In this document: in pieces, positions 1 through 42,498 of the stretch
Numbering within the stretch: the first letter of the stretch is position 1
Layout of the letters: the number at the start of each line of letters is the position of its first letter
IMG/VR virus record: IMGVR_UViG_3300025154_000195
Coordinates: 1 to 42,498 of that record
DNA: 42,498 nucleotides
Origin: a virus
Strand: one strand, 5' to 3'
Made by a program: the position numbers and the translations under genes
The notes under the pieces: generated by a model
Told to the model about the DNA's origin: nothing
Seen by the model: the letters and a program-made list of their open reading frames with translations, nothing else
Databases searched by the model: none

Positions 1-186
1 GCGTGATGAATCAGTGACCATTAGACTTTGTATGGGGATTTCTATGGTGGGGTATGGGGAGGTTGTGTCGGAGTTTGCCATAACCGTTAAAAGCCTGCAT
101 GGCATGAAACAACGACAATAACTGTTGGAATGTGAGCCGGATTCACCAATGGCCAGCACCGGCGGGCATTCATAGAAAGGATACAT
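1..186 (-). CDS. small ORF open to the left window edge
   Basis: The reading frame starts at ATG 186 and stays open for 62 codons to base 1, so it is partial here. It begins MYPFYECPPVLAIGESG and contains a Cys-rich YCRCFMPC stretch. I do not recognise a family. If the window ends are joined, the frame continues seven codons into the right end and stops at TGA 42475-42477, 16 bases before the GTG of the D5-type helicase gene, which would make it the gene just upstream of the helicase in the leftward operon. No good ribosome site precedes the ATG, and part of the frame lies in a GC-rich stem-loop that recurs at 777-822. It could therefore be non-coding. Confidence 0.35.
   Translation of the reverse strand, partial: MYPFYECPPVLAIGESGSHSNSYCRCFMPCRLLTVMANSDTTSPYPTIEIPIQSLMVTDSSR
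134..178 (-). repeat. GCCGG/CCGGC stem-loop repeat, copy 1
   Basis: Read on the minus strand, GCCGG and CCGGC arms flank an 18-base loop that contains CTGGCC. The same arms, loop size and most loop bases recur at 777-822. Both copies lie just downstream of a stop codon in the leftward early operon. Role unknown; an RNA structure between genes is the simplest reading. Confidence 0.5.
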
Positions 187-235
187 CGCAAAGGAAAAAT
201 CACCGTTATTAACGCCACGGTGGCGGGCGCTGGTC

Positions 236-739
236 TTATGCAAAGCACAGTCTGCCATGGATGGCCCCTGCATCTTTGAGTTGTTTATACAAGTCTTTCA
301 ACATGGCTTCGACTGCAGCCCTGAACCCATGGTCAGTGTCACGTATGCCGTCATGATGACAATATCCGTTGTATTCCATCTGCTTTACGGTAATGCTGTC
401 GTATGCTTCCACATGCCGCTCTGCATATCCAAGCATTGAACACGCCAAAGCCTCGAAGCCTGCCACATACGTGTATGCGATAACATCAACGATGGTCCGA
501 TCTGTTATCACGACATCAAACCTTGCAGCCGCCTCGATCTCCTGTTGAATTTGCCTGGAAAATATCCATGACTGAGCCTGCTCTGTTGTATCCATGTTTA
601 TTTTAAACGGGCACAAGGCCTCAAGATCACACAGCAGATAAACAGATTTGTCCGGGTGAATAAGTTTTTGATTCCTATATTCATAGGCTGCTGCTGTAGA
701 CTTACCTGTGCCATGCGTTCCTGAAAAAGATATTTGCAT
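236..739 (-). CDS. P-loop nucleotide kinase-like ATPase
   Basis: A protein of about 167 residues beginning MQISFSGTHGTGKST; the Walker A motif GTHGTGKST starts around residue 7. A middle segment FDVVITDRTIVDVIAYTY resembles the Walker B/DR region of small kinases of the AAA_28/NadR-kinase type. The family suggests phosphorylation of a nucleotide or nucleotide-like substrate, but the substrate cannot be read. The frame extends to a GTG at 751; I prefer ATG 739 because the P-loop then sits at the usual distance from the N-terminus. It is the fourth protein gene after the Cro-like gene in the leftward operon and is preceded by a conserved stem-loop. Such kinases are common in phage nucleotide-metabolism sets, which fits the dCMP deaminase and MazG-like genes elsewhere in the window. 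Confidence 0.7.
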   Translation of the reverse strand: MQISFSGTHGTGKSTAAAYEYRNQKLIHPDKSVYLLCDLEALCPFKINMDTTEQAQSWIFSRQIQQEIEAAARFDVVITDRTIVDVIAYTYVAGFEALACSMLGYAERHVEAYDSITVKQMEYNGYCHHDGIRDTDHGFRAAVEAMLKDLYKQLKDAGAIHGRLCFA

Positions 740-776
740 CAATAAGGTCACTTTTATAATTGGCTAAATTATGGCG

Positions 777-822
777 CCGGGTTCGACAAAGGCCAGCCCC
801 GGCAGGCTTTCTTGGAGAGAGT
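777..822 (-). repeat. GCCGG/CCGGC stem-loop repeat, copy 2
   Basis: On the minus strand GCCGGGG...CCCGGC forms a stem around a loop containing CTGGCC. It matches the copy at 134-178 in arms, spacing and most of the loop. It fills much of the gap between the stop of the 238-residue gene and the start of the kinase-like gene. Confidence 0.5.
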
Positions 823-1538
823 TATGCAATTACCGGGATATCCGGCAGAATTTCGTTGAAATAATCGCGGATACCTGTGACGGCTTTCAGCCTCCATGCT
901 GACCCATCTGCCTCATTGAGAGAGCAGGAAATATCGTCATTGTCATGAATGCGGAATACGAATTCAGATTCTGGCTGTTTAATTTCTGCAAAGGTGCGGA
1001 ATGGCTGGAGAATGATGGGGTTCTTAAACTCCACTTCCCGCCGCATGGATACGCCCTTCCTGACTTCCATTTTTTGGCTGTGCCCGGTGTCGTTGATCGT
1101 TCCAACGCTCTCCTTGGTAATATTGCTGCAGACAGAGAGTAAAGCGTTCCGGTGATCTGTTTCCTGGAACTGTGAAAGCAGCGCGATCACGAACTTTTCG
1201 GGATTGTATTTGGTACCAAATTGAAAATCAGTTACTAAAGCACTGGATGAAATGAAAACATGGCGCTGCAGCCATGGCCCAAATGAATCCGTTTCAAGAA
1301 ATACCTGAGTTGGAGAAGCCACATGGATGTGCATATTCTTTGCGTATTCTGGCTCAACATTACCTTTCACAAAGTCCACAATGCCGGTCAATGTACTGAT
1401 ACCAAGCGTCTCCACGGTGGACGCTTTGACGGGCGAAAAACCACTTTTAATGAACTCTTTTTCACCGACCTGAATTTTCTTTTCAAGGTCAATCATCTCT
1501 CTGAACTGAATCATTGCGTTCGACAGCATGTCATTCAT
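822..1538 (-). CDS. unknown early protein, 238 residues
   Basis: I do not recognise this protein. It is soluble and has no obvious catalytic motif. The N-terminal part (MNDMLSNAMIQFREMIDLEKK) looks helical; the central and C-terminal parts alternate hydrophobic and polar residues as in a beta-rich fold, with an Asp-rich turn HDNDDIS near residue 200. The ATG at 1538 has a good ribosome site (AGGAGAG, about 7 bases upstream) and lies 3 bases after the preceding gene, so the two are almost certainly co-translated. Its place between early genes after the Cro-like gene suggests a role in early infection or recombination/replication, which is inference only. Confidence 0.75.
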   Translation of the reverse strand: MNDMLSNAMIQFREMIDLEKKIQVGEKEFIKSGFSPVKASTVETLGISTLTGIVDFVKGNVEPEYAKNMHIHVASPTQVFLETDSFGPWLQRHVFISSSALVTDFQFGTKYNPEKFVIALLSQFQETDHRNALLSVCSNITKESVGTINDTGHSQKMEVRKGVSMRREVEFKNPIILQPFRTFAEIKQPESEFVFRIHDNDDISCSLNEADGSAWRLKAVTGIRDYFNEILPDIPVIA

Positions 1539-1541
1539 GAA

Positions 1542-1898
1542 TTATCTCTCCTGGGCTCTTCCGCCGATAACGGATATATTGGGTTTACCTGAATCATCAA
1601 ACATGTCATCCTCTTTTGCCGTAGGTTCCAAAGCGGTTTTGGATTGTGCATCCATAAACGCCTTGCTTTGGATGGTATGGCGTTTGCCAAGTTTATTTCC
1701 TGTCTCTATTGTGATTTCCAGCCAGCTTCGATTATGATCCGGCTTAATTTTGATCTTGCATGATATCTCCCTGGCTGAACCCGGGACCTTGTTGACGTCG
1801 AAGCAGTCTGCTATGACCTCCTGGAGTTCGTACTCAAGCCGTTCCAGGATGGCCCCTCCTTCAAGGTCTTCTATTGTCAATTCTCTCGTTAATTCCAT
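1542..1898 (-). CDS. unknown early protein, 118 residues
   Basis: A small acidic protein starting MELTRELTIEDLEGG, with no recognised domain. A central EISCKIKIKPDHNRSWLEI stretch is predicted beta strand, and the C-terminus is polar (KEDDMFDDSGK). The ATG at 1898 follows GGAG at about 8 bases, with a second AGGAGG further upstream. It is tightly followed by the 238-residue gene. Its leader carries the structured RNA region at 1930-2050, so translation of this gene may respond to folding or processing of that RNA. Confidence 0.7.
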   Translation of the reverse strand: MELTRELTIEDLEGGAILERLEYELQEVIADCFDVNKVPGSAREISCKIKIKPDHNRSWLEITIETGNKLGKRHTIQSKAFMDAQSKTALEPTAKEDDMFDDSGKPNISVIGGRAQER

Positions 1899-1929
1899 TA
1901 TTTATTCTCCAACCTCCTTTTTCGGGCCT

Positions 1930-2050
1930 TGACCGCTCCCCAGCAGATCGCTGACCCTTGTTAATTGTTGTGGTGTTGCCGTATAACCATCCCGCCCAAG
2001 CTGTTTCCACCGGGTAGTTCACTGGATTATTTCCAGCGGACGGGCCAGTC
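1930..2050 (-). ncRNA. candidate c4-like antisense RNA
   Basis: The gap between two early genes has no convincing protein but folds well as minus-strand RNA. A 7-bp stem CCCGUCC/GGGCGGG (2038-2044 with 1991-1997) encloses a CUGGA-AAUAA-UCCAG hairpin (2022-2036). Downstream, bases 1934-1957 are the exact reverse complement of 9776-9799 in the antirepressor leader, over 24 bases, and can form a small hairpin (CAGC/GCUG) whose GAUCU loop is complementary to the matching AGAUC loop of the target. An extended -10 promoter lies just upstream. Known analogue: C4 antisense RNA of phages P1/P7 (Rfam RF01695), which blocks antirepressor translation. Assignment to that family is inference; I could not run a covariance search. 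Confidence 0.6.
1934..1957. repeat. 24-bp repeat shared with the antirepressor leader (copy 1)
   Basis: These 24 bases begin CGCTCCCCAGCAG and end CGCTGACCC on the plus strand and recur without mismatch at 9776-9799. The centre is a dyad CAGC-N5-GCTG. Because the early operon is transcribed leftward and the antirepressor rightward, the two transcripts are complementary here. Confidence 0.9.
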
Positions 2051-2055
2051 AAAAA

Positions 2056-2064
2056 ATTATGCCA
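2056..2064 (-). promoter_or_regulatory. extended -10 promoter for the structured RNA
   Basis: On the minus strand the sequence TGGCATAAT matches the extended -10 pattern TGnTATAAT with one mismatch. A start about 7 bases downstream falls at 2049-2050, exactly where the foldable RNA begins (GACUGGCCCGUCC). The promoter overlaps the stop codon of the upstream gene. No good -35 is visible, as is usual for extended -10 promoters. Confidence 0.45.
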
Positions 2065-2506
2065 AGGATTTGTCAAAATCCTGTTCTATCTCATCTAATA
2101 AGGCCCGCTTTGCAGCCTGTTTGCGCTCAATCGTTGCCGCAGGGTCCTTCATTATTTCCGTGTAATATGAGAGCGCCGGCAGGTTATCAAGCAGCTCCTC
2201 TGCAAGTGTGCTCTTATCTGCCGCCACAGGTGTGTTTCGAACAAATTTTCCGCCACAAATCCGGCAAAAACGATCAGCGATTGTCTGAGCCAATACAGGG
2301 TTCTTAATCATAATTGCCGTGAGCATCCTCTCTGCCTTCTCAATGAATGAAATACGGGCCTCGCCGTTTCTGTCCGGATGAGCCGCTTGCTTGTAAACGT
2401 GTGTTTTGCCGCATGAAATCAAATCAGCCATTACCGTGGCGGTAACAGATTGCACTGCTTGCCTGAAAAGGTCCGAAGGGTGTTCCGTGGCTACCGATAA
2501 AGTCAT
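2057..2506 (-). CDS. unknown early protein with CxxC pair, 149 residues
   Basis: A mostly helical protein starting MTLSVATEHPSDLFRQ. It has one CRICGG motif near residue 84 that could be half of a metal site, and a charged C-terminal helix. No family recognised. The ATG at 2506 has GAGG about 6 bases upstream. It is the first gene after the Cro-like gene in the leftward operon; its last codons overlap the promoter of the structured RNA. Confidence 0.7.
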   Translation of the reverse strand: MTLSVATEHPSDLFRQAVQSVTATVMADLISCGKTHVYKQAAHPDRNGEARISFIEKAERMLTAIMIKNPVLAQTIADRFCRICGGKFVRNTPVAADKSTLAEELLDNLPALSYYTEIMKDPAATIERKQAAKRALLDEIEQDFDKSLA

Positions 2507-2587
2507 TTTAGCCTCGCTATCATGTTTATCTTATTGATATTATTGGCACAAACAAAGAAATAATTGATTTAAGCATTGTTATATTGC

Positions 2588-2803
2588 CTAATATGAAGTC
2601 TGCTTGGTTAAGGCTTGCTTAATTGCTGATTCTTTCTGAATCCTTGTACCAAAAATCCAAATTTCAGGGTTTGAATTTGTTTTTTTGGAAATATTCTCTA
2701 AAACCTTTTTTCTCGGCTGACTTTTCCCTGAAAGTATTTTTGACAAATAACCTTCCGATATACCGAGATATTTAGCTGCTATTCTTTGCTTTAGTTTTTC
2801 CAT
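2588..2803 (-). CDS. Cro-like HTH repressor
   Basis: A 71-residue protein from ATG 2803 (MEKLKQRIAAKYLGISEGYLSKILSGKSQPRKK...). Residues 5-35 fit an XRE/Cro-type helix-turn-helix, with recognition helix around EGYLSKILSGK. The frame extends up to a TTG at 2839, but that codon is part of a TTGACA box, so the ATG is preferred. It is divergent from the CI-like gene at 2907 and heads the leftward lytic operon, which is the position of cro. It should bind operators in the shared 2804-2906 gap. The leader would be very short, so the mRNA may be leaderless or nearly so. Confidence 0.7.
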   Translation of the reverse strand: MEKLKQRIAAKYLGISEGYLSKILSGKSQPRKKVLENISKKTNSNPEIWIFGTRIQKESAIKQALTKQTSY

Positions 2804-2906
2804 GGTGGAAACATTGCCATATTGGAAACATATTGTCAAACTAAAATTTCTTTCCGGGAAAGTTTTTTTTGTTTAACTTTTTAAATCTTTCCAATATTGA
2901 TAAGAA
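2804..2906. promoter_or_regulatory. divergent immunity control region with operator-like repeats
   Basis: The gap between the Cro-like and CI-like genes carries several related sites: GGAAACAT at 2807-2814 and 2824-2831, the palindrome CTTTCCGGGAAAG at 2850-2862, and TTTCCAATAT at 2888-2897, which is the exact inverse of ATATTGGAAA at 2819-2828. All share a TTTCC/GGAAA half-site. A TTGACA box lies on the minus strand at 2834-2839 for the leftward operon. On the plus strand, TTTAAC (2872-2877) and TATTGA (2895-2900) are 17 bp apart and would start transcription near the CI ATG, as in a leaderless cI mRNA. The promoters are weak matches; the operators are the stronger claim. Confidence 0.6.
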
Positions 2907-3362
2907 ATGAAATCTAATTATTCGACATATTTATATTTTCGAGCATTTGTCAAAAAATGGCTTAAAGATAATGGCAAAACTCAAAATTGGCTTGCGCTTG
3001 AGTTACAAGTTGAAGATGGCACGATTAGCAAATACCTTGGGAATGATTTCAGGATAGCGCCATTCGAAAAGCAACTTCAAATATCTGATATAATTGAAGT
3101 TGATTATTTAGAAATACTTCAAAAAGGGAAAGATATTATAGATGGGGAACCCATTAAAACAATAAAGATACTATCTGAACATCAAAACCTTGTTTCTAAA
3201 TTTAAAAATCCAGAAAAGGCTAAAGAAATAAATGAAGACTTGCTTATTCTGGAATCAATAGATTTACATGGTTACGAAGAAGTTCATGATATTATAAAAA
3301 TGAAGCTAAAAAGAAAAACAGAAGCTATAAAAAAGAGACCAGCAGCAAACGGAAACGACTAA
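2907..3362 (+). CDS. CI-like lysogeny repressor without S24 peptidase
   Basis: A 151-residue protein. Residues about 10-55 (VKKWLKDNGKTQNWLALELQ, then VEDGTISKYLG) form a helix-turn-helix of the phage repressor type. The rest is charged and helical, with no LexA/S24 peptidase motifs, so RecA-stimulated self-cleavage is not expected. The gene is divergent from the Cro-like gene across shared operator-like repeats and is the first gene of the plus-strand, lysogeny-side genes. No ribosome site is visible before ATG 2907; a leaderless message is possible. Induction would then need another input, and the Bro-N antirepressor at 9906 is the obvious candidate. The stop codon is provided by a repeat that recurs in the island. 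Confidence 0.7.
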   Translation: MKSNYSTYLYFRAFVKKWLKDNGKTQNWLALELQVEDGTISKYLGNDFRIAPFEKQLQISDIIEVDYLEILQKGKDIIDGEPIKTIKILSEHQNLVSKFKNPEKAKEINEDLLILESIDLHGYEEVHDIIKMKLKRKTEAIKKRPAANGND

Positions 3363-3389
3363 ATGCAGAATCATACTATTTAGCAAATA
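3341..3389 (+). repeat. island repeat ACTAAATGCCGGAT, copy A
   Basis: The segment has AACGACTAAATGC, AATCATAC and TTTAGCAAA blocks. It overlaps the end of the CI-like gene and supplies its stop. Related copies are at 5306-5346, 5729-5770 and 8371-8415. CTAAA and TTTAG form short inverted arms in copies A and C. Confidence 0.55.
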
Positions 3390-3472
3390 TTTTGACGGGA
3401 ATATATCGAGTGAGCCCTAATTTTATTGTTTCATTTGTCAGTTTTCTAAATTTCACCTCATAAGGAGGTTTT

Positions 3473-4240
3473 ATGCAAAACCTTTCATGCCCAAAGTGTG
3501 AGTTCAAACGAAATCCTGGGGCTGTTGAATGTCCTCGGTGCGGGATCATTTTTGAGAAGTATGAACAGATTCAAAAAAGAAAAGCTCAAGAAGCTAAGGA
3601 TGAAAAGGCTAAACAAGAAGAGGCTAAACAGGAAGATGTTGAAGATATCAAAAAGAGAACACAACAACAAAAAGCTTCTACGCCTCCCCAAAAAGAAGAT
3701 GACACAAGAAGCTATAAAAAACATAGAAGATTAATTAATCCAGTAATAGTTTCAAGCATTATTGTGGCTTTTGTAATCTCTTTTATTGGATATAAGACTT
3801 ATTTAAAAATAGATGCCGATACAGCACAAGCCGAGTTTTCGACATTTATAAAAAGCGTATCTATCAAAATGATAACATTGGCCATTGACTCTGAAAGTGT
3901 AGTCGATGAAATCAACAGAGAGTGGCGTGAAGCTATCTATTCAGATTACAATAAACGTGATTTCAATGAAGCAATTATTGAAGTTCGTACCAAACGATTC
4001 AATACGATTTCATCCATCAAAAAATTATCAGAGGATATCGCTCAAAGTATAAAAAATATAACACCACCTCCTATCATGGAAAGCGACTATAAAAGGTTAA
4101 AAGAATTGTATTTACTATTCAATAAATATGCCGATATGGCTATTTCTCCATCAGGTTCGCTGCAAACATATTCGAGCCAAAACAATGAATTATCTGTCGA
4201 AATTAAAAGCGCTATCAAAGAATTGGAGATGATGAAATGA
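3473..4240 (+). CDS. zinc-ribbon, single-TM accessory protein
   Basis: A 255-residue protein in three parts. The N-terminus has CPKC (residue 6) and CPRCG (around 21), a four-Cys zinc ribbon. A long Lys/Glu/Gln-rich, probably coiled segment follows (about 30-85). One hydrophobic segment near 92-112 (VIVSSIIVAFVISFIGYKTY) is a membrane helix, and the remaining C-terminal half is helical. With the ribbon inside the cell, the C-terminal half would face the periplasm. The ATG has a strong AAGGAGG site. It lies next to the repressor in the AT-rich island and is probably expressed from the prophage. A role in superinfection exclusion or host fitness is inference; no function is recognised. Confidence 0.7.
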   Translation: MQNLSCPKCEFKRNPGAVECPRCGIIFEKYEQIQKRKAQEAKDEKAKQEEAKQEDVEDIKKRTQQQKASTPPQKEDDTRSYKKHRRLINPVIVSSIIVAFVISFIGYKTYLKIDADTAQAEFSTFIKSVSIKMITLAIDSESVVDEINREWREAIYSDYNKRDFNEAIIEVRTKRFNTISSIKKLSEDIAQSIKNITPPPIMESDYKRLKELYLLFNKYADMAISPSGSLQTYSSQNNELSVEIKSAIKELEMMK

Positions 4241-4260
4241 TTGGTTAGTCATTTCATCAT
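4229..4260. repeat. 11-bp perfect hairpin at a gene end
   Basis: ATGATGAAATG (4229-4239) and CATTTCATCAT (4250-4260) are perfect inverse copies around a 10-base loop, overlapping the stop codon of the zinc-ribbon membrane protein. There is no T-run, so it is not a classical intrinsic terminator; it may protect the 3' end of the message. Confidence 0.55.
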
Positions 4261-4323
4261 GCTCAACACTGAAACGATATCGGTGAATCCATGATTTAAA
4301 CCCAAAAAAAGAAGGAGCACGCT

Positions 4324-4603
4324 ATGAGAGACAAAGAGTATTACCAAATAACAAAAAACCTTCATATTACACAAGGAAAACTATCATTCAGTCTTGATGT
4401 CTTTGGTGACGAAATAGCCCAAGCGAGAGGGGTATAAAGAACTTCACGGGATGGAAGCTGTCTATTTTTATCTTGTCCACAAATTCAACTGGCTTCCTTC
4501 TGTTGTTCGAGGGATGTCTTTTGAAGATATCCGTTTTGTTCTAACTGAAGAATTATCAGGTTTCGTTTTGCCAAAAGAAGCTCGCGATTTAGATGATTAT
4601 TAG
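4324..4603 (+). pseudogene. small gene split by a single-base frameshift
   Basis: ATG 4324 follows a strong AAGGAG site and encodes MRDKEYYQITKNLHITQ and further residues to TAA 4435-4437 (37 residues). In the +1 frame, open from 4418, a protein-like sequence continues as GYKELHGMEAVYFYLVHK, then FNWLPSVVRGMSFEDIRF, and on to LPKEARDLDDY and TAG 4601-4603. Removing one G from the GGGG run at 4429-4432 joins the two into about 92 residues without a break. No family is recognised; the WLPSVVRGMSFEDI part resembles short tail-chaperone-like peptides only loosely. It may be a recent inactivation, a sequencing error in a homopolymer, or a frameshift used on purpose. A minus-strand ORF at 4485-4679 overlaps it. 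Confidence 0.55.
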
Positions 4604-4679
4604 TTTCATTGGTGCGCATTCCATATATTTTTGCTTTAAGGAACATGGCCTCATTCTCAATTTGTGATAGTTCATTCAT
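4485..4679 (-). CDS. possible small coiled-coil ORF antisense to the split gene
   Basis: A 64-codon frame starting MNELSQIENEAMFLKAK, Glu/Gln/Leu-rich and predicted helical. A TGAGGT ribosome site lies about 6 bases before the ATG. It overlaps the second half of the frameshifted plus-strand gene, so only one of the two is likely to be a real protein; the plus-strand reading looks more like a folded protein. Kept at low confidence. Confidence 0.3.
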   Translation of the reverse strand: MNELSQIENEAMFLKAKIYGMRTNETNNHLNRELLLAKRNLIILQLEQNGYLQKTSLEQQKEAS

Positions 4680-4696
4680 AACAACCTCATGTGGAT

Positions 4697-4807
4697 ATGG
4701 TTAATGATAACAGTAACTACAATATCAAAGGAAATCCGGCGACACAATACCAATTCCCAAATCATCCCATTTGCCAGGGAATAGACACTATAAATAGCTT
4801 TCAATGA
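4697..4807 (+). CDS. possible 36-residue leader ORF overlapping the next start
   Basis: ATG 4697 opens a 36-codon frame (MVNDNSNYNIKGNP...) whose TGA overlaps the ATG of the gene at 4804 as ATGA. The downstream gene has no clear ribosome site of its own, so coupling to this ORF would explain its translation. Ribosome-site support for the ORF is weak. Confidence 0.3.
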   Translation: MVNDNSNYNIKGNPATQYQFPNHPICQGIDTINSFQ

Positions 4808-5037
4808 ATTTTAATATAATAAGCCAAATAGAAGATGTTGAAACCATAGCAAAAGGGCAGGGCATCCGCATTTTATCTTTACTGGAAAAAGCCTATGGCC
4901 CAGGCAGCTGGCGTAAAATGAAGGGGATTGCAACAATACAGTTTTCAAACGGGGTGAGTGTAAGGGCTGAAATACACTGGTATGAAGCCCACGGGATAGG
5001 CCGGAAAGATTTTAAAATAAAAAGGATTATATCATGA
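4804..5037 (+). CDS. small conserved-type protein, first of a coupled pair
   Basis: A 77-residue protein with the stretches LEKAYGPGSWRKMKGIATIQ and AEIHWYEAHGIGRKDFKIK. I have the impression that this WYEAHGIGRK-type protein is a widespread small family of unknown function, but cannot verify it. Its stop overlaps the ATG of the next gene (ATGA at 5034-5037), so both are translated together. The two-gene overlap in an accessory island is the layout of toxin-antitoxin or immunity pairs; no toxin motif is visible, so function is left open. Confidence 0.65.
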   Translation: MNFNIISQIEDVETIAKGQGIRILSLLEKAYGPGSWRKMKGIATIQFSNGVSVRAEIHWYEAHGIGRKDFKIKRIIS

Positions 5038-5258
5038 ATACATTTGTTATCTGTATCAACAACAAAGATAACCCGGCAAGCCTGATCATGGGTAAAGTAT
5101 ACCGGCAGCTGCCGGACAAGGACGCGGAAAAAAGAAATATGCTACGGGTTATAGATGAAGATATAGCAGAGCTGGATGGGTATCTTTACCCATCGGTTAT
5201 TTTCGCCCAGATCGATTTGCCAGAAGTCGCAAAAAAGGCCCTGCTGGCAGTTAATTAA
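5034..5258 (+). CDS. small conserved-type protein, second of a coupled pair
   Basis: A 74-residue protein starting MNTFVICINNKDNPASLIMG, with a KVYRQLPD segment and a C-terminal DLPEVAKKALLAVN. From memory it resembles a widely distributed small family of unknown function (CINNxDxPASL... YLYP). It is coupled to the upstream gene by an ATGA overlap. The last codons and the stop lie in the first unit of an exact 34-bp tandem duplication. Confidence 0.65.
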   Translation: MNTFVICINNKDNPASLIMGKVYRQLPDKDAEKRNMLRVIDEDIAELDGYLYPSVIFAQIDLPEVAKKALLAVN

Positions 5259-5307
5259 AAAAGAGAACATCAACCTGCTGGCAGTTAATTAAAAAAGAGA
5301 ACATCAA
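5240..5307 (+). repeat. 34-bp exact tandem duplication
   Basis: Two identical units, 5240-5273 and 5274-5307, start CCTGCTGGCAG and end GAGAACATCAA. The first unit includes the last codons and stop of the upstream gene. The perfect identity suggests a recent slippage or unequal recombination event. Confidence 0.9.
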
Positions 5308-5382
5308 ACGGAGAAGACTAAATGCCGGATCGATCCCATTTATCAAAAAAAATAGAACAAACAATATCATGGGATCCCTGAT
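5306..5382 (+). repeat. island repeat, copy B, with GGGATCCC palindrome
   Basis: The block AAGACTAAATGCCGGATCG (around 5314-5332) matches the other island repeats. About 50 bases further on is ATCATGGGATCCCTGAT (5366-5382). Copy C at 5729 has the same two parts at nearly the same spacing. Confidence 0.55.
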
Positions 5383-5422
5383 TTTCAGATAACAGTTTAA
5401 ACCAAACAAAATGGAGATAACC

Positions 5423-5722
5423 ATGAGCTGGATAGAAACATTAACAAAAGAGACCTTTTTTTCGGCGATCCGGGAGGCAATGAAGCCTCAAATAGATCAA
5501 ATAGATACTCGTATGACGGCACTTGAGCGCAATATGTTTGGTTTAAGAGAAAGGGTGTCTCGGTTAGAAAGCGTGGTCGAAGGCAGCACAAAGGCAAATG
5601 AAGCTAACATCCGGGCTTATGAACTCTCTATGCGGAACCTAATCCTGGAATTCAAGGCCGAGTTCCTTCAACGCAAGCTTGATCAAAAAACCGGATATGA
5701 CAAGCATCAAACTGGAAGTTAG
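5423..5722 (+). CDS. small coiled-coil protein
   Basis: A 99-residue protein from ATG 5423 (MSWIETLTKETFFSAIREAM), which has GGAG about 6 bases upstream; the frame also allows ATG 5411. Residues about 20-85 form heptad-like helices (IDQIDTRMTALERN, then VSRLESVVEGSTK). No membrane segment or catalytic motif. It is flanked by island repeats B and C on both sides, as though it were a discrete cassette. Function unknown. Confidence 0.6.
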   Translation: MSWIETLTKETFFSAIREAMKPQIDQIDTRMTALERNMFGLRERVSRLESVVEGSTKANEANIRAYELSMRNLILEFKAEFLQRKLDQKTGYDKHQTGS

Positions 5723-5728
5723 AAGCAT

Positions 5729-5803
5729 CCAACGACGAAGACTAAATTCCGGATGATACCGTTTAGCAAATTTGGCTTTTCTGAAAAATCAGGGAACCCT
5801 GAT
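5729..5803 (+). repeat. island repeat, copy C, with ATCAGGG hairpin
   Basis: AAGACTAAATTCCGGATGATA (around 5738-5758) is followed by CCGTTTAGCAAA and, at 5788-5803, the perfect hairpin ATCAGGG-AA-CCCTGAT. The two-part layout matches copy B. Confidence 0.55.
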
Positions 5804-5886
5804 AGATTTCAACAGAAAAACCATGTATGGTTAAAGTTATGATATACGGGCAATATTACTAACTTATATTTTAAAAGGATGTGGTT

Positions 5887-6612
5887 ATGGCTGATATTTT
5901 TACTGAACAGAATGGGAAAGTGACTAACAGGATGTTTTCTATCAAATTATTGACTCCTGACCCAAACGAATTAAATTATCAAAAAATTTTGAAGTGGCAG
6001 GAAAATTTAAATATTTCTTTTCAGAAACAATTCCCTTATGCTAGCACGGTATGTCCTGAACCAGAAAAACAAAAACAAGATTTTTTTGTTATCCATCACA
6101 AAAAAAACTACCGCAGCATAACTGTCAGCAGCAACCACATTCAATACGATGATAAAAAAATAACTGAAACTGTGTTTAAAAATATTAGTAAACGCCTGTA
6201 TGACTTATACGTCGGGGATCGAAAGGTAGATCTAAAAAAAATACAATTAGTCGGCACTGTTTGCGATATACAATATAAAGGGGAAGGTCTTTTTTCAGAT
6301 TTTCGAGAAAGATATGGTTTCTATCCAGGCGAGGGCGACCTGAAGATGATAGAACTCAGAACTAAATTTATTCGAGATAAATTTAATATTCACCTCTATC
6401 TCTTTAGCGACATTTCTGTAAATGATGATGATGATGATGATGATGTTCAAAACGATAAAGATAAAATATATGTAAAAATAGATATCAATAATACTGAACA
6501 AACCAAAGGAATTTCTGATGGCACATGTAATGATGTTGTCGAATATTCAAAAAAATTTATAGCAGATGAATTGCTCGATATTTTAAATTCAAAAATAATT
6601 AATCTGGAATAA
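5887..6612 (+). CDS. unknown accessory protein, 241 residues
   Basis: From ATG 5887, with AAAAGGA about 8 bases upstream (a GTG at 5881 is in frame). The protein starts MADIFTEQNGKVTNRMF and is soluble and lysine-rich. A run of seven Asp (residues about 180-186) is encoded by seven GAT triplets at 6424-6444. No catalytic motif or family recognised. It ends 2 bases before the next gene, a coiled-coil membrane protein, so the two are probably partners. AT-rich base use compared with the head and tail genes suggests separate acquisition. Confidence 0.65.
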   Translation: MADIFTEQNGKVTNRMFSIKLLTPDPNELNYQKILKWQENLNISFQKQFPYASTVCPEPEKQKQDFFVIHHKKNYRSITVSSNHIQYDDKKITETVFKNISKRLYDLYVGDRKVDLKKIQLVGTVCDIQYKGEGLFSDFRERYGFYPGEGDLKMIELRTKFIRDKFNIHLYLFSDISVNDDDDDDDVQNDKDKIYVKIDINNTEQTKGISDGTCNDVVEYSKKFIADELLDILNSKIINLE

Positions 6613-6614
6613 TC

Positions 6615-7271
6615 ATGACTTCATCTTCATCATTACCTGGCAATATAACGCCCCTCTTTCCTAATTCAGGAAGCGAGGCTCTTATCAAAGAAGAGGGAAA
6701 AAAGGTTGGCATAAAGCCTGAAACAACTGCGCCATTCATTAGTGACAGTGCAACTTGTAATGTGGGGTACAAATTTTATATTGATGATGATACATTAAAA
6801 ACAGAAGAGGACAAAATAGAGCGAAAAAAGGATCAAACGATGGGTGATAATTACAACGACAAATACATTGAACAACGCTTCAAAAACATTGAAGAGCGAC
6901 TGGATCACAAATTAGAGAGAGTCTCCTCAAAAATTGATTTCTTGGCCGACAAAATTAGTGACAATACCGAGTGGATGAAACAGATGGTTGATAACATCTC
7001 CGATGATGTGAAGGAAATTAAAATCGAAGGGAAAACTACCCGAACAGCAATAGCAACAACAGTTATAGGAGCACTGTTTGCTCTTTTTATTGGCTTGGCC
7101 TGCATACTCTATATGATTAACCAAATGCAAAATTCTTGGCTGCAAAAATACTTAGATATCACACGGACGCCGCCAAGTATCAGTCAGTCCATAAATTCGC
7201 AGGTGCCCACTCAAAATAAAACACCCGCAAAGCAAACGAACTCACAACAAACCCAGACAAATAAACAATAG
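6615..7271 (+). CDS. coiled-coil protein with one C-terminal membrane helix
   Basis: A 218-residue protein. The N-terminal third is polar, residues about 80-140 form a coiled coil (YIEQRFKNIEERLDHKLERV), and a hydrophobic segment near 147-168 (TVIGALFALFIGLACILYMI) is a membrane helix. The C-terminal tail is rich in Gln, Asn, Thr and Pro. The layout resembles small phage or prophage membrane-anchored coiled-coil proteins (XhlA/DUF1640-like in form only). It directly follows the 241-residue gene, which it could tether to the membrane. A role in exclusion is inference. Confidence 0.65.
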   Translation: MTSSSSLPGNITPLFPNSGSEALIKEEGKKVGIKPETTAPFISDSATCNVGYKFYIDDDTLKTEEDKIERKKDQTMGDNYNDKYIEQRFKNIEERLDHKLERVSSKIDFLADKISDNTEWMKQMVDNISDDVKEIKIEGKTTRTAIATTVIGALFALFIGLACILYMINQMQNSWLQKYLDITRTPPSISQSINSQVPTQNKTPAKQTNSQQTQTNKQ

Positions 7272-7280
7272 TTAGCTGCT

Positions 7281-7480
7281 TTATTGCCAGACCATAGATG
7301 CCCGATGGTTCAATTCTTCACGCGTCACGAGATTCAACATGTCAGCCAGCATTTTTAGGCTTGTATCCGGGATTGATCTGAACTATTCCAAAGCAGCGTG
7401 CTTATCATCCTGGGCATCCTGTTCCGGCTCCCACCCGTCAGCCCAGCCATTTTTCAAAGTCTTGTCCAGTAGAATTCCTG
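7281..7480 (-). pseudogene. broken C-terminal copy of the replication protein
   Basis: The minus strand encodes LDKTLKNGWADGWEPEQ, then an in-frame TAG after ALE, then FRSIPDTSLKMLADMLNL and TREELNHR before a final TAA. This matches the C-terminus of the replication protein at 36437-37333 (LDKTIKNKWADGWEPGPE, EQFRNLPIGTLKMLADVGN, MEELKRRDHG). The TAG stands where the intact gene has a Gln codon. The N-terminal part is absent; upstream sequence is the end of the PLD-like gene. It is best read as a decayed fragment of a related replication gene left by recombination. Confidence 0.75.
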
Positions 7481-7521
7481 GAACACAATAAAAAAAATGT
7501 GATCGCCATTCTTCAGTAAAT

Positions 7522-8277
7522 TTACGAGCAAAAATCAGGGTCTTTCCATAATCTTTCAAAATAATCCTTATAATCCTCAAATCCCTCACCAGGGCTTTTG
7601 AATTCATATGATATTGTTTGCTGGCTGGATATCCCATACCTGTAGGGGCCTATGAAAATATTGTTATCCTGCCTGAAATAAAAATCTTGTGGAAGGTGGG
7701 AATAAAATTTGATTTGAACATCATCAGGATTTACTGCGGCATCTTTCAGTTCATTAACCCACTTTTCCAGATTGATGATAGTATTTTTGATTTGATCAGG
7801 CACTTCTTTTTCTTCTTCGGATCTCTTTATAACAACTTCAGAGTCTGGGTGAGGCGCAATGATTCTAACCTTCAACCCCTTTTTAACCTTATGTAAAACC
7901 CTGTCGCCTTTAATATCCCGGAAAGATTTAAGCCCCCAGGCAATAATATCCAAATTATTTTCTAAATTATCAAATGATTCATCTGCGCTGGCGTTCATCT
8001 TCTGTCTGGTTTTGTAAATGGCCTTTATCCCCCAGGTATTAATCAGTTCTTTGGTTTTTCGTATGCGGATCAAGTATTTTGATGTCAGAAACGAAACAAT
8101 GGACGTGGCTATTAATGAACACCCAACACTGAGAATTATTGTTTTTAAATCCTGTTTTCCTGCGGTGATAAGCATGCTTCCAAATGCGCAAGCAATACCG
8201 AGAATACAGATCGCTATATTGATAATATCTGAATTTGTTTGCTCTAATTTTTCATTTATTTTGTAAGATATACTCAT
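7522..8277 (-). CDS. two-TM protein with PLD-like C-terminal domain
   Basis: A 251-residue protein, with a strong AAGGGGGA site before ATG 8277. Two hydrophobic segments lie at about 20-40 (IINIAICILGIACAFGSML) and 47-67 (TIILSVGCSLIATSIVSFL). The cytoplasmic part carries GLKVRIIAPHPDSEVVIKR and, near the end, FYFRQDNNIFIGPYRYG and QTISYEFKSPG, a strand pattern like the catalytic-fold halves of phospholipase-D-like proteins. Clear HKD motifs are not seen, so activity is uncertain. It is the only minus-strand gene in the plus-strand island, has its own promoter region, and is AT-rich. Membrane-linked defence or exclusion is a reasonable but unproven role. Confidence 0.65.
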   Translation of the reverse strand: MSISYKINEKLEQTNSDIINIAICILGIACAFGSMLITAGKQDLKTIILSVGCSLIATSIVSFLTSKYLIRIRKTKELINTWGIKAIYKTRQKMNASADESFDNLENNLDIIAWGLKSFRDIKGDRVLHKVKKGLKVRIIAPHPDSEVVIKRSEEEKEVPDQIKNTIINLEKWVNELKDAAVNPDDVQIKFYSHLPQDFYFRQDNNIFIGPYRYGISSQQTISYEFKSPGEGFEDYKDYFERLWKDPDFCS

Positions 8278-8370
8278 AATAATCCCCCTTTAGCATAAAA
8301 TCCACACACCCATGCCGCATTCGCCTATCATGCCAGGACAAAATATTTGTATCACCATTTCCTATAAAAA

Positions 8371-8415
8371 AACAGCAGCGAACAGGAACCAACTAAATGC
8401 CGGATCATACCATAT
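8371..8415 (+). repeat. island repeat, copy D
   Basis: AACAGCAGCGAACAGGAACC followed by AACTAAATGCCGGATCATACC resembles copy A over about 45 bases. It lies in the gap between the divergent PLD-like gene and the gene at 8486. Confidence 0.55.
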
Positions 8416-8485
8416 GATTGAAACAGTTGCGGCTTATGTCGTTTTATGTCATTTTGAAAAAAATCTTATAATCCGGAGGAACAAA

Positions 8486-9247
8486 ATGCCTGACAAAATG
8501 ACCATAGAGTTCAACAACTCCAAGCCGGTAGAGCTTATATGTTACACGAACAGCCTCTTATGTCTTGCGGACGAATATCGTCAATTTCTTTTGCAGGACC
8601 ATGGGCAGCCCTCTGCGGACGACTCAAAGCTGTATATCAAAGGGATCAAGCAGGGCAGTATTATTGCCGACCTGATTTCTTTAAGCCCTGGGGCTTTGCC
8701 GGCCATAGGTGATTTCAATAATATTCTTGCCTTTTCTAATTATCTCAAGTGTTTCTTTGGGGCACTGACTTCCGATTCTCCGGATACCGGATATAACCAG
8801 AAAAGTTTGAAAAACATATCCGGATTTATAGACCCTGTGGCAGAAGACAGCAAAGCGCAATATAAAATCTCCACAGAAATCAATGGAGATATCAACCTTG
8901 TGATAAACATTAATTCAACCGAGGCAAACGCTATCCAGAATAAAACCAGGAAGATTCTTGAAAACATGAAAGAACCTATTTCAGGAACATACAAAAATGC
9001 CGTCCTGTATTGGTTTCAAACACGAAACACTTTAAAAAGCCAGGCTGGATATCAGGGGAAGATTGAAGAGTTTTCTTCAAATCCAGTGCGAGTTATTATG
9101 GATTCAGAAATTCAAAAGAAAATAATCACATCCGATGAAAACATCTACAAACTTGCGTACATTGTGGATGTTAAAGTCAACACGATTGATGACAAGCCGG
9201 TTTTATATGAAATTTTAAAGCTCCACGATAAAATTCCAAAAGATTAA
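8486..9247 (+). CDS. unknown accessory protein, 253 residues
   Basis: ATG 8486 has a good GGAGGA site; the frame is open further upstream but that part crosses a repeat and is not protein-like. The protein starts MPDKMTIEFNNSKPVEL, includes YIKGIKQGSIIADLISL near residue 50, and is alpha/beta in pattern without a membrane segment. I recall similar IKG.KQGSII motifs in unannotated bacterial proteins but cannot name a family. It is the gene before the HicB/HicA pair and is followed by a 28-bp tandem duplication. Confidence 0.65.
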   Translation: MPDKMTIEFNNSKPVELICYTNSLLCLADEYRQFLLQDHGQPSADDSKLYIKGIKQGSIIADLISLSPGALPAIGDFNNILAFSNYLKCFFGALTSDSPDTGYNQKSLKNISGFIDPVAEDSKAQYKISTEINGDINLVININSTEANAIQNKTRKILENMKEPISGTYKNAVLYWFQTRNTLKSQAGYQGKIEEFSSNPVRVIMDSEIQKKIITSDENIYKLAYIVDVKVNTIDDKPVLYEILKLHDKIPKD

Positions 9248-9264
9248 CTTTTCGAGAATTCCGG

Positions 9265-9320
9265 GGGAATTCCGGGGACACTATATAAAAAAGGGAATTC
9301 CGGGGACACTATATAAAAAA
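9265..9320 (+). repeat. 28-bp exact tandem duplication with GAATTCCGGGGACAC core
   Basis: Units 9265-9292 and 9293-9320 are identical (GGGAATTCCGGGGACAC...), with a partial third start at 9321. The last unit supplies the purine-rich stretch before the ribosome site of hicB. GAATTCCGGGGACAC-type sequences are, from memory, common dispersed repeats in deltaproteobacteria, often near RAYT/IS200-type transposases; none is present here. Confidence 0.85.
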
Positions 9321-9330
9321 GGGGAATACC

Positions 9331-9534
9331 ATGAAATTCACACTTATATACGGCATAGACGACGGCTGGTACGTAGGGCGTTTACAGGAGATTCCAGGCG
9401 TAATCAGCCAGGGAGAAACACTTGAAGAACTCAAAGAGAACATTGCCGATGCCTACAAGCTTCTTATGGAGGACGCCATGGGACTTCCGGTACCGGGACT
9501 TCACACTGAAGAAATAGACCTGAACTTTGCATGA
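9331..9534 (+). CDS. hicB: HicB-type antitoxin
   Basis: A 67-residue protein: MKFTLIYGIDDGWYVGRLQE, IPGVISQGETLEELKENIAD and AYKLLMEDAM are the standard HicB-fold core (partial RNase H-like). No C-terminal DNA-binding domain is present, so this is the short form. The ATG has AAGGGGA 5-6 bases upstream. The stop overlaps the start of the toxin gene (ATGA at 9531-9534). HicB would bind and block the HicA mRNA interferase. The pair probably stabilises the prophage or limits competing phages. Confidence 0.88.
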   Translation: MKFTLIYGIDDGWYVGRLQEIPGVISQGETLEELKENIADAYKLLMEDAMGLPVPGLHTEEIDLNFA

Positions 9535-9710
9535 AGCGACGCAAATTTATTAAGGAGCTTGTTGAACATGGCTGTTATCTGAAACGACACGGCAGCAGTC
9601 ATGATCTGTATGCCAATCCAGCCAACGGCAAGGTTTCACCAGTTCCGCGCCACCCGGAAATAAAAGACCTGACATGCAGGCTGATCCGGAATCAGTTGGG
9701 GATTGACTGA
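9531..9710 (+). CDS. hicA: HicA-type mRNA interferase toxin
   Basis: A 59-residue protein starting MKRRKFIKELVEHGCYLKRH. GSSHDLY follows, with the family catalytic His at residue 24, then VPRHPEIKDLT, the usual HicA C-terminal pattern. Length is normal for HicA. It starts inside the hicB stop codon, so translation is coupled and the antitoxin comes first, the reverse of many hicAB operons. The family cleaves mRNA in a dsRBD-like fold. Confidence 0.88.
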   Translation: MKRRKFIKELVEHGCYLKRHGSSHDLYANPANGKVSPVPRHPEIKDLTCRLIRNQLGID

Positions 9711-9736
9711 AATAGCTATAGCGGCGTTAAAAATAT

Positions 9737-9766
9737 TTGACATTTTTATTTTGATCATGAGAGAAT
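9737..9766 (+). promoter_or_regulatory. candidate antirepressor promoter
   Basis: TTGACA (9737-9742) and GAGAAT (9761-9766) are 18 bp apart. The -35 is perfect; the -10 matches at four of six positions. A start near 9773 would put the 24-base repeat at the extreme 5' end of the transcript. Confidence 0.5.
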
Positions 9767-9775
9767 AACAACGAT

Positions 9776-9799
9776 CGCTCCCCAGCAGATCGCTGACCC
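9776..9799. repeat. 24-bp repeat in the antirepressor leader (copy 2)
   Basis: Identical to 1934-1957. In the antirepressor mRNA it would be paired by the minus-strand early transcript. Its last three bases (CCC, 9797-9799) are also the start of the hairpin that holds the leader ORF ribosome site, so pairing here would change that hairpin. It can also form a small CAGC-AGAUC-GCUG hairpin. Confidence 0.9.
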
Positions 9800-9905
9800 C
9801 TCCACCATGGAGGGGTAAAATGCAAAAATCAGCAAGCACAATAAAATCTAAATCTAAATTTGCGTCATACACCTCCTTTTATTCAAAAACTTTAAAGGAG
9901 GTCGT
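9796..9905 (+). promoter_or_regulatory. two ribosome-site hairpins in the antirepressor leader
   Basis: Hairpin 1: ACCCCTCC (9796-9803) pairs with GGAGGGGT (9809-9816) around ACCAT; its 3' arm is the ribosome site of the ORF at 9820. Hairpin 2: ACCTCCTTT pairs perfectly with AAAGGAGGT, the ribosome site of the antirepressor at 9906, around a loop of about 14 bases. Ribosomes on the leader ORF would run through hairpin 2 and free the antirepressor site. This predicts strict translational coupling. Confidence 0.75.
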
Positions 9906-9909
9906 ATGA
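9820..9909 (+). CDS. 29-residue leader ORF coupled to the antirepressor
   Basis: ATG 9820 follows GGAGGGG at 5 bases and encodes a basic, Ser/Lys-rich peptide (MQKSASTIKSKSKFASY...). Its TGA overlaps the antirepressor ATG (ATGA at 9906-9909). The peptide itself need not have a function: the ORF runs through the hairpin that hides the antirepressor ribosome site. It stands where orfx/icd stands in the P1/P7 immI operon. The call as a translated ORF rests on the ribosome site, the overlap and the hairpin, not on homology. Confidence 0.6.
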   Translation: MQKSASTIKSKSKFASYTSFYSKTLKEVV

Positions 9910-10667
9910 GCAACATCATTCCATTTTCGTACCAAGAAAAAGAAATCAGAGTTATCGAGGACCAGGAAGGAAATCCATGGTGGGTTGCCAAGGATATTTG
10001 TGAAATTCTTGGGTATGCTGATCATAATTCAGCAGTGAGAAACCACCTGGATGATGATGAAAAGGGTATGCATACAGCGCAGACCCCTGGCGGAAAGCAA
10101 GAACTCATCACGGTTAACGAATCCGGCCTTTATACACTTATGGTCAAATCTACAAAACCGGAAGCAAAACCATTCCGAAGATGGGTGACATCAGAAGTCC
10201 TTCCATCAATCCGTAAAACAGGCTCATACACCATGCCTGACTACGAACCAGAAACACTGATCCCCGTATCAAACGAATTCAAAGCGGCCGTTGCAATTGC
10301 AAAGGCCGCCGGACTGAAAGGAAATCAGGCCACACTTTGCGCGAATACAGCAGTTCGCCGCATAACCGGCGTAAACCTTCTTGATATTATTGGCGCCACA
10401 CACTTGATCTGTGAAGAGCAGGAACAACACCTGACAGCCACCCAGCTTGGTAAAATACTGGGGCTCACCGCCCAAAAAACCAATAAGCTGCTTGAACAAA
10501 ATGGCGTCATTGAATCTTACCGGGACGATAAAAACAAGCTCAACTGGAAGCCAACCGCCAAAGGCAAACAATATACCATTCTCAAAGATACCGGTAAAAA
10601 ATCCGGGTCCGGGACCCCTGTTCAGCAACTTTTTTTCCTTGAAAGCGTCCGGGAGGTGATGTCATGA
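9906..10667 (+). CDS. ant: Bro-N/KilAC phage antirepressor
   Basis: A 253-residue protein. Residues about 1-110 are a Bro-N domain (NPWWVAKDICEILGYAD, VNESGLYTLMVKSTKPEAKP, FRRWVTSEVLPSIRKTGSY). Residues about 120-250 form a KilAC/ANT-type C-terminal domain (LTATQLGKILGLTAQKTNKL). The family includes antirepressors that inactivate phage repressors. It has a strong AAAGGAGGT site sequestered in a hairpin and is coupled to a leader ORF. The next gene overlaps it by ATGA. It is the likely trigger of induction, because the CI-like repressor lacks a cleavage domain. Gene symbol by analogy with P1/P22 ant. Confidence 0.85.
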   Translation: MSNIIPFSYQEKEIRVIEDQEGNPWWVAKDICEILGYADHNSAVRNHLDDDEKGMHTAQTPGGKQELITVNESGLYTLMVKSTKPEAKPFRRWVTSEVLPSIRKTGSYTMPDYEPETLIPVSNEFKAAVAIAKAAGLKGNQATLCANTAVRRITGVNLLDIIGATHLICEEQEQHLTATQLGKILGLTAQKTNKLLEQNGVIESYRDDKNKLNWKPTAKGKQYTILKDTGKKSGSGTPVQQLFFLESVREVMS

Positions 10668-11233
10668 ACCTCCAAACCGCCCACACCACATCAATCCCGG
10701 CAACACGCATAATCGCCATGGAATACGCACCAGCCCCATTAAAACTGACCCGATCCATCCGCCGACAAATATACACCGCAGACCTGGTCTTTGCCATGGT
10801 CACCAGCCTCGATTGCGACATGCCTAAAAAAACCTTTGACGTGATGGCCCGCATCCAGGCCCGGGTAGACAACATCAACAAAATACTATACGGCGGCGGT
10901 AAGTTCGTCCTGGCCCAAAAGGACTGGGAAAAATACAACCGAATCATAAACGAAATGAAAACCATGATCCTGAACATCAGCGACGACAACAAACTGGGCC
11001 CGGATTTTTTCAATGCCATAATGCTGATGGTGGAAGAGGCCTATGAAAGCGTAACGCAATCCAAAAACCAGAGATTGCAGCACGAATGGGCCATGCTCAG
11101 GAAATCCATGGGAACATTTTGCAGCCACATAATTAACGAGCCAGACGGATTCGATCCGGATTGGATCGGGTATAAATATGAATCAATCGGTGTGGCCCTG
11201 GGCGAGAAGTTTGAAAAAGTAATCATGGCATAA
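10664..11233 (+). CDS. unknown protein in the antirepressor operon, 189 residues
   Basis: A mostly helical protein starting MNLQTAHTTSIPATRI, with a KTFDVMARIQARVDNINKIL helix near residue 50 and an acidic C-terminal part (NEPDGFDPDWIGYKYES). No domain recognised. It starts within the antirepressor stop (ATGA, 10664-10667) and is followed by the dCMP deaminase. Co-translation with the antirepressor suggests it works in the same induction step. Confidence 0.65.
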   Translation: MNLQTAHTTSIPATRIIAMEYAPAPLKLTRSIRRQIYTADLVFAMVTSLDCDMPKKTFDVMARIQARVDNINKILYGGGKFVLAQKDWEKYNRIINEMKTMILNISDDNKLGPDFFNAIMLMVEEAYESVTQSKNQRLQHEWAMLRKSMGTFCSHIINEPDGFDPDWIGYKYESIGVALGEKFEKVIMA

Positions 11234-11252
11234 GCTTTTGAAAGGCAAATCA

Positions 11253-11702
11253 ATGAATAAATGGGACAAACGATTTATAGAATTGGCATACTTTGTAAGC
11301 TCCTGGGCAAAAGACCCCAGCACACAATGCGGGGCAGTGATCACGGATCAAAAAAACAGACTGATCTCTTTTGGGTTTAACGGGTTCCCCAGGGGCTGCT
11401 ATGATTCCCCGGAAAAATATGCAGACAGAGACATCAAACTGCTCCGTGTTCAGCACGCAGAAAGAAACGCCATCCTCTTTGCCCAACGGGATCTGACAGG
11501 CTGCACCATTTATGTTGTCCCCATGCCGCCATGCCCGCAATGTGCCGGCATGATTATACAGGCCGGAATCTCTCGGGTTGTTACCATCCATATGACAGAT
11601 GACCAGTATCAACGATGGGGAGAACAAGTTGACGAGTCATGGAAAATGTTTCAGGAGTCCGGTGTAAAAATGGAATGCATCATGAACACAGAAATTCACT
11701 AA
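11253..11702 (+). CDS. deoxycytidylate (dCMP) deaminase
   Basis: A 149-residue protein from ATG 11253 (a TTG at 11238 is in frame; GAAAGG precedes the ATG). It carries the zinc-dependent deaminase signature HAERNA (His68, Glu70) and PCPQC (Cys94, Cys97), and an N-terminal SSWAKDPSTQCGAVI block typical of the dCMP deaminase/ComEB family. The reaction is dCMP to dUMP, feeding dTMP synthesis for phage DNA. Its location among lysogeny-side genes rather than with the replication genes is unusual. A cytosine-deaminating enzyme acting on other substrates is a less likely alternative. Confidence 0.88.
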   Translation: MNKWDKRFIELAYFVSSWAKDPSTQCGAVITDQKNRLISFGFNGFPRGCYDSPEKYADRDIKLLRVQHAERNAILFAQRDLTGCTIYVVPMPPCPQCAGMIIQAGISRVVTIHMTDDQYQRWGEQVDESWKMFQESGVKMECIMNTEIH

Positions 11703-11744
11703 CAATAAATAATTTTTTAATGGAATAAGAATCACCAGATCATT

Positions 11745-12017
11745 ATGACCCAACCAGATATCGAAATACTTGCAACAATGATAGCGGAGCGGATGGCTAC
11801 GCCTCGATGGATGAAGCTGTCCGCAGCGATAAAGTATTCCGGATATGGCCGGGCAAAACTCATTGAACTTGCTGAACGCAAAAACATAATCGGATACCAG
11901 GACCCAGATTCTGCCCGCGGCGACTGGATCTTTGATAAGGAATCAATAGATGACTACCGGCTATCTCACTTTTACACAAAGAAAAACAAAGCCTTGTCAA
12001 TCCTCGCAACGCTGTAA
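11745..12017 (+). CDS. excisionase-like winged-helix protein
   Basis: A 90-residue protein. After a helical N-terminus, residues about 23-70 (RWMKLSAAIKYSGYGRAKLI, ELAERKNIIGYQDP, WIFDKESIDDYR) follow the pattern of excisionase/AlpA-type DNA-binding proteins: helix-turn-helix, recognition helix, strand with Trp, C-terminal helix. It sits 13 bases before the integrase start. It is the likely Xis or directionality factor; an alternative is a transcription regulator of int. Confidence 0.7.
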   Translation: MTQPDIEILATMIAERMATPRWMKLSAAIKYSGYGRAKLIELAERKNIIGYQDPDSARGDWIFDKESIDDYRLSHFYTKKNKALSILATL

Positions 12018-12030
12018 TATCATCCCCAGC

Positions 12031-12993
12031 ATGAGACTTTTCCAAAAAAGAGAGATATGGTATGTGGAATTCTCTGGCCGGAAACGCCGAAGCCTAAAAA
12101 CAAAAGATGCCAGGGAAGCCAAAGGCATTTTCCGGGATCTGAAGCGGGAGTATTTGCGCGGAAATCTCCTCCAATTGGAAAAACAAACCGGCGGGACCAT
12201 ATCAGATCTCAAGAAACTTTACATCTCAACCCCTGAACGCGCTGACTTATCCGACAAATCTTTGACAGCCGATGAACTTGCAATCAGATCGCTGATGGAT
12301 GTTGCCGGGGATATCCCCGTTGACCATGTCACAGCAAACACCATTTCCAAATTCAAACAGTCATGCAGTGCCAGGGGAATGAAACCGGTTTCTGTAAATA
12401 CTCATCTGCGAAGGATCCGTGCAGCATTGAATTTTGCCGTAGAGAATGACCTGCGGACAGAACCCGTTCCCAGAATCAAATTAATGAAAACTGGATCTGC
12501 CTTGCCAAGGATTATTGAGTCAGGCGACATAGAAAGAATCTTGTCAGCGGCCATGGATCGGAAACCGGAAATGTACCGGATAATACAATTTGCCCTTTTT
12601 ACCGGCACCCGCCGAAAAGAAATCATAACGGCAAGATATGAACACATCCATGACGGCAGCATTGTAATCAATGGGAAAGGTGCCAAAGAGAGGCTTATCC
12701 CACTTATTGATCATGTATTTGATATTATCGGCCACCAGGACATTGGGAAAATTTTTTCATACGCTCACACATCCACAGTATCAAATTATTACCGAGAGAT
12801 AACCCGGGCAGCCGGTGTGCAATCAAGGTTCCATGACTTGCGCCATACAGCAGCAACCAGGATGTTAACCGTCGGCATCCCCCTGGAAGTGGTTCAGAAA
12901 ATTTTAGGGCATACGGAAATAAGGACCACTCAAATTTATTCCCAGGTGGTCCAGGAGAGATTGAAAATTGAAATGGAAAAGCTCAAATATTGA
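12031..12993 (+). CDS. int: tyrosine recombinase integrase
   Basis: A 320-residue protein from ATG 12031 (MRLFQKREIWYVEFSGRKRR); the frame extends to 11950 but that part overlaps the upstream gene. The N-terminal strands form the arm-binding domain, residues about 60-140 the SAM-like core-binding domain, and the rest the catalytic domain with Arg194 (GTRRKEI), His268-Arg271 (HDLRHTA), His294 (LGHTE) and Tyr303 (IYSQV). It is followed at once by a terminator-like hairpin and the attP. The tRNA-Thr 3' end is the expected target. Confidence 0.95.
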   Translation: MRLFQKREIWYVEFSGRKRRSLKTKDAREAKGIFRDLKREYLRGNLLQLEKQTGGTISDLKKLYISTPERADLSDKSLTADELAIRSLMDVAGDIPVDHVTANTISKFKQSCSARGMKPVSVNTHLRRIRAALNFAVENDLRTEPVPRIKLMKTGSALPRIIESGDIERILSAAMDRKPEMYRIIQFALFTGTRRKEIITARYEHIHDGSIVINGKGAKERLIPLIDHVFDIIGHQDIGKIFSYAHTSTVSNYYREITRAAGVQSRFHDLRHTAATRMLTVGIPLEVVQKILGHTEIRTTQIYSQVVQERLKIEMEKLKY

Positions 12994-12998
12994 AAAAC

Positions 12999-13039
12999 AA
13001 AAAGACCGCAATGCGCCCAATATGCGCCCCGGCCTTTTT
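12999..13039 (+). terminator. terminator-like hairpin after int
   Basis: AAAAAGACCG (12999-13008) and CGGCCTTTTT (13030-13039) pair except for one A-C mismatch, and the 3' arm ends in five T. The loop contains two integrase arm-type repeats, so the region probably has a double use. Confidence 0.5.
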
Positions 13040-13066
13040 AACTATCTGAATTAATTGATATGGTTT

Positions 13067-13116
13067 TTTCACTCGTAATGAGAAAGTCCGCGGTTCGAAT
13101 CCGCGCGCCGGCTCCA
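13067..13116 (+). other. 3' part of a tRNA-Thr(CGU) gene (integration core)
   Basis: An anticodon stem-loop is present (TTTCA-CTCGTAA-TGAGA, anticodon CGT at 13074-13076), then a short variable region, a perfect T arm (CGCGG-TTCGAAT-CCGCG), the 3' acceptor strand CGCCGGC, one base and CCA (13114-13116). The 5' half (acceptor 5' strand and D arm) is absent upstream. This is the piece that restores the host tRNA after integration; it is not a working tRNA gene. Confidence 0.85.
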
Positions 13117-13132
13117 GCAAAATCAAGGCTAT

Positions 13133-13168
13133 AAGGCGTTTTCGGCGTTTTGTTGAAAACGCCTTTTT
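13133..13168 (+). terminator. intrinsic terminator after the tRNA core
   Basis: AAGGCGTTTT (13133-13142) and AAAACGCCTT (13156-13165) form a perfect 10-bp stem followed by a T-run to 13168. It would end transcription of the host tRNA restored by integration, or read-through from int. Confidence 0.75.
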
Positions 13169-13231
13169 CTTTGTTTCTCTATTTTTTAAGAAAAAAGTGA
13201 CGACATATGCGCCCCATATGCGCCCAGATTT

Positions 13232-13690
13232 TTAACATCCGTAAATTTCTTGATTATCATATAAAGAGATATGCGCATCATAAAAAAAGAGCCTGCCAAA
13301 AGCACGTACCGCCCGGTAATATTTTAAAATGCGCTGCATCCTTAGCCATTTTAACAAGACGCAGCCTGACGCCGCATTGTTTATTCGAATCATGTTATCT
13401 ATGAATACTTGGTTTGCAAGTTCGAAACCAAACTCATCGTTATAAATTGTATACATCCAGTCGTGAACCTTACATGCCGCTTTAATGCTCAACAAGTATA
13501 CCGTATCCGGGACAAGCCTATCACCATTCCCACCAGGGCCGCAACCGTTCACAGCAGCTGACATATCTTGACCTAAAAACGCCCAGAAGCTTTCAGGGGC
13601 AGCAATAATGTATCCATCCAGATACCCAAAACGAATTGGATCGCAGATTGCAAAAACCGGCAGGCTTTTATAAAACTCGGCAATGTCCAT
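13232..13690 (-). CDS. phospholipase A2-like protein in the lysis cassette
   Basis: A 152-residue protein from ATG 13690, which overlaps the lysozyme stop (TGATG). Residues 48-54 NGCGPGG form a Gly-rich calcium-loop-like stretch, and C73-K-V-H76-D77-W-M-Y80 matches the catalytic CxxHDxxY signature of secretory phospholipase A2 folds. The C-terminus is basic and aromatic. The family hydrolyses the sn-2 ester of glycerophospholipids with calcium. Position directly after the lysozyme suggests a role in opening the host envelope at lysis, replacing or aiding spanins; that is inference. No signal peptide is visible. Confidence 0.75.
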   Translation of the reverse strand: MDIAEFYKSLPVFAICDPIRFGYLDGYIIAAPESFWAFLGQDMSAAVNGCGPGGNGDRLVPDTVYLLSIKAACKVHDWMYTIYNDEFGFELANQVFIDNMIRINNAASGCVLLKWLRMQRILKYYRAVRAFGRLFFYDAHISLYDNQEIYGC

Positions 13691-14103
13691 CACGCTACCT
13701 CAAGCACCATACTTATGAGATCATTAACTCGGCGCGGGGTCTGGCTGTACCAATCTGAGTTTTTCATTTGGACAATCATACCCGGCCAGTTTCTGTCTTT
13801 GACAGCACGGATCATCAGCTTAAAAGATCGAAACCCGCCATAACCCAGTTGAAAACGCATATCTGCCAAAACAAGTTGGATCGGCTCCGGCAATGTATAA
13901 AAATCGTTGAAAATGACTCTCAAATCCGCCTCTACTTCTGCAGCATCCTCGTCGTACATCAAATTCACGACTGCTTTTGATATGCCTTTGTCATCCAAAT
14001 TATGCCCTATGCCTATAGTGGTTTTCCCTGCTGGGCATTTATACGGGGCATATTTTATCCCCTCATGTTCAATGAGCAGTTTTTTAAGTTTTTTGTGATC
14101 CAT
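13690..14103 (-). CDS. T4-type lysozyme (GH24 endolysin)
   Basis: A 137-residue protein. Glu14 (IEHEG) is the catalytic acid, and CPAGKTTIGIGHNLDDKGI (from Cys23) matches the active-site block, with Thr29 at the conserved Thr. The usual Asp of the E-D-T triad is replaced by Cys23. That change is known to be tolerated in T4 lysozyme and occurs in a common subgroup of phage lysozymes. Conserved C-terminal parts are present (LADMRFQLGYGGFRSFK, WYSQTPRRVNDL). There is no signal peptide, so release would need a holin. It cleaves peptidoglycan. Translation is coupled to the phospholipase-like gene downstream. Confidence 0.92.
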   Translation of the reverse strand: MDHKKLKKLLIEHEGIKYAPYKCPAGKTTIGIGHNLDDKGISKAVVNLMYDEDAAEVEADLRVIFNDFYTLPEPIQLVLADMRFQLGYGGFRSFKLMIRAVKDRNWPGMIVQMKNSDWYSQTPRRVNDLISMVLEVA

Positions 14104-14135
14104 GCCACTCCCAAATTTTTATATAGCATGTCAAG

Positions 14136-14552
14136 CTACGATTGTTCAGAAAAGGTTCCCAAATCCCCAGCACGGCGTCCGCCAATCAGGACACAGTGCC
14201 GTTCCAGCAGCTTGTCATGCCGGTCTATCCGGCCATAAAGTTCTTTAAAATTTTTCGCTGTGCTTTCCTTGTCCGCATACCGCGACGGAAGATCTTCCCT
14301 GCAAGTTGACTGTTTAGTGGCTAACAACTCCAATGTGTGCAGGATGGTATCAAGTTGCTTTTTCACCATCCATCCGATTATAGCGAGTAAGACCGTGATA
14401 ACGACACGTCCAATACTTATCAGCGCAGATTCAGTTGTCCACTGTGGGTGCGATCCAGGCGCCTGGGAAACAACCTGCGCAATTGCCATAGCCATTAAAA
14501 ACAATTGAATACCAACGCTTACAAATGTGATGCAAAACATTTTTTTTATCAA
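14136..14552 (-). CDS. two-TM lysis-associated membrane protein (holin candidate)
   Basis: A 138-residue protein with a hydrophobic N-terminus (about 5-26, MFCITFVSVGIQLFLMAMAI) and a second membrane helix near 47-64 (GRVVITVLLAIIGWMVKK), followed by a polar, coiled C-terminal half ending RRAGDLGTFSEQS. Two membrane helices just before the lysozyme fit a holin or holin-like protein. The long cytoplasmic tail could instead mark a spanin-like or XhlA-like partner. No other holin is visible. Confidence 0.65.
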   Translation of the reverse strand: MIKKMFCITFVSVGIQLFLMAMAIAQVVSQAPGSHPQWTTESALISIGRVVITVLLAIIGWMVKKQLDTILHTLELLATKQSTCREDLPSRYADKESTAKNFKELYGRIDRHDKLLERHCVLIGGRRAGDLGTFSEQS

Positions 14553-14597
14553 AGCTATCCCCGTTTATAAAATTATAGCAGTATAAATTATCAAACC

Positions 14598-14867
14598 CTA
14601 CCCTTGCCCGTCCGTGATAATCACATTACCTCCTGTAGCCGGGAACAAATTACTGACCTTCCTGATAATGAAAAGGCTGTTAAAGTTTTCATTTTTCCCT
14701 AATACAAGCTGGTCGCCTACGCTATAAGCCAGATCTGAATCTGTGATACTAATCTGCAGTCCCGTGGATGTTTCAATCGTCAATTTGATGCCAGACACAG
14801 CAGTTACCCGGCCGAACAGATAATTTTTAGACGACTTTTTCGGATTGAATTGCTTTAGGATATCCAC
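14598..14867 (-). CDS. small beta-rich protein between tail and lysis genes
   Basis: An 89-residue protein starting MDILKQFNPKKSSKNYLFGR; the rest is a small beta barrel-like pattern (VTAVSGIKLTIETSTGLQ, VGDQLVLGKNENFNSLFI). No family recognised. It lies 6 bases after the 193-residue tail gene and likely belongs to the virion. Confidence 0.6.
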   Translation of the reverse strand: MDILKQFNPKKSSKNYLFGRVTAVSGIKLTIETSTGLQISITDSDLAYSVGDQLVLGKNENFNSLFIIRKVSNLFPATGGNVIITDGQG

Positions 14868-14873
14868 AGGACC

Positions 14874-15455
14874 CTACTCCCTTGATAAATCCACATATTC
14901 AACTGTTTCAACTGTATTCACAAGGCTGTCAGGCGTTCCTGATATGGTTAATTCGGTAATGGTGGTTAACACATCCACACCGATCCTTGAAGATTGAATC
15001 CGTAACACATCACCGGCTTTCATGGCCGGTATGTGGTTGGCAATTCCGATGCTTTTAATCTTTGCCGTATGGGTATGCGCATTGATCTCATACTGAGCCC
15101 TGGGCGTCACCATTGCCCATGATTGATAGATTCCATGACTGACTTCCGGCAGATCCACAAATGGGGAAACATGGAAGATTTTGGTTGCGTCTGCATCCTG
15201 CCCGGCCACCTTAAGATGATATGTTGGCCCTGCGTCAAACAGTGATATTTCCGGTGAGCCGCCGTCATCCATAACCATGGAGACTTCGGAATCGCTCCCA
15301 AAAGAAGCTGCCCCGGATGCCGTTAAATTCGTGCCTGATTCTGCGTCCGACTGCGTTGGATATAGCTCAACAAGGATATCATCACCGGCATCTGATAACT
15401 TGACATACCAGTCACGATTTGGATTCAAGTTCCAAGCCGTTACGCTAAATGACAT
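14874..15455 (-). CDS. tail-region structural protein, 193 residues
   Basis: Starts most likely at ATG 15455 (MSFSVTAWNLNPNRDWYVKL), preceded by GGGGTG; an upstream ATG at 15500 would overlap the previous gene more deeply. It is beta-rich with DDILVELYPTQSDAESGTNL near the N-terminus and a C-terminal LRIQSSRIGVDVLTTITELT. The form fits a tail-tip or baseplate-like component. It overlaps the end of the 137-residue gene by 16 bases. Confidence 0.6.
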   Translation of the reverse strand: MSFSVTAWNLNPNRDWYVKLSDAGDDILVELYPTQSDAESGTNLTASGAASFGSDSEVSMVMDDGGSPEISLFDAGPTYHLKVAGQDADATKIFHVSPFVDLPEVSHGIYQSWAMVTPRAQYEINAHTHTAKIKSIGIANHIPAMKAGDVLRIQSSRIGVDVLTTITELTISGTPDSLVNTVETVEYVDLSRE

Positions 15456-15853
15456 ATCACCCCGCTCTTTGCATTTTCGCCCATTAAACCCATACGCCAC
15501 CCCCGCGTGGCTGTGCCGTGATACTCTTTACCGTCCATGGCCATTCGTTTCAAAATCTGCCGGGTTTTGTGGTTAATTTCCCAGAGCACCACATATCCTT
15601 TCCAGGCCCCGCAGAAAAAAAAGGATTCAATACGGGATCCGGATTTTGTCCCTAACGCCTGGGATGCTTCTACAAAAAAATTGTACTTTTCAAAGCCTTT
15701 CAATATCAGCTTTTTCCCCCCTGGCATCATAATGCTTATTTCACGGATGCCTGTCCGTTTTTCACCATATTCCGATGCCCACCCAGGATCACATGCCCGG
15801 ATATCCGGTGAGGTATAAACAATTCCATCGTCAAATGTTATGGTGTATTTCAT
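15440..15853 (-). CDS. tail-region structural protein, 137 residues
   Basis: Starts MKYTITFDDGIVYTSPDIRA, with a compact beta pattern and a C-terminal GTATRGWRMGLMGENAKSG. Family not recognised. It lies in the run of tail-tip genes after the hub-like protein and is overlapped by the next gene. Confidence 0.6.
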   Translation of the reverse strand: MKYTITFDDGIVYTSPDIRACDPGWASEYGEKRTGIREISIMMPGGKKLILKGFEKYNFFVEASQALGTKSGSRIESFFFCGAWKGYVVLWEINHKTRQILKRMAMDGKEYHGTATRGWRMGLMGENAKSGVICHLA

Positions 15854-15864
15854 CTGCCTCCCAA

Positions 15865-16524
15865 CTATGAGTATAAATATCTCAGGGTGAGCACCAGAGC
15901 CGTTGAGCTGCCCGGGGAATGCGTGCCGTTTGTAACGAGCTGCTTGATATTAAAATAAAGATTCTTTGCAGCGGCCAACGCCGCCGTATCCAGTTCAATT
16001 CTTGATACGATCCCAGCTAGGGGTGTTCCAGCCCATGTTGCTGACCCAGGGGCAGCGTTGGTTGTGGTAATGGCCCGTATAGAAGAGTTCTCAGGTGTCC
16101 CGCCGCCCAAGAAATTATTTGCAGCGGTTTCGTGAGCGCTTGAGTCCCATGCTTCGAGGTACGGCACCCCGGCGGTTGCCCCATCAAAAAATATTGCAAA
16201 GACATATCGTTTATCTCCTCCGGACTGCCCGCCTGCGCTTGTACCTGCCAGTGGCACCTGATCAAACACAGACGCAGACGCATCTTTGACAAAGGTTTTT
16301 TCGGCCTCGTTGCTGCCGGAATCCGGGATTACAACCGGATAGCGGGTGCCTGATATGGAATCCCCGTCTGTCTGCTGCTCAGAACACCAGGCCATTGCGT
16401 CGTTTGCAAGGTCCATAACTACCCAGTTGGATGAAGAACCACCAGCACCACCGGACGCGTTGCCAGTGTTAACCCCATCATTTGCAGTATTATTGAAAAG
16501 CCAGTAAGTATTCGGCTGTGACAT
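15865..16524 (-). CDS. Ala/Gly/Ser-rich virion protein, 219 residues
   Basis: Starts MSQPNTYWLFNNTANDGVNT. Low-complexity Gly/Ser/Ala regions, few charged residues and a C-terminal LVLTLRYLYS are typical of tail-fibre or decoration proteins. The ATG overlaps the stop of the upstream gene (TAATG). No sugar-binding or chaperone motif is recognised. Confidence 0.6.
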   Translation of the reverse strand: MSQPNTYWLFNNTANDGVNTGNASGGAGGSSSNWVVMDLANDAMAWCSEQQTDGDSISGTRYPVVIPDSGSNEAEKTFVKDASASVFDQVPLAGTSAGGQSGGDKRYVFAIFFDGATAGVPYLEAWDSSAHETAANNFLGGGTPENSSIRAITTTNAAPGSATWAGTPLAGIVSRIELDTAALAAAKNLYFNIKQLVTNGTHSPGSSTALVLTLRYLYS

Positions 16525-17060
16525 TATGCGACCTCCTTGATCACACTGTTTAAACTCATTGCATACACATATTTAAATTCCGGCATTGCGTAAACTGCCA
16601 TTAAGTCCATGCCCATGCTTATGATTTTACTCCCGTCTCCAACACTGATATCCATAGCCATATCCCGCGTGATGATGCCGGATGACAGCATAATATCCAT
16701 GATCACATCCATATTTATTTTTCTAGAGAGAATTACCGATATCGGCATGTCAATAATGCCCAAAAAACCAACTGCGATATCTAGTATATTGTCACAAATT
16801 GATTCACCAAGAGTTTGAATGTCTATAGGACAGGATTCCATGGCCTGGTAGCCTGCTGAAACATCCATACAGGCGTCACCAACCTCGCTTAAAAATGCCA
16901 TGATATCAAAACAAAAATCCGTTAATGAAGTACTTTCGCTTAAAGCATCATCTTTTTCTAATCCAGGCAGGATTATCGCACCTAACTGTATCTTTACACG
17001 CTGTATAACCGAAGCCATACCTGATATGCCAGGTGTGGTTATGGCGTTAATATCAACCAT
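16524..17060 (-). CDS. Met/Asp/Ile-rich tail-region protein, 178 residues
   Basis: Starts MVDINAITTPGISGMASVIQ. The C-terminal two thirds repeat a short M-D-x-x-M/I theme (INMDVIMDIMLSSG, DMAMDISVGDGSKIISMGMD, LMAVYAM), with high Met and Asp content. That suggests a regular beta or helical array. Family not recognised. It sits between two tail-tip genes with 2-base and 1-base junctions, so it is likely a virion protein. Confidence 0.55.
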   Translation of the reverse strand: MVDINAITTPGISGMASVIQRVKIQLGAIILPGLEKDDALSESTSLTDFCFDIMAFLSEVGDACMDVSAGYQAMESCPIDIQTLGESICDNILDIAVGFLGIIDMPISVILSRKINMDVIMDIMLSSGIITRDMAMDISVGDGSKIISMGMDLMAVYAMPEFKYVYAMSLNSVIKEVA

Positions 17061-17062
17061 AA

Positions 17063-17725
17063 TTAGTCTATAGCTGAAAAATCAAAAGTGGTTTCGTACG
17101 CTACGTCAATGTTATACCCGTTCTGCACTGTAATGGGTGTCGATAAAACATCACGCGCCGCTAAATATTGGTAATTTATACTTGCAAAGATTTTGCCAAA
17201 AAAATCTAATCCAATTTCTGCAATAATGATATCTGCGCCAGACGCATTATTAAATTGTCTGGTGTTTATTATTGTCCATTCTTTAAGGCTTGAATTATAA
17301 TTAGATGCTACGGCTGATTGGGCACCATAAGACAACTGACCAGGTCCTGTTCCGTGAACTATTCTTGCTGCAAGGTCATAATTTTCGACACTGAACGCGG
17401 CATTTCCAGTACCAACACATATTCCGGCGCTATTTGAATTTAGAGATGTCGTAACGAAGTGATTGTTATTATATGAATAGCCTACTGGGCTAAAACAATA
17501 ATTTGAATTATAATCAATTATGCCCGAACTGCGCTTCGCAGATATATTGCCAGCACCGAAAGCATTACTTCCACCCCCAGCGACTCCAGAAAAACTCGTA
17601 AGCCATAATATATATCCATTTCTTGTCCAGCTATGACCTTGTTCGTGTAACTCGCTTACAACCCGCGACTTATCATCAGTGACTTTAATTCTAATCATAA
17701 AATTAGGCATTTTTTTCATAATCAA
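17063..17725 (-). CDS. tail-tip or fibre protein, 220 residues
   Basis: A Gly/Ser/Asn-rich beta protein. The start is ambiguous between the ATG at 17725 and an in-frame ATG two codons later. Near the N-terminus it has LHEQGHSWTRNGYILWLTSF, a GHSWxRN-type block that I associate with tail-tip proteins from memory. The rest is low-charge with many aromatic residues (NNNHFVTTSLNSNSAG). It is a candidate receptor-contact protein. Confidence 0.6.
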   Translation of the reverse strand: MIMKKMPNFMIRIKVTDDKSRVVSELHEQGHSWTRNGYILWLTSFSGVAGGGSNAFGAGNISAKRSSGIIDYNSNYCFSPVGYSYNNNHFVTTSLNSNSAGICVGTGNAAFSVENYDLAARIVHGTGPGQLSYGAQSAVASNYNSSLKEWTIINTRQFNNASGADIIIAEIGLDFFGKIFASINYQYLAARDVLSTPITVQNGYNIDVAYETTFDFSAID

Positions 17726-17733
17726 CCTGCTTT

Positions 17734-18189
17734 TTAAAGTAAAATTTCATGATCTGGGTTTTCTTCACAAATCAATCTGATTCTGTAACCGCTCCTGCCG
17801 TCTTTACACCCTGGACAAACTCTTTGCTTATAGAGCTTGCCGCTACACTCCGGACATCTCAAACAAGTTTTAGATATACCCATAGAAGTTTTTTTGCCAA
17901 CGATTGATTTTTGTTTTTCTTTTTTAATTTCTGCTTTCTTTTTAGCTTCTTGGATTTTCTTTTCCCGCCCTTCTTCGGTAAATATCCAGTAATTCCCAAA
18001 AAGATAGTGGAAAGGAATATTATCTTCTGGTTTTTCCTTAACAGGGGTCCATCCGGCTTCTATTAACTCAGGTAAATCTCCTAAATTTTCCCTTTCCATT
18101 GTCTCTTTAAATAATTCAAATGCGGCTAAGACGTCTTCTGACCTGTACGCCTGTAAGCTTTGCAAAATTTTGTAACTTAATTCTGTCAT
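17734..18189 (-). CDS. zinc-ribbon protein within the tail genes, 151 residues
   Basis: The N-terminal half is helical (MTELSYKILQSLQAYRSEDV). A Lys-rich segment follows near 78-95, and the C-terminus holds CLRCPECSGKLYKQRVCPGC plus a later Cys, a four- to six-Cys zinc ribbon. Function unknown. A zinc protein here is odd for a virion and might be a tail assembly factor or a regulator inserted in the tail operon. Confidence 0.6.
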   Translation of the reverse strand: MTELSYKILQSLQAYRSEDVLAAFELFKETMERENLGDLPELIEAGWTPVKEKPEDNIPFHYLFGNYWIFTEEGREKKIQEAKKKAEIKKEKQKSIVGKKTSMGISKTCLRCPECSGKLYKQRVCPGCKDGRSGYRIRLICEENPDHEILL

Positions 18190-18198
18190 ATTTACCCC

Positions 18199-21105
18199 TT
18201 AGCAAACCCATTGGTATTGAGAATAACTGTAGACCGTGGTACCCCTATCATTTCCCCATTTATCTCCTAAATATTCAGTACAAGTTTCAGGCTCACAAGC
18301 AGGGCCAGGGGCTCCTTCAGGGGATGTCCTTACACAAGTAGACGTATCGAGATAATCATCATGCACACATAGCCTTGTAACAAGCATGCTGACTTTAGTA
18401 CCTCCTGATATTTCGTTAGAAACAGAACATTGAATAAAGCTTGATCCACGAGAACAATCACCTCCAGTTGTTGCCACCCCAGACCCAACCAATTCCCAAT
18501 GCCCGTCAGTGCTCCTTATCTCTATTTCGCAACAACCGACATTAAAAGTCAAAGTTCCGCAGGCATCTTCAGGCATGGTAATAATTTCAATAGTTCCATC
18601 GCTACAAATATACTCAGCAGATTGCCCAGGCTCCAAAACGTCAACGCCTATGATTTCACAGTTTCCGCAAAAACCGTTTCTTGCACCTTCACAATTTGAT
18701 TCACACTCTGCTAAGTTATCAGTCTTTAACTGCTCATAAGCTTCATTATACGCAGGGCTATTTTCTTCGCCAGATTCTAAAGCCTGTTCATGTATCGTTT
18801 TTGGATAATCGTAAGTATTCCCTTTCTCATACATTTCCGATTCACATAACTCAGAGCATTCACATGAAAACCCATTTTCACAATCATCGGAGCTTTGATA
18901 CCCGTACCTCAGCTTTTCTTTCTCCTCATCTCCGATTACGCTGTCGTAATTCACTATTTTTGTCAAAATAGCGCTATCACACGCAGTAACCAATCCTCCT
19001 GACGGATCACCTGATTCACCTTCACCCAGAGGGCTTGACCCTGCCTCGGGCTCGCTTCCATCTTCGCTTGAGTCCCCTGAATCATCTCCTTCATCAGACG
19101 TGGAATCTGGCGACAATGCCCCACCTCCTTCCCCGGGGAATTGGCCTTCACCATCTTCAGGGCTTCCTTCAGGGTATCCATCACCACCATCGTCACCGCC
19201 GGACAAATCTCCACCATCATCTCCACCATCATCCCCGCTATCCAATCCGCCTACTGGTTCAACAGGAAAAAACGGGTCTGGCTCTTCTGGGTCCGGTTCT
19301 GGCAATGGGTCGTCGTCATCATCTTCAGGAATTTCTGGGTCATCATCTGTGACAACAGTGCAGTCTATTGATGACATGTTTATTGATGCGGATAGCCCTT
19401 GCTCCGTACCATCTGCCATTGTCACGGTGATTTCAGAGCTACACCCGCCTCCATATATCTCAGTGTCTTCTGGTGTGGTAACAGACCCCCCTGGCCTCCA
19501 TCTAAAAGTGGAAGCACCTGCCGCAGTGTAGTAAACAAGTAACTCTACACCGGTTTCGTATGAATAATTTAAATCAATAGTCTGATCAGTATGGCTCGAA
19601 TACCTATTTGGATTAGTACTTGATTTTCTATAAACCCGTGGTGGATTATGTACTTCAGAGATCGGCATGGAGGTTTTGACCTGGGACACCCCGGGGATAA
19701 CATTAAAAACGGTGGCTATTTCAGCATAAACATCAACATAGCCTAAAGTTCCTGACCAAGAGTCTTGTTCTCCGCAGCCTTCATCTCCTGCCAATCTAAC
19801 TACATATCCAAGCGCAGGTTCATTATTTATTGTCGCTGCCACCAAGATATTTGTGTAATTCCCAAAACAGACTTCAGAGGACCCGGCACGAACACTAAGA
19901 CTGGACCCACATGCACAGGAGTTCCCGAGTTTAATATCCAGAGAACTCTGCACGCCACCGACATCCGCCGTGACGGCGACGTCAAAAGACTGATTCCCGG
20001 CAATTACCGTATTTACTGCACACCCGGCTGTAATATATGAGACAACAAGTGTTTGATCACAATATGTAAAAGGATCATTGACAATAATCTCATTGCCTTC
20101 AAAAACGCACCCCTCTTTTGATGCGTCCCAAAAATTATTTGCGTGGGATGAGTCCGCATATTTCCATATGCCGATCACATCGCTAACCGGATAAGCAACC
20201 GTAAGTTTATAATAATTATCCGCATTGACGGTCTCTTTATCAATCAGATAATCCCCTGTGACTGTAACGGCCTTGTCTACGGTAATCCCTGATTCTGCCG
20301 TCCAATCCACACTGACATTATTTGCCGGCTGCCCGTCCTGGTCAGTGACAAACGCCAGTACAGTGCCAGACGACACCCCGTCTGCCGGCAGGCAATCAGT
20401 ACCGTCAAGCACAACAAGCTCAACAGAGTATGACGCATTCCCTCCTGCCGCGCTGATTAATATCCTATTCCCAAAATCAGGGTATTCTATGCTTTCACTG
20501 ATTCCCGAGATATCCACATCTGTTATCGTATGATCTGCCACAGACGGATGAAACACATTGGATTTTATCACAAGCTCGCCGGAGGTGCTGCACCCGACAT
20601 AATCACCGGTAAACCCGGCGATCTCTGCAATCACATCAATCGGATAAACACCATCAACAGTGTATGTGCCGCCGTAAACCGTATAGTAGGATGTTTCAAA
20701 TGTAATTGTCAGACCGCACAAATCCGCCATTTCTGTCATAATGGCCTGGCATGTGGTATCTGATGACCACTCTTTGGACACTTTCACGGCCCACGGGGAT
20801 CCGATTTTGGCCGTTTCAGACCGGCCCCATATGCCCTGACTGATCATTGAATCCGGGTCTGTGGTAAGGATAGGCTGTTCAATGTAAAAATTGCCCTGGG
20901 ATATCCATGTCGCGCCGTTCTTTGTCTTCACCTCAATCCGTAATTTTGGAAAGACGGTAAAATCAAATTGAGTATAAAAAGAGGCATCCGCAGCAAACAG
21001 CGTTAATTCCCTGGCATAGGCACCTTTACTTTCACGGATCTCGAAACTTGCGATTTGATCCTTAACCGACACGCCATCCATGAGAACATCCCAATCAAGA
21101 GCCAT
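18199..21105 (-). CDS. large tail hub / tip protein with Cys-rich C-terminus
   Basis: A 968-residue protein. The first 220 residues (MALDWDVLMDGVSVKDQIAS ... WGRSETAKIG ... IAEIAGFTGDYVGCS) follow the tail-hub fold of phage baseplate or tip proteins. Residues about 225-580 are beta-rich, Ig-like or invasin-like (VVLDGTDCLPADGVSSGTVL). About 580-700 is a long acidic Gly/Asp/Pro/Ser linker (DDGGDDGGDLSGGDDGGD), and the last 260 residues are unusually rich in Cys (FSCECSELCESEM, GFCGNCEIIG, VGCCEIEI). The hub closes the tail tube and the C-terminal part probably contacts the host surface. Disulfide or metal stabilisation of the tip is inference. Confidence 0.75.
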   Translation of the reverse strand: MALDWDVLMDGVSVKDQIASFEIRESKGAYARELTLFAADASFYTQFDFTVFPKLRIEVKTKNGATWISQGNFYIEQPILTTDPDSMISQGIWGRSETAKIGSPWAVKVSKEWSSDTTCQAIMTEMADLCGLTITFETSYYTVYGGTYTVDGVYPIDVIAEIAGFTGDYVGCSTSGELVIKSNVFHPSVADHTITDVDISGISESIEYPDFGNRILISAAGGNASYSVELVVLDGTDCLPADGVSSGTVLAFVTDQDGQPANNVSVDWTAESGITVDKAVTVTGDYLIDKETVNADNYYKLTVAYPVSDVIGIWKYADSSHANNFWDASKEGCVFEGNEIIVNDPFTYCDQTLVVSYITAGCAVNTVIAGNQSFDVAVTADVGGVQSSLDIKLGNSCACGSSLSVRAGSSEVCFGNYTNILVAATINNEPALGYVVRLAGDEGCGEQDSWSGTLGYVDVYAEIATVFNVIPGVSQVKTSMPISEVHNPPRVYRKSSTNPNRYSSHTDQTIDLNYSYETGVELLVYYTAAGASTFRWRPGGSVTTPEDTEIYGGGCSSEITVTMADGTEQGLSASINMSSIDCTVVTDDDPEIPEDDDDDPLPEPDPEEPDPFFPVEPVGGLDSGDDGGDDGGDLSGGDDGGDGYPEGSPEDGEGQFPGEGGGALSPDSTSDEGDDSGDSSEDGSEPEAGSSPLGEGESGDPSGGLVTACDSAILTKIVNYDSVIGDEEKEKLRYGYQSSDDCENGFSCECSELCESEMYEKGNTYDYPKTIHEQALESGEENSPAYNEAYEQLKTDNLAECESNCEGARNGFCGNCEIIGVDVLEPGQSAEYICSDGTIEIITMPEDACGTLTFNVGCCEIEIRSTDGHWELVGSGVATTGGDCSRGSSFIQCSVSNEISGGTKVSMLVTRLCVHDDYLDTSTCVRTSPEGAPGPACEPETCTEYLGDKWGNDRGTTVYSYSQYQWVC

Positions 21106-21108
21106 ACC

Positions 21109-21555
21109 CTACACCGCCTTAGAGACAACAAGAAGTTGAATTTCATAAGAAAACATATGCGTCCCGTAATACGAAAAAAGCAGATTACGCCACGACCTAA
21201 ACCCCTTTGGGTTACGACTGAATTGCACTTTCCAACAATTATACCCGTCCGTGAAGTACCACTGCCCGCCAACTGTTTCATAAGCTGTTTTCAAAGCCGC
21301 TGCCGTGGTCCCGGATAACGCATCCGTATCAGAAAACGAGATAAGGCCGTCGCTTTCCACCACACCGAAATCCTGGATCACGGTACCGCCAATGGTACGG
21401 ATCACAGCCCCCCTGTCCTGTGTTGCACCTGCCGGATTATATTCCGAGTGCAAAGGGTCCTGATCAAAAACGATAAGCGTTGCAGGGGCGGGCGTTACGC
21501 TGTCAGGCGTCACGGTTGCCGCTATATCTGTGGAAAAAAACCTGAATTTAGACAT
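21109..21555 (-). CDS. distal tail protein, 148 residues
   Basis: Starts MSKFRFFSTDIAATVTPDSV and overlaps the end of the tape measure gene by 8 bases. The alternating pattern and the C-terminal SWRNLLFSYYGTHMFSYEIQ fit a small tail-tip component between tape measure and hub, in the place of distal tail proteins. The specific family is not recognised. Confidence 0.6.
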   Translation of the reverse strand: MSKFRFFSTDIAATVTPDSVTPAPATLIVFDQDPLHSEYNPAGATQDRGAVIRTIGGTVIQDFGVVESDGLISFSDTDALSGTTAAALKTAYETVGGQWYFTDGYNCWKVQFSRNPKGFRSWRNLLFSYYGTHMFSYEIQLLVVSKAV

Positions 21556-24145
21556 TGGAATAGACCATCCTCATCCTGGACATCTCTTTTGCCAATTGTT
21601 TCATTGCCATCCTTGAGTCACGATCTGTGATTTTAACAGGGGCCTCGATGTCCCCGGCCTGGAATCTGACCACCAGGGTTTCGGATGCGCCGCCAGGCAA
21701 CGCCATGCCACCGGCTGCGAATTTTTGCACCGGCATAGAAATGTTTGATATTAATCCACCCAGCCTGGCTTTTACCATGCCCGGGAAGTCCGCTTTCATG
21801 GCGTTAAGGGCATGGAATAACCCGGCCCCATACTTTGATACGGCCTCTTTGCGGATTACAAATTCACCGGCCTCCAAAAGAGCACGAATCCTATCACCGC
21901 CGCCGTATCCAGGCAGACGACCACCCCTGGCAAACCCTACCGGCCCGCCGGTTTGCTTCGCTTCGACATTCTTTGTAACAACGGTGATGTATTTTGTTTC
22001 ATCTTTGGTCAATTTATTGATGGCAGCCTGGGCAGCTTCAATATTTTTTAGCTCAACTTTAACATTTACAGACCGTTCTTTTGCGATCTCATCCAGACTT
22101 GCCTTTATTGTCGCTGCAGAGGCTTCCCAGGTTGATTGAGCGGCCTTAGCATTTTCCTTCTGGGCTGAATATAAGCTGGTCATAAAATCGCCGACTGTCT
22201 GCACGCCTTGTTTGGCAACATCCACAGTCGACTCAAGGCTTCTTACAATCGTCTCTTCGCCGTCTTCTGTCGATGTTTTTATCTCTTCTGCAAGCCCGGC
22301 ATAAATTCCCTCGGCATCTTTTGCAAGGGACTCTGCAAGCTCATAATCCCCACTGCGCAACGCTTCCTTGGCTGCATAAAGTTTTTCATCAGCCTGCAGG
22401 CGCTCATCATTCCACGCCTGTTCATCGGTCATTGTTTTTTGAGCCAGTTCACGCAGCTTGTCTTCCGTTGACATCCTGGCCTCTTGGATCTTCTCTTCCC
22501 AGGAAACAACTTCTTCAGCATATTTTTTGGCCTCTGCGGTGGCGGCTTCATACGCTGCAGTGGCCTGTTTTTCAAACTCATCAAGCTGTTCTTTGGTGGC
22601 CTTGATTGCTTCGGCCGGCTTTTCCATCCCTTCACCGGCAGCCTCTCCGGATGTTTTTATTTTAGCCAAGCCACTGTCTATTTCTGCCAGACGCTGATTT
22701 GCTATTTGTAATTGTGCTTGTGCTTCAATCGCCTCTTTTGTTGCCGTCCCAAGCATTGTCGTCTCTTCAGCTTTTGATTGCATCTCTACCTGCAACGCAG
22801 TCCAATATGCCTTTGCGCTCTGCAATCCTTGCCGTAATTCCTCAAGCTCTGCAGGGACCGTCCCTGTAATATCATCCGGAAGCTTAACGTCTTTAAATTC
22901 AACAAATTTTGCCATAACCTTTTCTGTAGTTGCGAACAGATTCTCCTGCGACTCCTTGGCATGTTCCTGGGCATCGCGCATCTCCAAAAAAGCGTCTGCA
23001 GCTTTAATGATATTCACAACACCCTGCGCGGCAGCCAGAGCAACCAAACCTTGGAACGCAACACCCAAAGCCGTTGTGGATGTTGCCGCAGCCGCAATCG
23101 CTGATCGTAACGATCCGACAAAACCAACAATTCCAGATCCAGTTAAGACCACAAATGCGGCATTTAACGCGGTGAAGATACCTACCAATTTTGATACGAT
23201 AGAAACCGTTACAGCCGTTCCGGCAATCACAGCCAAAACTTCTTTGTATTTAACGGCAAATTCAACCAGCTTGGCTGCCCCTGAAATTAACTGTGAAATA
23301 AACGTGCCGATCTCACCGGCATTGTCCCGCAATACCTGGGCAAGGTCATTCATGGCTGTAACCAGGTCTTTATTTTGCACTACGGCGTTTTCGATCTCTT
23401 TTTTCACAAGTTGAATCGCGCCGGAGAATGTCTCTGCACTGCCAGCGGCTCGGCCATGCAACGCCGCTGACTGCTCAAGCAAAACCTGATAACGGACCTG
23501 AGCTTTTTCGACATCTGTTAAATCTTTCCAGGCTTTCTTAGTGGCGTCATTTGCTTCGAACCATGCCTTGACATATGTTTCATTCAAGGTCAGGCCCAAC
23601 GCTTCCGACGCCTCAGCCTCACCGCGTAATGCTGCCGTAACCCGTTCGACGGAATCGCTAAGCTCAAACTTACCGGCCCCAAGGTCCGCAGATCGCTGGA
23701 TAACCTCTTCCATCTGGTCCTTGGAGAGCCCAAGCCGTTTGGTCATGTCAACGGTCTTGGAAATGGCATTGGCCAATGCCGTATCAGAATAAATCACCAG
23801 CTCATCAGACAACCGGGTTATCGTGCTTTCCCAATCCTCAAGGCTGCCGATATTGCCAAATTCACGGTTTGCGGCTTCAACAGACGATTTGAGATTATAA
23901 AATGCAGTTTCAGAGTCCTTGACTATATCAACAGCGCTTGAAATAGCAGAGATCCCGGCATACGCACCAATAAGTCCCTTGATTTGATTAGTAAGCCCTG
24001 ACGCTATATCTTTTCCACTGGTGACAGATTTGTTGAATGTCTGCATGGCCTTGACGCTTTTATCAAGCCCTGAGACCAAAGAATTTGTTGTTTCTTTGAT
24101 CCCTTTGCCGACCGCAGATATGACAATTTTTACTTCATTCGCCAA
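21548..24145 (-). CDS. tape measure protein
   Basis: An 865-residue, largely helical protein (MANEVKIVISAVGKGIKETT) with hydrophobic stretches near 295-370 (LAVIAGTAVTVSIVSKLVGI). Its C-terminal block GGGDRIRALLEAGEFVIRKE and AVSKYGAGLFHALNAM is characteristic of siphovirus tape measure proteins. It sets tail length and is ejected with DNA. The start codon is TTG 24145, inside the end of the G/GT frame, with GGAG about 10 bases upstream. Long tail predicted from the length. Confidence 0.92.
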   Translation of the reverse strand: MANEVKIVISAVGKGIKETTNSLVSGLDKSVKAMQTFNKSVTSGKDIASGLTNQIKGLIGAYAGISAISSAVDIVKDSETAFYNLKSSVEAANREFGNIGSLEDWESTITRLSDELVIYSDTALANAISKTVDMTKRLGLSKDQMEEVIQRSADLGAGKFELSDSVERVTAALRGEAEASEALGLTLNETYVKAWFEANDATKKAWKDLTDVEKAQVRYQVLLEQSAALHGRAAGSAETFSGAIQLVKKEIENAVVQNKDLVTAMNDLAQVLRDNAGEIGTFISQLISGAAKLVEFAVKYKEVLAVIAGTAVTVSIVSKLVGIFTALNAAFVVLTGSGIVGFVGSLRSAIAAAATSTTALGVAFQGLVALAAAQGVVNIIKAADAFLEMRDAQEHAKESQENLFATTEKVMAKFVEFKDVKLPDDITGTVPAELEELRQGLQSAKAYWTALQVEMQSKAEETTMLGTATKEAIEAQAQLQIANQRLAEIDSGLAKIKTSGEAAGEGMEKPAEAIKATKEQLDEFEKQATAAYEAATAEAKKYAEEVVSWEEKIQEARMSTEDKLRELAQKTMTDEQAWNDERLQADEKLYAAKEALRSGDYELAESLAKDAEGIYAGLAEEIKTSTEDGEETIVRSLESTVDVAKQGVQTVGDFMTSLYSAQKENAKAAQSTWEASAATIKASLDEIAKERSVNVKVELKNIEAAQAAINKLTKDETKYITVVTKNVEAKQTGGPVGFARGGRLPGYGGGDRIRALLEAGEFVIRKEAVSKYGAGLFHALNAMKADFPGMVKARLGGLISNISMPVQKFAAGGMALPGGASETLVVRFQAGDIEAPVKITDRDSRMAMKQLAKEMSRMRMVYSNV

Positions 24146-24622
24146 TTCTCAAAAACTCCTTCCACTGCTCTGGGCCTAAGTGATACCCAATCCTGACCGC
24201 CGTAGCCATATCGCGTAAAAAATCTGCTTCAGCCTGCTGTACGCGTTTATTTGCCGTCAGAAAAAATTCGAATCCGTACTCAAAACAATTCAGGTGCCCG
24301 GCTTGGATAACTCGGCAAATGATGCTGTCAAGTTGCTCAGAATCGAGTTTTTCAGTATTTTTACCACCCCGCTTTTCTCCACCACACTCAAAAAAAAAGC
24401 GTTGACCTCCTTGGCAGCCTCCCATATCTGGTTTATTTCTGACGGGGCCATCTCTTCCAGTTTTTCCGCCGGCAAATCAGTCACCATGGGCAGCAACTCA
24501 AGCGCCTGCTCTATGCCACTAATATCCGACAAGCTGTCAAGCATCTGCCGGATATCCTTTACCCGCAGCTCTTTGACGGTAATCTCCATATCGTCAATTT
24601 TGATTGACTTGGTTTTTCTCAT
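24135..24622 (-). CDS. tail assembly chaperone G-T fusion by -1 frameshift
   Basis: The frame from 24622 shifts -1 on a run of nine T (24382-24390 on the plus strand shows nine A) and continues as FECGGEKRGGKNTEKL ... LGPEQWKEFLRIGE to the stop at 24135. In frame 0 the run reads GCT TTT TTT TTG, giving a perfect T-TTT-TTT slippery heptamer. The second frame overlaps the first and has no start of its own. This is the lambda G/GT arrangement, where a small fraction of ribosomes shift and both products coat the tape measure. The fusion is about 160 residues. Confidence 0.85.
24290..24622 (-). CDS. tail assembly chaperone G-like
   Basis: A 110-residue acidic, helical protein starting MRKTKSIKIDDMEITVKELR, with LPAEKLEEMAPSEINQIWEA in the middle. 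Its position between the tail tube and tape measure genes, its size and the overlapping -1 frame identify it as the short chaperone product (lambda gpG analogue). Confidence 0.85.
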   Translation of the reverse strand: MRKTKSIKIDDMEITVKELRVKDIRQMLDSLSDISGIEQALELLPMVTDLPAEKLEEMAPSEINQIWEAAKEVNAFFLSVVEKSGVVKILKNSILSNLTASFAELSKPGT

Positions 24623-24624
24623 CT

Positions 24625-25593
24625 TTAATCAATCACCTCTGTTTTAAAATACTCCTGGCCGCTGGCCTGGGTCGTATCGGCAAGCACAGATCCGGAAATA
24701 TTAAGGATGTTTGCTCCCTCACCGATTAAGGGGAACTCCCCATTAAGGTTGAGCTGGACCTTATGGAATGTCCATCGTGTCCTGGGCCCCTGGTCACTCT
24801 TGTCAGATACAAAGATCAGCTTTTTCTGCACGCTGCCGCCGGACATGGCCCAGGTATATGATTTTGTCACTGCCTCGTAATCATATGAGACAACATCCGT
24901 GCTTGCCGTTGTGCCGGTTGACAACTGCCGGATATATCCGTAATCCGGGTCAAGGGTATAGTCCGTACCCTGCACCCGCCGGGTTGCGCCTGTCACATCG
25001 GTAACCACCACGTCTTCCAGAGTTTCAACGCCGGCAGGTGTGATATAATCCGTATCAGCGACATTATATACCTGCTCACCAGCCTGGAAAGTGCCGACGA
25101 CATGCACCACTTCCACATATCCTGCGGGTGCATACGCAATTTTACCTGTCGCCGCAGAGGTCCCGCCGGTCAGGGTGTCGCCGACCACAAGAGTCCCGGT
25201 AATAGTACCGGTTAATTTGGTGGAAAAGACGTTCAGGTGCCCAAGGTCGATATACATATCATTTACCATGGTCGGATCGGCCTGATATACATAGCTGGCA
25301 GACTGGTTCAATGCGTTAAAATCACTGCCCAGCAACGCCATTTTGAGGTTGTTGTTGGTCATTTCCCGCAGGCCGAAACTGATGGTGGCTTCCCGCTCGC
25401 TCTCAACCTCAAGGATGGTGGCCCGGGCCGCGTTACGATTCGTTTTAAGTTTTTCAGTGGAGACGGTAACGCCGAACGTCAGGTTTTCCAAATCACCAAG
25501 TTCATCAAAAGAAGCCCCGGCAACAGCTCCAACATATGCCCGGCCCGTGCCGTTATACCGGATATTGTCAGCGCTGGAAGATAAAAAAGTCAT
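24625..25593 (-). CDS. major tail tube protein (lambda V-like)
   Basis: A 322-residue beta-rich protein (MTFLSSSADNIRYNGTGRAY). The N-terminal 120 residues and the C-terminal 100 (KLIFVSDKSDQGPRTRWTFH) make a tail-tube-type fold. The middle (GTITGTLVVGDTLTGGTSAA, GYVEVVHVVGTFQAGEQVYN) looks like an inserted beta domain exposed on the tube. Location just before G/GT and the length support the call. Confidence 0.8.
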   Translation of the reverse strand: MTFLSSSADNIRYNGTGRAYVGAVAGASFDELGDLENLTFGVTVSTEKLKTNRNAARATILEVESEREATISFGLREMTNNNLKMALLGSDFNALNQSASYVYQADPTMVNDMYIDLGHLNVFSTKLTGTITGTLVVGDTLTGGTSAATGKIAYAPAGYVEVVHVVGTFQAGEQVYNVADTDYITPAGVETLEDVVVTDVTGATRRVQGTDYTLDPDYGYIRQLSTGTTASTDVVSYDYEAVTKSYTWAMSGGSVQKKLIFVSDKSDQGPRTRWTFHKVQLNLNGEFPLIGEGANILNISGSVLADTTQASGQEYFKTEVID

Positions 25594-25605
25594 GATAATA
25601 CTCTC

Positions 25606-26070
25606 CTATACCGGCATCGCCCGCCGGTTTGATTTCAAAACTGTAATAGGTATAATAGACCCGCTGATAAACAATGGATAGTAACTTGCAGAGCCTGATT
25701 CTGCCCGGGTGGTTACACTCCCGAGACCGGCCCGATAAATGGCGTTTTCAGCCAGTTCTCGCAAAGCCTGGACCTGGCCGAACCCTGTTAACGTCTTTAC
25801 ATTCCCGGATGTCGCGATCTCTTCGTTGACAATACCAACACCTATTTCCAACTCCCAGGACAGTTCACGGACAGCATCCCCACGGACTTGATTCAACCCT
25901 GTCACAACAATGGCAGGGAAATCATTGGCAGGCACAGGGGGGGTGTTTTCGTCAACATCCACAAACACGGTATGCGCCCGGCCAAACTCCTGCACACACC
26001 AGGCACTGATCAGCGCGTCATCCGCCAAGGCCCGTTTAATACGTTCGATCAATTCAATTACTGTTGCCAT
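25606..26070 (-). CDS. tail terminator-like protein (lambda U position)
   Basis: A 154-residue protein starting MATVIELIERIKRALADDAL, alpha then beta, with VRELSWELEIGVGIVNEEIA in the middle. Family not directly recognised; the size, pattern and position between the Z-like and V-like genes match the tail terminator/completion protein. Confidence 0.65.
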   Translation of the reverse strand: MATVIELIERIKRALADDALISAWCVQEFGRAHTVFVDVDENTPPVPANDFPAIVVTGLNQVRGDAVRELSWELEIGVGIVNEEIATSGNVKTLTGFGQVQALRELAENAIYRAGLGSVTTRAESGSASYYPLFISGSIIPITVLKSNRRAMPV

Positions 26071-26072
26071 TA

Positions 26073-26744
26073 TTACTTCATGTACCTCAAAATTGACGAC
26101 ATAAACTTCTTTTCAATATTTCGCATGATGTCTTTTTCTTCCTGCCTAAAAATTGGTTCAATTAGCGGACGTGGAGGTGTTTTAAAACTTGTCGTTGATT
26201 TTTTGATTGGGAAGCCGAGGGCAAACAACATACGCCTTGAATCTGGGGTTATCTTAGTTGAAAACCCCTTAGCTTGCATCCGAACCAATTTAAAAACAGA
26301 CTCTGAAATATTTCCGGCCCGAATAAATCCGACATTGACCATCTTGTCGGCCGGATCATAATTGTACCGTACCGCTCCGGCCAGTTTTGCCATTGGGGCA
26401 GTCTTGGTTGAAAGAATAGACGGTTTGTATTCCGTACCTTTCCATTTACTTCCTTTCTTGCCCCTCCAAACCTTTTTATAATTTTTAAGTCTGTACTTTG
26501 GGTCCTTTCCCTTCGCCGCTTTGACCTGTGAAAGCACACCAGTATGCGGATTAAGTTTTTCCCACTTATGCCCGTCAGGTCCGCCAGTCTGAATAGCGGT
26601 CTTGATCAGATCCCGCAGCCGATCTCCTTCTGAACTCAAAGCGGATGATATAGCCCTGTCAGCATACTGCGGAAAAGCCTTGAGCATGATCTCCATATTC
26701 TCAATGGCAACTTCCCCGCGTTCATCCAGATAGATTTCAAGCAT
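26073..26744 (-). CDS. minor tail protein (lambda Z-like)
   Basis: Starts at ATG 26744 (MLEIYLDERGEVAIENMEIM), which overlaps the previous gene by 8 bases; the frame extends further upstream without a better start. A basic protein of 223 residues with AFPQYADRAISSALSSEGDR near residue 23 and a Lys/Arg-rich middle, typical of the Z/gp10-type tail completion proteins that sit at the head-tail interface. Confidence 0.7.
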   Translation of the reverse strand: MLEIYLDERGEVAIENMEIMLKAFPQYADRAISSALSSEGDRLRDLIKTAIQTGGPDGHKWEKLNPHTGVLSQVKAAKGKDPKYRLKNYKKVWRGKKGSKWKGTEYKPSILSTKTAPMAKLAGAVRYNYDPADKMVNVGFIRAGNISESVFKLVRMQAKGFSTKITPDSRRMLFALGFPIKKSTTSFKTPPRPLIEPIFRQEEKDIMRNIEKKFMSSILRYMK

Positions 26745-27084
26745 GGTCAAACATCTCCACGACCCTGAAAACAGAGCCGTCAATGTTGATCTCATCGTAA
26801 ACAGCAGGTACGGCTACGTCAGATACCCGTAGCCACACAGTGATTACACCCCTGCTGATAAAAGTGCCAAACCCGGCCCGGGTATCCCGTTCGCATGTCA
26901 GCACATGTTCAAACCCGTCTCCCTTACGGCCATTCTCGTTGTCAATCTCGCCTTCATCCATAATGACCTTGACCTGGACAGCCACGCCCGTGGCCTTGGG
27001 CGTGTACTCCGCATCCACGGCAAATTCATCCGTGTTGTAAAATACATCCAGGTCGGCAGCCATCTGTTCTTTGAGCGATGTCAT
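26737..27084 (-). CDS. head-tail joining protein (lambda FII position)
   Basis: A 115-residue protein (MTSLKEQMAADLDVFYNTDE). FISRGVITVWLRVSDVA and INIDGSVFRVVEMFDHA are strands at the C-terminus, as in the FII-type head completion proteins. Position directly after the major capsid gene supports the call. Confidence 0.7.
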   Translation of the reverse strand: MTSLKEQMAADLDVFYNTDEFAVDAEYTPKATGVAVQVKVIMDEGEIDNENGRKGDGFEHVLTCERDTRAGFGTFISRGVITVWLRVSDVAVPAVYDEINIDGSVFRVVEMFDHA

Positions 27085-27101
27085 GGGTTAGGAGCTCGCG
27101 G

Positions 27102-28085
27102 TCATATCAATGAGATATCCGCACGCTTTTGAGATCTCAGATTTTGCAGAACCGTCTTCGTCATAGCTGGCCAGGAAAGATCGCTTGAATCATGCCTTAC
27201 CCGGAGAATATCTCCCCTTGTCCGCTCTTCCCTGTACTGCTCGACAATCGGCAGTGATCCGTTCTGACCTTCGTTCCACAGGAATGTACGACCAACACAT
27301 GGCTCAGTAATATCCCCGGCAGCGGTTCTGCACAGCATCGCGTATTTGGAACCCCAAATGTCTGACAAAGAGGCTGACTGTCCTTTTTTGGCGCTATTAT
27401 ACAGCCCCCCGGCAATCAACACATTTTCAACATCAAACACCGTTTTAAGGTGATCGACAGTCACCCGACCGGTCTTTGCCGCATCTGGGAATACCTTGTA
27501 AACCATATCCTTCACGTCATCATTTTGCCGCAGATTTTTAATCCCGTCATACGGGATAATGAGCGTATTGGGGTCAATGCCGTTTGACCGCAGAGCGTCT
27601 TTGCCTGCTTCGATATCATATACAGGGTCTGCAGATGCTGTGGTTGCCCAGGCTGTGGAAGCATTGTGGGCAGAAAAGTTTGTTGCTGAAAAAAGCTTAT
27701 CGGCAACACGTTTTTCATGTGCCCGCAGGATTTTGTTCATCAACACTTCGGCGATAACGCGTTCATAATCGAAGCGCGTCTTATATACAGCCGCAAGCCT
27801 GTCATCAATGGGATATTCCAGGCCGTTATCGGCAGTCTTGTAAAAGCCTTCTTCGAACTCTTCTTCGACGCGATTATATCCACCGGTCGCGGCACGTTTC
27901 ACGTCATGAACGTTGAAAAGAGATTCTTTTGGGATTACCGGATAAGCTGCAGACCATTCGGCAACCGGGAAAATCGGCATCACTTGCAAACCAATAAACC
28001 CCATGGTAATGGATTCCTGCATAACCTCATAAACCACCTGGCCAAGATCGGGACGGGACAGGGCTGTATCTTGTGTCGGTCTCAT
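27102..28085 (-). CDS. major capsid protein (lambda E-like)
   Basis: A 327-residue protein. RPDLGQVVYEVMQESITMGF, LQVMPIFPVAEWSAAYPVIP and the central DIEAGKDALRSNGIDPNTLI block are typical of the gpE/HK97-fold major capsid family. C-terminal EERTRGDILRVRHDSSDLSW is also characteristic. It follows the decoration protein, as in lambda D-E. Confidence 0.88.
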   Translation of the reverse strand: MRPTQDTALSRPDLGQVVYEVMQESITMGFIGLQVMPIFPVAEWSAAYPVIPKESLFNVHDVKRAATGGYNRVEEEFEEGFYKTADNGLEYPIDDRLAAVYKTRFDYERVIAEVLMNKILRAHEKRVADKLFSATNFSAHNASTAWATTASADPVYDIEAGKDALRSNGIDPNTLIIPYDGIKNLRQNDDVKDMVYKVFPDAAKTGRVTVDHLKTVFDVENVLIAGGLYNSAKKGQSASLSDIWGSKYAMLCRTAAGDITEPCVGRTFLWNEGQNGSLPIVEQYREERTRGDILRVRHDSSDLSWPAMTKTVLQNLRSQKRADISLI

Positions 28086-28109
28086 ATTTCTATTCCTTTA
28101 TTCAGCCGA

Positions 28110-29069
28110 TTAACTCAGCAGTGTTTTTGTGTATTCAATCCAGAGTGCTGACAAAACAACCGTGTCTGTCGTATGTGCTCCCGGGGTCAGTTCCACAGTC
28201 ATGGTCTGCGCCCCGGCAGGGATATCAGCCGCAGCAATGGTGATGGTCTTTTCCGCGTAGGTGGCACCAAGCGCCGCTGACGCATCTTCAACCTTGGTGT
28301 CGCCTTCATTGAAATAAGCATCACTTGCGATAACCGGGGTATCAGTTGCCCCGCCTGACTTGGCCCGCAGGTGTACTACCACGTCGGCAGCCTCATTCAG
28401 ATCCGGAGGAAGCGGAACCTGGAACAGCACAGGATCTGAATTTGATGCCGCCCATGTCAGCACCAGTCCGGAATCCGTATCCCCGTTGGCCATATCAAGT
28501 TTCGGGGTTGTGGCTTCATCCAGTGTGCCAACAACATTGGTCCCGTCCCCTTCCAGCAATGTGGCTAATGGAACGCCGATAAAATTCTGGGCATTGAGCA
28601 GGTGGGCGTAAACTTCTTGCAGTGCTGCTTCAACAGTAGTCGTGCTGGTATATGCTCCCGCATCAGCGATTGATACAGTAGCGGCAGTGGTTGAAACCCC
28701 TGGGTGCAAGATAACTTCAACGATATCGCCGGCGGCTGTGGCCGCTTCCAACGCCTTAAAAAAAGCGGTACCTGAAGAGGTGTCAGACACCTTGCCGTCG
28801 GCAGCGCCGTAAAGATCGGCCATGGCCGAAAACGTATCAGCGGCAACAACAAGAAAAGTGCCTTCTTTGCATAGCGGAGCAACAGCCACCATGTCACCAT
28901 CTTTCGCGTTGTCCATTGTAATGCCGATAAAATCTTCTCCGGCATCTGCATAGACGACTTCCAAAGGCGTTGTGACGGACCCGCTTTCAAGTTTCACCCG
29001 CCTGTGCTGTGCTAATTCTTCACCAGCCTGGAAGGTTACAGGACCGGTCGTATATTTTGCTTGTGTCAT
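28110..29069 (-). CDS. capsid decoration protein with DUF2190-type N-terminus
   Basis: A 319-residue protein. Residues about 1-125 (TFQAGEELAQHRRVKLESGS, DFIGITMDNAKDGDMVAVAP) match the DUF2190 capsid cement fold, in the place of lambda gpD. The C-terminal 190 residues are an added beta domain (LNEAADVVVHLRAKSGGATD, GAQTMTVELTPGAHTTDT), roughly doubling the usual length. The extra domain probably projects from the capsid surface. Confidence 0.75.
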   Translation of the reverse strand: MTQAKYTTGPVTFQAGEELAQHRRVKLESGSVTTPLEVVYADAGEDFIGITMDNAKDGDMVAVAPLCKEGTFLVVAADTFSAMADLYGAADGKVSDTSSGTAFFKALEAATAAGDIVEVILHPGVSTTAATVSIADAGAYTSTTTVEAALQEVYAHLLNAQNFIGVPLATLLEGDGTNVVGTLDEATTPKLDMANGDTDSGLVLTWAASNSDPVLFQVPLPPDLNEAADVVVHLRAKSGGATDTPVIASDAYFNEGDTKVEDASAALGATYAEKTITIAAADIPAGAQTMTVELTPGAHTTDTVVLSALWIEYTKTLLS

Positions 29070-29080
29070 TTATCTCTCCT

Positions 29081-29596
29081 TTATTTTTGCTGATCTTTCA
29101 GCCATGCTTCATGCAAATCCGGATCAGATGCGGCAATTGCGCCGATGGCCACGGACCGTTTGCAGTTGTGTTCCGCATGATACGCAGAAACCTTTTCAAG
29201 GAAACTTTCACCTTTCTTGCCATCTCCTGCCGGGGCAGCAGGAGCAGCAGGGGTGGGCGAATTGTTCTGGATGCCACTCAATATTTGTTTACGAGTTATT
29301 TTACCTGTGTCGTCCCCGGCTGCATCCGCTTTGCCGAACAATTCTTTCCCTATTTTTACCTGTTCTGCGGTCATGCCTGATGCCATCACTTGATCAAGTT
29401 TTGTTCTGGCATCATCGCCCAGCACCACGGCCACCATGTCAAGCGTAGATGCTTTGACGGCATCAACGGCAGTTTTTGTTTCAGTTTTAGCAGTTTCCAT
29501 GGCCACATCTATTTTGGCCTGAACCTCTGCCCGGCCTGCGTTCATTACCTGCGCATGCAAATCCGGATAATCCGCCTTTAATTTTTCTAAATTCAT
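29081..29596 (-). CDS. nested head scaffold protein (lambda Nu3-like)
   Basis: Within the protease gene, codon 274 is an ATG with AAGGA about 10 bases upstream on the minus strand, giving a 171-residue in-frame product starting MNLEKLKADYPDLHAQVM. It is helical, with ETAKTETKTAVDAVKAST and a Pro/Ala hinge near residue 125. This reproduces the lambda C/Nu3 arrangement where the scaffold is made separately in excess. Confidence 0.7.
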   Translation of the reverse strand: MNLEKLKADYPDLHAQVMNAGRAEVQAKIDVAMETAKTETKTAVDAVKASTLDMVAVVLGDDARTKLDQVMASGMTAEQVKIGKELFGKADAAGDDTGKITRKQILSGIQNNSPTPAAPAAPAGDGKKGESFLEKVSAYHAEHNCKRSVAIGAIAASDPDLHEAWLKDQQK

Positions 29597-30415
29597 AATC
29601 TTGATTCCTTTGATTTTTTTATTTGAGTTCAAATCTGAAATTACTTGTTCCAAGCTTCCGATTTCGTCTATCAATCCCTTTTTAATCGCTTCCGAAGCAA
29701 TAACCACATCCCCGCCGATACTCGTCACTTGATCAGCAGATAACTTTCTATTCTCAGAAACTTGTGAAACAAAAACATCTGCCAAAGCATCGGCACGGGC
29801 TTGCATCGTTTGGCGACCTTCATCTGTTTCCGGATCCACCCGCTTTTTTGGTGAAACAGAACTCACAATATCAATCGTATTATCCTGCCGGCGCCGCATG
29901 GTGAAGACAACCCCGATAGAACCAATCTCGGCAGTAGGGGCTGCGATAATAGAATCCGCTGCAGATGCCACCCAATAGGCAGCGCTGGCCGCCTTATCTC
30001 CGACATAGGCAACAACAGGTTTGGTAATTTTCTCCCGAATATGGTTTGAAAGCTCGGCAATACCGCCGACTTGCCCCCCAGGGGAATCAATATGCAAAAC
30101 AATTGAATCCACGGCCGGGTTATCTTCAGCCGCTTGGATATCTGCCAGCAGGCCTTCGGCAGAAGGGAACCCAAACAGCAATGACATAAGACCGCCGCCG
30201 TAATGCATCACAGGCCCGATCATTTCCACGATAGCCACCCGACCCCGGAAAGACACCCGATCTGCGCCACTCATTTGTATCCCGGGCCGGGCCAGAATCG
30301 CTTCCACCGCACCGGATTTCTCCACAGCTCTCGATATAGTTTCAAATCCGTCACCGGCAATCGCCCATGGCAAATCATACAGTGCTGGTAACGTTTTTTC
30401 TTTTTTTACGTTCAT
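29081..30415 (-). CDS. S49-type head maturation protease with scaffold domain (lambda C-like)
   Basis: A 444-residue protein. Residues about 60-265 are an S49/SppA-ClpP-type protease: VDSIVLHIDSPGGQVGG, then the Ser144 block DKAASAAYWVASAAD and AEIGSIGVVFTM. The last 170 residues are a helical, Ala-rich scaffold region. It should process the head proteins from inside the prohead. A separate start for the scaffold alone is visible at 29596. Confidence 0.9.
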   Translation of the reverse strand: MNVKKEKTLPALYDLPWAIAGDGFETISRAVEKSGAVEAILARPGIQMSGADRVSFRGRVAIVEMIGPVMHYGGGLMSLLFGFPSAEGLLADIQAAEDNPAVDSIVLHIDSPGGQVGGIAELSNHIREKITKPVVAYVGDKAASAAYWVASAADSIIAAPTAEIGSIGVVFTMRRRQDNTIDIVSSVSPKKRVDPETDEGRQTMQARADALADVFVSQVSENRKLSADQVTSIGGDVVIASEAIKKGLIDEIGSLEQVISDLNSNKKIKGIKIMNLEKLKADYPDLHAQVMNAGRAEVQAKIDVAMETAKTETKTAVDAVKASTLDMVAVVLGDDARTKLDQVMASGMTAEQVKIGKELFGKADAAGDDTGKITRKQILSGIQNNSPTPAAPAAPAGDGKKGESFLEKVSAYHAEHNCKRSVAIGAIAASDPDLHEAWLKDQQK

Positions 30416-30423
30416 CAGGCCTC

Positions 30424-31983
30424 CTATGGCTCTGTAATTGTCGGCATTACAGCAGCTGCCTTTGCCACTTCCCTGCCGCGTTGCTCAAGCTGCGCTTCCC
30501 AGTCCTTCCCGAGTTCTGCGGACCAATCTGACAACGTCAAAACACCCTTATCAAGCAGCAATTCATTCGCTTTTGCCTCTTTAATGGGGTCAACATGGCC
30601 TTTGGCCGGCCCGATCCATGAGGCGTTGGTGTACTCATTCAGTCCGTCGTAAAAATCCGGTCCACCCGTGGGCAGTGTCAATTCACCGCGAAGCCAAGCT
30701 TCTTCAAGAACCATGGCCCATACCGGTTGGCATAAGTGCCTTTCCATCCATGTGCGATACAGCATATATACGCGCCATGCTTCGAGTAGCGCAGCCCTGG
30801 CAGATGAATAATTTGTTTTTGAAAAGTCTTTGGCGATTACTTCATACGGCATACCAACAGACGCCCCGACGCCGCGCAGGATCGTTTCAACGAATGCTGA
30901 AAAAGTATTGCCAGGACGTTCATTTTTTAACACATGGGGTTTTTCCCCTGGACCGCCGTACATGACTTGCCCCGGCTCAAACTCTTGATACCGCGTATCC
31001 TGGCCGTTTGCGGCTTTTTCGGTATTAAACCTGGAAACGGTTTCATACGGATCTGATGATTCTATGAATAAGGGGAAAGAAGAGGCTACGATGTTGCCAA
31101 CCAACTCAAAATCAAGATAATCTGACAGATCCCTGAAAAACTTCATGGCAGGGGCCAAAATTGATATTCCCCGCACACGGTCAGGACTCTTAGCAGCCGC
31201 ATGGAATGAATGGAAAACACCAGGGCGATGCCCGATCCATGCCGGGTAGTATGTGAAATCTTGTGAGGTTAGATGCAGACCCATACGCCCTGTTTTCGGC
31301 GTTGCAATATAATATCCCATGGGCTCACTGTTTTTCCCCAGTGACACACCATCCCGGATATCCTCACGGGACATATAATCATACGGGGTTGCCATGCGAA
31401 CAGGGGACAATGGCTGTAGAGCCAGACGAACAGCGCTTTCACCCGGCTTTGCCTTATCTTTTCGCATTGTCGGCAATATCAGGTACTCCCCGTTCATGAG
31501 CAATGAATATGCCGCCTGGAACTGTATATCCTGAAAGTGAAGGCGATTGCCTATGTCAGCATGCTTGCACCAATTAGCATATATCCACTCTGCATTTTCA
31601 GCGAACGTGGCTGCCTGTTTTTCTGATATCCCGAGCATCCGCCATTTTGGTTTTGACTGCGGATTGAGACCTGTTCCCACGACATTGGTGGTCATGGAAT
31701 CAATAGTTGATGCCGCGTGCGGATGATTTGCCGTCAGATCTTCAGCGCGCTCTGAAACGGTTTCCCGCTCATGTGCCTCGTTCCACCTTGACAGCTTACT
31801 AACCACCCAATTAAACAGGGTTCCCTTTTTCTGCCCGCCCCTGGATTTGACAGGCCCTGGAGAAGCATACGCGCCAGGCTTTGTCACAAGATCCCATGCT
31901 GCACGGGCATGGATGCGTTTAACCCCTGATTCAGGGGAAAAAACAGCAATCGCCCGGTCAAATATATTTGGAGAAAGTGTCAT
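30424..31983 (-). CDS. portal protein (lambda B family)
   Basis: A 519-residue protein. ERAEDLTANHPHAASTIDSM near residue 78, the central FHAAAKSPDRVRGISILAP and the C-terminal GVGASVGMPYEVIAKDFSKT, NYSSARAALLEAWRVY are hallmark segments of the lambda-type portal. It forms the dodecameric DNA channel and the packaging motor dock. Starts overlap the gpW-like stop by 4 bases. Confidence 0.93.
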   Translation of the reverse strand: MTLSPNIFDRAIAVFSPESGVKRIHARAAWDLVTKPGAYASPGPVKSRGGQKKGTLFNWVVSKLSRWNEAHERETVSERAEDLTANHPHAASTIDSMTTNVVGTGLNPQSKPKWRMLGISEKQAATFAENAEWIYANWCKHADIGNRLHFQDIQFQAAYSLLMNGEYLILPTMRKDKAKPGESAVRLALQPLSPVRMATPYDYMSREDIRDGVSLGKNSEPMGYYIATPKTGRMGLHLTSQDFTYYPAWIGHRPGVFHSFHAAAKSPDRVRGISILAPAMKFFRDLSDYLDFELVGNIVASSFPLFIESSDPYETVSRFNTEKAANGQDTRYQEFEPGQVMYGGPGEKPHVLKNERPGNTFSAFVETILRGVGASVGMPYEVIAKDFSKTNYSSARAALLEAWRVYMLYRTWMERHLCQPVWAMVLEEAWLRGELTLPTGGPDFYDGLNEYTNASWIGPAKGHVDPIKEAKANELLLDKGVLTLSDWSAELGKDWEAQLEQRGREVAKAAAVMPTITEP

Positions 31984-32201
31984 CTGAGCACCCTCCCGGC
32001 AGCAAAGTATGGGCCTGTCCTGCCGGCGGTTGCTTCTTTCTGTTTTTCTAGAAATATTAGTGTATTACGAATTTCAGGCAAATCAGCTTTGGTGAGTGTT
32101 CTATTCGATATCGTATACGACTGGGAAGCCGCAACAGCTAACAGCGCCGCTTTCCATGCTGAAATTTGTTCTATGAGTTCTTCGGATGTGAAAATTGCCA
32201 T
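31980..32201 (-). CDS. gpW-like head-tail joining protein
   Basis: A 73-residue protein (MAIFTSEELIEQISAWKAAL) with TLTKADLPEIRNTLIFLEKQ, the helix pattern of the gpW/DUF6148 group, in the lambda position between terminase and portal. AGGGGA lies about 6 bases before the ATG. Confidence 0.75.
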   Translation of the reverse strand: MAIFTSEELIEQISAWKAALLAVAASQSYTISNRTLTKADLPEIRNTLIFLEKQKEATAGRTGPYFAAGRVLR

Positions 32202-32261
32202 GTAATCCCCTGTTCAGTATTTTTGATAGACTAAACATAAAATTATGGCGTTGCATAGTAA

Positions 32262-32297
32262 GGATGAGAAGGATGAGAAGGATGAGAAGGATGAGAC
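32262..32297. repeat. 9-bp tandem repeat GGATGAGAA, four copies
   Basis: Units start at 32262, 32271, 32280 and 32289; the last ends in C. They lie in the 107-base gap between the HTH gene and the gpW-like gene. On the transcript they read as a pyrimidine-rich UUCUCAUCC array. Confidence 0.9.
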
Positions 32298-32308
32298 AAA
32301 TGATACAA

Positions 32309-32494
32309 CTATTCCGACACCACCCGATCGTTCCTAAAATCTTCAACATCAGATTCTGAGACTCTGATACAATAAGATGTCCCAAACTTCGACGCCTGGA
32401 GATCCCCGCGCTCGATCAGCCTATACACCGTTGACCGGCTCACATTTAACCGCTTTGCAACCTGCGACACATCCAAAAGCCTTGGTTTATTCAT
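32309..32494 (-). CDS. small AlpA/excisionase-type HTH protein in the head operon
   Basis: A 61-residue protein (MNKPRLLDVSQVAKRLNVSR) with the HTH_17 pattern VSQVAKRLNVSRSTVYRLIE and the wing RGDLQASKFG. AAGGTGA lies about 5 bases before the ATG. It is placed between terminase and gpW, where lambda has nothing. It could regulate late genes or be a DNA-bending packaging aid; a second excisionase is less likely because int is far away. Confidence 0.75.
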   Translation of the reverse strand: MNKPRLLDVSQVAKRLNVSRSTVYRLIERGDLQASKFGTSYCIRVSESDVEDFRNDRVVSE

Positions 32495-32507
32495 TATTCA
32501 CCTTTTT

Positions 32508-34526
32508 TTATCTTTTATCAAACCATCCAGGCCGTGTTCGGCGTTCTGTGACCGGCCGTTTTTCCTGTTTTTGTGGTAATTGCCCTGTATTTTTTGAAAA
32601 GAGATTCACGCCGCCCCCAGGCCACTCCCAATCCGCCAGCAGGCAGGAGATATATTCACAGTCCATGTAGTGGTTATCCCGGTTCCCGATATGCACCCAT
32701 TTTTCCTGCCCCTTGCCATCTTCCTGCTTTTGTTCAGCGGCAATCTGGGCGGCATAATCCAGGCCGGTTTCACTATGCAGCCATGCACCGCCTGTCTGCC
32801 CGGACCTGGCCTTTTCCATGCGATCATAAAACAAATCCTTGGCCTTGTTTGTATCTGCCATAATCAGCCGCAAACCAATTTTCAAATTTTTGCCGGACGG
32901 GGTTTTGTTCAGCACGGACCCCAATTTTATTTTTGACGGCAACGGGTTGGATGATCCCTTGATACCCCAGACCCTACACCCATCCGCAAACCCAAGATGA
33001 TCCTGAAGCCAGAGATAAGTTGCTTCAGTGGAGGATATATCCGTGTATTTTCCACCGCCCGTGTCAATGCCTGCTCGCCATATTCGCATGGTATGTTCAC
33101 TGTTCTGTACGGGGAACTGCGTCGCAAACAACAGCCGCTCCACATCCGCCCATGTGCCCAGGTGACCATGGGCGATATTCCAGGAGGTATAATCCTGGGC
33201 CCAGGCCCGGACAGAATACCAAAACCCGACTTTCTGCACATCAATCCCGCAGGTCAGGGCCACGGCAGATTCAGGAACGGTTTGGGGTGGCAGGTCGCAC
33301 TTGCACTCAAGGATGGCATCTTCGGTCTGGTTTGCAATGACTTCATACTCTTTCCAGGGCATGGCCTCCACACCGTTCATGTGATCCTTTAATTTTTCCT
33401 TGCTTTCCATCCCCCGCAGAAAAGATGCCGCACAATCACTCAGGGATACAAAATGCGACAACCACCCGGGGAGATGAAACCCAACACTGTGCGGGCGGTA
33501 AAGCTCACAGTATGTTTCCAGGTTCACAGTCATTTCCCTGGCAATCCAGTCACCGCCAGCCACCGCCTGATCCCGCAGCCGGTCATCCCACCTGTCTCCA
33601 CAGTTTTCGCACTCATACCAGGCCAGCTTTTCCTTTTTTATCTTTTTCCGATCCGCCTTTGAGCCGCCGTCCCACTTGATTCTACACATTTGCATAAGCT
33701 GCACATGATCGCAATGGGGGCACCGGGCATGATAATCAAACACCACCTCCGCATTTTCAGTCATCTCAATCCAGATATTTCCTGATTGTATAGATGGTGA
33801 AGAGATTTTCACATGGGTTGAGACATCATAAAAAGTAATCAACCGCTTGGCGATCAAATCAAGCGGGGATGCTTCAGACCTGGAAGAGCCAAACCCAGCC
33901 TTGTCAATCTCATCGGACACGGCGTACCTGATCGGCTTGTTTGAGAGAGTGGCCACTGAACTTGCCCAGGCACCGTAGACGGTCATGTGCTGCAGGCTGA
34001 TCCGGTCCTGGGTTATATCATTTTTCCCGCCCGTCAGATATGAGCGCAGCCGGGCTGAATTCATGATCATGGGTTTGATGCGGTCTTCAAAGTTTTCGTT
34101 GGTCAACTTTTGATCCGGAAAAGTGTAGAGCACATCCCCGGCAGCCAGATCGATCCTGGATCCGATAAAGTTCATGGTCGCTTCGGACACGCCGGTCTGA
34201 GGGGCTTTACAGATACAGACCTCCCTGACATACGGCAATGCCATCACGTCCATAATGCCTACCAAATAAGGGGTTACATCGTTTTTCCAGATCCCAGGCA
34301 GCCTTGATTTAATCAACACCCGGTGTTTTTCAGCCCACGCCGACGGCTTGATCTGCTTTTTTTTGCGCAGCCGCTTGCGCTCTGCCCTGGAAAACTGCAC
34401 ATCGATCTCAAGTCGACCATGGTCACCCATCCCGGACAACGTCTCCCACAACTCCATGGAACACCACGCGGGCCGACGCCGAATCCGGATACCTGCCGGA
34501 GGTTCTTTAAACATCTGCTGCTGCAT
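32508..34526 (-). CDS. terminase large subunit (lambda A / GpA family)
   Basis: About 672 residues from ATG 34526 (MQQQMFKEPPAGIRIRRRPA); a GTG at 34535 is in frame. The ATPase part has CKAPQTGVSEATMNF (Walker A-like, about 110) and later SDEIDKAGFG. A zinc-type CPHCDHVQ...CENCG segment follows near 275-320, and the nuclease part contains GIDTGGGKYTDIS and DTNKAKDLFY. It is the packaging motor and cutter; the GpA family usually acts on cos ends. The start lies within the end of the small-subunit gene. Confidence 0.93.
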   Translation of the reverse strand: MQQQMFKEPPAGIRIRRRPAWCSMELWETLSGMGDHGRLEIDVQFSRAERKRLRKKKQIKPSAWAEKHRVLIKSRLPGIWKNDVTPYLVGIMDVMALPYVREVCICKAPQTGVSEATMNFIGSRIDLAAGDVLYTFPDQKLTNENFEDRIKPMIMNSARLRSYLTGGKNDITQDRISLQHMTVYGAWASSVATLSNKPIRYAVSDEIDKAGFGSSRSEASPLDLIAKRLITFYDVSTHVKISSPSIQSGNIWIEMTENAEVVFDYHARCPHCDHVQLMQMCRIKWDGGSKADRKKIKKEKLAWYECENCGDRWDDRLRDQAVAGGDWIAREMTVNLETYCELYRPHSVGFHLPGWLSHFVSLSDCAASFLRGMESKEKLKDHMNGVEAMPWKEYEVIANQTEDAILECKCDLPPQTVPESAVALTCGIDVQKVGFWYSVRAWAQDYTSWNIAHGHLGTWADVERLLFATQFPVQNSEHTMRIWRAGIDTGGGKYTDISSTEATYLWLQDHLGFADGCRVWGIKGSSNPLPSKIKLGSVLNKTPSGKNLKIGLRLIMADTNKAKDLFYDRMEKARSGQTGGAWLHSETGLDYAAQIAAEQKQEDGKGQEKWVHIGNRDNHYMDCEYISCLLADWEWPGGGVNLFSKNTGQLPQKQEKRPVTERRTRPGWFDKR

Positions 34527-35070
34527 CGCTGTCACTTATAAAAACAACGTGAAAATTCCTTGTGGTGGCGTACCGGTTCAACTCCTCATCCACGACAGCG
34601 TTCATCCGCTGAATGAATTCAGGTGTTTTTTCAGGCTTCCCGCACACCAACGCCACAAGCTCCTGGACCTTTGATGAAAAATAATGTTTCAGACCGGTTT
34701 CAAGTATCGCTGCCCGGGCAGCAAGCTCAGCTTCAAACAAGGCCCGCTCAATATACTTGCCCTTCTCCTTCTCCAGCTCAAAAACCCGTCTTTCGTGTTG
34801 AATCTGCAGGTTTTTGATTTCCCAGTCCGACTTCACCGCTGCTTTTTCATGGTTGTCTTCCATGGCAGCCTCACGTTTTTTCAGAAGCCTGGCATATTTT
34901 TCCACCTCTTTCTGGTAAACGCTGCCGTCCGTATTGAAATCAATGAGCCCGTTTTTTTTGTCCCTGGACATCTTTGACCGAGACACTTCATACCCTGCAT
35001 TGTACAAGGCATCAGCCGCTTTTCTCAGGCTCTGGAATTTGAGTTCTGAAGAATTTGAAGAATTTTCCAT
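34507..35070 (-). CDS. terminase small subunit (Nu1-like)
   Basis: A 187-residue protein. The N-terminal part (LKFQSLRKAADALYNAGYEV, SRSKMSRDKKNGLIDFNTDG) has the winged-helix-like form of DNA-packaging small subunits, followed by a long Glu/Lys coiled coil (about 55-125) and a C-terminal ETGLKHYFSSKVQELVALVCG block. The 3' end overlaps the terminase large gene. No clear cos site is identified nearby. Confidence 0.75.
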   Translation of the reverse strand: MENSSNSSELKFQSLRKAADALYNAGYEVSRSKMSRDKKNGLIDFNTDGSVYQKEVEKYARLLKKREAAMEDNHEKAAVKSDWEIKNLQIQHERRVFELEKEKGKYIERALFEAELAARAAILETGLKHYFSSKVQELVALVCGKPEKTPEFIQRMNAVVDEELNRYATTRNFHVVFISDSDAAADV

Positions 35071-35088
35071 AAAAGCCCCGTTCAGTGG

Positions 35089-35367
35089 TTATTCTTTTTC
35101 CTGTTCTATACGATTACTGTCCAGCAAACTTGCCAGCCTAACCTTTTTATCGTACTTTTTATCATCAACCGCACGGTCGCCAATAATCACCCGCAATTGC
35201 TTCATCATAATTTCAACGTCCGCAATTTCAGCCGCCACATGGCCAATGCTGACTTTCCCACGGGCATAATGCCTAAGCGCCGTTATCAATTCGGCGCACT
35301 CCTCAATGGCCATATTTACTTGTGAATCTGCACCAAACTGAACCACCGCCTGTTCGTATAAATTCAA
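35089..35367 (-). CDS. MazG-like nucleotide pyrophosphohydrolase
   Basis: A 92-residue all-helical protein with the metal-binding signature MAIEECAELITALRHY (EExxE-type) and VAAEIADVEIMMKQL (ExxD). The family hydrolyses (d)NTPs to monophosphates, adjusting nucleotide pools or alarmone levels. The start is TTG 35367 with AAGGAG at about 6 bases, overlapping the previous stop. Confidence 0.82.
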   Translation of the reverse strand: MNLYEQAVVQFGADSQVNMAIEECAELITALRHYARGKVSIGHVAAEIADVEIMMKQLRVIIGDRAVDDKKYDKKVRLASLLDSNRIEQEKE

Positions 35368-35696
35368 ATTTGCTCCTTAATAATCTCAAATCCTTCTTCA
35401 TTCAGCCAACCATGAAACTGCCTTGCTGAATATGAGCACCCAGGTTTTATGGTACATGTTCCATATTGAAACCATGAGCAATTCATAGCTTTACAGAATT
35501 CATATTTTTGGTATTCTCTTTTTTTGACTGAGGCCTTTTCATCAGCCATTTCAGCGCCTGCTTTGTATCCGATATCCCAAGCACAATTGAGATCTGAATC
35601 AGAATACGGACAAACTTGCTCATCTCTTTTTTTCCCATACCCAACGCCATGTTCATATGCGTTGCAGATTTCATATACTCTTGATTCTTTCAGCAT
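35364..35696 (-). CDS. RMF-like domain protein with Cys cluster
   Basis: A 110-residue protein. The N-terminal part (ICNAYEHGVGYGKKRDEQVC, PYSDSDLNCAWDIGYKAGAE) follows ribosome modulation factor: G-x-x-x-G, CPY, then W-x-x-G. The C-terminal part has CKAMNCSWFQYGTCTIKPGC, four Cys in a possible metal knuckle. RMF dimerises and silences ribosomes in E. coli. A phage protein of this form could change host translation; that is inference. It overlaps the upstream gene by 7 bases. Confidence 0.6.
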   Translation of the reverse strand: MLKESRVYEICNAYEHGVGYGKKRDEQVCPYSDSDLNCAWDIGYKAGAEMADEKASVKKREYQKYEFCKAMNCSWFQYGTCTIKPGCSYSARQFHGWLNEEGFEIIKEQI

Positions 35697-36160
35697 TGCA
35701 CCGTCCTTTCTATCAAACTCCTATCACACGATATGGGCTTACTTGTGTGATAGGATTGTGTTTTAATTGGGGCATACCGATCACACCCATAACACGGCAA
35801 AAACTTAGCATGATACTCCATCATGGCTTCGGACAGACAATCATTACGGTTTACGCAATCCCAGGCGTCAACCGCTGCCGTTTCCATCTTTTCCAGTTTT
35901 TTAAAGTAATGAGGATCGCGCCGTTTTGCATCTGCAACTTTCTGCCTTGCTTTAACCCTCTCAACCCGGCACTTTTCGCACCTCACAGCAGTTGAATTCT
36001 TTGGACTTAAAAAAATCGTTTTACCGCAATCAATACAATCCAGTTCAAGGGATTTAGTACCGGATGCAGGATGATGAGGACATCCGTAACTGCCGTTTTT
36101 TCTTCTGATCAACTCTTCACGCGTCAGACGGCACCCGCACTTCATGACATATATTTTCAT
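35690..36160 (-). CDS. zinc-ribbon protein, 156 residues
   Basis: The start is uncertain; ATG 36160 (MKIYVMKCGCRLTREELIRR) is preferred over an upstream Met at 36214 because the extra N-terminus overlaps the previous gene. Metal-type Cys pairs: CGC, CPHH, CIDCG, CEKC and a later CYGCDRY. A helical basic part lies between. It resembles small phage zinc proteins of unknown function encoded near replication genes. Confidence 0.6.
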   Translation of the reverse strand: MKIYVMKCGCRLTREELIRRKNGSYGCPHHPASGTKSLELDCIDCGKTIFLSPKNSTAVRCEKCRVERVKARQKVADAKRRDPHYFKKLEKMETAAVDAWDCVNRNDCLSEAMMEYHAKFLPCYGCDRYAPIKTQSYHTSKPISCDRSLIERTVQC

Positions 36161-36434
36161 AAGAAAGGTCTCTTTTTGTTTTTCTAAGAACAGAGTTTGC
36201 AAGATGCATAACACGACTGTAGTCCTCCTTTGCCAAATCCTTCAACAGATTAACGTTTCCTGCCACCCTCATAACCTCAAAGGCTTGCTCATGTCCTGCA
36301 ACTGCAATAAGATCGCGCAAAGATTCAGCAACGTCTGACAGTGTGAATATATCCGTGTCGTTACCAGCCTCGATATGGTCTATCTTTAAAAAATAATCCG
36401 GACAATTCATGTAGGACCAATCAAATAAATCCAT
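36117..36434 (-). CDS. unknown protein, 105 residues
   Basis: ATG 36434 lies just after the stop of the replication protein (TGATTATG). It starts MDLFDWSYMNCPDYFLKIDH and is helical and acidic with LSDVAESLRDLIAVAGHEQA in the middle. No domain recognised. The end overlaps the zinc-ribbon gene. Confidence 0.55.
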   Translation of the reverse strand: MDLFDWSYMNCPDYFLKIDHIEAGNDTDIFTLSDVAESLRDLIAVAGHEQAFEVMRVAGNVNLLKDLAKEDYSRVMHLANSVLRKTKRDLSYENICHEVRVPSDA

Positions 36435-36436
36435 AA

Positions 36437-37333
36437 TCAAACCATCGCATATTGGCGCCTTCCTGCAGTTGTGATACACAAGCCATGGTCCCGGCGTTTA
36501 AGCTCCTCCATAGCCACGACATTGCCCACATCAGCCAGCATCTTCAGGGTGCCAATCGGCAGATTTCGGAATTGCTCACCGGCGGCCTGCCTGTCCGCCG
36601 ATTTCTCCGGGCCCGGCTCCCAGCCGTCGGCCCATTTGTTTTTGATGGTCTTGTCAAGATATGCGCGGAATTGATTGCTTCCTCCACGAACATTGCTGGC
36701 TGAATATAAAATTGCTTTCTTAAGTTCGTTTTCAGAGCAATCAGACATGGCTTTATTTACCAGGGTCAACACCATGGGACTGCGATGGCATTCCGGAATC
36801 AAATTTAAAATTTGGGTAGAAGAAGACGACGACGACGACGGCAACGGAAGGACACCGCCACGAACCCTTGGGGCTGGTTCCGGTTCCGGCGTAGTAGTTT
36901 TTGTTTCTTTCAGTATTTGTTTATTATTAGTATTTAGTATGGGGTCGGTTTCCTGCTGGGTGAAAACCTGCTGGAAGGTTGATTCTGTTGATGTTTTTGC
37001 GGCAACATCCATGTTGAGATACTGTTCGGCCTCATCTCTTGTCAATGGCGGTAAACAGAGCACCTGTTCAACTTTTTTGATACGGCCATTTTCTCTTATG
37101 ACAAACCGGTGGTAAAAATTATTGGCGCCCCATTCTTGCACAGTAGACTTAACGGCATGGATACCCTCACTGTTTTGCTTGGCAAGCCAGGCAAAATTAA
37201 AATTCCAGTTCGCAGGCTTGCTCAGAACCTGCAGCAACATGAATTTAGCTTTTGCACTCATGTCCGGGTAGTTGGTGAAGATATCGTTCTGGATAACCGT
37301 GAAATTACGGTCTGGCTTGGGCATGATGATCAT
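36437..37333 (-). CDS. phage replication initiator-like protein
   Basis: A 298-residue protein. Residues about 5-100 are a winged-helix replication domain (NDIFTNYPDMSAKAKFMLLQ, WLAKQNSEGIHAVKSTVQEW), as in DnaD/gpO-like initiators. A low-complexity linker follows with seven Ser near 170. The C-terminal domain (LVNKAMSDCSENELKKAILY, YLDKTIKNKWADGWEPGPE) is helical. It probably loads the D5-type helicase at the phage origin. A broken copy of the C-terminus lies at 7281-7480. Confidence 0.72.
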   Translation of the reverse strand: MIIMPKPDRNFTVIQNDIFTNYPDMSAKAKFMLLQVLSKPANWNFNFAWLAKQNSEGIHAVKSTVQEWGANNFYHRFVIRENGRIKKVEQVLCLPPLTRDEAEQYLNMDVAAKTSTESTFQQVFTQQETDPILNTNNKQILKETKTTTPEPEPAPRVRGGVLPLPSSSSSSSTQILNLIPECHRSPMVLTLVNKAMSDCSENELKKAILYSASNVRGGSNQFRAYLDKTIKNKWADGWEPGPEKSADRQAAGEQFRNLPIGTLKMLADVGNVVAMEELKRRDHGLCITTAGRRQYAMV

Positions 37334-38145
37334 AATATCACCTCCCCGCCGGGCTGGGATAAACGCACACCCAGATAATAAATCACCCCGGATTTACGCC
37401 GCTCAAACTGCCTGGCCATCTCCATGCCAAAAGCTTTGAGGGTCACCGTGCCTGGAGATGGCAAGTTCTCCCTGGCCCAGGCGATGAACGCCTGATATAA
37501 CACCCCGGCCCGCTCTGAATATTCTTCTCCAACGTCGCACTGCTCATACATCCATCTTCCGATGGCGTCACGGGCCATGGATTTTTTGCCCAGGCCACCG
37601 GACTCCAGGCCGGAGGAGAGCTGTCTTTCATCCAGTTCGGCCAGCAGGTCATCCACCGGCATACCCGTGAAATAGTTCAGGGCCTTCAGGGCTGCCTTGC
37701 CCTCCAGGTACTTGTCCGCGCTCTCCACCAGCTTGGCCATGGGGAAATACATATTGCCGGACCGCTTCACACAGGCGTCATCCATGAACCTGGGATCTCC
37801 TGTGCCGGGCATCTGGTAGCTGCCTGTTTTGCGGATGGCGGGCAGGACCTCTTCGAAAATCCACGCTTCGAACTGTTCGGCTTCCGGGAGGTGGGATTTT
37901 ACGATGAGACGATAGACATCTGGTTCTTTTATTACTCTAACTTCCTGTTTCCCACCTGACGTATAAAGAAAGTAGTGATTTGCGACCCCCTTACAATGCC
38001 TTGAAATAGCGTCATTGGTATTCACATACCCCAAAGCAACGGCAACGTCCTTGGCAACAAACAATGAATTGCCATTCTCATCCCGGATCACCCGCACCAA
38101 ACTATCATCAAACCAAAACGGTGTTACTTCATGATTCATATTCAT
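37330..38145 (-). CDS. Bro-N protein with a D5-type C-terminal wing domain
   Basis: A 271-residue protein. The first 115 residues are Bro-N (NSLFVAKDVAVALGYVNTND, SHLPEAEQFEAWIFEEVLPA, IRKTGSYQMP). The last 80 (GRWMYEQCDVGEEYSERAGV, LYQAFIAWARENL, MARQFERRKSGVIYYLGVRL) resemble the winged helix found at the C-terminus of D5/P4-type helicases, including the one at 40926. It is a second Bro protein, in the lytic operon, and overlaps the replication gene by 4 bases. It may be an antirepressor or a replication regulator. Confidence 0.72.
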   Translation of the reverse strand: MNMNHEVTPFWFDDSLVRVIRDENGNSLFVAKDVAVALGYVNTNDAISRHCKGVANHYFLYTSGGKQEVRVIKEPDVYRLIVKSHLPEAEQFEAWIFEEVLPAIRKTGSYQMPGTGDPRFMDDACVKRSGNMYFPMAKLVESADKYLEGKAALKALNYFTGMPVDDLLAELDERQLSSGLESGGLGKKSMARDAIGRWMYEQCDVGEEYSERAGVLYQAFIAWARENLPSPGTVTLKAFGMEMARQFERRKSGVIYYLGVRLSQPGGEVIL

Positions 38146-38429
38146 GCTCTCCCCTCCAGTTCCCGAACCCTGTTTTCAAGTCTGTTCATTTGATCCTGGG
38201 CCACACACACCAGAAAACCAATTTCGTCCGCCGCATCATCAATGATCTCTCCCAGGGCATACACCTCACCCGACCGGTAGGATTCAAACGGGATACTTTT
38301 TTTCATAGAAGATTCATTGTGAATTAAGGTGGAGATCATCTTGATCTTGCCCAGGGGATGACAGGTTAAAAACAACGGATCGTTTTCGTTGCGGATCTGT
38401 TCTTCCGTCATAGCGCTCTTAATCTGCAT
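38142..38429 (-). CDS. unknown protein, 95 residues
   Basis: ATG 38429 (MQIKSAMTEEQIRNENDPLF) is preferred; GGGGGGTG lies upstream. Segments SGEVYALGEIIDDAADEIGF and a C-terminal coiled coil (MNRLENRVRELEG) are visible. Function unknown. It overlaps the Bro-N gene start (ATGA). Confidence 0.6.
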   Translation of the reverse strand: MQIKSAMTEEQIRNENDPLFLTCHPLGKIKMISTLIHNESSMKKSIPFESYRSGEVYALGEIIDDAADEIGFLVCVAQDQMNRLENRVRELEGRA

Positions 38430-38504
38430 GGGGCACCCCCCATTGAACGGAGAAAAGGGAAAACAAAACACACCGGCAGAACACCGGCGAATAAAGACTG
38501 GACA

Positions 38505-38783
38505 TCATAATGCCTCCTGTGAAAGTTGTTTTTCAGCCCTTTTCGCTGTCAAACAAAAAGGGCGACCATGCGGGTTGACAGACCGGTCACAGGGTCCGGC
38601 AGGCCAGAAGGCCTCCCGCATGGCCGCCCAAATAGAAGGCACCATGCTGCGGACAAAAAAAACCGCCATAAAGGCGGCTGCATGTCCGCCTGTGAACCGG
38701 GCTGTCAATCCCGATTGCCGGGTATCTCCGGCAACGTGTTCACCATACCCGGTTTTGGGGTTTTGTGTCAAGGGGGTATTCAT
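38505..38783 (-). CDS. doubtful ORF, perhaps an Ash-like small phage protein
   Basis: A 92-codon frame (MNTPLTQNPKTGYGEHVAGD) with SGLTARFTGGHAAAFMAVFF. The wording recalls, from memory, the small Phage_ASH-type ORFs, but the AAFMAVFF part is the translation of a perfect terminator hairpin with eight T. The region may be non-coding; without this ORF, 38430-38786 has only the terminator. Confidence 0.3.
   Translation of the reverse strand: MNTPLTQNPKTGYGEHVAGDTRQSGLTARFTGGHAAAFMAVFFVRSMVPSIWAAMREAFWPAGPCDRSVNPHGRPFCLTAKRAEKQLSQEAL
38655..38678 (-). terminator. intrinsic terminator inside the replication operon
   Basis: Minus strand: CCGCC-TTTAT-GGCGG followed by eight T (plus-strand A-run 38655-38662). 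The stem extends with G-T and A-T pairs. It stands between the truncated KilA-N gene and the Bro-N/initiator genes, so late transcription must read through it or start again below it. Confidence 0.75.
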
Positions 38784-38786
38784 AAT

Positions 38787-39074
38787 TTATGCGGCGTTGA
38801 CGAGCAGGTTGGTTTCGCCTTTGTGGTACATGGTCAAAACATCTTTAAAGTCGTTACGGGATCCACCCTTATCGATATTACCCTCTGAGAGGGTAATTAA
38901 AGCTTCAATGTATTTGTCTGTTGACGGCATCCTTAAATATTCATATGGAAATTTTCCAAAGGACTTTGCCATTTGAGTGGCATTGAAAAACATCTCTTCG
39001 GTTTTTGTCAAAAGAGAAACGTCAACGGTTATCTCAGTCTGGTCAATCTCTATAACTTCATATTTTGTGGTCAT
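38787..39074 (-). CDS. truncated KilA-N domain protein
   Basis: A 95-residue protein: LTKTEEMFFNATQMAKSFGK, FPYEYLRMPSTDKYIEAL and YHKGETNLLVNAA are the first two thirds of a KilA-N domain, which normally continues with a GTWxHxxLA block and a C-terminal domain. Here it stops straight after LVNAA. It may be a remnant of an antirepressor or a short DNA-binding version. Confidence 0.7.
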   Translation of the reverse strand: MTTKYEVIEIDQTEITVDVSLLTKTEEMFFNATQMAKSFGKFPYEYLRMPSTDKYIEALITLSEGNIDKGGSRNDFKDVLTMYHKGETNLLVNAA

Positions 39075-39087
39075 TTCTGCTCCTTTA

Positions 39088-39303
39088 TTATTTCAGCCCC
39101 AAAGCCATATCCTGCCGTTTGCGGGCAATATCCTCATCCGTCAATGCACACATTCCTGCAGGCACCTTCAGCCAATTCAACACCCGGTGATAGTCGCAGG
39201 GCTTGTGCTCATGTTTGCCCATGCCGGCATAATTGCAAAGCTTGCACAACCCTTGCGACGAGGCCTGCTTAATCGTCAATTTGAACCTGTCCGGCATCAT
39301 CAC
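39088..39303 (-). CDS. small Cys-rich protein, 71 residues
   Basis: Starts MMMPDRFKLTIKQASSQGLC, with LCKLCNYAGMGKHEHKPC, a likely zinc-binding set of Cys and His. It overlaps the primase stop (ATGA-type) and so is co-translated with it. Function unknown. Confidence 0.6.
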   Translation of the reverse strand: MMMPDRFKLTIKQASSQGLCKLCNYAGMGKHEHKPCDYHRVLNWLKVPAGMCALTDEDIARKRQDMALGLK

Positions 39304-40640
39304 ACCCCCGCCATTGAAAGAATGCAGTTTTCGCCCGTAATCACGTCATCCGGGTGATACATGCGCAGATACCAGTAAATATCCTCGTCTTTGTAAAACA
39401 GATCGGAAATCCGCTGCCGGATACCGCGATGCCGGAACCCCGGATCAAAATGGACTTCGCCTTTGTCCCTGGTGGCTTCAATGGTGACCGGGTACTTTGA
39501 CAGCAGCATCTGCAATTCAGCCATGTGGGAGATGCCTTCCGGGATCTGATATCCCCGGTTGATGTCCATGGTCAGCGCCGGGGGAAGTCCCTGGCTGACC
39601 CACTCCTTGATGTCCAGGCCCTTTTGAAACGCTTCACCCGGGTCTTTGCCTACCGGTACCGGCCAGAATTTTGCTGTGTCGAAATTCTCTTTCCACCATC
39701 TCCAGGCTTTCTGACCGGCCTGGTCGTAATCCAGGGCCACCAGGATGCGCATGGCTTTTTTCAGGACATAATATGCCGAAGCATCCGGCTTGATTCCGGC
39801 AGACCCCAGGCCCACCGTGCCCACCAGAGACCCGGCATGCCTGGCCACCATGAGCCCGTCAAGCTCTGCTTCGGTCACTACAAACGCCTGTCGGGTGGGG
39901 TTATACCCCATGACCTCCTGGCCTGAGCCGGGCACCACGTAATACCGGACATCCTTGTCTGTTTTGAGATCTTCATCAGGCCGCCGGATCCTGATCCGGT
40001 GAACAGCCCCGCCGGTAAACTTGGGAATGACAATGCCCCTGGGCACCCACAGCATTCTGTTCTTACCGGTTTTTTCGTTTTTAATTTCAGGCAGCCCCCA
40101 GGCGGTCCGGGGTCTGAACATGCAGGGGTTGCCGTTCTCACCGGCAAACCACCCCAGGCGGTAACCCATCACCGCCTGCAGATCCAGGCCACGACCGGCC
40201 AGGTAATCCAGCTGTGTTTTGTTCTCCAGGAGGGCCTGGTGGGCGGTGGAGACAAAAGCTTCAGCCTTGGCCTGCCAGGTCTCCACCGGGCCTTCACAAT
40301 TTCTCGGGATAAAAGAGTCCGCATTACCCGTGGAACCCGCCGGGCGGTACTGAACCGGACGGTAATCCGCCGGCATCCCCCGGCCCACAGCCTGGAACGC
40401 CTCAGGGTAGCTGTACCCGCACTTATCCACCATCAGCTTGATGATATCTCCGCCCTCTTCACACCGCCTGCACCAAAACATTCCGTCCCCCCCGTTTTCT
40501 GCAGGCCACACCAAAAAACGATCCGAAGATCCGGGGTCACCACCGCAGTATGGGCAATGGCTTCGATACTCACCGCCACGGGTGTTTGCCATCTTGCGCA
40601 GGGAGAGCCCGGCACGATCTGACACGTCAAGAATGTTCAT
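39300..40640 (-). CDS. DnaG-type phage primase (zinc finger plus Toprim)
   Basis: A 446-residue protein. The N-terminal zinc domain has HCPYCGGD (about 29-33) and FWCRRCEEGG (about 55-60). The Toprim-type catalytic core contains FVVTEAELDGLMVARHAGSL (first acidic motif) and ILVALDYDQAGQKA (DxD). It makes RNA primers for phage replication. Starts just after the origin-like region and 286 bases after the helicase. Confidence 0.9.
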   Translation of the reverse strand: MNILDVSDRAGLSLRKMANTRGGEYRSHCPYCGGDPGSSDRFLVWPAENGGDGMFWCRRCEEGGDIIKLMVDKCGYSYPEAFQAVGRGMPADYRPVQYRPAGSTGNADSFIPRNCEGPVETWQAKAEAFVSTAHQALLENKTQLDYLAGRGLDLQAVMGYRLGWFAGENGNPCMFRPRTAWGLPEIKNEKTGKNRMLWVPRGIVIPKFTGGAVHRIRIRRPDEDLKTDKDVRYYVVPGSGQEVMGYNPTRQAFVVTEAELDGLMVARHAGSLVGTVGLGSAGIKPDASAYYVLKKAMRILVALDYDQAGQKAWRWWKENFDTAKFWPVPVGKDPGEAFQKGLDIKEWVSQGLPPALTMDINRGYQIPEGISHMAELQMLLSKYPVTIEATRDKGEVHFDPGFRHRGIRQRISDLFYKDEDIYWYLRMYHPDDVITGENCILSMAGV

Positions 40641-40652
40641 GAGAAAATCCTT

Positions 40653-40742
40653 TTTGGATCGTTTTGGATTGTTTGGATCGTTTTGGATTATCTATTTTTA
40701 AAGTAAAGCTTTGAAATACTTTACTTTCTTTTCTTTTTTGGA
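40653..40742. other. candidate replication origin with phased iterons
   Basis: TTTGGA occurs at 40653, 40663, 40672 and 40682 (10, 9 and 10 bp apart), with another at 40737. It is followed by the 9-bp inverted repeat AAAGTAAAG (40700-40708) / CTTTACTTT (40719-40727) and by very AT-rich sequence to about 40925. The 285-base gap between helicase and primase genes holds no other gene. Phased iterons next to an AT-rich stretch are typical of origins; they could instead be operators or a leader structure of the primase mRNA. Confidence 0.5.
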
Positions 40743-40925
40743 TTATTGGAGTGTTTTTACAAAGAAAAAGAAAAAATAAATAAAGAAAAAATATATTAAA
40801 GTTTGTCAAACTAATGTCCAATGCTCCAGATATGAAAATCCGTATATGTTTTTTTAAATAAATTTAACATGTTATAACTTGGATTATCGTCTAAAAACGC
40901 TTATTTCACGATCCAATATGCTCCC

Positions 40926-42458
40926 TTATGATCCATTCCAAATGTTTTCAGAAATAAGCCCGACGCCAATATATGAATTGGTGCCCTGTTTGATCCGTTC
41001 AAACCGCCCCCCGAACCATAGCCCGAATTTCTTTTTGCTTGGTGTGCCACGCTTGTTGACATTGTCTGTCCACCATACTTTGAAATTCTCATAGGCAGCG
41101 GCGGCACTCACCGTCAGGCCATCTTTGACAATACAGCAGTCCTCTATGTAATCGCCGATGATGTCCTCCTCCTTCTGGTATTGTTCAATCGCTTCCTTGA
41201 CCGCCGCCGGACGCTTCAATCCAACTTTCTGGTACTCAATGCAGCCACGAACAAGCCAGGCCAGTATCGCCGGGTATTCAGCTTTTAGTTTTTCAGGCAG
41301 TTCCGGATCCGCTTCCCGCTCAAAATCTTTTTCGGGCTGCCGGTTCACAAACGATAATGTGAAAGGGATCTTCACCATACGTTCCCAGAAGGCAAAGTCA
41401 TTGCCAGGGGCATGTGGGTCATTATTGGTTTGCAGGAAGAGAGAGTGGGTGGGCTTGAAGTTGACCTCGTATTTATCATTTGGGTTTCTGCCGGAAAGCG
41501 TATCATTGCCGGTCAACCACTTCACCCTGGATGGTGAAATCCGGCAGTTTTCGTCTGTTTCTGATGCAAAAACAAGCCGTTTTCCACGTAACGCCATGAT
41601 GTCAGGCGTCGGACCGGCGGAACTTGCGATCCGGCCCTGGTCCAGAAGCATTTCGGAGCGCACCGCCCCGGCCAGGGGCCCCATGATATCCGTAATGGTT
41701 TCAACGATTGTGCCCTTGCCGTTACGTCCGCGCCCGGACATGACAACGAAAATGCCGCGAAGAACCTTTCCAATAACAGACAAGCCTAAAAGCCGCTGAA
41801 GAAAACCTACCATTTCTTCATTCTCAACCAGGATGTCAGACAGAAATTTATCCCACACAGGACATTCGGCATCCAGGCCGTCATCCGGCCAGTCTACCAG
41901 GCTGGCTTTCACCATATAGTCCGACTGCTTCCCGGGCTCAAGCTCGCCGGTCCGCAGATTGACTACGCCATTTTTGCAAGGCAGTAACCATGGCCTCTGG
42001 TCAACCTCATCCCCACCAATGGCCAGCGGGTTTTCGGTCGTATGGGCAAAAACAAGACAATTTTTCCGGCGGCGTGTGGATCTCAGGGCTGAAATACGGT
42101 TGTTCAACATCTTGATCTGACCTTCGAGATGCCCGGCGGACTTGCCGTCACCACCCAGTTTATTAATTTCAGAGGAAACCCGCTTGGCCTCATCCTGATA
42201 AACCAAAGCCACATTGTCCACTGAGGCCAGGGCCGTGTCCATCTTGTCGATATCCCAATGATGACCGGTCCACCGCATCCAGCAGTCCGTAGATTTATTG
42301 AAAACAAAGTCATTCCGAAACAATTTTTTAAACAGTTCACCATCTCCAAGCTCATTTTTCTTCAAGCATTCAATGATAAAACCAGAATCAATCTCACCTG
42401 AGCCAGAACCGTCTTTTTTGCCATCAGAACCCTCAGCATTTTTCACTCTCTGACTCAC
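40926..42458 (-). CDS. D5/P4-type replicative helicase (SF3-like)
   Basis: At least 510 residues. After a D5_N-type region (WMRWTGHHWDIDKMDTAL, NPLAIGGDEVDQRPWLLPCK), the ATPase core has Walker A SGRGRNGKGTIVETITDI (about 245), ALRGKRLVFASETDENCRIS (Walker B region) and the sensor THSLFLQTNNDPHAPGN. The C-terminal winged helix is present (AYENFKVWWTDNVNKRG). GTG 42458 has AAGG directly next to it, which is too close, and the frame stays open to the window edge, so the true start may lie beyond it. Confidence 0.9.
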   Translation of the reverse strand: MSQRVKNAEGSDGKKDGSGSGEIDSGFIIECLKKNELGDGELFKKLFRNDFVFNKSTDCWMRWTGHHWDIDKMDTALASVDNVALVYQDEAKRVSSEINKLGGDGKSAGHLEGQIKMLNNRISALRSTRRRKNCLVFAHTTENPLAIGGDEVDQRPWLLPCKNGVVNLRTGELEPGKQSDYMVKASLVDWPDDGLDAECPVWDKFLSDILVENEEMVGFLQRLLGLSVIGKVLRGIFVVMSGRGRNGKGTIVETITDIMGPLAGAVRSEMLLDQGRIASSAGPTPDIMALRGKRLVFASETDENCRISPSRVKWLTGNDTLSGRNPNDKYEVNFKPTHSLFLQTNNDPHAPGNDFAFWERMVKIPFTLSFVNRQPEKDFEREADPELPEKLKAEYPAILAWLVRGCIEYQKVGLKRPAAVKEAIEQYQKEEDIIGDYIEDCCIVKDGLTVSAAAAYENFKVWWTDNVNKRGTPSKKKFGLWFGGRFERIKQGTNSYIGVGLISENIWNGS

Positions 42459-42498
42459 CTTCTCGGTTATTTTATCATTCGGAAAAGGAACGACACGT

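Follow-up and report, generated by a model that had tools for sequence, protein, structure and literature searches.

Complementarity between a leftward operon and the leader of a Bro-type antirepressor gene in a phage, with a possible activating role

We found that RNA from a leftward operon of this phage would be complementary to the predicted 5' end of an antirepressor mRNA that is encoded on the opposite strand, 7.8 kb away. We tentatively propose that pairing between the two RNAs activates the antirepressor gene (bro), which we consider possible rather than probable. If an early lytic message does unlock an antirepressor across the switch, then the lytic decision would include a positive loop at the level of RNA. 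By the window, we mean the whole stretch of 42,498 nucleotides that was analysed.

A block shared by two intergenic regions

The 24-mer CGCTCCCCAGCAGATCGCTGACCC is present at 1934-1957(+) and at 9776-9799(+). The preliminary description had reported that these sites are identical, and we confirmed this: they match over all 24 nt, there is no third site in the window with up to 3 mismatches allowed, and a 24-nt repeat was not seen in shuffled sequence (0 matches in 100 shuffles). The match can be extended to 27 nt (1931-1957, or copy 1, and 9773-9799, or copy 2) with a single C/T difference. Copy 1, read on the minus strand, is the complement of the 5' end of the predicted bro mRNA, so the C/T difference would become G-U when the two RNAs pair. 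In all, the leftward RNA and the bro leader RNA have 27 possible pairs, one of which is G-U; the perfect complementarity that had been described for the 24-mer stands.

Both copies are intergenic. Copy 2 is in the gap (9711-9905) before bro (9906-10667, + strand). The bro protein has Bro-N and ANT/KilAC domains, both above cut-off (PF02498, E = 5.7e-30; PF03374, E = 5.6e-07), which marks it as a Bro/ANT antirepressor, and it also matches phrog_130 (E = 5.2e-57). Copy 1 is in a gap (1899-2056) between two leftward genes. The gene in front of it (2057-2506, - strand) has no family that we could find. The gene behind it (1542-1898, - strand) is similar to phrog_997 (E = 9.1e-13), with no Pfam family found, and has the Shine-Dalgarno (SD) sequence AGGAGG at 1918-1913.

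The bro leader appears to be locked twice

A promoter-like sequence, TTGACA-18-GAGAAT, whose second hexamer is preceded by TG, is at 9737-9766(+). This is a consensus match only; it predicts that the RNA starts near 9773. The stretch on the bro side has 5 promoter-like sites, and shuffled sequences have 1.8 on average. The 24-mer of copy 2 begins 10 nt past the promoter-like -10.

The structure on the bro side is strong: its z is -5.81, and none of 200 shuffles folds as well. Folding suggests that the leader-ORF site and the bro site are each hidden in their own hairpin. The leader ORF (9820-9909, + strand) has 29 codons, and its stop overlaps the start of bro (ATGA). It is also open in the one relative that we found (L004). 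Gate 1 is a predicted 9-bp hairpin (9796-9816, + strand; -15.6 kcal/mol) over the leader ribosome site, GGAGGGG (9809-9815). Copy 2 overlaps this hairpin, as the first four bases of gate 1 (ACCC, 9796-9799) belong to it. It had been suggested that the leader ribosome site is hidden and that pairing would take three bases of the hairpin; the folding agrees on both points except that the number of bases is four. Gate 2 is a predicted hairpin, ACCTCCTTT / AAAGGAGGT (9871-9902, + strand), that would hide the bro ribosome site.

In the energy model, opening the leader SD costs 16.0 kcal/mol if the leader is unpaired and 6.4 kcal/mol if 9773-9799 is paired; in the relative, pairing lowers the cost from 16.2 to 6.9 kcal/mol. 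Opening the bro SD costs 16.0 kcal/mol, 14.2 kcal/mol with the site paired, and 3.1 kcal/mol once a ribosome covers the upstream arm, so in the model the bro site opens only if a ribosome is on the leader ORF. The computed duplex energy is -60.3 kcal/mol, or a net of about -25 kcal/mol once both partners have been opened. Of 992 windows scored against this leader, and leaving aside those antisense to its own locus, 1871-2040(-) ranked first. The duplex score is a weak discriminator, as the C4 RNA of this phage (see below) also reaches -56.1 against the leftward RNA. A second pairing that we spotted by eye, between the leftward AAAAGGAGGU and the anti-SD arm at 9871-9879, was generic and is weakened in the relative, and we dropped it.

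The leftward RNA

The preliminary description had proposed a c4-like antisense circuit, with a structured RNA from this stretch and its own extended -10. The analysis did not support a dedicated, structured small RNA from 1930-2050, a promoter of its own, or membership in the C4 family. The RNA from 1930-2049 has only weak structure (z = -1.73; its fold is matched by 10 of 200 shuffles), and its inner hairpins refold in the sole relative found, so we rejected a conserved structured small RNA at this site. A -35/-10 scan of 1200-3100, which scores hexamer pairs and not an extended -10 alone, gave 3 promoter-like sites (shuffle mean 3.8). All of them are on the + strand, with no minus-strand promoter near the leftward 24-mer. 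The sequence TGGCATAAT overlaps the final codons and the stop of the gene upstream of copy 1.

Rfam was searched with the entire window and with each of the two sites. The C4 covariance model (RF01695) had 0 matches at 1860-2120 up to E = 10, and the gap that contains copy 1 is without any Rfam match. isrK (RF01394) had no match at 1860-2120 or at 9700-9960. The latter region had six Rfam matches up to E = 10, all far below the cut-offs. The sole above-cut-off C4 in the window is at 38557-38634(-), with 53 bits, and an isrK-like match at 38656-38735(-) is sub-threshold. This canonical C4 lies before a second, separate bro gene of the phage.

A proposed mechanism

We propose that the rightward bro mRNA starts near 9773 and is locked by both gates, and that the leftward early transcript, which we infer to be on the lytic side, bears the complement of its first 27 nt. 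Once lytic transcription is on, a leftward RNA, in the simplest case the stretch of operon mRNA around 1931-1957, would meet the bro leader and pair with it. Pairing would remove four bases from gate 1, so that the leader ORF could be translated; a ribosome on the leader ORF would then open gate 2, and Bro would be made. Bro would presumably act on the phage's own repressor and inactivate it, and lytic transcription would thereby reinforce itself. This activating reading is weakened because the leftward RNA has neither a supported promoter nor a conserved fold, and because the conservation that we see would be expected neutrally with a probability of about 0.15.

In a more specific version, which we consider rather doubtful, the switch works from mRNA to mRNA: the 5' part of an early lytic message, with no dedicated small RNA, unlocks the doubly hidden antirepressor mRNA of the opposite (lysogenic) operon. 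If so, lytic transcription would directly license the removal of its own repressor.

Alternative explanations

The 24-mer might instead be a DNA site that a regulator binds, lying inside the leftward operon and, at the bro promoter, at about +4 to +27; the RNA complementarity would then be incidental. The location at the start of the promoter fits an operator, and the 24-mer contains an imperfect dyad (CAGC-N5-GCTG). However, this dyad is not enriched: with up to 1 mismatch there are 17 sites versus 11.8 expected, and 8 of 100 shuffles reach 17. Also, the window has only two copies of the 24-mer, and the interval that separates the divergent HTH genes (2588-2839 and 2907-3362) has none. No minus-strand promoter was called beside copy 1, and an operator does not require 24 bp of identity. 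We think that this explanation is unlikely.

It is less likely again that the repeat is a relic, or a functionless trace of a short ancestral duplication or recombination. Conservation does fit with neutrality. We searched viral contigs with the products of bro, 822-1538, and 10664-11233 and with a two-row alignment for the product of 2057-2506; every search gave a single relative, always the same contig. Both copies are unchanged in this contig, and the neutral probability that both would persist is about 0.15. The 2057-2506 protein had no match in 395 genomes of one phylum, which may not be the host's, and DNA searches of phage records gave nothing useful.

Repeats of this kind also arise elsewhere. 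In a sample of the window and 79 Bro loci (1.25 Mb), 5 of the 80 phage sequences, window included, have a direct repeat that is exact over 24 nt or more, with the copies at least 1.5 kb apart; the comparable repeats in the 4 of 79 other loci have other causes. Thus, distant direct repeats of such length are uncommon, yet they can have other causes. For the window, a control with random windows reached 24 nt in 1 of 24 cases.

A wider alignment of Bro gave at least 80 loci (592 of 599 candidates encode a relative). Together with the window, the 80 loci made 81 sequences; 79 of them had 86 Bro starts in all, with none in L196 or L232. Among the loci listed, exact repeats of 16 nt or more at a distance above 700 nt were found only in the window, L124, L159, and L222: L124 is the same relative, L159 has tandem paralogs, and the repeat in L222 is about 1 kb away. 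No other Bro phage among these loci has a comparable distant pair, which speaks against the activating reading. Bro also matches 1156 phage records and 27 of the 395 genomes, beyond the loci in which leader pairing was compared. One more locus (L238) was found by its hairpin pattern, but no tested protein from the window matches it, and we consider it a chance match; at least 119 stretches from a 17-mer genome scan were also taken as chance. Against the relic, both copies are intergenic, and one of them sits where the antirepressor leader, which is heavily structured, has its 5' end.

We consider it improbable, and slightly more so than the relic, that the leftward RNA silences bro by blocking or destroying its leader. 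A 27-bp duplex is a plausible substrate for RNase III, so it could be cut instead of activating bro. The sources, in their available text, assign a negative role to the known c4, sar, and 24B_1 RNAs (PMC12197685, PMC4426718). However, the leader is predicted to be shut already without its partner, and the 27-nt site leaves the SD uncovered. We favour activation over silencing because the modelled pairing opens the leader SD (from 16.0 to 6.4 kcal/mol) and does not hide it.

The least likely alternative is the reverse direction, in which bro leader RNA made in the lysogen would pair with the leftward lytic mRNA and lower or cut it, aiding immunity: the complementarity is symmetrical and copy 1 precedes the SD of 1542-1898 by about 15 nt, but pairing has a small modelled effect on that ribosome site (4.3 to 3.2 kcal/mol), and the relative's counterpart of this gene has an in-frame stop (possibly a sequencing error) and a weaker SD, with the 24-mer intact.

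Comparison with known systems

Control of antirepressors by RNA is already known. In the cases that we compared, as far as the available text of the sources describes them, the RNA either originates at the locus of the antirepressor itself or is said to silence it.

The c4 RNA of P1/P7 (RF01695) is produced upstream within its target's own transcript. As in our proposal, an antirepressor is under RNA control by complementarity to its leader (here, 27 nt). In contrast, here there is no Rfam match, the partner is on a remote transcript from the opposite strand, and the predicted effect is activating, while c4 silences.

The sar RNA of P22 is encoded at the ant locus itself. It also controls an antirepressor at translation by antisense pairing (PMC12197685, in its available text), but it is a negative regulator.

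24B_1 of phage Phi24B is a 20-nt RNA that was seen by sequencing. Like the leftward RNA, it is encoded far from its target in the same phage and has a short complementarity to an antirepressor gene (d_ant). However, its proposed site is inside d_ant and not in a leader, and its proposed effect is negative (PMC4426718, in its available text).

The closest likeness in arrangement is to IsrK-orf45-anrP from the Salmonella prophage Gifsy-1, where a trans RNA activates translation about 140-fold. There too, an antirepressor mRNA has a short ORF that overlaps its start as AUGA, a hidden SD, and translation coupling (PMC4825925, in its available text). In both systems the short-ORF site would be opened by a trans RNA, which here is modelled only (16.0 to 6.4 kcal/mol). 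IsrK differs in that it is made at the locus of its target and has its sequence in common with the target transcript (PMC4825925, likewise), whereas here the partner would be made 7.8 kb away, in a different operon on the opposite strand.

Two copies of a shared block

A 24-mer (CGCTCCCCAGCAGATCGCTGACCC) occurs in two exact copies, at 1934-1957 and 9776-9799. This identity, which the preliminary description had noted, is real: even with up to 3 mismatches allowed, the window holds no further site, and 100 shuffles gave no match to the 24-mer. The full block common to both places spans 27 nt (1931-1957, copy 1; 9773-9799, copy 2), and its one C/T difference becomes a G-U pair in an RNA duplex. 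The repeat is no random match, and other causes also yield repeats this long: exact direct repeats 24 nt or longer and separated by 1.5 kb or more were found in 5 of 80 phage sequences (the window, which is counted among the five, plus 79 Bro loci; 1.25 Mb). A relic repeat is a live rival to RNA pairing, as is a DNA operator present at both sites.

Copy 1 sits in the 158 nt that separate the leftward genes 1542-1898 (phrog_997) and 2057-2506 (no family). The leftward run is headed by an HTH gene (2588-2839) and also includes 822-1538 (phrog_1029) and a kinase-like gene (236-751); replication, head and packaging genes elsewhere on the record share its strand. Copy 2 lies 5' of bro, a Bro-N/ANT antirepressor gene (9906-10667), with a promoter-like TTGACA-18-GAGAAT (9737-9766) 10 nt before it. 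Rightward, gene 2907-3362, which weakly matches repressors, is followed by function-unassigned genes, hicB-hicA-like genes, bro, a family-less gene, a deaminase-like gene (from reading its sequence), and an integrase. Judged from this gene order, the lytic side would hold copy 1 and the lysogenic side copy 2. No terminal repeat of the record was found. There are two tandem repeats in the window: 28 bp (GGGAATTCCGGGGACACTATATAAAAAA) at 9265-9320, immediately 5' of the hicB-like gene, and an exact 34-bp duplication at 5240-5307.

Two predicted gates in the bro leader

The RNA from 9770-9905 folds far better than shuffles (-38.9 versus a mean of -20.9; z = -5.81; 0 of 200 as good). A 9-bp hairpin (gate 1; 9796-9816, -15.6 kcal/mol) masks the GGAGGGG of a 29-codon leader ORF at 9820-9909; the stop of this ORF and the start of bro overlap in ATGA. 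A second hairpin (gate 2; 9871-9902) masks the bro SD, AAAGGAGG. A recognisable SD was present at 72 of 84 folded Bro starts, and its accessibility was below 0.05 in 8 of the 72 (including bro and its counterpart in a relative), so full hiding is uncommon yet not unique.

We mimicked pairing by holding 9773-9799 unpaired, as in a duplex with a second RNA; all the resulting figures are model energies that leave out proteins, ribosomes and kinetics. The opening cost fell from 16.0 to 6.4 kcal/mol for the leader SD and from 20.6 to 8.4 for 9809-9835 (in the relative, 16.2 to 6.9 and 20.8 to 9.6). Pairing alone leaves the bro SD closed (16.0 to 14.2), and its cost is 3.1 once a ribosome occupies the upstream arm. 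The ribosome site of 1542-1898 changes little (4.3 to 3.2). The duplex is -60.3 kcal/mol, or about -25 net after both partners are opened. Raw duplex scores discriminate poorly: the C4 RNA found elsewhere in the window also reaches -56.1 with the leftward RNA and -36.0 with the bro leader.

The earlier proposal, a c4-like antisense circuit between RNA from 1930-2050(-) and the bro leader, survives as RNA pairing and can be sharpened: in the model, pairing would activate bro through the two gates. The c4-like label was not borne out for 1930-2050, and Rfam has no match at 1860-2120. The fold of 1930-2049(-) barely beats shuffles (z = -1.73; 10 of 200), and its inner hairpins refold in the relative (the window structure is -40.4 in the window and -32.3 on the relative, whose own best is -36.1). 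A scan of 1200-3100 called no promoter on the minus strand. The operon mRNA is the simplest source of a complementary RNA.

Conservation and survey

The single relative found, IMGVR_UViG_3300020045_017368 (L004; also L124 and G002), is 96% identical over 346-3589 and 92% over 9331-11233, with similarity starting directly past the tandem repeat at 9265-9320. It keeps both copies unchanged, while 46 of 1,086 columns (4.2%) differ near copy 1 and 24 of 670 (3.6%) near copy 2. Since the neutral probability that 24 nt remain intact at both sites is about 0.15 for this one relative, the intact copies are weak support. At L004 11728-12630, an in-frame stop interrupts the homolog of 1542-1898, whose SD is weaker too, and the counterpart of 2057-2506 has a changed ATG; this reflects decay or sequencing error. 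Unless these are sequencing errors, retention of the 24-mer beside such changes argues against its acting there in cis alone. L004 also shares a weak SECIS_1-like match (3433-3496(-), 26.7 bits versus a cut-off of 35), probably chance in related sequence.

Among 86 Bro starts (from 79 of 81 sequences; exact matches counted, imperfect pairs missed), no phage beyond the window and L004 has an exact distant pair of at least 16 nt, save L159, where the pair is tandem paralogs, and L222, where it is a repeat about 1 kb away. The surveyed sequences indicate that the arrangement is not general among Bro genes. In L159, each of the two tandem Bro paralogs (123 and 1009) is preceded by a similar GC-rich stem and then a T-run; a search of that record with RF01695 found no C4.

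Comparison with known systems

The window does have a C4 RNA (38557-38634(-), 53 bits versus a cut-off of 45), and the gene that it precedes is another Bro-N gene (37330-38145(-)), about 45% identical to bro across the N-terminal part. Directly upstream of C4 are isrK-like (41.1 bits) and c4-a1b1-like (31.7 bits) matches, both under cut-off, and short overlapping ORFs lie between this stretch (38557-38748(-)) and the Bro gene. C4 was above cut-off in 8 of 50 Bro-phage records (selected by hand from 79 loci) and at E of 0.001 or better in 9. L173 carries a pair of C4 RNAs, spaced by about 2.8 kb and each with repeated flanks, near two Bro genes (5354-9140).

The comparison with known systems also drew on a review (PMC12197685). 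A lytic mRNA that unlocks an antirepressor did not turn up in the open-licence literature covered, for a few terms in titles and the starts of abstracts. The layout of the bro leader is nearest to that of IsrK-orf45-anrP, where IsrK in trans lifts anrP translation about 140-fold via the coupled orf45 (PMC4825925). A precedent for a remote phage RNA on an antirepressor gene is 24B_1 of Phi24B, a distant RNA with such a proposed action (PMC4426718).

Follow-up and report, generated by a model that had tools for sequence, protein, structure and literature searches.

The leader RNA of a phage antirepressor gene is predicted to fold on itself, so that translation of the antirepressor would be off by default. 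The window analysed is a complete viral record, IMGVR_UViG_3300025154_000195 (42,498 bases), which is a temperate phage. Two hairpins lie in series in the leader, one over the ribosome site of a short leader ORF and the second over that of the antirepressor, and the two reading frames overlap. A double lock with translational coupling, a kind of control already known, is probably the mechanism and the most likely one; the repression, the coupling and the RNA start we infer. The features of the locus are as follows.

9737-9766, plus strand: putative promoter, TTGACA-18-GAGAAT, from a pattern scan (10/12 matches), with TG preceding the second hexamer
9772-9792, plus strand: hairpin 0, from folding; 8 bp with one bulge and a CCCC loop, z -3.2
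9796-9816, plus strand: hairpin 1, ACCCCTCCA (9796-9804) paired with TGGAGGGGT (9808-9816); 9 bp, 3-nt loop
9809-9815, plus strand: ribosome site of the leader ORF, GGAGGGG, from the sequence; probability unpaired 0.000
9820-9909, plus strand: leader ORF, 29 codons (MQKSASTIKSKSKFASYTSFYSKTLKEVV), no Pfam or PHROG match
9860-9913, plus strand: hairpin 2, from folding; 19 bp with two 1-nt bulges
9894-9902, plus strand: ribosome site of the antirepressor, AAAGGAGGT, from the sequence; probability unpaired 0.004
9906-9909, plus strand: ATGA stop/start overlap of the leader ORF and the antirepressor, from the sequence
9906-10667, plus strand: antirepressor gene, 253 aa; Bro-N 5.7e-30, KilAC/ANT 5.6e-7
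2907-3362, plus strand: repressor-like gene

The gene at 9906-10667 belongs to the antirepressor family. Its Bro-N and ANT domain matches both exceed the Pfam cut-offs and its product matches the PHROG anti-repressor Ant at 5.2e-57; by homology, the product would inactivate a repressor. A hicBA toxin-antitoxin pair lies upstream, and a deaminase and an integrase lie downstream. The early and structural genes are transcribed from the minus strand. The repressor-early promoter region is occupied by TGGAAACAT/ATATTGGAAA repeats (2806-2897), which do not recur ahead of the antirepressor promoter. Thus control after the start of transcription is plausible.

Several other repeats were seen in the window. 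A perfect tandem 28-base repeat (two copies of GGGAATTCCGGGGACACTATATAAAAAA, 9265-9320) lies directly upstream of hicB and is possibly the hicBA operator, and a perfect tandem 34-base repeat, also in two copies, is found at 5240-5307. A 29-base sequence is present in three copies that are 83-100% alike (3343-3371, 5302-5330 and 5726-5754), between accessory genes, and it ends close to ACTAAATGCCGGAT. A third phage (L168, 2281-3420) carries the same hicBA pair but a different neighbour gene and integrase, and no antirepressor; hicBA therefore moves independently of the leader. That phage, which shares hicBA and the lysis genes and has another repressor, has neither such a leader nor the 27-nt element described below.

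Transcription of the leader is predicted to start at about 9773, the position given by the putative promoter, although about 1.3 sites of equal match are expected by chance in the region. The fold of 9770-9930 has an energy of -50 kcal/mol as compared to -24.4 +/- 3.3 for shuffled sequences (z -7.9), and none of 200 shuffles was as good. Hairpin 1 contributes -16.7 kcal/mol (z -3.5; 2/500 shuffles equally good). A sequence-only reading of this DNA had proposed that the leader ORF has its ribosome site hidden in hairpin 1, and GGAGGGG is indeed buried there; the stem is present as well, and its length of 9 bp is one above the figure given then. Hairpin 2, folded within 9856-9914, has -23.5 kcal/mol (z -7.4), which none of 500 shuffles equalled. 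The same reading had the antirepressor site hidden by a perfect 9-bp stem, and this was borne out: the core pairs ACCTCCTTT (9871-9879) with AAAGGAGGT. The hairpin is larger than had been described, as CATAC/GTATG and further pairs extend the core to 9 + 6 + 4 pairs, and the antirepressor AUG (9906-9908) is also paired within it. Both ribosome sites are computed to be unpaired no more than 0.4% of the time. In folds of the growing RNA, hairpin 1 is complete by 9820 and is then retained, and hairpin 2 is complete by about 9912. No U run that would make an intrinsic terminator or attenuator follows the leader hairpins on the plus strand. A search of 9500-10000 against Rfam gave no family match, and C4, isrK and c4-a1b1 were absent even at a permissive threshold.

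As had been proposed, the leader ORF crosses hairpin 2, and its stop codon forms the ATGA overlap with the antirepressor start. The open frame alone is weak evidence, having a probability of 0.16 in dinucleotide shuffles; the case therefore rests on the placement of the ribosome site and the exact overlap. The leader ORF and the antirepressor show the marks of a coupled pair, a stop/start overlap together with an occluded downstream site (0.4% unpaired), and also that of a C4/IsrK-type operon, a short ORF (9820-9909) overlapping the downstream gene (ATGA at 9906). Coupling at ATGA-type overlaps is well documented (PMC6728339, PMC12548453), and strict coupling was found in 13 of 14 overlapping gene pairs tested (PMC6728339).

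In the proposed mechanism, the RNA from about 9773 would form hairpin 1, covering the ribosome site of the leader ORF, and hairpin 2, covering the site and AUG of the antirepressor. The antirepressor would be reached only after ribosomes load on the leader ORF, once hairpin 1 opens. On their way these ribosomes would melt hairpin 2, and at the ATGA overlap they would reinitiate on the antirepressor. The sequence-only reading expected two such locks in series to hold the basal antirepressor level very low in lysogens, an interpretation that the present results support in part.

The same leader was found in one viral contig only (record G002, L003/L036), which is about 97% identical here. Across 9770-9909 there are four differences, at 9817, 9826, 9902 and 9903. 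Hairpins 0 and 1 are untouched and the core of hairpin 2 keeps 8/9 pairs; the A-U pair 9871-9902 is lost, and the fold is still predicted (whole stretch z -6.4). The two leaders are too similar for a covariation test, and their comparison neither proves nor refutes constraint on the stems. Three of the differences fall in the leader ORF, and all are amino-acid replacements (K3Q, V28A); they thus give no sign of selection on the leader peptide. The antirepressors of the two phages (window 9906-10667, L003 2001-2762) are nearly identical except for residues ~35-65, which have diverged as if a Bro-N recognition segment had been swapped.

The design is not common to the family, since more distant relatives have other upstream layouts. 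One close protein relative of the antirepressor was found among viral contigs and none among genome contigs. In G359 the antirepressor is 79% identical over 135 aa and truncated, and follows an unrelated short leader without a leader ORF; this leader carries a promoter-like sequence of its own, and the GGAGAG of the ribosome site is taken up in a hairpin of 6 bp. A full-length antirepressor of 43% identity has an ordinary gene upstream. In 389 genomes from the class to which the best genome hit belongs, the leader DNA gave just short, chance-level matches. An exact search of 2.9 million viral contigs for the anti-ribosome-site hairpin returned 32 stretches with varied downstream genes; such hairpins recur across phages, though without this leader. 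In a survey of 99 Bro-N genes whose ribosome site could be recognised and 488 control genes, the site was less than 0.2 unpaired in 36% of the former and 21% of the latter (p 0.011), an excess that is weak evidence because many of the loci are related. Hiding of the site thus appears to be a loose theme among the Bro-N family, and the double lock has to date been seen in a single immunity type. Many Bro-N genes of proteobacterial prophages, for example in L083, L068, L088, L104 and relatives (near 2500), are predicted to pair their ribosome site with codons 5-8 of the same gene, which read I-I-P-F or the like.

The phage has a second antirepressor module, with these features.

37330-38748, minus strand: second module as a whole, with C4 RNA, isrK, c4-a1b1, leader ORF, 95-aa ORF and Bro-N gene
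38656-38748, minus strand: isrK and c4-a1b1 matches, Rfam, below threshold with small E-values
38557-38634, minus strand: C4 antisense RNA, Rfam, 53 bits (gathering 45)
38508-38419, minus strand: leader ORF of the second antirepressor, 29 codons, ribosome site AGGAGG
38429-38142, minus strand: 95-aa ORF, overlapping the leader ORF 38508-38419

The second Bro-N gene overlaps the 95-aa ORF through ATGA, and the layout before it matches that of IsrK-orf45-anrP. The genome therefore holds two Bro-N genes, each in a set of overlapping genes that a short leader ORF precedes; a C4-type RNA accompanies one of them and local hairpins the other. As the C4 module precedes the second antirepressor, RNA-gated, coupled antirepressor operons are both known and present in this genome. 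Action of the phage's C4 RNA on the first leader was considered and rejected, the duplex being no better than shuffles.

The immI region (c4-icd-ant) of phages P1 and P7 resembles the present proposal in that the antirepressor is held off at translation via an upstream overlapping ORF; icd is coupled to ant. It differs in that no C4 RNA is found at the leader described here, where the lock consists of local hairpins. The action of C4 RNA (Rfam RF01695) has been described (PMC12197685). In the Gifsy-1 IsrK-orf45-anrP system, anrP requires translation of orf45, whose ribosome site is freed by a trans-acting RNA (PMC4825925). Here too an antirepressor-type gene follows a short ORF whose ribosome site is buried, leader translation would be needed for the downstream gene and a trans RNA might open the leader. 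IsrK is encoded at the same locus as a small RNA of its own, which has a terminator and refolds between inactive and active forms, whereas the present leader has two local hairpins and no terminator, and its candidate trans RNA is the opposite-strand early operon, 7.8 kb distant. In phage P22 (sar/ant) an RNA also controls translation of the antirepressor; sar is a separate antisense RNA pairing with the ant mRNA, whereas here the message's own 5' leader would close the site. In phage f1 genes VII-IX, a hairpin covers the downstream site, the genes overlap by 4 nt and the upstream ribosome opens the hairpin (PMC12548453). The hairpin over the downstream site and the 4-nt overlap are shared with the present locus, but no hairpin lock on the upstream ORF is described for f1 (PMC12548453).

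The double lock is favoured because the folds lie far beyond shuffles, both ribosome sites are buried, the ATGA overlap is exact and no terminator follows the hairpins, and because of the same fold in the close relative, the C4 module with its leader ORF in the same phage and the Gifsy-1 and f1 precedents. Against it are counted the ~97% identity of the sole relative, the lost core pair, the other layouts ahead of the 79% and 43% antirepressors and the lack of a conservation signal in the leader peptide. A local hairpin that would lock the leader ORF and its coexistence with a C4 module are unusual, as is a possible early-mRNA key. The last derives from a repeated element.

9773-9799, plus strand: 27-nt element GATCGCTCCCCAGCAGATCGCTGACCC, at the 5' end of the predicted leader RNA, repeated at 1931-1957
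1931-1957, minus strand: second element copy, within the early operon, 33 nt ahead of the ATG of gene 1542-1898

When the leader was searched against its own record, the second copy was the one other match (E 2.1e-7). The copies are identical at 26/27 bases, and the element is the sole dispersed near-perfect repeat among the repeat families listed for the window. Since the antirepressor is on the plus strand and the early operon on the minus strand, their RNAs are complementary over 27 bases, with one G-U pair. The predicted duplex of leader and early RNA scores -87.6 as compared to -53.4 +/- 5.9 for shuffled partners. The element begins at the predicted RNA start and ends 4 bases inside hairpin 1. 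With 9773-9799 occupied in silico, hairpin 1 retains 5/9 pairs and the probability that its ribosome site is unpaired rises from 0.000 to 0.15; the modelled opening by the 27-bp duplex is thus partial only. Both copies are unchanged in G002, where the adjacent early gene, the counterpart of 1542-1898 (L037:6001-6354), is interrupted at codon 14 by an in-frame stop. No second copy of the leader start is present in G359, the genome of the 79% relative. Among 114 Bro-N leaders, a few others share a repeat of 16 nt or more with their flanks, as searched over ~2.5 kb. Two were examined: one lies within a pair of duplicated genes, the second repeats a part of its leader region beyond the antirepressor, and neither was clearly like the 27-nt case.

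The RNA of the early operon might therefore be a trans-acting key that opens hairpin 1, a candidate that the sequence-only reading, made without the 27-nt complementarity, did not have. What would open hairpin 1 is speculative; the best candidate is the early RNA, paired with 9773-9799, in which case early transcription would raise the antirepressor and lock in lysis. That this pairing is functional, and activating in direction, is a tentative suggestion that we rather doubt. The same doubt attaches to the fuller picture of a coincidence detector, in which intergenic RNA of the early operon unzips hairpin 1 and so sets off a relay by way of the leader ORF, through which hairpin 2 is opened.

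Where a temperate phage carries dispersed repeats, they are most commonly operators. The element could likewise be a protein-binding DNA site, an operator or similar, common to the antirepressor promoter and the early operon, with control being transcriptional; the DNA palindrome of hairpin 1 could also be a protein site, and the RNA complementarity would be incidental. This is a real possibility, yet one that we would not expect to hold. The element overlaps the predicted RNA start and holds two GATCGCT copies 15 nt apart, and two genomes are compatible alike with RNA pairing and with a shared protein site. However, the 42 kb hold just two copies, the second inside an operon without a clear promoter, and the repressor/early promoter region (2507-2906) has other repeats but no copy nearby; 27 contiguous non-palindromic bases are also long for an operator. 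Hairpin 1 as one of several operators was rejected, as its palindrome occurs once only, even when 4 mismatches are allowed.

The complementarity could also work in the opposite direction. A constitutive leader RNA would pair with the early RNA, and the duplex would be cut or would block early expression; the leader would then be an immunity RNA, chiefly stabilised by its hairpins. C4 and P22 sar are precedents for antisense RNAs active in phage immunity (PMC12197685), and the complementarity is full-length with a duplex far stronger than shuffles. Silencing of this kind is nevertheless unlikely: the duplex would end 33 nt upstream of the early AUG, beyond the usual ribosome footprint, the relative keeps the element intact beside a gene stopped at codon 14, and no terminator would yield a short RNA. 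Both a shared protein site and antisense silencing could coexist with the hairpin lock, hence the confidences overlap.

Attenuation like that of ErmC, in which a ribosome stalled on the leader ORF keeps hairpin 2 open and so ties the antirepressor to starvation or translation stress, is quite improbable. The leader ORF is Ser/Lys-rich and covers the 5' arm of hairpin 2, and occupying this arm raises the antirepressor site from 0.4% to 31% unpaired (computed). But the arm has no run of one codon type, hairpin 1 would prevent loading on the leader, and every change to the leader peptide in the relative is a replacement. A chance structure without a regulatory role, with the antirepressor translated from its own strong ribosome site, is least probable: paired sites are common (21% of control genes are less than 20% unpaired) and an open leader ORF is no rarity (0.16), but none of 200-500 shuffles reached the z values of the leader (-7.9) and of hairpin 2 (-7.4).

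If the double lock holds, the phage would have a second, C4-independent leader-ORF gate for an antirepressor, beside a C4 module within the same genome. If the early RNA is its key, leaky early transcription would be converted through the antirepressor into a committed switch, through RNA alone. The locus thus bears on whether early lytic mRNA can itself be the trigger RNA of a lysogeny switch.
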